A stretch of DNA of 35,662 nt from Verrucomicrobiota bacterium. GTDB taxonomy: Bacteria; Verrucomicrobiota; Verrucomicrobiia; Limisphaerales; JACDHS01. The notes under the pieces were generated by a model. The model saw nothing but the letters and a program-made list of their open reading frames with translations, had not been told where the DNA came from and ran no database searches. Below, piece by piece: positions 1 through 35,662 of this stretch; within the stretch, counting starts at the first letter, position 1; every line of letters begins with the position of its first letter. The position numbers and the translations under genes were made by a program. The DNA lies in the NCBI GenBank assembly GCA_013820875.1, contig JACDHS010000044.1, positions 1-35,662 of the forward strand, in the 5' to 3' direction.

Positions 1-198
1 GAAACCCAAAGCTCTGTAAGAGCGACATACTTGTCCTATACTCTCAGGGGACCAAGAGGGGGCACAAACAGTGTCGCCCCTACAGGGCTCAGAAAAATTG
101 TCGCCGTAAACCCAGGCCTTGCTCGTCTGACTCGCTGCAGCCTGGGCTATCACATGGCGGGCCTTCAGCCCTTAACTAAATGGCAGTGGGGAGAAGGG
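1..198 (+). repeat. Right part of a dispersed TIR element, left end outside the window
   Basis: The segment ends in CTTAACTAAATGGCAGTG (171-188), the same terminal inverted repeat that bounds the element at 22173-22509, and shares with it the block from the gctcgtc at 121 through the TIR. It is non-coding: the open frame through it is not conserved between copies. At 118/119 it has the sequence acccaggcc|ttgctcg uninterrupted, whereas the other copy carries a 37-bp insertion at exactly this point, so this copy is the empty site. Confidence 0.75.
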
Positions 199-255
199 CC
201 AGGAATTCGTATCAGGGCGAGCCAATAATTTCTCTGAATCCATTCTTTTCGGAAA

Positions 256-1452
256 TTACTTTCGGTAATCGCTATAATCGCGCATTTCCACCTGCCCGGA
301 GGTCTCTTGCTTCTTAACCAGAGGGGACAAACTGTCCCCGCCCCGGGTTGACGCCACTGACTGCGCCGGTGCTTTTCTCAGAATCTCAGCGAGGCGCTGG
401 TGCCGTTCCGGTTTGGATAGTTTTGTCAGCCTGGACGCCGCTGTGTAGAAAGCATCCAGATCCCCATTGGCTTCCTGGATCAACTGATGAAACGCGGGCA
501 CCAGGTTGTAGTAAGTGGAAATGGTGTTCAATTGCGCGTTGTTTACCGGACCTTCGAACCACTCATCGTAACCATCGAAACCGTTCCACTCCTGTTTCAA
601 CTGTTCGTAATTGGTTCGGAGTTGCGCGAGAACCTGCGCTTTCCGGGAACGCTTGTTTTCGACTGGCTCCTTCGATTCGTAAACCGCCTGCAATTGGTGG
701 CGTGTCTCCAGGATGAGTGCCACGAATTGCTTCCTGCGATCGCGATCTTTCCCCACTCTTTCCAACTGCACAGGATCGTTCTTTGCGTGCATCCAGCGGC
801 GCACCCCCTCTTCTCCTACGGCAGTGGCAAAGGCTTCATTGAATTCGGTGTCACCGGCCACGAACAATCGTTGATGCGCAAGTTCATGGAAAATGAGAGA
901 GGCCAGACGCCGTTCTGAACTGTCAATGAACGTGTTCAAGACCGGATCCTTGAACCAGCCGAGCGTCGAGTAGGCATCCACGCCGCCGACGTAAACGTCG
1001 TAATTCTGCTTGCGCAATTTTGCCGCCATTTTTTCGGCGGAAGCTTCCTTGAAATAACCGCGGTAACTGAGTTTGCCGACGACCGGATACCACCATGTCT
1101 TCGGTTCCAGGGAGAGTTCGTCCGCCGCGTAAATGTTCCAAACGACATTTGAGCGCTGAAGATCCACGTAGTTGAGGTAATGGCCGTCTGTTGGAAGGGC
1201 GAGATCGCTTTCGGCGAATTTTCGGAGTTCCAGGATCAGTTCGAATTTGCCTTTGAGTTTTTCCTCGGTGGAATCGGCCGCGATCAACTTCCCGATCGGT
1301 TGGCGATCAGACATCATCTGGTATTGGCCACGAATGGCCTGGCCGTAGAAGCTGAAGGTTTGGCAACCGCAAAGAATCACTGTTGCCATGGAAAGAAGGA
1401 TGACGGAGGACCGTCTCTTATTTTGGAAAATTCGCTTAAACACTCGATACAT
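256..1452 (-). CDS. Predicted aminopeptidase lipoprotein (zinc metallopeptidase, PF10023-like)
   Basis: A 398-residue exported protein. A basic N-terminus, a hydrophobic segment (about residues 17-29) and a lipobox ending LCGC put the lipidated cysteine at Cys30, so it is probably membrane-anchored. HELAHQ gives zinc ligands His189 and His193 with Glu190 as catalytic base; FNEAFATAVGEEG (Glu206 onward) follows as the likely third-ligand helix. This matches the 'putative aminopeptidase' family (COG4324), whose substrate is not established. The start is favoured by GAGGAAA about six bases upstream. The gene is divergent from the amidohydrolase, with a repeat-bearing intergenic region between. 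Its last codons (RDYSDYRK, stop) lie inside a short stretch repeated near 22118-22152. Family confidence is good; cleavage specificity is unknown. Confidence 0.85.
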   Translation of the reverse strand: MYRVFKRIFQNKRRSSVILLSMATVILCGCQTFSFYGQAIRGQYQMMSDRQPIGKLIAADSTEEKLKGKFELILELRKFAESDLALPTDGHYLNYVDLQRSNVVWNIYAADELSLEPKTWWYPVVGKLSYRGYFKEASAEKMAAKLRKQNYDVYVGGVDAYSTLGWFKDPVLNTFIDSSERRLASLIFHELAHQRLFVAGDTEFNEAFATAVGEEGVRRWMHAKNDPVQLERVGKDRDRRKQFVALILETRHQLQAVYESKEPVENKRSRKAQVLAQLRTNYEQLKQEWNGFDGYDEWFEGPVNNAQLNTISTYYNLVPAFHQLIQEANGDLDAFYTAASRLTKLSKPERHQRLAEILRKAPAQSVASTRGGDSLSPLVKKQETSGQVEMRDYSDYRK

Positions 1453-1695
1453 TCAGTTTCCTCGTTGGGCGACTAAGGTTCACCGGAAATCTCGAAAATC
1501 AACCGGAAGTTTACGAGGGTCAGGAGAGCCATTTTCCCACGGAACACGTGGAGGGACACGGAAGAGGGTGGAAAAATGGATTGAGGGGAAAAACGGAGTG
1601 GGTGTGAGGCGGCACGAAATAATAATTACCCCCCATTTCCACTCGAAATTCCCGCGAAAATACCCAAAAGTGAGAAAAACGGGCTGTTTATCCAT
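1453..1695. other. Divergent intergenic region, left half
   Basis: Upstream sequence of the aminopeptidase gene. It holds an imperfect inverted repeat, CCATTTTCCCAC near 1530 against GTGGAAAAATGG near 1568 (11 of 12 pairs), and an A/T-rich stretch around 1616-1660. No convincing protein is seen; the open frames here are products of the adjoining repeats. Confidence 0.4.
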
Positions 1696-1898
1696 TTTTT
1701 CGTTCTGTTTTAGAACCCTGGTTGGCCAACTTGCCGTCAAAACAGAACGAAAAAGTAGGTAGGTTGGCCAACGAGGTGTCCAAAACAGAACGAAAAAGTA
1801 GGTAGGTTGGCCAACGAGGTGTCTAAAACAGAACGAAAAAGTAGGTAGGTTGGCCAACGAGGTGTCTAAAACAGAACGAAAAAACAGGTAGGTTGGCC
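1696..1898. repeat. 43-bp tandem repeat with phased GTTGGCCAAC palindromes
   Basis: Four units with an exact 43-bp period begin AAAACAGAACGAAAAA at about 1739, 1782, 1825 and 1868; the last is truncated. Each full unit carries the 10-bp palindrome GTTGGCCAAC (1763, 1806, 1849), with a further copy at 1721 and a decayed one at 1892. An inverted copy of the unit start (1696-1711) can pair with 1739-1754 in a perfect 16-bp stem around a 27-base loop. A period of 43 is not a multiple of three, so the array does not encode a protein repeat. It lies between divergent genes, so an operator-like role is possible; replication slippage alone would also explain it. Confidence 0.85.
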
Positions 1899-2011
1899 CC
1901 GGGTGAGACTGCCACAAATTGCTGCATGGCCGATGCCCAACCGTTCCAACGTGTTGGATTGGATCAAATTCCTGCTTCCAAGGCCGACGACACCCATTAG
2001 ATTCTTCGAAC

Positions 2012-2794
2012 ATGAGCGCCGCCCTGGTTGATACAAATGTTTATCTGTCACGCTGGCCGTTTCGTCGTTTGCCATTGGATGAACCGCAAGCGCTGGTTGA
2101 CAAGTTGCGACAACACAATGTCACGCAGGCGTGGACCGGCAGTTTCGATGGTCTGCTGCACAAGGACATTGCCAGTGTGAATGCCCGGTTGGCTGAGGAT
2201 TGCGAGAAGTTCGGTAAAAACCTGCTGCTGCCTTTTGGTTCCATCAATCCCACCCTGCCGGATTGGGAGGAAGACCTGCGCCGGTGCCATGAGCAATTCA
2301 AGATGCGAGGGGTTCGGCTGCATCCGAATTACCACGGCTACAAATTGGATGAACCAATGTTTGAAAAACTCCTGCGCGCGGCCACCGAACGAAGCTTGAT
2401 TGTGCAGATCGCCGTCAGCATGGAAGATCGGCGCACGCAATCGGCCATCATGCCAGTGCTTCCCGTGGATGTGAACCCGCTGGCCAAAATCGTCGAAAAA
2501 GTTCCAAACGTCAGAGCGCAGTTGTTGAATGCGTTGCAACTCGTCAGAGGAGCGCCGCTCCTCAGCACATTGGCAGCGGGACACGTGCTGGTCGAAATTG
2601 CCACGCTGGAAGGCGCGGGCGGAATTCAAAATCTGCTCACATCCGTGTCGGTGGAGAAAATCGCGTTCGGATCGTATGCGCCCTTTTTCAATTTCGAATC
2701 GGCTCTGTTGAAAATGAAGGAATCAGAGTTGAGCGAAGCGCAACGCAACGCCATCTCCACAGCGAATGCCAAACGTTTGTTGGGAGGGAAATAA
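2012..2794 (+). CDS. Amidohydrolase-2-like TIM-barrel protein lacking canonical metal ligands
   Basis: A 260-residue protein. The ATG at 2012 is chosen because homologous-looking sequence begins at VDTNVYLSRWPFRRL; the frame is open further upstream but runs through non-conserved intergenic DNA. The body fits the amidohydrolase-related fold (PF04909 type): RGVRLHPNYHGYKL (strand and loop with an HP motif), then a LIVQIAVSMEDRR strand, ending in FGSYAPF and the helix NAKRLLG. The usual first-strand DxHxH is replaced by DTNVY and the usual late Asp (GSD) by GSY, so classical metal binding looks lost. It is followed after 77 bases by the exported hydrolase, a possible operon. Its substrate cannot be read from the sequence. 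Confidence 0.78.
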   Translation: MSAALVDTNVYLSRWPFRRLPLDEPQALVDKLRQHNVTQAWTGSFDGLLHKDIASVNARLAEDCEKFGKNLLLPFGSINPTLPDWEEDLRRCHEQFKMRGVRLHPNYHGYKLDEPMFEKLLRAATERSLIVQIAVSMEDRRTQSAIMPVLPVDVNPLAKIVEKVPNVRAQLLNALQLVRGAPLLSTLAAGHVLVEIATLEGAGGIQNLLTSVSVEKIAFGSYAPFFNFESALLKMKESELSEAQRNAISTANAKRLLGGK

Positions 2795-2871
2795 GCCAGC
2801 GCCAGAAGTGCGGCGACTGAACCAAAGAAGGCATGGCACGACATTCGCCTTTCCGTTAGGCTTCCGGCGCA

Positions 2872-4926
2872 ATGAGTTTCCTATTTCGCGCATCAATGAC
2901 GTTGGCTCCGCTGCTCTTCGCCGCATCGATGTTTGCTGAAACACCCGTTGACCGGCGGACCAACATTCAAACGCTCAACACTCCCCGCTCATTTCCGAAG
3001 ATTGAATCCAAGGCCAAATGGCAAAACCACGCTCGTGAGATTCGCGAACAGATTTTGGTAAGTTGTGGTTTGTGGCCGATGCCTGATAAAACCGCGCTCA
3101 ACCCAAAAACCTTCGGCAAAATCTTTCGCGAGGATTATTCCATTGAGAAAGTCTATTTCGAAAGCTATCCCGGAGTCTTCGTTGCCGGTAATTTGTATCG
3201 TCCCACAGCCAAAGGCCCCGGGCCTTTCCCGGGAATTTTGAATCCACACGGCCACTGGGACAACGGTCGCATGGCCGATAAAGAGGAGGGAAGCATCGCC
3301 GCTCGCTGCATCCATTTCGCCAGGCAGGGGATGATTGCATTTTCCTATGACATGGTCGGCTACAACGACACCTTCTTTCCTGACAATGCAGACACGTCGA
3401 ACAAATTAAACTTCTACGAACGTCATCGCCGGTTCGCCAATGCCCCCTCGAATCTTCTCTGGAACATCAACCTGATGGGATTGCAGACATGGAACAGTAT
3501 CCGCGCTCTCGATTTCCTGGAATCATTGCCCGACGTGGACCGTACCCGCCTTGCCTGCACCGGTGAGTCCGGCGGCGGAACGCAGACCTATATCCTGGGT
3601 GCCATTGATGATCGCCTCGCTACGCAAGCTCCCGTCGTAATGGTCAGCCACACCATGCAAGGCGGTTGCTCCTGTGAGAATGCGCCGGGTCTGCGCATCA
3701 AATTTTCGAATGTCGAGATTGCGGCCTGCGCCGCGCCGCGCCCTCAAATCATCGTGGGAGCCACTGGCGATTGGACACGTGACACGACGACAGTGGAGGG
3801 GCCCGCTATCGAGCAGGTTTATAAATGGTTCAATGCGCAAAGTTCCTTTCGCTATTCAACTTTCGATTTCCCGCATAACTACAACCAGACCAGTCGCGAA
3901 GCGGTTTACGATTTTTTCGGCTCTGTGCTGAAACCCAGTCATCCAGCCAGCAAAGAAACCAGTTATACCCGGGAACCAGATGCTGACCTGCGCGTTTTTC
4001 CGGACGGCAAACTGCCGTCCCATGCCAAAACAGAGGGCGAACTCATTTCGTTCCTCATCTCACAATCAAAGATGCAGTTGGCGAAACTGACACCGACCAA
4101 CAGAAAATCTATTTCTGGATTCAAGCAAACCATGCTTCCGGCGTGGCGGCACACACTGCAAGTTGAAGAGCCAAAGGGGCAGGTGATCGCGCAATCGGTT
4201 TACCTGAAGACCTCCGCCAATTACTCGACCGAGAAGCTGATTCTTAGCCGCAAAGATCGGGGAGATCGCATTCCGGCTCTTTTATTTTCGCCGCTTGAAA
4301 AAGCGCATCGTTGGACAGCTATCCTCGTTCATCCGGAGGGGAAATCCGCATTTGTCGGCAAGGACTCTACACCTGTTGGACTGGTCCAGGCGCTTTTGGC
4401 AAAGAACATCCAGGTTTTATCGTTGGATACATTTCTCACCGGCGAAGCTGAAAATCATGAGGTCTCAAGCGCGCGCAAGCAGGCCGATCTTTTCTTCACC
4501 ACCTACAATGTCACGGACACCCAGGCGCGCGTTCAAGACATCCTTACCGCGTCGGCTTTCATCACAAAAAAGCGACGCGGCGCAAAGATTGCAGTTTGCG
4601 GCATGGAGCGCGCCGGGCTTTGGGCGCTGCTTGCCTCGCCCGGCGTGGATGCAGTGGTGGCCGACTGCAATCAACTGGATGTTTCTTCCGACGACGAATG
4701 GCTGCAATCGGACTTGTTTGTTCCCGGGTTGCGAAAGCTCGGCGGGTTTGAAACCGTCACCAGCCTTGCAGTCCCGAATCCAGCCTTCCTCCACAACACC
4801 GGCACGCAATTTTCAACAGGCAATCTCAATCAAATCTACGCGCTACACCCAAACAACTCTCTCACATTGGCTCGCGAAAGGGCTTCTTCCGCAAAGGTGG
4901 CAGAATGGATTGCTTCCCTGAAATAG
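2872..4926 (+). CDS. Exported alpha/beta hydrolase (acetyl xylan esterase-like), two-domain
   Basis: 684 residues with an N-terminal signal peptide (MSFLFRASMTLAPLLFAASMFAET). The first half has an alpha/beta-hydrolase core: the oxyanion-region strand LNPHGHWDNGR, then FARQGMIAFSYDMVGYND, the nucleophile elbow GESGGG with catalytic Ser, and a late His in FDFPHNY. This resembles the acetyl-esterase/dienelactone-hydrolase-like proteins common in Planctomycetes and Verrucomicrobia. The second half (about residues 440-684) looks like a second, degenerate hydrolase domain: AVCGMERAGLWALLASP sits where an elbow would be but lacks the Gly-x-Ser-x-Gly serine. An extracytoplasmic ester substrate, perhaps a plant-derived polysaccharide, is inferred. 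A second Met at 2896 would still leave a signal peptide. Confidence 0.8.
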   Translation: MSFLFRASMTLAPLLFAASMFAETPVDRRTNIQTLNTPRSFPKIESKAKWQNHAREIREQILVSCGLWPMPDKTALNPKTFGKIFREDYSIEKVYFESYPGVFVAGNLYRPTAKGPGPFPGILNPHGHWDNGRMADKEEGSIAARCIHFARQGMIAFSYDMVGYNDTFFPDNADTSNKLNFYERHRRFANAPSNLLWNINLMGLQTWNSIRALDFLESLPDVDRTRLACTGESGGGTQTYILGAIDDRLATQAPVVMVSHTMQGGCSCENAPGLRIKFSNVEIAACAAPRPQIIVGATGDWTRDTTTVEGPAIEQVYKWFNAQSSFRYSTFDFPHNYNQTSREAVYDFFGSVLKPSHPASKETSYTREPDADLRVFPDGKLPSHAKTEGELISFLISQSKMQLAKLTPTNRKSISGFKQTMLPAWRHTLQVEEPKGQVIAQSVYLKTSANYSTEKLILSRKDRGDRIPALLFSPLEKAHRWTAILVHPEGKSAFVGKDSTPVGLVQALLAKNIQVLSLDTFLTGEAENHEVSSARKQADLFFTTYNVTDTQARVQDILTASAFITKKRRGAKIAVCGMERAGLWALLASPGVDAVVADCNQLDVSSDDEWLQSDLFVPGLRKLGGFETVTSLAVPNPAFLHNTGTQFSTGNLNQIYALHPNNSLTLARERASSAKVAEWIASLK

Positions 4927-4938
4927 CGAAAACGAATT

Positions 4939-5012
4939 CCCTCTCCCAGCGGGAAAGCCAGAACTATAGAGTCGATGACCGCTGTGCGGTGCGGGGCCGG
5001 GGTGAGGGAGAG
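4939..5012. repeat. REP unit split by a short insertion
   Basis: CCCTCTCCCAGCGGGA followed, after an interruption, by GGGGTGAGGGAGAG reproduces the two halves of the intact REP at 14464-14500 (hairpin, then a GGGTGAGGG tail). The intervening bases belong to the ACTATA-type element. It lies directly after the hydrolase stop codon. Confidence 0.7.
4959..4996 (+). mobile_element. Short ACTATA-hairpin insertion element, copy 1
   Basis: CAGAACTATAGAGTCG followed by a small hairpin (ACCGC, loop TGT, GCGGT). The same head plus a CG-rich hairpin recurs at 10971-11008 and, inverted, at 22403-22439. Here it interrupts a REP. No coding capacity, so movement would have to be in trans. Confidence 0.65.
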
Positions 5013-5529
5013 TCTCAAGGCTTTTATAAAGGTGAATCCCACCGAAAACAGCGAGGAACCTGGGAACAGCCCCAAACCGGCATTTTGTCCGCCGGAAAAA
5101 ATGCCGATCTGGCCCTGAATCGGACCTTTTTTCCCGGGTTTAGAGCCACCAAAAAGCTGAAGGGAAAAGTATCCACGAACCGGAAAGTATTGCGAAGCGG
5201 CAACCGGTTTATTTCCCTGTGAAAATTCATCCCCACAACCCGATGCCCGACAAACCCGCAAAACATTGCCTGGGCAACTGACGAAGCCGAACCCAAACAT
5301 CGCCAAAACCCGGCAGCGCCATCCGCGGCAAAGCCCCGCACAAACCGCTTCTCCTCCTTTGCCTGTTTGATGGCCCGAAGCCGGAGAAATAATTGCAATA
5401 CATCCGCAACAACCCAGTCCGACATGGTCCAGGTGAAAACCCCGGAAGAATGGCACTACTTCCACGACATTCGCTGGTGATTTTAAAAAGCCGTGGGAAG
5501 GGGTTCGCGCCAGCGAAACCAAATCCAAG
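5013..5529. other. Long intergenic stretch with no recognisable gene
   Basis: About 500 bases of moderately A-rich sequence. Open frames on both strands are low-complexity and lack start signals or recognisable protein character. Isolated peptide-like fragments such as DMVQVKTPEEWHYFHDIRW (5421-5480, plus strand) could be decayed coding DNA but match no family I know. Confidence 0.35.
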
Positions 5530-5817
5530 AAAAAAACGGTGGGGTTTTGCTGTGCCAAAACCCTGACTTCTGCCTTCCGCAAATCCTCGTGAAGTTTAGT
5601 GTGTGCGTGTTTTGTTTTGAAATTTGTGGATGGCAATTCCTTTGAAACAGCAACACGCACGTACCAGGCTTGGTGAGGATTTGCGGAAGGCAGAAGTCAG
5701 GGTTTTGACAAAACAGAACTATAAATGAGACGAACCGCTCACGCGGTTACGCAAAACCCCACCGGGTTTTGGAGGTGCTCCCGCACCGAAACGCCGACCG
5801 CGACTCGATCCGAATTC
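5530..5817 (+). repeat. Inverted-core repeat element, copy 1
   Basis: A 288-bp element. A left flank (AAAAAAACGGTGGGG...) leads into a perfect 33-bp inverted repeat (5556-5588 with 5675-5707) enclosing an 86-bp core (5589-5674). A right flank of about 110 bp follows, with the hairpin ACCGC-TCAC-GCGGT and CAAAACCCC-ACC-GGGTTTTG type palindromes, ending at GAATTC. The flanks are colinear with copy 2 (11076-11362), but the core is its reverse complement with one mismatch in 86. The core is itself a diverged palindrome. Function unknown; a MITE, REP-like unit or invertible switch are the options. Confidence 0.85.
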
Positions 5818-5819
5818 TG

Positions 5820-5854
5820 AAAAGGGGTCAGTTTGGTGAGGACTGACCCCTTTT
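5820..5854. mobile_element. Minimal MITE (copy C), also a terminator-like hairpin
   Basis: Only the two termini of the AAAAGGGGTCAG family remain: AAAAGGGGTCAGT, loop TTGGTGAGG, ACTGACCCCTTTT. The interior of about 140 bp seen in copies A and B is missing. The 13-bp stem followed by T on one strand and preceded by A on the other would work as a bidirectional intrinsic terminator. It sits about 200 bases beyond the 3' end of the minus-strand gene and abuts the end of inverted-core copy 1. Confidence 0.75.
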
Positions 5855-6055
5855 TTGAAAAATGCAGAGCGCGATTTTCTTCTCATGAGCGAATGGTGGC
5901 CATCCGCAAGGACTCGTTGGCATCCGCGATTGGACCGGGGCCAATCCGTCGCGATGATTTCGTTTAAACGGCAGGTGCGGCTCGCACTCAACTTGGGCAA
6001 AACTTTTGAAATTCAACTCGTCGTGTGGCGGTCTAAAGCTTATCAGTCCCAGCGA

Positions 6056-8158
6056 TTACTCGGATGCAACTTTTACCTTCAGCGATTGATACGCCACCGC
6101 AGGACGACCAAACACATCTACTGCCGTCGCGCGCACACGATACCGACCGGCTTTCTCCACTTTGAAAGTCAGTTCGCGGCCCCGCACCGGAAAGATGGCG
6201 AAATCCGTGATCGGCATGAGGCGCTCGTCCTCGTAAACCTCCCAGTTGACGGTGGGTTGGGTGGTTTCGCCGTGCCAATCGCCTGTGCCCGCCTTCGCAT
6301 CAGCGCGCACCTTCACCCTGCCGCCGGCGGCCGGAATGTCGCCGACCACCTGAACCGAGAGCTGCGGCATTGGGCCGAGGTCAGGACGCTCCACCGTACG
6401 CGGCGCGTCCAACCACTGGTCCGTCTGCCCAGGACGCTCAATGCGGAGACGGCCGTCTTCCCGAACGTAAATCAGCTCGTCGTAACCCTGCGCAGTGAAG
6501 CGCGGTTCGTCCACGGCCACGTCAAACTCAATCCCCGATCGCAGCAGGCGTTCCACTTCCGTGGCGGCGTTGGCCAGCACCTGGCGATACGTCACGCCTT
6601 GTTCATTCACCCGCTCCAGATGCAACCAGTAGATGCGATTCAGTGGGGTCGGAGAGAACGTGTAGCCGTACGGGATGACGACGGCCACCCGGGCCGCCCG
6701 CAGCAGCGCCTGCATGTCGCGCTGGGGATTTCGCCCAAACGCCTGGCGAATCAGGGAGAAATACTGCCGCTGGTATGGATACGGCAGACCGGAGTTGTCG
6801 CCGAGGCCGACCCAACCGGTCCAGGTCCAGAAGTAGGTCGCGCCTTTGTCATAGAAATACGCGACCTTGCCCGAGCGAAGTTTGAAGCCGTCCGGATCGT
6901 ACAGCCCCACGCCCCATTTCTTGTTGAAGTTCCGAGCCGCGCCGCGCATCAACGCCACGCGAATCGCGCAGGAGTTCTCCGTGGTGGGCGGGATGTGCGT
7001 GCCGAAGGCCATGTTGTAGGCCTCGACCATCACGCCGGGTCCGAACATCTTGGTGTCCTGATCCACGATGCCGCCCAAGCCGGGAACGGCCAGTTGATAC
7101 CACGCGTTGTCAAAGAACACCTCCCACGTCGGATAGTCCTCCTCCACGATGGACAGGTTTCCCCGGCCGAACCGGCTGTCAACGCGCACGTCCATAAAGC
7201 TGCGGGTTTCCTCATCCTTGGGACGGAGCGCTTTCCTGACGGTCTTCTGCAAGCGCTCGACCACCTCCGCCGGCTTGCGTGAATCCAGTCCCAGAATCAT
7301 GACGCCGGGCTCGTCAATGTGGTTCCGGTGTCCCCAGTAATTGGGCCGATACAGGTCCGCCGGCCAGTCTGTGAACTTCGTTTGCTGGGTGCTGCGGAAC
7401 ACGGAACTGCGCGTGACCCACTCCGGCGGGGCCTTGCTGGTGTAGAAATTGGCGCCCGCGCGGGCATGGGCCAACAGGTCTTCTGCGGTGTTTGGTTGAT
7501 ACTGATATGTGCCGCCGGGCAACCGATAATGTGGCCGACCGTCCACATCGCGATCCCCCGCAATCCAGCCAATCAACAAGTCCGGATTGAGCCTGACCGT
7601 GGTCCAGTTCGTCGGCGTGGCCAGATTCTTCACCTGCTCAACTGCCGTGCGGCGGAAGAGCCAGCCTTGAAGCAACATCTCCTCGGGCGTTCCGGACACA
7701 GGCGCGCTCCGGTTGGCCCCGCCGGTCTCAGCGTCCTGCGGCCACCCATGTTTCCAGAGCGAGATGCGCGGGAGCATCGCTTGGCCGGTGACCTCGTGAA
7801 TGAAGCTCACGGTATCCGGCCAGTCGGGTTCGCGCCACAAGTAATGGAGCACGATCGGGTCTGCGTCTGGAGTCGGCCATTGGTCCAGCAGCATCCAGAG
7901 TTGGTAGTGCTGGCCATTGAGGCGCGTCCAATTCAAGCCGCACCACTGGAAGCCGCCACGCTCAGGCACCTCCACGCCTGGTCCCAACTGAACTTGAGCC
8001 GAGACCACCGTGAGCCGGTTCTCGCGTTCGAAGGTTGGGCGCTCGGCCGTATCGGCCAGTAATTCATAACTGGCCACCATGCCCGGTTCGCCCAAAGGCG
8101 CAGCTGCGGTATGAAAAGCCAGAGACAGCAATCCCGACAGAAGTGCAAGCTTGCTCAT
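6056..8158 (-). CDS. Large exported protein of unknown family with Ig-like C-terminus
   Basis: About 700 residues. I chose the ATG at 8158 because it opens a clean signal peptide (MSKLALLSGLLSLAFHTAAA); the frame extends 17 codons further upstream with no better start signal. The body is rich in Trp and Tyr (WTWTGWVGLGD, NYWGHRNHIDEP, PYPYQRQYFSLIRQAFGRNP), typical of secreted carbohydrate-active or glycosidase-like proteins, but no catalytic motif identifies a family. The last hundred or so residues (PQLSVQVVGDIPAAGGRVKV through AGRYRVRATAVDVFG) look like a beta-sandwich of the PKD/Ig type. By eye the gene is clearly more G+C-rich than its neighbours and is flanked by mobile repeats, which would fit acquisition by transfer. 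The long antisense frame is a GC-driven shadow. Confidence 0.75.
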   Translation of the reverse strand: MSKLALLSGLLSLAFHTAAAPLGEPGMVASYELLADTAERPTFERENRLTVVSAQVQLGPGVEVPERGGFQWCGLNWTRLNGQHYQLWMLLDQWPTPDADPIVLHYLWREPDWPDTVSFIHEVTGQAMLPRISLWKHGWPQDAETGGANRSAPVSGTPEEMLLQGWLFRRTAVEQVKNLATPTNWTTVRLNPDLLIGWIAGDRDVDGRPHYRLPGGTYQYQPNTAEDLLAHARAGANFYTSKAPPEWVTRSSVFRSTQQTKFTDWPADLYRPNYWGHRNHIDEPGVMILGLDSRKPAEVVERLQKTVRKALRPKDEETRSFMDVRVDSRFGRGNLSIVEEDYPTWEVFFDNAWYQLAVPGLGGIVDQDTKMFGPGVMVEAYNMAFGTHIPPTTENSCAIRVALMRGAARNFNKKWGVGLYDPDGFKLRSGKVAYFYDKGATYFWTWTGWVGLGDNSGLPYPYQRQYFSLIRQAFGRNPQRDMQALLRAARVAVVIPYGYTFSPTPLNRIYWLHLERVNEQGVTYRQVLANAATEVERLLRSGIEFDVAVDEPRFTAQGYDELIYVREDGRLRIERPGQTDQWLDAPRTVERPDLGPMPQLSVQVVGDIPAAGGRVKVRADAKAGTGDWHGETTQPTVNWEVYEDERLMPITDFAIFPVRGRELTFKVEKAGRYRVRATAVDVFGRPAVAYQSLKVKVASE

Positions 8159-8266
8159 TGTCTTGATCGTATGCAATCGGCCCAGAAGTTTCCCGAACTC
8201 GGCAATCATGTTGGCCGTAGTTTAAGCTGCGTGGTGAAAAAGAAGTCAATCTGGTAGTCAAACTCC

Positions 8267-8378
8267 GTGCTCCAACGCAAACTCGGTCACCGCATCGCCT
8301 TTCCTCCGCAAAGCTCGGAAGCTCACGCAGGAGCAAGTGGCGGAAGCGCTCGGCTGTTCGGTTGAGTTCATCAGCTTG
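8267..8378 (+). pseudogene. XRE-family helix-turn-helix regulator remnant
   Basis: From a possible GTG at 8267 the frame reads VLQRKLGHRIAF. After a one-base shift in the CCTC at about 8303 it reads LRKARKLTQEQVAEALGCS then VEFISL. This is the standard first part of an HTH_3 domain: helix 1, TQEQVAEALG as helix 2 and turn, then recognition helix. It stops at 8378 exactly where MITE copy A begins, and no continuation is visible beyond the MITE. Both the frameshift and the interruption would inactivate it. Its original promoter may lie near the start of the divergent minus-strand gene. Confidence 0.7.
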
Positions 8379-8550
8379 AAAAGGGGTCAGTCCTTACTTT
8401 TGACACAAGTTATAAATCGCGCTGAAAGTTTGGCATGCCACCGTTGACGTTGAGGATTGAATATCCAAGAGGATTTATAGGATGCGCAGCAATCCAATGA
8501 CTCAATTCAAACTCAACTCGGATTGGTGTAAATGGTGAGGACCCCTTTTT
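8379..8550 (+). mobile_element. MITE copy A (AAAAGGGGTCAG termini)
   Basis: Starts AAAAGGGGTCAGTCCTTAC and ends GGTGAGGACCCCTTTTT; the right terminus lacks the CTGA of the full inverted repeat. The interior is nearly identical to copy B at 10765-10940. No open frame of note, so non-autonomous. It ends the XRE remnant. Confidence 0.85.
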
Positions 8551-8692
8551 GTGAACGCTGACTCCGGGTGAGTGGCGATGTTGAGCACCCGGTTTCCGCG
8601 CACCGAGAGCATTGTTCTGACCCTCGAAAATCGTAACGATTGTGCAGGCTCTCGCGTATTGTATCCAACAGAACTGAACCCCAAGGACACCC

Positions 8693-10789
8693 ATGTTAAA
8701 AAAACATTCAGTTTCGATGCTATTGCTGGGCGCAGCACTTGCCTTGCAAACCGTGAGCAGCGCCGAAGAGGCGAATTCTGCCAGAGGAAACGGGATTCGC
8801 CAACCGACAGAGAAAATTGCCTTAGGAACAGCGGCCCGCAGTCAAACAGCAGGTGCGATTTCATACGAATGCGATGACTCGTGCCTCGCTCCGGGAACGC
8901 CTGTGCCCGCAGGGAAATACGCCGTGGTCTCGCCGGTGGGCAAACAAACCGTCCAGATGATAGCTCAGGCTCCTCGTCTCGATACTCTGGATGGAAAAAC
9001 GATTGCGGTTGTGGGCGGCAGCTTCATGGCCAGCACCACGCATCCCGAGATCAAGCGGCTAATCGTTGCGAACCACCCGACCGCGAAGGTGATCTTGCTC
9101 AGCGAGATCGGGTCGGCTGGTCCGTTTCCCGGCCCCGGGGTGATCCGGGAGGCGAAAGAGGAATTTCAGAAGAAACTCAAAGAGATGGGGGTGCACGCGG
9201 TGATCTCGGGGAACGGCGGGTGCGGGCTTTGCACGCCGAAGGAAACTGGATCGAGCATCGCGGCTGAGTATATCGGTATTCCAGCGGTGACTGTGGCGGC
9301 TCCGACGTTCGTCAGCCAGGTGTATTCCACGGCGGTTAATCACGGCGTGCCCGCGCCACGCGCAGCCACCTACCCGGGCGCTTTCTCAGCGCACACACCG
9401 GAGGAACTGATCCGGAATACCCGGGCAGTCGTCTGGCCTCAGATCGTCGAAGCGCTGACGAAGCCGATCACCGAGTTGGAGATCGCGGAACGTCGTAAAG
9501 AATCGACCGGAGATCCCAGGGACCGTGTATTCGCCGGCACGATCGATGGGGTGAATCGGTTTTTCACGGAGCAGCGTTGGTCGGACGGACTGCCAATCAT
9601 TCCACCCACAGCCGAACGGGTGGAGGAGTTTCTTAAATACACCGATCAACCCTGGGACCAGGTTGTGGCCGTGCTCCCGATTGCGTATCGGAAGACCTTG
9701 GTCTGGCATGTTGCTGTAAACGGTGTGATGGCAGGATGTCCGCCGGAGTTCATGCCGCTGTTGATCGCCTATACAAAGGCTCTCGGGGACGGAAATTATC
9801 GGCGCACTCTATCCAGCACCCACGCGTGGACGCCATACTGCTGGATCAATGGTCCGGTCGCGCGACAACTCGGCATTGACGCACAGCAAGGTCAGATCAA
9901 CGAGCCGCGAAACACTGCGCTGGGCCGGTTCATCAATTTAGCCATGATGAATCTCGGCGGCTATTACATCAAACAGGACCGGATGGGGACTTTCGGGTAT
10001 CTCATGCCCTGGGCCATGGCGGAGGATGAAACGGCTTGCCTCAAGATTGGTTGGCAACCCTACCACGTGCAGAAAGGTTTCACTTTAAACCAGAGCACTT
10101 TGACCGCGGCTTCCGCTTTGATGTGGGGCAACAATCTCACTCCGGCGTCGCACAATGCCGAGAAGATCATGGAGGTGATGGCATGGGACGCAGTGGAGAA
10201 AGGTCAGTTTGCGACCGGTAGCGGGCCGAGGCTCACGCACCGGACCATGCTGATCACGGAGTATGTGGCCCGCGACCTCGCCGGTCGTTATCCGACCAAG
10301 GAAAAGTTGGAAGAAGCTTTGGTCGCAACCGCGCGACGACCTGCTTATGAGCGGGCGTATGCCAACTACTGGGCCAATCCCGGAAGTGCCTTCAACCCCG
10401 CAAGGTATTCAGTAGATCAACACGTTAAAAAGGTCATCCGGGAAGAGGGCGGCGAACTCACCGCGCCCCCGCCCTGGCTCGAGAAGGTTCCCGGGCAGGA
10501 AGATATCTACACGGTTCCCGTCATGAAGACCGGCATGACTTCTTTTTTAATCACCGGGGACGCGGACAGAAATAAAGTGCAGACGATGCCCGGCGGCAGC
10601 ACCGTCACCGTGGAAATAAAGCTACCAGCCAACTGGGATGAGCTCATGGAGAAGCTCGACTATCGTCCGCTCAAGGAATTCTTCTTTACTGAAAACAGTC
10701 CTGATCGCGAAAAGGAAAATAACCCGCCACCTAGTAAGGATAACAAACAAACGAGGCTGCTCAGAAAAGGGGTCAGTCCTTACTTTTGA
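8693..10789 (+). CDS. UGSC-family (seleno)protein homologue, Cys form, with large C-terminal domain
   Basis: 698 residues, preceded by AAGGAC as ribosome-binding site. MLKKHSVSMLLLGAALALQT looks like an export signal. Residues about 55-260 match the UGSC domain of selenoproteins known from metagenomic surveys: TIAVVGGSFMASTTHPEI, then SGNGGCGLCT, where Cys177-Gly-Leu-Cys180 occupies the place of Sec-Gly-Ser-Cys. The C-terminal 400 residues (DRVFAGTIDGVNRFFTEQRW, DGLPIIPPT, NGVMAGCPPEFMPLL) form a second conserved-looking domain that I know only as an uncharacterised UGSC companion. The reaction is unknown; a thiol redox or reductase role is inferred from CxxC. The last residues, RKGVSPYF and the stop, are encoded by MITE copy B, so the natural C-terminus has been replaced. 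Confidence 0.8.
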   Translation: MLKKHSVSMLLLGAALALQTVSSAEEANSARGNGIRQPTEKIALGTAARSQTAGAISYECDDSCLAPGTPVPAGKYAVVSPVGKQTVQMIAQAPRLDTLDGKTIAVVGGSFMASTTHPEIKRLIVANHPTAKVILLSEIGSAGPFPGPGVIREAKEEFQKKLKEMGVHAVISGNGGCGLCTPKETGSSIAAEYIGIPAVTVAAPTFVSQVYSTAVNHGVPAPRAATYPGAFSAHTPEELIRNTRAVVWPQIVEALTKPITELEIAERRKESTGDPRDRVFAGTIDGVNRFFTEQRWSDGLPIIPPTAERVEEFLKYTDQPWDQVVAVLPIAYRKTLVWHVAVNGVMAGCPPEFMPLLIAYTKALGDGNYRRTLSSTHAWTPYCWINGPVARQLGIDAQQGQINEPRNTALGRFINLAMMNLGGYYIKQDRMGTFGYLMPWAMAEDETACLKIGWQPYHVQKGFTLNQSTLTAASALMWGNNLTPASHNAEKIMEVMAWDAVEKGQFATGSGPRLTHRTMLITEYVARDLAGRYPTKEKLEEALVATARRPAYERAYANYWANPGSAFNPARYSVDQHVKKVIREEGGELTAPPPWLEKVPGQEDIYTVPVMKTGMTSFLITGDADRNKVQTMPGGSTVTVEIKLPANWDELMEKLDYRPLKEFFFTENSPDREKENNPPPSKDNKQTRLLRKGVSPYF

Positions 10790-10940
10790 CACAAGTTATA
10801 AATCGCGCTGAAAGTTTGGGATGCCACCGTTGACGTTGAGGATTGAATATCCAAGAGGAATTTATAGGATGCGCAGCAATCCAATGACTCAATTCAAACT
10901 CAACTCGGATTGGTGTAAATGGTGAGGACTGACCCCTTTT
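10765..10940 (+). mobile_element. MITE copy B (AAAAGGGGTCAG termini), full length
   Basis: A 176-bp element with perfect terminal repeats AAAAGGGGTCAGTCC and GGACTGACCCCTTTT. Its interior matches copy A almost base for base. Its left end overlaps the 3' end of the UGSC gene and supplies that gene's stop codon. Its right end abuts GCGGAAGGCAGAAATTAGGG, a fragment of the inverted repeat of the inverted-core element, so the elements are nested. Confidence 0.88.
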
Positions 10941-10970
10941 TTGCGGAAGGCAGAAATTAGGGCGTCCAAG

Positions 10971-11008
10971 TAAGAACTATAGAGTCGCTGCCCCGGCTGT
11001 GCGGGCTG
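10971..11008 (+). mobile_element. Short ACTATA-hairpin insertion element, copy 2
   Basis: TAAGAACTATAGAGTCG followed by the hairpin CCCG-GCTGTG-CGGG. Head and hairpin match the copies at 4959 and (inverted) 22403. Confidence 0.65.
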
Positions 11009-11075
11009 CAGGAACGCCTCACCGATTCTTGAATGCTTCGCCACTGCGAGCACCGTCATCCCTGCGCCAGCGTTC

Positions 11076-11362
11076 AAAAAAACGGTGGGGTTTTGCTGTG
11101 CCAAAACCCTGACCTTTGCCTTCCGCAAATCCTCACCAAGCCTGGTACGTGCGTGTTGCTGTTTCAAAGCAATTGCCATCCACAAATTTCAAAACAAAAC
11201 ACGCACACACTAAACTTCACGAGAATTTGCGGAAGGCAGAAGTCAGGGTTTTGACAATACGAAGTATAAATGAGACGAACCGCTCACGCGGTAACGCAAA
11301 ACCCCGCCGGGTTTTGGAGGTGCTCCCGCACCGAAACGCCGACCGCGACTCGATCCGAATTC
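11076..11362 (+). repeat. Inverted-core repeat element, copy 2
   Basis: Left inverted repeat 11102-11134, right 11221-11253, enclosing an 86-bp core (11135-11220) that is the reverse complement of the copy 1 core (5589-5674) at 85 of 86 positions. Both flanks keep the copy 1 orientation, including about 110 bp to the right up to GAATTC. The repeats have drifted slightly here (GACCTTTGCC for GACTTCTGCC; GAGAATTT for GAGGATTT). Confidence 0.85.
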
Positions 11363-11448
11363 AGTCCCAAAATTCCATTCCTTTCCCATCCTGAAAACGT
11401 TAAACCTCAGTCGTCCCTTTCGGGACTTGGCCGGTCAACGGATTGATA

Positions 11449-11540
11449 CCCAATGTTGAAACATTGGGCTACTTTCAAATGTTCCTCCGGAACAAAGCAA
11501 GAGCCAGTTGAGAAGCAGTTTTCTATTCCACTGGAAACGG
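11449..11540 (+). repeat. Dispersed palindromic repeat shared with 34059-34128
   Basis: Opens with the hairpin CCCAATGTT-GA-AACATTGGG (11449-11468). CTACTTTCAAATGTTCC then leads into CTCCGGAACAAAGCAAG. From 11469 the sequence is largely the same as the reverse complement of 34059-34128. TGTTCC-TCC-GGAACA is a further internal palindrome. No protein is assigned. Confidence 0.65.
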
Positions 11541-11671
11541 CAAGTGCATGCGTTCTGCCTGATGCACAATCACTTTCATCTGGTGGTCGAAACACCAAAT
11601 GCCAACCTCGTGGAAGGGATGCGATGGTTTTAAGCACCTACACGGCGCGGTTTAATCGTCGGCATAGACTG
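11532..11671 (+). pseudogene. REP-associated (RAYT, Y1 HUH) transposase fragment
   Basis: In one frame from 11532 the DNA reads WKRQVHAFCLMHNHFHLVV, then ETPNANLVEGMRWF and a stop. Shifting one base at 11630 gives LSTYTARFNRRHRL. Together these are the hallmark core of Y1 transposases associated with REP sequences: the HNHFH metal-binding motif (HUH) followed by the helix that normally precedes GHLFQGRYK. The loss of one T in a T-run explains the frameshift. The conserved GRYK block and catalytic Tyr region are missing, so this is a dead fragment. It is a plausible former source of mobility for the palindromic repeats around it. Confidence 0.8.
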
Positions 11672-11699
11672 TTACCTCTTGAAGGATGCAGCCGATGAA

Positions 11700-12158
11700 A
11701 TCGTTCGGATCGCCGGAGAAACAGGCTCGCCTGTATGGAATGAGGTAGTTTCGAGGATCGCTCCTGGTAGAAAGGGAGAAGATTAGCCGCGGAAGAAACG
11801 CAAAGAGCGCAACACAGATAAGAAGGGTTTGTGAAAACAATGGAGGTCACCCTACAGGTGAAGCCCTGCCGCTTCTGGTGGCCGTCCCAACCGTGGCCCG
11901 GACCTTCTCCATTTCAAGCTCTCCACTTTTTTGCCTTTATCCGAAAGATCAGAGCCTCCTTACGTCGGTTGCTACGCTGGTGAGTCGTCGCCGTATTTCG
12001 GGGCTCGCATTACAAACTGACGCGTGAATTATACTCGCACGCCCCTATGCATTCTGTTACCTAAATGAGCGTTCCGAATAAGCCTGCCTGCTGTGGCACC
12101 AGGGTGCTGGAGAATTTGGTTTGAGCAGTAAACGGATCAAACAACTCAACTACTGAAT
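11700..12158. other. Intergenic region upstream of the flotillin operon
   Basis: No convincing gene. The sequence before the flotillin start has no Shine-Dalgarno, and no promoter stands out. The left part continues the degraded repeat and transposase zone; the right part (about 11870-12158) is presumably the operon leader and promoter region. Confidence 0.35.
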
Positions 12159-14336
12159 ATGTCTATCTGGATTTACATTGGAATTGGTTTAGTCCTCTTC
12201 ATCGGTTTCGTCACACTGCTTGTATCTCTATTTTGCATTCGCAAGATCCAGCCCGGTCGGGCCGGCATCAAAACGGGTGCAGGTGGACTGAAGGTTTCCT
12301 TCGATTGGATGGTTCGCGCCCCCATGGTGCAGAACTATCATATCATGGACATCTCGGTGAAGAAGATCGAGATCTCTCGCAAAGGCAAGGATGGCCTCGT
12401 CTGCAAGGACAACATCCGCGCCGATATCACCGTGGCTTTCTATATCCGCGTGGATGCGACGGAAGAAAGCGTGCGCAAGGTCGCGCAGATGTTGACTCCG
12501 GAACGTGTTTCGGACATCGGCCAGTTGCGCGATTTGTTTGAAGCGAAATTTTCCGAGGCGCTTAAGACCGCCGGTAAACAAATGGAATTCCATGAGTTGT
12601 TCACCGAACGTATCAAGTTCCGTGACAACATCCAAATGACCATCGGCAAAGATCTCGACGGCTTTTTGTTGCAGGACGTCGCCATTGATTACCTCGAACA
12701 AACTCCGCTCGAACAGCATGACCCGAACAACGTGCTCGATTCTGAAGGTATCAAGAAGATCACCCAGATCACCCAGCGCGAACGTGTCATCGCGAACGAA
12801 TTTTCCCAGCGCACTTCCGTTCAGATTGAAAAGGAAAATGCGGACGCCGATATCGCCAAGCGCGAACAAACACGTCGCAACGAAGAAGACACCGCCAAGC
12901 AACATCGCGTCATCACGGAGATCAGGGCCAACGAAGAAGCAGAATCGAGGAAGATCATCGAAGCGCGCCGGCAGGAGGTCGAAGGGAAACGCCTGGAAGC
13001 CGATGAATCGATCCGCCTGCGCACTGAAGACATGAATCGCGCGGTGCAGGAACGCGAATTTACCGTCAAGAAAGAGAAGCAACGTCTTGAACAGGAATCC
13101 ATGCAGGAAGGCGAAGAAGCCCGCGTGCGCCGCGAACGCACTGTTTCGCTCGCTGAGATGGACAAGGAAACCAAGATCGCTGAAGCCGCGGTCGAGGTGG
13201 AGCGCAAGCGCGCCACGGTTGTTGCCGAGCAAAAGGCTGTCGTTCAACAGCAGGAAGAAAAATTGAACATCGAAGCGCGCATGACCGCCGCACGTGTCAG
13301 CGAAGTGACGTTGATCGAAGCGGAGATGAACGCAAAGAAGGGGCAGGTCGAAAAAGTGGTCGCTTCCGAAGCGCAGAAGGAAGCGGATCGCAACATCGCC
13401 GAAGCCGAGAAGATCACAAGGATCACGGCTGCCGACGCTGCCCGCGATGTGGCTGTGCGCGATGCTGAAAGAATTCAAACGATGGCTGATGCTGAGTCCA
13501 AGGTCGCCGACAAACGGCGTCACGCGATGGAGCAGGAAGCCGAAGGCATGGCTGCCAAGGAAGCGGCTGGTGGGTTGGCCGAAGCTCGTGTGATCACGGC
13601 GAAGGCTGGCGCGCGCAAAACGGAAGCAGTCGCCATCAAGGACATCGGTCTCGCTGAGGCGGAAGTCAGCAAAGCGAAAGGTGTTGTTATTGCGGAAATT
13701 ACCGAGCAGCAGGCACAGGCTGAAGCGGAAGGTGTGAAAGACAAGGAACTGGCCGCGGCGGCTGGTATCGAAGCCAGAGGTTTGGCCGAAGCCAAATCGA
13801 TCGAAGAGAAGGCAAAAGCAATGAAGCTCTTGCACGAAGCCGGCCAGCAACACGAAGAGTTCCGTCTCAAGCTCAACAAGGAGCGCGACGTCGAACTCGC
13901 TGCGATCGACATTCAACGCGATATTGCCCAGGCCCATTCCCAACTCGTCGGCGAAGCGCTCAAGAGCGCGAAGATCGATATCGTCGGTGGCGAAAACGAT
14001 TTCTTCGAGAAAATCGTCCGTGCCGTCGGCAACGGGAAATCGGTGGATCGCATGCTCAACAACAGCAGCGCGCTCACCGACATCAAAAACACGTTCTTCA
14101 ACGGCGACTCGGAACATTTCAAAACCCAGTTGCGCCAATGGATCGCGGACTACGGCATCACCAGTGAAGACGTCAAGAACCTGACCATTTCTGCCCTGCT
14201 GGCGAAATTGATGTCGAGCACGAGTGATTCTTCGGTTCTTTCAATGCTGGGTTCTGCGTTGACGGCGGCGAAGAGCAATGGGTTGGCGGATGTGCCGGCG
14301 TCGTCGGTGATTACGCAGACGCTTGTGCGCAACTGA
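12159..14336 (+). CDS. Flotillin-like SPFH/Band 7 membrane protein (YqiK-type)
   Basis: 725 residues. One N-terminal membrane segment (about 5-27), then an SPFH/Band 7 domain to about residue 200, starting IRKIQPGRAGIKTGAGGLKV and including DNIRADITVAFYIRVDATEE. A very long charged coiled coil (about 200-590) follows, dense in Glu, Ala and Lys with repeated AEA and EAE patterns as in flotillins. The C-terminal part (about 600-725) is less charged: DIVGGENDFFEKIVRAVGNG, then a helical tail. Flotillins oligomerise into membrane scaffolds. It is much longer than E. coli YqiK, mainly through the coiled coil. It is first in an apparent operon with the giant ATPase, so it probably anchors or organises that enzyme at the membrane; this is an inference from gene order. 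Confidence 0.88.
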   Translation: MSIWIYIGIGLVLFIGFVTLLVSLFCIRKIQPGRAGIKTGAGGLKVSFDWMVRAPMVQNYHIMDISVKKIEISRKGKDGLVCKDNIRADITVAFYIRVDATEESVRKVAQMLTPERVSDIGQLRDLFEAKFSEALKTAGKQMEFHELFTERIKFRDNIQMTIGKDLDGFLLQDVAIDYLEQTPLEQHDPNNVLDSEGIKKITQITQRERVIANEFSQRTSVQIEKENADADIAKREQTRRNEEDTAKQHRVITEIRANEEAESRKIIEARRQEVEGKRLEADESIRLRTEDMNRAVQEREFTVKKEKQRLEQESMQEGEEARVRRERTVSLAEMDKETKIAEAAVEVERKRATVVAEQKAVVQQQEEKLNIEARMTAARVSEVTLIEAEMNAKKGQVEKVVASEAQKEADRNIAEAEKITRITAADAARDVAVRDAERIQTMADAESKVADKRRHAMEQEAEGMAAKEAAGGLAEARVITAKAGARKTEAVAIKDIGLAEAEVSKAKGVVIAEITEQQAQAEAEGVKDKELAAAAGIEARGLAEAKSIEEKAKAMKLLHEAGQQHEEFRLKLNKERDVELAAIDIQRDIAQAHSQLVGEALKSAKIDIVGGENDFFEKIVRAVGNGKSVDRMLNNSSALTDIKNTFFNGDSEHFKTQLRQWIADYGITSEDVKNLTISALLAKLMSSTSDSSVLSMLGSALTAAKSNGLADVPASSVITQTLVRN

Positions 14337-14462
14337 GGTAGGAGCACCTGGCCAAATCGCTCTGAAATGTTTACCTCGTTTCGAGAACATTCGAACGGCA
14401 ACCGGCCTCTTATTGCACGGAGCATCAAACACACAATCAGCACAGGAACGACTGGCGCGGAT

Positions 14463-14577
14463 CCCCTCTCCCAGCGGGAGAGGGCTAGGGTGAGGGAGAG
14501 CGCTCCAATGAAACAGTCGCGATCAGCAGGTCTAACGTTTTCACCCTCACCTGTGTCCTCTCCCTCAAGGGAGAGGA
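14463..14577. repeat. REPIN-like inverted pair of REP hairpins
   Basis: CCCTCTCCC-AGC-GGGAGAGGG followed by a GGGTGAGGG tail faces CACCCTCAC followed by TCCTCTCCC-TCAA-GGGAGAGGA. The two units are in opposite orientation about 70 bases apart, the architecture of a REPIN. It occupies most of the gap between the flotillin and ATPase genes and could act on the operon transcript as an attenuating or stabilising hairpin. Confidence 0.78.
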
Positions 14578-14660
14578 AAACGCTCGGCGGCATTAAGCAA
14601 AAACGAGAGCCTGACCTTAAACATATACCTAGCGCTTTGACCTAAACAGCCACCAGACCT

Positions 14661-17600
14661 ATGGCCGAAAACTTACCCAAAGAGCCCGCTGAGCAGGCGC
14701 CGGGCGCCGCTTCTGTCCTTGGCAGCGCCACGTATGAAATCATACGGCAACGACTGCAATCGCAGGGGAATACTCTGCGCGAACGGATGGCGCAGCTTGA
14801 TGCAAGCCGCCAGGAGGTTTTCGGGAACATCGAGTTCAAACTCCTGCAGGCCGATCGCATCACGACCGCGCACAACTGTGTTCCACAGGATATGGTGCAA
14901 ATTGGGCATGGCCGTTTCCTGTTCGGTTTCAACATCCATTTCGGGCTGAAGAAAGAGATCGAGTTGGCGGATGTTTTTGCGATTTACAACCGTGATGAAG
15001 CAAGCGGCACCTTCAAGGAAGCCGACCTGGAGTTACTGGGAGAGAGTAACTTCCTCACCGATTTCAAACGCCTTTACAACGTTTACGCCAAAGCTTCCTT
15101 CAGTAAGTTTTCGGTCATTGGCCAATCCCTCTACATGGTGTTCCATACCGGGACCAGCGCGAATGACGTGGCTGTTTTCAAATGGGCATTCCAGAACGAT
15201 TCGTTGCGCTATGTGGATGGCCGGGCGGAAAGTGAATATCGCAAAGTCGGATTCCCCTCCCAATATGAATTCCGCTGGCTCACGCCCAATCGCGAGTCAT
15301 TCCGTTACGGGGATCATCCGCACATTTCCATCGAAGATCGTGTGTTCGTGGAATGCGTCGGTGGCGATCTTACGATTAAGGTGGAAGACAACACCGACAC
15401 TGGCGGCGGTATCTACAGCGAGCCAGTGGACGATAAAAATCAAAAGGTGGACGACGCGGAGATTACGTACGCGGTTCTCGACCATTTGATACTGCTGAAG
15501 ATTCGGCCTTACAAAGAGACCAACCCGCGCTTCTTCATTTTCAACGAGAAACTGCAACAGGCCGTGCGGGTGGATTCCATCGGGCAATCATGCGTTCTGT
15601 TGCCGGAAGATCATGGGTTGATTTTTCCGGACGGCTATTATCTCGGCACTGGCGAACTCAAGCAGTTCGACAGCAAAGAAAAAGGGATGACCATCGAACG
15701 AGTCATCCACGCCTCCAACGGTGAAGATTCGCTCTACGTTTTTTACGATCGGCAAACGGCGGAATACGTCCTCATGCCGTATCGTTTGATTGCGCAAAAA
15801 GTTGAAGAACGCATCACGTGCCACGGTTTTTCCCTGTTCCCGAACGGACACCTCGTCTCGTTCCGGAGCGAGGCTGAAGCGCAGAAGCACCACATGATTC
15901 AGCTTCGGCAGACGGCGTTCTGCCAGGCGGGTTATGAACCTGCCGGAAAGAAGGATTCATTTCTCTACCAGGTTGGCAACAAAGACGTCGTTCGTTGCCT
16001 GTCCGAGAGTAACGAAATCCTAACGCTCGTCCGCAAAGAGAATCCTTACGCAGAACTTTACACGGATCTCGTGAAACGTTGCGGGGCGATTCTCGATGCT
16101 TACCCGTGGCTGAATACCGAGCACGGCTTTCAAATCAATGAAGCGCTGAAACAGGTCCGCGAAGTGGCGGATAAGGCGGTGGACGAATTCGACAAGGTGC
16201 GTCGGTTGCAACGTGAAGCGGTGCAACAGGTGCAGGATGTCCGCAAGCGGAGCGAGGAACGCTTTAATGCATTGCGCCGCGCCAGCTTCGATAAGCTGGA
16301 AGATTACGTTCATAACCTGAGTGCCCTGCGTCATCTGCGCGGTGAACTGATCACGCTTAAGGAAGTGCGTTACGTGGACGTGGCGCAACTGGAGGAACTC
16401 GAGAAACAGGTCACGGAACAGACGGATCAACTGGCAAACGACTGTGTTCAATTTCTGCTCAAGCCCGAAGCGCTGGAGCCTTATCGCAAGCAGGCCGCCG
16501 AACAGATGGCTGCAGTGGAGAAAGTCACCAGGACTGCGGAAGGGAAAAAGATCGAGAAGATCGTAGCGGACGCAGGCGGCGAACTTGAGTTGCTGATTGA
16601 GATCGTTAACAGCCTGAAGATCGAGGATGCCACGGAGACGACGCGCATCATTGATGGAATCACCACGATTTACTCGACGCTGAACCAGATCAAAGCAGCG
16701 TTGAAGAAGCATTTAAAAAGTCTGGCCGCCGAGGAAGGGGCTGCTCAGTTCAATGCGCAAATCAAACTGTTAAGCCAGTCCGCCGCCAGCTATCTCGATC
16801 TCTGCGATTCGCCGGCGAAATGCGAGGAGTATCTCAATCGCATCACGGTGCAACTTGAAGAACTCGAAGGCACCTTTGCCGATTTCGAGGAATACACCAT
16901 CCAGCTTTCCGAACGGCGCACGGAACTTTACGAAGCTTTTGAACAACGCAAAGTAGCGTTGATCGAACAGCGCAATCGCAGGGCTAACGCACTGCTGACC
17001 GCCGCCGAGCGTATCCTGAAAGTGATTCATAATCGGTTGGCCGGTTTCAAAACGATTGAGGATATCAACACCTACATGGCCTCCGATCTGATGGCCGCGA
17101 AGGTGCGCGAAACCATCGAGCAATTGCTGGCGATGGAGGATGCCGTAAAGGCCGATGATCTCCAGGGGCGCCTGAAAAGTGTTCAGCAGGAAGCAGTGCG
17201 GCAGTTGAAGGATCGTAACGAACTGTTTGTCGGTGGCGAAAATGTCATCCAGTTTGGAAAACATCGTTTCAACATCAATACGCAACCGCTGGACCTCACG
17301 ATGGTGAACCGCGATGGAGTGCAACACCTCCATCTCACAAGCACGAAGTATTTCGAGGAGATCACAGACGAAGCGTTTCTCGCGACACGCGCGGTCTGGA
17401 ACCAGGAAGTCATTTCGGAAAATCACGACGTTTATCGCGGGGAATATCTTGCCTATAAATTGTTGCAGTCGCTTGAAGCGGAAAATGGATCGGCTGCGGT
17501 TATTGCTGTATCCGAAGATGAACGTCTCGCGTTGCTCCAGAACTTCATGGGCTCACGCTACCAGGAAGGTTACACCAAAGGGATTCATGACCTGGATGCG

Positions 17601-20069
17601 GCGAAGATTTTCCACACGCTGCTTTCCACTCACCTGAATCTTCACCTCGCGCGTTATCATCCAACGGTGCGCGCGTGTGCGATTGTTTTCTGGCATCGCT
17701 TTTGTTCGACCGAAGCTCGCGCCCTCTGGACCGCTAAACTGAAAGGGTTTGGCGAACGGAACAAACTGTTCCCGGGCGATCCCGCTCAGCAGACCTACAT
17801 CGCCGCGCTGCAAAAGCTAATCGCCGCATTTATCGAAGAAACGCCGCTCTATGCGAAGGAACATGCGGAAGCGGCCGGTGAGTATTTATTCCATGAACTG
17901 AGCAGCGGGGATAAATTTGTCGTCAGCTTCGAAGCCGACAAGCTGGTTTCGGACTTTCGCAAACATCTTGTGACCAAAGGGTGCGAAGATGCTTTTGCCA
18001 AAGCGGTTGAATCGCTTTCGGACCATTCGTCGAGCCGGCTGGAATTGATCCGCGACTGGGCACGAGGTTTCCTGCTTTCCCGAGAAGGTCTCGGCACTTA
18101 TCTCGAGGAAGTCGCCGCCCTGCTCTTCTGCGGCGATGAATTAAACCGAAACGTGGTGCGCTCCGAAACGTCCGCGACAATCGAAGGGATGCGCGGCAGT
18201 CATTCGCTGATCGATGGGAACAGCTATCGCTTCGAGTACCTTTCGTTCCAGGATAAATTGCGCCGTTTCGAACACGATGTCGTTCCGCCGTTTGAACGTT
18301 ATCATCAACTCAAACAACAGTTGGTGGAACGCGAACGTCGTCGCCTGCGTCTCGATGAATTTAAGCCGCGCGTGCTGGGCTCCTTCATGCGCAGCCAGCT
18401 TTTGGATGAAGTTTATCTGCCGCTCGTTGGCGATAACCTGGCCAAACAGATCGGTGCCGCAGGAGCAACGAAGCGCACGGACTTGATGGGATTGTTGCTC
18501 CTCATTTCTCCTCCCGGCTACGGCAAGACAACCTTGATGGAATATGTCGCGAGCCGACTCGGCATTGTATTTGTCAAAATCAACGGGCCGGCGCTCGGGC
18601 ACGATGTCACATCATTGGATCCCGAGGAGGCACCGAACGCGGCCGCGCGCGAGGAAGTGCAAAAGCTCAATCTCGCGCTCGAGATGGGAGATAACGTGTT
18701 GATCTGTGTGGATGACATTCAGCACACCAACCCGGAGTTTTTGCAGAAGTTCATTTCCCTCTGCGACGGCCAGCGAAAGATCGAAGGCGTCTGGCGCGGT
18801 AAACCCCGGACCTACGATTTGCGCGGGCGTAAAGTCGTCGTGGTGATGGCCGGTAATCCTTACACCGAGAGCGGCATGAAGTTCAAACTGCCGGACATGC
18901 TCGCGAACCGGGCTGATACCTACAACCTCGGAGACATTCTCGGCGGCAACGCTGATTCGTTCAAATCGAGCTACATCGAGAATGCGGTCACTTCGAACGC
19001 TGTCCTCTCCCAACTGGCCAACAAGAGCCAGAAAGATATCCGCGGCTTCATCCGCATGGCAGAACTAGGGGACCGCGACACCGCTGGTTTTGAAGGAAGC
19101 TATTCTGCGCAGGAAGTGGAAGAGATTCTTTCCGTGGTGAAAAAGTTGGTCGTGATCCGGGATGTGGTTCTGAAGGTGAACCTCGCATACATCCATTCCG
19201 CCGCCCAGGCCGACGAGTTTCGCACCGAACCACCGTTCCGATTGCAAGGTTCCTATCGCAATATGAATCGGCTCACCGAAAAGGTGGTGCCAATCATGAA
19301 CGACGCTGAAGTGCGCGCGCTGCTCCTCGATCATTACCGGGGAGAATCCCAAACGCTCACGACTGGCGCCGAAGCGAATTTTCTTAAGTTTAAAGAAATG
19401 ATGGACTGGGCAACGCCCGAAGAGAAAGAACGTTGGGAAGACATCAAGAAAACCTTCAAACGCAACCAACTCACGCGCGGGGTTGATCAATCGGATGCAG
19501 TGGGTCGCGTGGTGGCACAACTTTCAAGTTTCCAGGCTGGTCTTGAATCCATCCACGGAACCCTCGAAAAGCAACTCACCAAAAAGCAACCGCAGCTCGT
19601 CGTGGATTTTGCACCGCTCCAGCCTAGCATCGAGGCGCTTCGCAACGCTGTCGAAACGCAGGCTGCCAGGTCGAATGGCGATGGTGCGGTGTCGAAGAGT
19701 GAAATCATTGTCTCCGAACAATTCACCGAGGCGATGAATTCGTTGCGCGAAGAACTAAGCCGGGCCATTGCCGCCGATCGCGCCAGCACGGTGGCGGAAC
19801 GTTTGTCGAATGTGCTGCATGAAATGAAAACCATGCACAGCACTTTGGCCACGTTGAAGGATGTTACAGCGCAGCAGCGGAACCATCTTCGCAATGTGGA
19901 AGAACGCCTCGGCGCGCAAGCCAAGGATGGCGTGGTAGAGTTCGCGTTGACCCAGGAGATGCTGCAAAATGAGCAGGCGTTTTTGGAACGTTTTCAACAG
20001 GCGCTCTCCCAGACTGAACAACCGCCAGAAGCGTCAGCAGAAGAAAGCAAACCGAAGAAAAAGAAATAA
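14661..20069 (+). CDS. Giant AAA+ ATPase, DUF3686 'DNA repair ATPase' type
   Basis: 1802 residues. Residues about 30-450 are beta-rich and fit the DUF3686 (PF12458) region. Long coiled coils follow (about 455-880) and a helical region to about 1240. The AAA+ module shows Walker A PPGYGKTTL (Gly1286 region), Walker B VLICVDDIQ with Asp1351 and Asp1352, sensor 1 MAGNP (Asn1399), and LPDMLANRADTY with a candidate arginine finger. The C-terminus has further coiled coil (about 1600-1790) and a lysine-rich tail. The 'DNA repair' label is a database name, not evidence of function. The gene follows the flotillin gene and ends 9 bases before the coiled-coil gene, so I infer a membrane-associated remodelling machine. 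No Shine-Dalgarno is evident at the ATG. Confidence 0.87.
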   Translation: MAENLPKEPAEQAPGAASVLGSATYEIIRQRLQSQGNTLRERMAQLDASRQEVFGNIEFKLLQADRITTAHNCVPQDMVQIGHGRFLFGFNIHFGLKKEIELADVFAIYNRDEASGTFKEADLELLGESNFLTDFKRLYNVYAKASFSKFSVIGQSLYMVFHTGTSANDVAVFKWAFQNDSLRYVDGRAESEYRKVGFPSQYEFRWLTPNRESFRYGDHPHISIEDRVFVECVGGDLTIKVEDNTDTGGGIYSEPVDDKNQKVDDAEITYAVLDHLILLKIRPYKETNPRFFIFNEKLQQAVRVDSIGQSCVLLPEDHGLIFPDGYYLGTGELKQFDSKEKGMTIERVIHASNGEDSLYVFYDRQTAEYVLMPYRLIAQKVEERITCHGFSLFPNGHLVSFRSEAEAQKHHMIQLRQTAFCQAGYEPAGKKDSFLYQVGNKDVVRCLSESNEILTLVRKENPYAELYTDLVKRCGAILDAYPWLNTEHGFQINEALKQVREVADKAVDEFDKVRRLQREAVQQVQDVRKRSEERFNALRRASFDKLEDYVHNLSALRHLRGELITLKEVRYVDVAQLEELEKQVTEQTDQLANDCVQFLLKPEALEPYRKQAAEQMAAVEKVTRTAEGKKIEKIVADAGGELELLIEIVNSLKIEDATETTRIIDGITTIYSTLNQIKAALKKHLKSLAAEEGAAQFNAQIKLLSQSAASYLDLCDSPAKCEEYLNRITVQLEELEGTFADFEEYTIQLSERRTELYEAFEQRKVALIEQRNRRANALLTAAERILKVIHNRLAGFKTIEDINTYMASDLMAAKVRETIEQLLAMEDAVKADDLQGRLKSVQQEAVRQLKDRNELFVGGENVIQFGKHRFNINTQPLDLTMVNRDGVQHLHLTSTKYFEEITDEAFLATRAVWNQEVISENHDVYRGEYLAYKLLQSLEAENGSAAVIAVSEDERLALLQNFMGSRYQEGYTKGIHDLDAAKIFHTLLSTHLNLHLARYHPTVRACAIVFWHRFCSTEARALWTAKLKGFGERNKLFPGDPAQQTYIAALQKLIAAFIEETPLYAKEHAEAAGEYLFHELSSGDKFVVSFEADKLVSDFRKHLVTKGCEDAFAKAVESLSDHSSSRLELIRDWARGFLLSREGLGTYLEEVAALLFCGDELNRNVVRSETSATIEGMRGSHSLIDGNSYRFEYLSFQDKLRRFEHDVVPPFERYHQLKQQLVERERRRLRLDEFKPRVLGSFMRSQLLDEVYLPLVGDNLAKQIGAAGATKRTDLMGLLLLISPPGYGKTTLMEYVASRLGIVFVKINGPALGHDVTSLDPEEAPNAAAREEVQKLNLALEMGDNVLICVDDIQHTNPEFLQKFISLCDGQRKIEGVWRGKPRTYDLRGRKVVVVMAGNPYTESGMKFKLPDMLANRADTYNLGDILGGNADSFKSSYIENAVTSNAVLSQLANKSQKDIRGFIRMAELGDRDTAGFEGSYSAQEVEEILSVVKKLVVIRDVVLKVNLAYIHSAAQADEFRTEPPFRLQGSYRNMNRLTEKVVPIMNDAEVRALLLDHYRGESQTLTTGAEANFLKFKEMMDWATPEEKERWEDIKKTFKRNQLTRGVDQSDAVGRVVAQLSSFQAGLESIHGTLEKQLTKKQPQLVVDFAPLQPSIEALRNAVETQAARSNGDGAVSKSEIIVSEQFTEAMNSLREELSRAIAADRASTVAERLSNVLHEMKTMHSTLATLKDVTAQQRNHLRNVEERLGAQAKDGVVEFALTQEMLQNEQAFLERFQQALSQTEQPPEASAEESKPKKKK

Positions 20070-20078
20070 GGCAGCCAT

Positions 20079-20900
20079 ATGAGAAAGTTCATCCACAAAG
20101 TGCAGGACCTGAGCAAGAAAGCCGGAGAGCTCAAACAAACAATGCATGGCTTGCCTGGAAAAGCGGCTGAACTTCGCGAGGCCGTGGTGATGAGCGCCTC
20201 CGAGTTGCAACAGATTCGCTCCGATGTGCAATCCAACCTGCATGGTCTGCGCGCCAACAGCGAAGATCGCCTGCTCGACGCGATGCGCCAAATCAATGAT
20301 CACACTGACACCTTCGAAGAAGCGGGTTACGAACTCACTGGTTTGGATCTTGACCTGGCGATCACGCAACGACTCGCCGTTCATTTCAATAAATTTGAAG
20401 ATGTTCCGCACAGCACGCTCCGCACCCTTCTTGCAAAGCAAACTCACGAGACGATCAAAGCGATTCTCTCCGGCCTGATTAAAGCAGAAGAAACCGCAGC
20501 CAACGTCGAATTGACCCACCTGAAATATGACGGGGTGATTATGGATATCGGCGCCGTTCCATTGATCCGGATGCTCTGGCGGAGCGACACCTTTGCGGAA
20601 CAGCAAACGGTCATCGCAACTTCACAGGTGGAATCAGCACCAGCAATTTTGAGCGCCCCGGCTCCTTCACCAGCATTGGGTTCACTTTTTGAGCAACGAA
20701 GCATTCCAATTTCGACTACCTCCACATCTCCGACTCCTGAACCGCAACCCACCGCATCCGTTGAATCCCTCCCTCCCGTCGCAACACCGCAGGTCGCTCC
20801 GGTCATAGTGCAACCGAGCACTGAGGAAGGCGGTGACTGGAAAGTGAACGCTCTCGATCGGTTCAAGAAAATGCCGGACCTTTCCAAAAGCCGGTATTAA
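20079..20900 (+). CDS. Coiled-coil partner protein of the ATPase operon, unknown family
   Basis: 273 residues, starting 9 bases after the ATPase stop codon with a weak AAGG before the ATG, so almost certainly cotranscribed and perhaps translationally coupled. Residues 1-70 are a charged amphipathic coiled coil (KKAGELKQTMHGLPGKAAEL). Residues about 85-190 form a compact alpha/beta-looking part (GYELTGLDLDLAITQRL, LKYDGVIMDIGAVPLIRML). Residues about 195-255 are a Pro/Ser/Thr-rich disordered linker, and the tail (WKVNALDRFKKMPDLSKSRY) is a short basic motif that could be a docking peptide. I recognise no family. A role as adaptor between ATPase and flotillin or substrate is inferred from position only. 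Confidence 0.75.
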   Translation: MRKFIHKVQDLSKKAGELKQTMHGLPGKAAELREAVVMSASELQQIRSDVQSNLHGLRANSEDRLLDAMRQINDHTDTFEEAGYELTGLDLDLAITQRLAVHFNKFEDVPHSTLRTLLAKQTHETIKAILSGLIKAEETAANVELTHLKYDGVIMDIGAVPLIRMLWRSDTFAEQQTVIATSQVESAPAILSAPAPSPALGSLFEQRSIPISTTSTSPTPEPQPTASVESLPPVATPQVAPVIVQPSTEEGGDWKVNALDRFKKMPDLSKSRY

Positions 20901-20927
20901 GCGCAAAGGGTGAGAGCGGGGGGCAAT

Positions 20928-20958
20928 CGGAGCGCCTCTGCAGTTGCGTTGCGCTCCG
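20928..20958. other. Hairpin after the ATPase operon
   Basis: CGGAGCGC pairs with GCGCTCCG across a 15-base loop, 28 bases after the last operon gene. No T-run follows, so it is not a standard intrinsic terminator; an RNA-stabilising or Rho-dependent end is possible. Confidence 0.4.
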
Positions 20959-21055
20959 CATTCTGCGCCAATCTCAGCCGCTTTCAATTACCAGAACGGG
21001 GGGAACCAACAGGCCTTTTTGTTTACGTCTATCGCTGGATAGGATAGAGTCTTTC

Positions 21056-21145
21056 ATGAGTTCATCCATGTCTCTGATACCGATCATTGCAGTTGGGGTT
21101 GGAGTCATCGTGATCGGCCTCATCGTTTGGTTGTTTTGGAAATAG
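21056..21145 (+). CDS. Possible 29-residue single-pass membrane peptide
   Basis: ATG to TAG encodes MSSSMSLIPIIAVGVGVIV followed by IGLIVWLFWK: a short polar start, an uninterrupted hydrophobic helix of about 20 residues and a Trp/Lys interface end. GGATAGAG lies about 7-12 bases upstream as a candidate ribosome-binding site. It stands between the ATPase operon and a tRNA gene, on the same strand. It may be a small regulatory membrane protein, perhaps working with the membrane operon; equally a hydrophobic chance frame. The clean helix and polarity favour a real gene. Confidence 0.5.
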   Translation: MSSSMSLIPIIAVGVGVIVIGLIVWLFWK

Positions 21146-21264
21146 TAAACCTTGTAATTTCCCCACCCGCCGCCGCGCGCCCTTGGAAGAATGGAAAATA
21201 ACTTGCCTCATCAGCAAACGCGGGCAAAGTATAGCTCGCATTCGCCCTGAATGCCGTCTGTGAT

Positions 21265-21340
21265 GCCAGTTTAGCTCAGTTGGTAGAGCACCCGATTTGT
21301 AATCGGACGGTCGTCGGTTCAAATCCGACAACTGGCTCCA
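21265..21340 (+). tRNA. tRNA-Thr (anticodon TGT)
   Basis: A 76-base cloverleaf. Acceptor GCCAGTT pairs with AACTGGC, followed by T and an encoded CCA end. D arm GCTC...GAGC contains AGTTGGTA. The anticodon stem CCCGA/TCGGA has loop TTTGTAA with anticodon TGT. The T arm is GTCGG-TTCAAAT-CCGAC. The outermost anticodon-stem pair (C27-A43) is mismatched; all else is canonical. Confidence 0.95.
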
Positions 21341-21418
21341 GTTCTTTCTTCAGCTTCGCACCTCGAAAAAAGTTTTCCCGATGACAAGGCGCGATTCTCT
21401 GGCAGTTTAGAGCTGCAA

Positions 21419-22003
21419 ATGGAAATTCCAGGCATCACTTGGCGCGGACCGAAAATTGACGATTCGGAAATTCTTCAAAAGCTCCCGCTTGAACTCGTCA
21501 CTCTATTGAAAGGCATCAATGGCTTCATCCTTCATTCCGGAGTGCTGCATGTGCGCGGAGCTTGCCATGCACCCGGATGGCATTCCCTTCGCAACGCGTG
21601 GCTGGGGCCTCAAGCTTTCAATATTCTCTACCCTGACGTTCTGCCCGCCGATATTCCGTTCGCCCAGGATCAATTAGGGGATCAGTTCTTCCTACGGGGA
21701 AGCAGCATTGTGCGCCTGTTTGCCGAGACCGGGGAAGTTGAGCCGTTCTCTGACAGTCTAGATGTTTTCCTTGAAGAATTGCATGGAGACATTGAGGAAT
21801 TTCTCGATGTTGGACTCAGCCGCCAAACGCAGCCGGGACAACTGCTGCATGCTTATCCTCCATTCTGCATGGAAGAAGCGGAGAAAGGTGTGTCGTTACG
21901 CGCTATTCCTGCCATGGAGGTGATCCTGTTTCACGGCGATTTAGCCCGGCAACTCCGCGATGTTCCAGAGGGTGGACAGATTGATGTGGCATCCGCGGAT
22001 TGA
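21419..22003 (+). CDS. SMI1/KNR4 (SUKH)-like protein
   Basis: 194 residues, no signal peptide, no membrane segment. PLELVTLLKGINGFILHSG resembles the N-terminal SUKH motif (short helix then a Gly-rich strand). IPFAQDQLGDQFFLRG followed by SIVRLFAETGEVE matches the typical SUKH core in which a D-rich strand is followed by a strand ending in xTGE. SUKH proteins are often immunity proteins against polymorphic toxins but also occur as general interaction modules. No toxin gene is visible nearby, so it may be a stand-alone housekeeping or orphan immunity protein. It follows the tRNA by about 80 bases. The assignment rests on motifs alone. Confidence 0.6.
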   Translation: MEIPGITWRGPKIDDSEILQKLPLELVTLLKGINGFILHSGVLHVRGACHAPGWHSLRNAWLGPQAFNILYPDVLPADIPFAQDQLGDQFFLRGSSIVRLFAETGEVEPFSDSLDVFLEELHGDIEEFLDVGLSRQTQPGQLLHAYPPFCMEEAEKGVSLRAIPAMEVILFHGDLARQLRDVPEGGQIDVASAD

Positions 22004-22117
22004 GCTATCCTATATCCGGCAGGTTCATTCATATTTTACGCGGTGAAAGGTCATGAATAGGTGTGATCTGGCTTTTTTTTCGTTCTTTCGCGGCCATTCC
22101 AATGCGGTTTTTAGGAT

Positions 22118-22152
22118 GACTATAGCGATTGTCATAAGTAATTTCCGAAAAG
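22118..22152 (+). repeat. Short repeat matching the aminopeptidase gene end
   Basis: GACTATAGCGATTGTCATAA and the following GTAATTTCCGAAAAG correspond closely to the reverse complement of 244-279, where they encode the last residues and stop of the aminopeptidase gene. In both places a GGGCGAGCC block and the TIR element follow, in the same relative order. Confidence 0.55.
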
Positions 22153-22206
22153 GCTCGCCCTCACCTTCTCCCCACTGCCATTTAGTTAAGGAACGAAGCT
22201 GGTTAA

Positions 22207-22306
22207 CTCGGGACTGGAAAGTCCCGAGAACTGGCACGCTGGAAAGCGTGCCACTACGTAGTGGCAGGTTTTCCAACCTGCCAGTTCGGGCCACTTTCCA
22301 GTGGCC
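22207..22306. repeat. Array of five hairpins, four with GGAA/TTCC tetraloops
   Basis: Consecutive perfect stems, on one strand or the other closed by GGAA: CTCGGGACT/AGTCCCGAG, GGCACGCT/AGCGTGCC, GGCAGGTT/AACCTGCC (TTCC loop), GGCCACT/AGTGGCC (TTCC loop). Between the second and third of these lies the 16-bp palindrome GCCACTACGTAGTGGC. Stem sequences all differ while the loop is constant. Confidence 0.8.
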
Positions 22307-22402
22307 AGTTCCCTTTTCCTCGGGGATCGCCGCCTTGTAAGGGAGGCATGATTTATGTCGCTCTTACAGAGCTCAGGACAATGCCGCCACACAACCCAGG
22401 CC

Positions 22403-22439
22403 AGCCCGCAAAGCCGGGCCTCGACTCTATAGTTCTGTA
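22403..22439 (-). mobile_element. Short ACTATA-hairpin insertion element, copy 3 (precise insertion)
   Basis: On the minus strand it reads TACAGAACTATAGAGTCG then the hairpin GCCCG-GCTTTG-CGGGC. The flanks acccaggcc and ttgctcg are continuous at 118/119 in the other copy of the host element, so these 37 bases are an exact insertion with no evident target duplication. Confidence 0.78.
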
Positions 22440-22632
22440 TTGCTCGTCGGACTCGCTGCTGCCTGGGCTATCACATGCCGGGCTTTCAGCCCTTAACTAA
22501 ATGGCAGTGACCTTCTCCCCCAAGGAGAAGGAACCAGACAGAGGCATCTGAAAACCGAGGACGCTAAATTGCCTGAGGTTCCCCCGAATATTGAATCTTG
22601 TTGTTTCGTGGGGCGGCTTTAATTTTGTTTCC

Positions 22633-23415
22633 ATGTTCAGACCGTGCATTGATCTGCATGAAGGCCAGGTAAAACAAATTGTCGGCGGTTCTTTGACCGA
22701 CGATGGTTTCTCGTTGCGGACGAATTTCGTTTCCGAACGGAGCGCGGCATGGTTTGCGGAGCTTTATAAGCGAGATAATTTGTGTGGGGGGCATGTGATT
22801 ATGCTCGGCGCGGGCAACGAAATGGCGGCGCGGGCAGCTTTGGCGGCTTATCCGGGCGGTTTGCAGATCGGCGGTGGGATCAATGCAGAGAATGCGCAAA
22901 GTTGGCTGGATGCCGGGGCATCGCACGTGATTGTGACGTCGTGGGTGTTCCGGGATGGCAAACTGGATTGGAAACGCCTGGAGCAATTGATCGAGAAGAT
23001 CGGCAAAAAACGGCTGGTTTTGGACTTGAGTTGCCGAAAACTAGGGGAAGGTTACTTCGTGGTGACCGATCGCTGGCAAAAATTCACTGAATTGCAGGTT
23101 TCTAAAGAAACTTTGGACAAATTGGCTGGCTGCTGTGACGAGTTCTTGATCCACGCAGCGGATGTGGAGGGGTTATGCCGCGGTATTGACCTGAATTTAG
23201 TGGCTAAATTGGGCGATTGGAGCCCTATCCCGACGACTTATGCCGGTGGGGCGAAGTCTTTGGAAGATTTACAGACAGTCACAGAGTTGGGAAGAGGACG
23301 CGTGGATTTAACGATAGGTTCGGCATTGGATATATTTGGAGGTAAAGGGGTTGCATACAGTGAGGCGGTTGAATTCAACCGTCTGCAGATGAAATCAGGT
23401 AGGAAAACCCCTTAA
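22633..23415 (+). CDS. hisA: HisA, eukaryotic-type ProFAR isomerase
   Basis: 260 residues, a (beta/alpha)8 enzyme catalysing the ProFAR to PRFAR Amadori isomerisation in histidine synthesis. The ATG at 22633 is chosen because FRPCIDLHEGQVKQIVGG is the family start. Asp7 and Asp177 (in HAADVEGL) are the expected catalytic acid/base pair. GGIN, VIVTSWVF, VLDLSCRK, YAGGAKSLEDL and DLTIGSALDIFGG follow in family order. The sequence resembles yeast HIS6 and plant HisA (TIGR02129 'eukaryotic type') far more than standard bacterial HisA. No other his genes are adjacent; it stands alone before rpsU. Function is confident; the phylogenetic point is a motif-level observation. Confidence 0.93.
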   Translation: MFRPCIDLHEGQVKQIVGGSLTDDGFSLRTNFVSERSAAWFAELYKRDNLCGGHVIMLGAGNEMAARAALAAYPGGLQIGGGINAENAQSWLDAGASHVIVTSWVFRDGKLDWKRLEQLIEKIGKKRLVLDLSCRKLGEGYFVVTDRWQKFTELQVSKETLDKLAGCCDEFLIHAADVEGLCRGIDLNLVAKLGDWSPIPTTYAGGAKSLEDLQTVTELGRGRVDLTIGSALDIFGGKGVAYSEAVEFNRLQMKSGRKTP

Positions 23416-23435
23416 AAAAATAAAACTTTTGCCGA

Positions 23436-23464
23436 TTGACAGGTATAGCCTCCAAACCTAACCT
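23436..23464 (+). promoter_or_regulatory. Candidate sigma-70 promoter of rpsU
   Basis: TTGACA (-35) is followed after 17 bases by TAACCT as a weak -10, about 60 bases before the rpsU start codon. The -35 is perfect, the -10 matches three of six. Confidence 0.5.
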
Positions 23465-23526
23465 TTGCGCCCCGACAAAGGTGGGTTTCTAAGCCTGCCT
23501 GCATCGAAGAAAGGAAGTGAGAGCAA

Positions 23527-23724
23527 TTGACTGAGATTAAATTAAAAAAAGGTGAGTCTGTTGACAAAGCCCTGCGCCGTTTGAAGAAAAAAATCGATCG
23601 CGAAGGCACTTTGAAAGAAGTGCGCAGCCATCGTCATTACGAAAAACCGAGTGAACGCCGCCGTCGCAAAGAAAAGGTAGCCCGTTTCTCTGCCATGTTA
23701 AGCGCTCGTTACGCGGATCTGTAA
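23527..23724 (+). CDS. rpsU: 30S ribosomal protein S21
   Basis: 65 residues, TTG start preceded by the strong site GAAAGGAAGTGA. TEIKLKKGESVDKALRRLKK and the basic C-terminus (HYEKPSERRRRKEK) are diagnostic of S21, the small-subunit protein that aids mRNA start-site pairing. Its own promoter lies upstream and a strong terminator follows, so it is monocistronic. Length is normal for the family. The strong Shine-Dalgarno is notable because most other genes in the window have weak ones. Confidence 0.97.
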   Translation: MTEIKLKKGESVDKALRRLKKKIDREGTLKEVRSHRHYEKPSERRRRKEKVARFSAMLSARYADL

Positions 23725-23740
23725 TTTGTTGAATTGCAAC

Positions 23741-23782
23741 AGCCGAGTGTGGTTCCATCTTGAACTGCACTCGGCTTTTTTT
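23741..23782 (+). terminator. Intrinsic terminator of rpsU
   Basis: AGCCGAGTG pairs with CACTCGGCT (9 bp, 18-base loop), directly followed by a T-run, 16 bases after the stop codon. Confidence 0.88.
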
Positions 23783-23869
23783 GGTTAAAAAACGGAGTGA
23801 TGAGGTGATGGAGTGTTGGAAGTCGGAACATCCCAATACTTCATCACTCCAGTATCCCAATTTTGCCCA

Positions 23870-24784
23870 ATGTATTCATTCTCTAGCTGCTGGAACTCTT
23901 ATCGTCACACCGATGGACGGGCGATGTTGCGTGAAATTCGGGATCTCGGTTTTGAATACGCCGAACTGAGCCACGGTATCCGCATCAGTCTTTTGCCTGG
24001 AATCCTCGAAGCGGTGGAGGCCGGTGAAATCAAAATCTCTTCCCTGCACAATTTTTGTCCGCTGCCGATTGGGGTGAATCAACCGGCGCCGAACCTGTTC
24101 CAGTTCTCCTCCATAGATCCGCGCGAACGTGAAAGTGCTTACAAGCATACGCTCCGCACGATCGAAACTGCCGCCCGGGTGAAAGCCCCCATTGTGGTGA
24201 TGCACATGGGAAGCATCGAAATGCGCGATTACACCGATCGTTTGCTCGACATGGTTGAAAAAGGGGAGAACAACTCTCCCAAATATGACAAGCTTTGCAG
24301 TGAACTGATGGAGAAGCGCGAGGAACGAAAAGAAAAGTTCGTCGAAAACACGGCCGCGATGTTGGAACGCCTTATCGAGCCGGCGGAAAAAGCTGGAGTC
24401 AAACTGGCCATCGAAAACCGCGAGGCGCTGGAGGAAATTCCATTTGAAAGCGATCTTTCACTTTTCTTCAAACGTTTCCCGAGTCCAAATGTCGTTTATT
24501 GGCATGATTGTGGACACGCACAGATCAAAGAAAACCTCGGATTCGTGCATCACCGGTTGCTATTGGAATCCATGAGCAAACGTTTGGCCGGTTTTCATGT
24601 GCATGATGTGAAATTTCCGCGCCGTGATCATTGTGTGCCGGGTGCCGGAACGATTGATTATGTGGCGCTGAAACCGTTGGTGAAACCGGAGCACATTAAA
24701 GTGTTCGAGCTCAGTCCGAGCGGGAAGTTGGATGAGGTGCAAGCTGGCATTGCGCACCTGAAAAGCATCTGGGGCGAGGAATAA
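23870..24784 (+). CDS. Sugar phosphate isomerase/epimerase-fold (AP endonuclease 2 type) protein
   Basis: 304 residues from the ATG at 23870 (MYSFSSCWNSYRHTDGRAML); the open frame allows a start 19 codons earlier, but that part reads through repeat-like intergenic DNA. The TIM-barrel pattern is clear: MLREIRDLGFEYAELSHG, ISSLHNF, PIVVMHMGS (metal His), VKLAIENRE (metal Glu), VVYWHDCGHAQI, LAGFHVHDVK, then the final IKVFELSPSG strand with Glu. These are the usual divalent metal ligands of the xylose-isomerase-like superfamily. The substrate cannot be deduced, and the neighbours are unrelated. It is probably cytoplasmic. Confidence 0.85.
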   Translation: MYSFSSCWNSYRHTDGRAMLREIRDLGFEYAELSHGIRISLLPGILEAVEAGEIKISSLHNFCPLPIGVNQPAPNLFQFSSIDPRERESAYKHTLRTIETAARVKAPIVVMHMGSIEMRDYTDRLLDMVEKGENNSPKYDKLCSELMEKREERKEKFVENTAAMLERLIEPAEKAGVKLAIENREALEEIPFESDLSLFFKRFPSPNVVYWHDCGHAQIKENLGFVHHRLLLESMSKRLAGFHVHDVKFPRRDHCVPGAGTIDYVALKPLVKPEHIKVFELSPSGKLDEVQAGIAHLKSIWGEE

Positions 24785-24883
24785 TTTACCCGCGAAATAC
24801 GCGAATGACGCGAAAAGCAAAAACTCTGAGGCGGGACTTCGTGGGGAAGCGCTTTCGTGATTGTTTAGGGCGTTCGCATATTG

Positions 24884-24905
24884 TCCTCTCCATCAAGGGA
24901 GAGGA
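24884..24905. repeat. REP-type hairpin
   Basis: TCCTCTCC-ATCAAG-GGAGAGGA: the same palindrome class as the REP units at 4939 and 14463, here single and without the GGGTGAGGG tail. It lies between the isomerase and the membrane-protein gene. CGCGAAATACGCGAATGACG just after the isomerase stop is a further repeat-like phrase that recurs near 35538. Confidence 0.6.
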
Positions 24906-24959
24906 TCTTGCCTCTGTTCCTTTCGCGTGTTCCGTGGGCGAACATTTTTGTGATCGAAC

Positions 24960-26072
24960 ATGAGTCGGCGGAAGAAAATTTGGAATGTCACCTGGCGGAT
25001 CGTGGTTTGCGCGATTCTGCTGGGTTGGATTTTCAATGCCATTTTCGTCAACGAAGCGAAACTGGTTGCGCCAGAACTCGGTATTGAGTGGGAGCAACTT
25101 TCAAAGATCGAGCAGTGGGAAACAGCCTGGCAGATCGGTCCACCGGAACTTTGGAAAACAGTATCGTCGGTGCAGCCTTTCCCGTTTGCGATTTCCGTTC
25201 TGCTGGTCGGCGTGACCATTTTGATCGGGGTTATTCGCTGGCGGATGGTTCTCGAAGTGCAGGGTTTGCACCTTTCCTTTGTGCGCACGACTGAAATCTC
25301 GTTCGTCGCCCATTTCTTCAATTCCTTTTTGCTCGGGTCAACGGGGGGCGATTTGATGAAAGCGTATTACGCAGCGCGTGAAACGCATCACAAGAAGACG
25401 GAAGCGGTGACGACTGTTTTTGTGGATCGGTTGGTGGGCCTTTGGACCATGCTCTTTTTTGCAGCGGTCATGATGCTGCCGAACCTGGGGTTATTGATGA
25501 AGTACGATCGTTTTGGTGCGGCTGCCTTGCTCATTCTCGGGATGTTCGGCGGTTGTTCCATTCTCCTGACACTCGCGTTCTGGGGTGGGGTTTCGAAACT
25601 GTGGCCGGCCGCGCGGCGTTATCTCCGGAAGATTCCCAAGGCAGAAATCTTCGAGCGTTCCCTCGATGCCTGCCGTCAATTTGGTCCGCACAAAAGTTTC
25701 CTGTGGAAATCGTTCGTTCTTTCAATGGCTTTGAACGCAATTGTTGTTCTGCAGGTGATCGCTCTTGCGAAAGGACTTGGGCTGGCCATTTCCCCGAAAG
25801 TACTCTTCATGATTGTGCCGATCATCATCTGCATTTCGGCATTGCCGATTACCCCAAGCGGCCTCGGTGTTCGTGAGAACCTCTTTGTCTTGATGTTAGC
25901 CGCGCCAGAGATTTACTGGATGGGCAGTGAGGTGGCACCGATGACGAGCCGCCTTTCTCTTTCCTTGTTGATGTTTGCCGGCAGCCTCTTTTGGAGCCTC
26001 GTCGGTGGTGTGGTGTATCTCTGCCTTCGGGAGAAACAGCATTTGCGGGAGATTGCCCAGGCGGAAGATTAG
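24960..26072 (+). CDS. LPG synthase transmembrane-region (flippase-like, UPF0104) protein
   Basis: 370 residues with about eight hydrophobic segments, starting at WRIVVCAILLGWIFNAIF. Family signatures are GSTGGDLMKAYY, VFVDRLVGLW and LPITPSGLGVRE. It corresponds to the membrane half of MprF and to stand-alone YbhN-like proteins (PF03706), which are thought to move lipids across the inner membrane. The soluble aminoacyl-transferase half of MprF is absent. An unusual extracytoplasmic loop (about residues 30-75) precedes the first conserved helix. It is followed by the response regulator gene after 132 bases. The transported lipid is unknown. Confidence 0.88.
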   Translation: MSRRKKIWNVTWRIVVCAILLGWIFNAIFVNEAKLVAPELGIEWEQLSKIEQWETAWQIGPPELWKTVSSVQPFPFAISVLLVGVTILIGVIRWRMVLEVQGLHLSFVRTTEISFVAHFFNSFLLGSTGGDLMKAYYAARETHHKKTEAVTTVFVDRLVGLWTMLFFAAVMMLPNLGLLMKYDRFGAAALLILGMFGGCSILLTLAFWGGVSKLWPAARRYLRKIPKAEIFERSLDACRQFGPHKSFLWKSFVLSMALNAIVVLQVIALAKGLGLAISPKVLFMIVPIIICISALPITPSGLGVRENLFVLMLAAPEIYWMGSEVAPMTSRLSLSLLMFAGSLFWSLVGGVVYLCLREKQHLREIAQAED

Positions 26073-26112
26073 TAGTGCGTGTTCAAAAAATCACGCAAGC
26101 CTCGCAGAAAAT

Positions 26113-26154
26113 GGGCGCCTTTCTTTGATGTGCTGCTGGCAGCACATTGCGCCC
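26113..26154. promoter_or_regulatory. Two-tier palindrome before the response-regulator gene
   Basis: ATGTGCTGC-TG-GCAGCACAT (9-bp perfect arms) is enclosed by outer arms GGGCGC and GCGCCC. It lies about 50 bases upstream of the regulator ATG and has no T-run, so operator or leader hairpin is more likely than terminator. Confidence 0.55.
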
Positions 26155-26204
26155 GAAAACTTTGCACTTTGAAGTTTTACCATTGAACTCCATCTTTAAT
26201 TCCC

Positions 26205-27656
26205 ATGGATAAGTTGCTCTTAATAGATGACGAAGCGGATGTGCAATATTCGTTTCGACGCATTTTCGAAGGAGCCGACATCGAGGTGACCACGGCGAGC
26301 GGCGGCGAAGAAGGGCTGAAGCTCATTCCTCAAATAAAGCCCGACCTGGTTCTGATGGATGTCCGAATGGGAGGGATCACCGGCCTGGAAACCTTGCGAA
26401 GGATCCGGCAATCGGACACGAAGATTCCAGTCATCCTGATGACTGCTTACGGCACCACCCAGACAGCCATCGAAGCAATGAAGCTTGGTGCGTATGATTA
26501 TTTGCTCAAGCCGTTCGATGTCCCGAAGTTGAAGGAGCTTGTCGTCAATGCATTGAAAGCATCTCGCGACATGAAACAGGTGGTTTCGTATCAACCGTTG
26601 CTTGATTCAGAGGATTATGCGCTGGGGATTATCGGACGGAGTGAGCCGATGCAGAATGTTTTCAAGCTCATTGGACAACTGGCAGTGAGCGATGCAACGG
26701 CTTTGATCACCGGCGAAAGTGGCACCGGCAAGGAGCTTGTCGCTCGTGCGATTTATCATCATAGCCGACGCAGCAATCAAACGTTTCTTGCCATCAATTG
26801 CGCGGCGATTCCGGAGAATCTTTTGGAAAGCGAATTGTTCGGGCACGAACGCGGCTCGTTCACCGGGGCAACCAACCAGCGCATCGGGAAGTTTGAGCAA
26901 TGCAACGGAGGCACCATTTTCCTGGATGAAATCGGCGACATGAGTTTGCCAACGCAGGCGAAGATATTGCGTGTTCTGCAGAACGGCACCTTTGAACGCG
27001 TTGGCGGGAACCAGGCAATCACAGTGGATGTCCGGGTGATTGCCGCGACGAACAAGCCGCTGGAACAGGCGGTTGCCAAACGTGAGTTTCGCGAGGATTT
27101 ATTTTACCGTTTGAACGTTGTTCGCATTGCGTTGCCAGCATTGCGTGAGCGCCGTAGCGACATCCGGTTGCTGGTGGATTATTTCCTCAAAAAAATCGGT
27201 GAAACCCACAAGCTCGGCCGCAAAGCATTTGCTCCCCTGGCGGTTGCTGCCTTGGAAAACTATGATTGGCCGGGTAACGTGCGTGAGTTGGAAAATGTGG
27301 TCCAGCGATCCATGGTCGTCGCGAAGAGTGACGTCATTCTGCCTCAGGATCTTGCGCCTGAATTCTGTGTCAGAAGCGCGGGTAAACCTGTTGAAAGAAC
27401 TGAAGCGGCCGCTTCGACGATTACTGCTTCAGAACCAAATAGCTTTTCAACTATCGCAGAACAATTGTTTCGTCTGGCCCGGGCAGATACGACTTTGAAA
27501 GTCATTCCTGCTGTCGAACGAGAATTGATTGTTGCCGCCTTGAAAGAAACGAAAGGCAACCAGGTGCAGTCTGCGAAGCTTCTGGGGATTACGCGCGCGA
27601 CATTGCGTAAGCGGATGGAAAAATTCAAAATCCGCCAGGAACTTTCAATTCAGTAG
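26205..27656 (+). CDS. NtrC-family sigma-54-dependent response regulator
   Basis: 483 residues in three standard parts. Receiver domain: acidic Asp8/Asp9, phosphoacceptor Asp52 in LVLMDVRMGG, and KPFDVPKL with the conserved Lys. Sigma-54 AAA+ domain: Walker A GESGTGKE (170-177), GSFTGA loop (217-222, in place of GAFTGA), Walker B GGTIFLDEIGDM, and the R-finger region DLFYRLNVV. Fis-type HTH at the C-terminus: LKETKGNQVQSAKLLGITRA. It activates sigma-54 promoters after phosphorylation. No histidine kinase gene adjoins it, so it is an orphan here. Ser for Ala in the loop occurs in functional members of the family. Confidence 0.95.
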   Translation: MDKLLLIDDEADVQYSFRRIFEGADIEVTTASGGEEGLKLIPQIKPDLVLMDVRMGGITGLETLRRIRQSDTKIPVILMTAYGTTQTAIEAMKLGAYDYLLKPFDVPKLKELVVNALKASRDMKQVVSYQPLLDSEDYALGIIGRSEPMQNVFKLIGQLAVSDATALITGESGTGKELVARAIYHHSRRSNQTFLAINCAAIPENLLESELFGHERGSFTGATNQRIGKFEQCNGGTIFLDEIGDMSLPTQAKILRVLQNGTFERVGGNQAITVDVRVIAATNKPLEQAVAKREFREDLFYRLNVVRIALPALRERRSDIRLLVDYFLKKIGETHKLGRKAFAPLAVAALENYDWPGNVRELENVVQRSMVVAKSDVILPQDLAPEFCVRSAGKPVERTEAAASTITASEPNSFSTIAEQLFRLARADTTLKVIPAVERELIVAALKETKGNQVQSAKLLGITRATLRKRMEKFKIRQELSIQ

Positions 27657-27672
27657 AGCCTCCGTTCGCTGA

Positions 27673-30600
27673 TCAGGGCAGGACGAGGATACGATAGAAT
27701 CTCTGCTCTGCTCCGAAGAAGAATTCAGTCAGCGAAGCGACTGTTCCTTGAGCAACCACATCTTCCAAATCTTCCCAGTTTGTGGGCTGCAAAGTGGTTG
27801 CATATTGGACGCGATAGCTGCGTCCAGGAATGGCAGACCAGTTAATCGTTATTTCATTTTCCAAAAGTTCCACCGTTTGTATGACGGGAGAAGCCAGCAC
27901 AATGACCGCGAACGTTTCGGATGCGGCGAGCGCTGGCGATCCATTGTCTTGCACGCGAACGGTTACCATGTTTGTGCTGCCGACCGGGGCTGCGATGTTT
28001 GGCCAGGTGAAAAGGCCGGAAGATGAATCGATGCCGGCTCCGGAAGGTGGCGTCCCGAGCAGGCTGAACGTGAGAATGTTTGCGGGAATATCATTATCCA
28101 CGGCGGTAATCGGCAGAGTCAAAGATGAACTTGCATAGACGAACTGGTCCGCAATCGGCGACAGCACGGGCACACTGTTCACTTCCGAAACAAAAACAAG
28201 GAACGTCCGTGTTGCGCTTAGATTCGGCAGACCATCATCCGTCACGCGGACGACGATGGTGTTGGTGCCGGGACCTTGTGCTTCCGTTGGCGTCCATGTG
28301 AACGAACCTGTCGCCGGATGGATGCTTGCTCCCTGGGGCGCACTGTCGAGAGTGAAGATCAAGCCATTGGTCGGAAGATCGTTATCCGTTGCACTCGCAA
28401 AAAACGAGAGGGTCGTCAGTTCATCGATTGTCTGATTTGAAATGACGGAGAGCAGGGGAGTTGTGTTCACTTCGTTGACGGTCACCGTAAACGTCCTTGT
28501 CTCATTGATTTCCACGCCATCGGTTGCATTAACCTCAATGATATAAACACCGGGACCTTGCGTTTCAGTTGGCGTCCAGGAGAACACGCCAGTGTCAGGA
28601 TCGATGCTTGCGCCTGCCGGAGCGTTCGTAAGAGTGAAAGCGAGTTGGTTTGTATGATCGGCTTGCGCGGTAAACGTGAGAAGGGAACCTTCATTCACTG
28701 TCTTGTTCGAAATGGGCGAGAGGATGTAATCATCATCGAGAATGGTGCAGGTCGCTTCAGCGCGAGCAAGCCCGGCAAATTGCGGATTGCTGAAGGAGAT
28801 GGAAAAGGTCTCGTGCTCCTCGAAATCCGTGTCTCCTATGATCAAGACCTCAATCGTCTGGTTGGTTTCACCGGGTTGAAACTGAATGACGCCGTTCGTT
28901 TCCACAAAGTCCTCCCCGGCAACCGCTGAACCATTGATAGTTGTGAAATCAACTGTCACAACGTCGGGACTCGGTATGGACAAGATCAACGTGAAAATAG
29001 CTGTGGTGAAACCGGAATGACCTTCCGCCAAAGAAATGTCTTCCACAGAAATGGTCGGCATCGTCTCGAACTCCCAGATCGGACTGCTGGCCTCCCCGAG
29101 TCTTCGTGAAACGATTTTCCAAAAATATCTGGTGAACGGATCAGACACCGGCAAATCCCAGAATAGATTAGTGGTGCTGCCAAGAAATTCCGACACATCA
29201 AGCGAGGCATTCGTGCCGAAATAAACATCGTATGTGGTTTCCGGAGGACTCGCCGTGCGAACGCTGATTTCGTCCAGAAGGACAGTCAGGCCGGGCTCGG
29301 TGGTTTGAGTCACAAATGCAAGCCGCACGGCCGTTCCACGATATTGTGAAACGTTGAACGTCCGCTCTGTCCAATCTGTCGTGGATTGAAAATCCGGGGA
29401 CGTGGAAAAAAGCACCGTGAGCACCGCGTTGTTTGTGTTGCGCAGTTCGACTCGGAACTGGTGGTTGGCAGCGAACGAGCTCGAAACATTATGAATGAGA
29501 TCAGCCCAACTGACCGTCACCACTTCAATGTCAGGAAGTTCGACTTGTCGAACCAGTGTTTGCGTTCCGGCATTCGTCTGAGTTCCAACCAGCGCGAACT
29601 GACCTGCGAAAGGCGCAAACGCAGAGTCACCGTAGCTGCCTGAAAAAACGTTAAAACTATTGTTCCCATCCGTTTGCAGAGTCCAGCCGGCAAGTGTTCC
29701 CGATTCGAAGTTGCCATTAATGAGTTGTTCGATGCCTTCGCCGGGGGATGGATCCCATTCCAGATTTACTGTCACAGGATTGTCCAAAGATAAATGCGCA
29801 GGACGCGGATTACTGACGGGCAGGGGAGTTTCGTCATCTTCAACGGTGATTGTTTTCTGGTCACTGACGAAGTCAGCAGAGTAAGCAGTGACCTGGGCTG
29901 ATTGCGGTCCATCGAGAATTGAATCGTCACCGACGGTAATGTTGAAGGTGACAAATTTACTCCCTGCCGGAATCACAACAACCTCAGGAACAGAAACTTC
30001 AGTCGGCGAATCGGAAGTCAACCCGATGACCAGATCTTCCGGCCATGTTCCAGAAATATGAACACTGCCGGCTTGTGGCAAAGTTCCGTTTCCTTCGCGC
30101 ACTACGGTTGGCAATTTCAGGCGGAGATTGCGATTTTCATCATCGAGAATAAACAGAGTTCCAATTCCTTCCACCCAACCCGCGACATTCGCAGTGACAG
30201 TGACAACCGAGTGGCCGTCAATGACTTCATTATCCAGGACTGTCGCATTGAAACTGGCAAAACTTTCGCCGGCAGGGATTACGACAGAAGAATCAACCGT
30301 CAATCGCGATGGATTCAGTGATTGCAGTTGAACCTCCACATCGGCTGCCGCGGCTGAATCCTGGATGAAAACGGTTCCAGAAATGAGTCCCTCTCCTTCT
30401 GTTATAAAATCCGGGAATATTACAGCTAGAACAGCCTCCTCATTATCATCAATTCTCATTGTGGCTCGCCCATTTTGGTAGCCGCCAGCCACTGCCGTGA
30501 TCGTCACGGGTTGGGTGCCATCCAGAAACTCGTCATCCACGATCGTAATATCGAAGGCAACACTCGTCTGTTCGGCAGGTAAAATGACTTGCAGCGGAAC

Positions 30601-33600
30601 GGTAGCCTGCGAGTTGTCGCTGGAGAACAGGTTGACTGTGAGGTTCGTCGTGAGAGGCTCATGAATGCTGACCTGTCCGTTGACTATTCCATCGGATTCA
30701 GAAACCAAAGCGGGAACCCAGACCTGTATCGCGGGAGCACATTCCGGATAGCTGCTGAAATCACTTTCCACAAAGGACGCTGGAACTCCTGTGCCGCGCG
30801 ATAATCCCACGACTCCATTGCGCGTTTCCAATGCCAGGTAAGTGATGCGAATGCGGCTGTCGAAAAATAATTCAATTTGGAAACTGTTGGTCCTGAACGT
30901 GCCATACTCCGCCACATTTAAATAAGTGACCGCAATACGATTGGTGAATGCTTTCCACGAAACACTGTTCGTCGGTGGCACCAGGTCGGTGAACAAAGCT
31001 GAAATACGCGGAAGCGTGAAATGCGCGTCAGATGTGTCGACATACGTGTCATCGCCGGACCCGAAGGTAATATAACCATTGCTGCCGATAAACAGTTCGA
31101 TGGCCGAATTGCCGTAGAACGACACGTTTGCAGGGAGAGTTATCTTTTCAAATTCATCGTCGCCAAGCGGTAATAATGTGCCGCCGGTGGGATCCGAGTA
31201 AAAATCTGTCACTGTCTCGGCGCAGACCGAATAAAAGCTGTTCGAATCATCCGGCGTGAAGGTGAAGCTCTGGTGGCCCAAATCAAAATCATTCACCTCA
31301 AATAATTCGGTAAAGCTATCTGGTTGGCCGATCCTCAGGATGAAACGGCGGGTTTGCGCAATCTCCGTTGTTTCGTTCATGAACACAACGATGTTGGTGT
31401 AGAGACCACTCGGCAGGTTGCCTGCCACTGATTGTTTGATGGAAATTGCCACGTCAAGGCCGTTACTGGCTGTCAATGTTCCGCCACTGGAAGAAGCATT
31501 CAGCCAACTGGCAAGATCCTGAATGCTCCACGTAATGGTTTGCGGGCTGATGTTGCTTAACGCGTAGGTTTGCAGATTCGGAACGAATGGACCTCCGCTG
31601 GGGCCACTCGAAATCAGGCCTGCTTTGGGCTCAATTGAGAGGCTGTCCGGCATCGCAAATGATTCCACCACACCGATGGTTTTGTTGCTGTCAGGTGAAC
31701 TCGCGAAGAATCCCATCCCACGTTTGGCGAATGCTGCCCAAAGTTCCGGATGATTCGCTCCGTCGTTATTGACTTGATCCGCCTTCAGGATCGCATCCCG
31801 CGACTGCAGAAAGTTTGGATTGGGCGGACAGAGTTTCATGCCGTCGGTGACCAGTTGGAGGATGAGGTTGTTGCCGATGGAGAACCCGTGTTTCGTGATC
31901 AAGTTCGCGCGCGCCTCCCAGAGGGCCGCGCACCAAATCTCCCCCTGGTTATGGACAGCGTCCGCATTGCCGGCAATGGTTGCATTCAACGTGGCGCGCG
32001 GCACGGACGGATAGGTTCCCAATTGATTCTGATCAATGTCCTTGAAGGTGAGCGGGTTCTTCGCAAGGTCGGTGGAGTAGGGGTAACGTCGCGCGCCGTA
32101 GTAGTAATTGAATTCAAATGAAGCCGGGAAAAGTTTTCGCGCCACATACGCTCCAAAAGGATAGCTCGCGTGGACATCATTGGTAGGGCTGCTGAGCAGG
32201 GCGAGCGCATAAAAGTCAGACCATCCTTCTCCCATGCCGCGACTCTGCAATTTCGTCATTCCCATGCCGCCGCCGACGAGACGGTCGCTTAGTCCGTGGG
32301 TGTATTCGTGCAGGACAATCTGGGCATCCAATGCTGGATCCAGGTCCGGTTCGGATCCTGACCGGGTGTAAATAAATAGCTGCATGCGCCCGGGGATACC
32401 ATCCGGCGGCGCGGAAAAGTTCGCGTTGTTGCGGGAAACGCCATTGTAATTGTCCTGTGCATCCGCCTGCACCGCATCTCCGCCGAAACCGCCCTGACTC
32501 GAATTGGTTTGCTGAAAATTCCCTGCCTCCTCGGTGAACCCGAGTTCGTAGAGTTTGTCGTGCATCCAGTTGCACCAGTAAAAGAGTTGGACTACCGAGG
32601 CGTCACCGTAGGTTGCCGGTGATTGCCCCAGATCCAGTGCCGGATCAAAAACCCGGAATGGCGAACCCTCCGGACGTGGCAGATCGGGGAAATCATCACC
32701 AGAACGATCCAGGTGTGCCTCCACATTGTTGCCGATGGTTTCGTTTACCCCCTCATTGATCCAACCGAATGGCGAAGCATTGGTGCTGATCGCGCTGAAA
32801 GTCACCAGTTCACGCGCGACCACGGGCGGTTGATTGGTAATGGGGGACGAATGTCCCGGCGACATCGGCGTGGGGCTCTCGACTGTGAAAACGTTGTAAG
32901 TTACATCGCTGCTATGGCGCGTTAAACCACGGCGAACGAGCACCTCCCCATTCTGCGCATCCACCAGCAACAGGAACATGTCGCTATGTTCCGGACGTGT
33001 TAAAATAACCTGCCAGCAGAGCCGCAACTCATTGGCATGGATCGGCAGCCAAACGAGTTCAGCATACGTTTTACCCGGCAGCTTTGCGGATCGAAACGTC
33101 TGTCGGCGCGGTTCATTCGCTGTCGCACCCAGTGCCTCGATTCCTTCCGCTGCAATCTCTTCCCCCACATTCGCCGCGGCGTTTGCAATCGCGCGTTTTG
33201 CGGATACCGGAGGTTTCGCCAGGAGGTTTTTCCGATCTTTCACTCCGCGATCAGCCGCGTTGACCGGATTGGAAACGAACCGGCTCGAAACATTCACCAG
33301 TTCTTCATCTTTGGTGACGTGAGAGATAAAGAGCGCTTCAAAAATGGGGATGCCATCCAATTCCTGCTGCCAGACAGTGGTTTTCAGTCCGTTATGTTGG
33401 GTGGTGTAATCTCGTTTTACCGTCGCATCCTGCAACGCTTCCGGCCCATGACCGAACAATTCCTTGTGCTCGCGAAGAAAAGCCCTGGTGACCCGGTGCT
33501 CCTCATTTTTACCTGCAATGCCATTGGTGGAAAGACCCCGTCCCACACCGTGTTTGCCGGAAAGAAAGCCGCTCCGTGAGGAAATTGATCTCGGCGCCCC

Positions 33601-33810
33601 GGTGATCTCATCCAACTCGATCTGCGCATCAGGAAGGTTGCCTTTTAGACGTTCAGATGCCGCCTTTTTTCCCGGCAGGAGTTGGGTGACCTTTGCCTTA
33701 CGCTTGTCGAGGTCCGGCAGCTCGTCATCGTGCGAATGTTGAAAGCCTGAAACCTGCAGGACTGGCAGCAGTCCGCAAAGCAAAACCAACAAAAACTCCA
33801 GGCGCTTCAT
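27673..33810 (-). CDS. Giant secreted M36 (fungalysin) metallopeptidase with Calx-beta and Ig-like repeats
   Basis: About 2045 residues from the ATG at 33810, which opens a clean signal peptide (MKRLEFLLVLLCGLLPVLQV); the frame runs 28 codons further without a signal. Order: an FTP-type propeptide (about 60-250); an M36 catalytic domain with HEYTH (His501, Glu502, His505) and the third ligand Glu528 in GEGWSDFYA; a beta-rich spacer with a DDSNSFYSV block; three Calx-beta repeats (about 1020-1330); a MAM/carbohydrate-binding-like jelly roll (NGNFESGTLAGW, about 1355-1530); a further Calx-beta (about 1590-1690); three putative-Ig/cadherin-like repeats (TFTWTPTEAQGPG type); and a C-terminal beta domain ending RSYRVQYATTL...FYRILVLP, seen in many Verrucomicrobia secreted proteins. 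Probably a surface or secreted protease with adhesive tail. Confidence 0.92.
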   Translation of the reverse strand: MKRLEFLLVLLCGLLPVLQVSGFQHSHDDELPDLDKRKAKVTQLLPGKKAASERLKGNLPDAQIELDEITGAPRSISSRSGFLSGKHGVGRGLSTNGIAGKNEEHRVTRAFLREHKELFGHGPEALQDATVKRDYTTQHNGLKTTVWQQELDGIPIFEALFISHVTKDEELVNVSSRFVSNPVNAADRGVKDRKNLLAKPPVSAKRAIANAAANVGEEIAAEGIEALGATANEPRRQTFRSAKLPGKTYAELVWLPIHANELRLCWQVILTRPEHSDMFLLLVDAQNGEVLVRRGLTRHSSDVTYNVFTVESPTPMSPGHSSPITNQPPVVARELVTFSAISTNASPFGWINEGVNETIGNNVEAHLDRSGDDFPDLPRPEGSPFRVFDPALDLGQSPATYGDASVVQLFYWCNWMHDKLYELGFTEEAGNFQQTNSSQGGFGGDAVQADAQDNYNGVSRNNANFSAPPDGIPGRMQLFIYTRSGSEPDLDPALDAQIVLHEYTHGLSDRLVGGGMGMTKLQSRGMGEGWSDFYALALLSSPTNDVHASYPFGAYVARKLFPASFEFNYYYGARRYPYSTDLAKNPLTFKDIDQNQLGTYPSVPRATLNATIAGNADAVHNQGEIWCAALWEARANLITKHGFSIGNNLILQLVTDGMKLCPPNPNFLQSRDAILKADQVNNDGANHPELWAAFAKRGMGFFASSPDSNKTIGVVESFAMPDSLSIEPKAGLISSGPSGGPFVPNLQTYALSNISPQTITWSIQDLASWLNASSSGGTLTASNGLDVAISIKQSVAGNLPSGLYTNIVVFMNETTEIAQTRRFILRIGQPDSFTELFEVNDFDLGHQSFTFTPDDSNSFYSVCAETVTDFYSDPTGGTLLPLGDDEFEKITLPANVSFYGNSAIELFIGSNGYITFGSGDDTYVDTSDAHFTLPRISALFTDLVPPTNSVSWKAFTNRIAVTYLNVAEYGTFRTNSFQIELFFDSRIRITYLALETRNGVVGLSRGTGVPASFVESDFSSYPECAPAIQVWVPALVSESDGIVNGQVSIHEPLTTNLTVNLFSSDNSQATVPLQVILPAEQTSVAFDITIVDDEFLDGTQPVTITAVAGGYQNGRATMRIDDNEEAVLAVIFPDFITEGEGLISGTVFIQDSAAAADVEVQLQSLNPSRLTVDSSVVIPAGESFASFNATVLDNEVIDGHSVVTVTANVAGWVEGIGTLFILDDENRNLRLKLPTVVREGNGTLPQAGSVHISGTWPEDLVIGLTSDSPTEVSVPEVVVIPAGSKFVTFNITVGDDSILDGPQSAQVTAYSADFVSDQKTITVEDDETPLPVSNPRPAHLSLDNPVTVNLEWDPSPGEGIEQLINGNFESGTLAGWTLQTDGNNSFNVFSGSYGDSAFAPFAGQFALVGTQTNAGTQTLVRQVELPDIEVVTVSWADLIHNVSSSFAANHQFRVELRNTNNAVLTVLFSTSPDFQSTTDWTERTFNVSQYRGTAVRLAFVTQTTEPGLTVLLDEISVRTASPPETTYDVYFGTNASLDVSEFLGSTTNLFWDLPVSDPFTRYFWKIVSRRLGEASSPIWEFETMPTISVEDISLAEGHSGFTTAIFTLILSIPSPDVVTVDFTTINGSAVAGEDFVETNGVIQFQPGETNQTIEVLIIGDTDFEEHETFSISFSNPQFAGLARAEATCTILDDDYILSPISNKTVNEGSLLTFTAQADHTNQLAFTLTNAPAGASIDPDTGVFSWTPTETQGPGVYIIEVNATDGVEINETRTFTVTVNEVNTTPLLSVISNQTIDELTTLSFFASATDNDLPTNGLIFTLDSAPQGASIHPATGSFTWTPTEAQGPGTNTIVVRVTDDGLPNLSATRTFLVFVSEVNSVPVLSPIADQFVYASSSLTLPITAVDNDIPANILTFSLLGTPPSGAGIDSSSGLFTWPNIAAPVGSTNMVTVRVQDNGSPALAASETFAVIVLASPVIQTVELLENEITINWSAIPGRSYRVQYATTLQPTNWEDLEDVVAQGTVASLTEFFFGAEQRFYRILVLP

Positions 33811-33981
33811 TATGTGAGTCTTAGCATTGGAGTATAGGTAAATCCACCCCCCTGCGGCAATGTTCTTTATAAGACAACTCCCAGCCCAAAACATTCAACG
33901 GATGCCCCGAAAATCTGCGGGCAGCTCAAGATTCAGTTCCCGGAGCGTTTCTCCTGAACTTCCTCATATCGATTCCGCGCA

Positions 33982-34128
33982 AAAACAGCGACGAACCTCA
34001 AAGGTTCCTCAAACTCCTCTTCACCAGCGACTTGCAACAGCAGAAAAGGTTCGTCGCTGTTTTCGGTGGAATGGAAAGCTGCTTTCCAATTGGCCCTTGC
34101 TTTGTTCCGGAGGAACATTTGAAAGTAG
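33982..34128. repeat. Inverted-repeat region with a dispersed repeat
   Basis: AAAACAGCGACGAACCT (33982-33998) and AGGTTCGTCGCTGTTTT (34047-34063) form a perfect 17-bp inverted repeat. The adjoining 34059-34128 is the reverse complement of the dispersed repeat at 11469-11540. No gene is convincing in the gap between the peptidase and the next gene; the open frame across it has no recognisable protein character. Confidence 0.65.
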
Positions 34129-34349
34129 TCCGGCACAACGACAAGAAGTGCCGGGCGATGATTGGCAGGGAGTCAGATCGGCTCATAGTAGTTTGAAGCA
34201 GTGTCCGAAAGACACGGAAACAAGCGAAGGGGCCGACGTTACATCACAGGCTGCAAAGGAAACCGGTTTTGTGGGAAAGACGGATAAAGACTGGCCAACC
34301 TCCCTGCAAGCCATAGCTAACTAAACTGCCATCTCGCATCAAACAGAAA

Positions 34350-34376
34350 GGGGACCTCGCGGTCTGCGAAGTCCCC
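34350..34376 (-). terminator. Intrinsic terminator of the FN3-protein gene
   Basis: On the minus strand GGGGACTTCGC, loop AGACC, GCGAGGTCCCC, followed by TTTCTGTTT; one mismatched pair in an 11-pair stem. It lies about 20 bases after the stop codon. Confidence 0.75.
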
Positions 34377-34396
34377 CATCGGATGTTCTCATTTGC

Positions 34397-35308
34397 TTAC
34401 GCAGTGGTCACTGTCACCACCTGGCTGAGGGCGCTCTGGCCACCGTTATTCACGGCGCACACCGCGATCTCGATCACCGAGTTCGGTGGGAGATTCTCGA
34501 TCGTGAAATCGAGATCCGCCGGGCTGCCAACCGATTGCATCGTGAGATCAACGCCGTTCACCTTGATCCAGACGCGGTAATACTCCGCCCGCGCTGCCTT
34601 CGACCATTTCACCGATGCCGCGACGTTGTTCATCAGCACGACCGCCAACCCGGTCGGAACAGCAGGCGTTTGTTTCAAGCCCGGTTTGTTGAAGCCAAAC
34701 GCCGTCCAGCGATCATCCATTGGATCGATCACGCGACCCAGTTCATCGACCACCCAGCGCAGATGACGACGCAACGCCTTCTCTTTTTGTTTGCGCAAAG
34801 CGAGCAGTGTTCCGACCGCCGACTTCTTCAGCTTCACTGCATTTTCAGCATTGGTCAGATTATCCAACGCTGTTCCGATTAATGCGGCCGTCATCAACTC
34901 TGCCCGTTCCATTTCTGGATTCGCCACCAGGTAGGCTTTCAACGTTCTGGCCATCCCTTGCAGACGCGCCACCGAACGTGGCACCCGCAGGGAAAAGGTG
35001 AAGCCCGTTCCTGTCCAGGCCGTCGAATACTGGTTGCCGAGTGAACGTCTCAGCAAATCCCGCGAACTGAACAGGATGTTGTAGGTTTCATCCTGTTGAT
35101 TGTTCAACAGGCGGCGGAGTGTTGCCAACTCTCCTGTGGCCACCGTATACGCATCGCTTTGGGTGGTTAATGGATTCAGCACCGCATCGATGGCCGGTTT
35201 GGTGCCGAGGGTCAGGTCGAGCTCGGTGGCGTGTGCGCCGGCGCCAGAACTGGCGTGACCTCCACCTGCCACCAGGGTTATAAGGCTGTTATATCGAGGT
35301 TGTCTCAT
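34397..35308 (-). CDS. Protein with FN3-like C-terminus, unknown family
   Basis: 303 residues; AAAGGAC about seven bases before the ATG supports the start. No typical signal peptide: the N-terminus (MRQPRYNSLITLVAGGGHAS) has only a brief hydrophobic stretch. Residues about 45-190 are helical and rich in Leu and Arg (LATLRRLLNNQQDETYNILF, LRKQKEKALRRHLRWVVDEL). Residues about 215-303 form a fibronectin-III-like sandwich (VPTGLAVVLMNNVAASVKW, IENLPPNSVIEIAVCAVNNG). I recognise no named family; a structural or surface-associated role is a guess. It has its own terminator and an upstream palindrome, so it is probably transcribed alone. Confidence 0.75.
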   Translation of the reverse strand: MRQPRYNSLITLVAGGGHASSGAGAHATELDLTLGTKPAIDAVLNPLTTQSDAYTVATGELATLRRLLNNQQDETYNILFSSRDLLRRSLGNQYSTAWTGTGFTFSLRVPRSVARLQGMARTLKAYLVANPEMERAELMTAALIGTALDNLTNAENAVKLKKSAVGTLLALRKQKEKALRRHLRWVVDELGRVIDPMDDRWTAFGFNKPGLKQTPAVPTGLAVVLMNNVAASVKWSKAARAEYYRVWIKVNGVDLTMQSVGSPADLDFTIENLPPNSVIEIAVCAVNNGGQSALSQVVTVTTA

Positions 35309-35434
35309 AGTTTTGTCCTTTCACTAACTTTGATGACGGTCCTTTGGGCTCATTTTCCCCATTGCAACCAAGGTGTTTTTTAATTTGTTACACCTGCGAT
35401 CATTCGCTCATCAACAACAACGATCTTAGCAAAC

Positions 35435-35461
35435 GCAAAGTGTCCATTTAGGATACTTTGC
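35435..35461. promoter_or_regulatory. Operator-like imperfect palindrome upstream of the FN3-protein gene
   Basis: GCAAAGTGTCC-ATTTA-GGATACTTTGC, ten of eleven pairs matching, about 130 bases upstream of the minus-strand start and beside an A/T-rich tract (35465-35510) that could hold the promoter. Confidence 0.45.
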
Positions 35462-35662
35462 AAAGTTTTTGAAAATATTTTAAAAAATTTGCTATTTACT
35501 AAAAATCAGCGGGTTACGAAGGAAAACAGGGGGTTAACCGCGAAATACGCTAAATACGCGAAAAGAAGAAATATCAAGAAACCTCCGAGGCATTGGAAGA
35601 GGCACATATTGACCGTGCCCAAGAATCTCAAATCGCTAAATACCGGAAACTGGAACGGGACT
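35462..35662. other. A/T-rich intergenic end of window
   Basis: A/T-rich tract, then ACCGCGAAATACGCTAAATA, a repeat-like phrase resembling that near 24790. A plus-strand frame from 35554 to the window end lacks a start codon and cannot be judged. Confidence 0.3.

Follow-up and report, generated by a model that had tools for sequence, protein, structure and literature searches.

Two copies of a palindromic repeat occur in the analyzed stretch of DNA, a 35,662-nucleotide contig of a Verrucomicrobiota draft genome (the window), and agree in one direction along both flanks and in the opposite direction at their centers. This arrangement raises the questions of whether the center of one copy has been inverted, by what process, and whether the segment functions as a genetic switch. 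Copy 1 lies at 5530-5817 and copy 2 at 11076-11362. The 86-bp core of copy 1 (5589-5674) matches the minus strand of the copy 2 core (11135-11220) with 98.8% identity (85/86), and the inverted match between the copies extends over 167 nt at 95%. In the same direction, 26/26 positions agree between the left outer flanks (5530-5555 and 11076-11101), and identity between the right outer flanks (5708-5817 and 11254-11362), likewise colinear, is 95%. Each core is bounded by 33-bp arms, which form a perfect inverted repeat in copy 1 (5556-5588 and 5675-5707) and contain 3 differences in copy 2 (11102-11134 and 11221-11253). The initial annotation had described a core reversed within colinear flanks, bounded by 33-bp inverted repeats and itself a diverged palindrome; all three points hold, self-comparison showing the core to be an imperfect palindrome. 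A chance origin of the pattern is excluded.

The arms are enclosed by a 14-bp outer inverted repeat. In copy 1, its left half (CGGTGGGGTTTTGC, 5537-5550), which is the first half of the "A" hairpin, folds with its right half (GCAAAACCCCACCG, 5751-5764), and in copy 2 the same left sequence (CGGTGGGGTTTTGC, 11083-11096) pairs with GCAAAACCCCGCCG (11296-11309) with one mismatch. Within the outer-hairpin loop is an optional "B" insert (5708-5750 in copy 1 and 11254-11295 in copy 2) with a CGTC foot and a 6-bp stem; in copy 1, the hairpin AACCGC-TCAC-GCGGTT (5733-5748) adjoins the CGTC-type tag, a class known from REP repeats (PMC3733652). Beyond the outer repeat, module Y (5771-5792 and 11316-11337) consists of an outward GGAG foot and a REP-like hairpin, GTGC-TCCC-GCAC in copy 1. 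All of these features are placed on the plus strand, as is the copy 2 core; the copy 1 core is placed on the minus strand.

The genes on either side of copy 1 converge on it, with their ends at 4926 and 6056. A repeat that carries module X elsewhere, where it abuts the palindrome, occupies 5085-5304 (plus strand) and here ends 225 bp before copy 1. Adjoining copy 2 is a diverged half-element (10940-11046, plus strand), comprising an arm and a B-like piece ending in CTCACCG, which matches positions 1097-1458 of locus L034 and is probably a relic of the same family.

A search of the whole 5.7-Mb draft gave 97 matches, and 28 copies, most of them complete, were scored from fetched stretches, a set that may be incomplete; other copies are cut by contig ends. 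The family comprises about 30 copies that are complete or almost so, interspersed in the host genome as nested palindromes of 200 to 290 bp. From the outside inward, each unit consists of an outward GGAG-type hairpin, an outer inverted repeat (CGGTGGGG...CCCCACCG) that also closes a local hairpin, inverted arms of 22 to 33 bp, and a core of about 75 to 105 bp. The core is composed of two diverged halves, H1 (ACCAAGCCTGGTACGTGCGTGTT) and H2 (GTGAAGTTTGGTGTGTGCGTGTT), and because these are distinct, core orientation can be scored. Five modules (X, Y, Z, P, and Q) recur outside the palindrome. Modules X (GGAGCATCACC-TAG-CGGTGATGC) and Y (GGAGGTGC-TTCC-GCACC, present at 17 sites) form outward-pointing hairpins on a GGAG foot, a variant of the REP tag that is degenerate in several copies; module Z is marked by CGCTGGCGC. 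The A and B flanks are mosaic within the family, and copy C109a has a mixed H1/H1 core.

The family appears restricted to this genome in the material covered. In 57 genomes of the same order, no copies were found beyond scraps of 31 to 40 nt, and no synteny; exact scans of genome contigs and viral contigs gave no family match. Twenty loci around a homologous gene likewise contained no copy, and neither they nor the 57 genomes provided an empty site or target-site evidence, the relatives lacking the region. One window gene has its closest homologues in Verrucomicrobia subdivision 3, Kiritimatiellae, Lentisphaerae, and other groups, which makes the placement of the host approximate. The DNA around the elements was also considered as coding sequence and rejected, no Pfam domain scoring above the cutoff.

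Core orientation is closely tied to the outer modules. The initial annotation had proposed scoring core against flank orientation across the genomic copies and had seen a single fixed orientation in all the others, together with an assembly error in one of these two, as a refutation of its reading. Module X adjoins H1 in all nine copies that carry it. Y stands on one side only in 12 copies, and in 11 of these (10 identified by pattern and C78b by eye) its neighbor is H2; C9b has Y on both sides of the palindrome. In copy 1, Y adjoins H1 only, and because it is the sole exception to the pairing of Y with H2, copy 1 is taken as the inverted copy and copy 2 as the usual form, the core of the latter having the usual orientation relative to both Z and Y. 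Orientation elsewhere is therefore nearly uniform, with one further firm exception, C146. Module P adjoins H1 in C38, C130, C118 (where the module runs on into contig C178 via a 127-nt overlap), C101, and C239, and Q adjoins H2 in C38, C130, C118, and C101, but P adjoins H2 in C146. In C146, the loop variants of the outer hairpins (CTGTG on the P side and CTGCG on the other) occupy the positions that they have in C130 and C118, but the core is reversed together with the neighboring arm ends, which leaves about 22 to 24 bp of arm for the breakpoints. On these alignments, C146 is firmly interpreted as a second inversion that left the outer loops unflipped. In C70, C89, and C140, which are partial copies at contig ends with unassembled far sides, Q adjoins H1; each of these could reflect an inversion or could have Q on each side. 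The family thus contains two firm inversions and perhaps as many as three others. With at least two firm cases among about 20 copies orientable by their outer modules, spacer inversion can be tallied over numerous natural copies within a single bacterial genome, and the spacers greatly exceed those reported in yeast in length.

An assembly artifact at the palindrome was considered as a source of the reversed core, and the assembler had trouble with the family: many copies lie at contig ends, and the draft breaks at many of these repeats. Contig ends elsewhere in the draft, several at broken repeats, overlap by exactly 127 nt, a length characteristic of de Bruijn assembly with k = 127. Copy 1 matches other fetched copies exactly over at most 58 nt and its own reverse complement over 33 nt; the corresponding values for copy 2 are 56 and 14 nt. 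Because k exceeds all of these stretches, which is strong though indirect evidence, the assembler is unlikely to have flipped either core, and both copies are interior to the 35.7-kb contig. Neither copy 1 nor C146 looks misassembled, and assembly error was rejected as a very improbable source of the pattern.

The inversion is treated as real. Copies C9a and C9b are separated by a REP-associated tyrosine transposase fragment (NF047646, E value of 0.007), and a search with this fragment identified an intact gene of 156 amino acids at C84 (NF047646, E value of 2.9e-18), although its 66 bits are below the NCBIfam curated cutoff of 80. The C84 gene is bordered by elements with the same layout as the window family: a GGAGC-TTCC-GCTCC hairpin, TTTTT, a GGTGGGG/CCCCACC stem-loop, and then AAAGGCAGAAGTTAGGG-type arms. 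BLAST similarity between the two sets is weak but repeated and limited to the ends (E values of 1e-3 to 1.6e-6). The C84 repeats are diverged relatives of the window subfamily rather than members of it. Different repeats flank the remaining Y1 transposase genes in the genome (C54, C145, C73, C27, C239, and C66), which were discounted as candidates. The family is most likely a nonautonomous relative of the elements mobilized by REP-associated (Y1/HuH) tyrosine transposases, of the REPtron/TIRtron kind, and its own mobility would presumably depend on a RAYT. This links a family of long nested palindromes with a RAYT-like transposase, in a group of bacteria that has received little study.

In one of the two complete C84 palindromes, the core reproduces the beginning of the transposase gene in backward orientation (an alignment of ~130 nt), which suggests that such palindromes may originate from the transposase element by foldback and points to a route of origin for foldback repeats. 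The cores of the window family were considered as derivatives of the transposase gene in the same way and rejected, as their similarity to the gene was no higher than that of shuffled sequences.

Several processes could have reversed a core of this kind. The reading considered probable is that these are RAYT/TIR-associated palindromic repeats whose center is occasionally inverted by template switching at the arms. The single strand of the element would fold into one long hairpin; during replication, the nascent strand would switch to the complementary template inside one arm, copy the core backward, and return to the original template in the other arm. The outcome would be an inverted core with unchanged flanks, copy 1 being such a product and copy 2 retaining the usual orientation. 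Template switching between inverted arms is known to invert spacers and homogenize arms (PMC8604942), and an inverted spacer is a common outcome in chloroplast hairpin loops (PMC2903610). Copies 1 and 2 share the same A flank and the same B-Y flank despite the flipped core, which places the breakpoints within the arms, and copy 2 is the nearest relative of both the core and the Y flank of copy 1, as an in situ flip predicts. Template switching, presumably the cause of the flip, best fits copy 1, C146, and the mixed H1/H1 core of C109a, and the hairpin or foldback route that the initial annotation had offered as an alternative is the one that fits best. Breakpoints inside the arms and a second, independent case in the genome (C146) also agree with that annotation. 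Two observations count against it. Known spacer inversions are far shorter (2 to 5 bp in yeast [PMC8604942] and 25 to 27 bp in chloroplasts [PMC2903610]), and the two arms of a copy do not clearly resemble each other more than they resemble arms of other copies in the same subfamily. When all copies were compared, none of 20,000 shuffles reached the observed likeness of arms within copies, but subfamily structure contributes to this result, and within the main subfamily the difference was not significant (p = 0.14). Arm homogenization was accordingly dropped as proof of template switching; perfect arms occur in copy 1 and C157.

Reversal could also have come about by copying from elsewhere, the core being written from another family member in the opposite register, with no flip in situ. 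Symmetric arms can pair either way, about 30 interspersed copies have similar arms, and the mosaic A/B flanks and the H1/H1 core of C109a suggest that halves have been exchanged or rewritten. The nearest relative of both core and flank of copy 1 is nevertheless copy 2, which is indecisive since copy 2 could itself be the donor, and ectopic copying is considered unlikely. RecA-type homologous recombination between the inverted arms of one copy is a little less likely still: arms with 22 to 33 bp of identity and breakpoints inside them are consistent with it, but they are short and only 86 to 102 bp apart. Synapsis within one duplex is unfavorable for inverted arms that are so short and close. 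Neither recombination nor reversed-register copying can be separated from template switching by sequence alone. Active, replication-coupled inversion of the palindrome centers by a RAYT, or by hairpin processing linked to one, is improbable; if it occurred, dozens of loci might be flipping in living populations.

The remaining explanation, a dedicated site-specific recombinase flipping the core as a regulatory switch (an inverton), is highly unlikely. It would account for a core between inverted repeats that is found in both orientations across loci, but within the X/Y/Z subfamily the context of a copy almost fixes its core orientation (9/9 for X and 11/12 for Y), copy 1 is flanked by converging gene ends, and the arms belong to an extended palindrome rather than forming a conserved short recombination site. 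No recombinase domain was detected in the 10 window proteins scanned or in open reading frames overlapping the elements. A phase-variation promoter was rejected, as a search limited to the sigma-70 consensus gave no promoter-like site in either element. The "small invertible segment" of the initial annotation thus stands insofar as the core is truly inverted, but not in the sense of a switch. The flip of copy 1 is real but is probably not a genetic switch, and it cautions against taking every reversed segment flanked by inverted repeats for a phase switch.

Template switching within a RAYT/TIR-associated repeat remains the preferred reading, and comparison with known systems indicates a new family of a known repeat kind that contains a real inversion. 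In REPINs, tagged hairpins form the stem of the long hairpin. REPINs (PMC3116915) are similar to the window family in having two inverted tagged hairpins around a spacer and forming one long single-strand hairpin; the window family is longer, and its tagged hairpins are outward of the central palindrome rather than its stem. REP/BIME repeats and RAYT-associated TIRs (REPtrons and TIRtrons) are likewise multicopy, species restricted, intergenic, and palindromic, with REP hairpins joined to unrelated stem-loops in known composites (PMC3733652, PMC2817692). Further shared characters are hairpins with GGAG/CGTC-type tags and a RAYT-like gene with similarly arranged repeats on its flanks (at C84, with a truncated gene at C9). 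The window family differs in its 200- to 290-bp unit with three nested inverted repeats, in a tag that is mostly GGAG or GGA rather than GTAG (the known feet being CGTC and GTAG), in a CGTC stem of 6 bp versus 8 to 9 bp (PMC3733652), and in a transposase that scores below the curated cutoff.

Among systems with inverted spacers, the template-switch inversions of yeast (PMC8604942) also reverse the spacer recurrently and leave the flanks unchanged, but they involve a few base pairs rather than 86 to 102 bp and do not concern a bacterial repeat family. Minute inversions of chloroplasts, e.g., at trnH-psbA, present a hairpin loop in both orientations among relatives, at one locus between species or individuals (PMC2903610), whereas the window family comprises dispersed copies in one genome. 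Invertons of gut bacteria (PMC11892184) share two orientations of DNA between inverted repeats; unlike these, the window family has no recombinase in the scanned proteins and no promoter-like site in the elements.

The predicted single-strand folds of both copies are far from those of shuffled sequences (z = -11.9 for copy 1 and -8.9 for copy 2), with one long hairpin each. Among 15 distinct outer hairpins, 98% of the pair cells are paired, and 20 cells have changed on both sides, compared with 5.6 in shuffles and ≤5 when the alignment was slid; several double changes lack single-step intermediates. Such double-sided changes fit selection on structure and also template switching, which, according to PMC8794818, can change the two sides of a hairpin in a single event.

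The B insert, an optional piece in the outer-hairpin loop of the palindrome family (AACCGC...GCGGTTCGTC...TATAGTTCTG), was also found on another contig of the host genome, C239 (locus L090, 1918-1972), where an unrelated REP of the GTAGTGGCAG type, adjoining a RAYT gene, carries it in its loop. This suggests that the B insert is a small mobile hairpin which inserts into the loops of hairpins.

The repeat carrying module X, an outward hairpin with a GGAG foot, is present at 5085-5304 and at approximately 20 other places in the genome. It is up to 700 bp long and built from degenerate units (TTTACCGGCGGGAAAAGT...), and its end frequently abuts the palindrome directly. Direct repeats at 8378-8550 and 10764-10941 (97% alike over 178 nt) stand on either side of a UGSC-family gene (8693-10789; 698 aa). 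Both begin with GAAAAGGGGTCAG, a start that fits GGGGWSAS, the motif described for tyrosine-transposase TIRs (PMC3733652). At 5819-5857, immediately past copy 1 of the palindrome, this motif occurs as a palindromic pair.

Just one alanyl-tRNA synthetase gene was found in the host genome (contig C66, 12022-14382; locus L091). It is a single open frame of 1133 aa that contains no stop codon, and a RAYT-like Y1 transposase is inserted into it in frame at profile positions ~368-375.

A match to the Acido-Lenti-1 RNA (RF01687), scoring slightly over the gathering score, lies at 11449-11494, 87 bp past palindrome copy 2. A 43-bp unit (AAAACAGAACGAAAAAGTAGGTAGGTTGGCCAACGAGGTGTC) forms a tandem array at 1739-1898, with an inverted partial copy at 1689-1735. 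Two very long open reading frames occupy 14661-20069 (1802 aa) and 27673-33894 (2073 aa).
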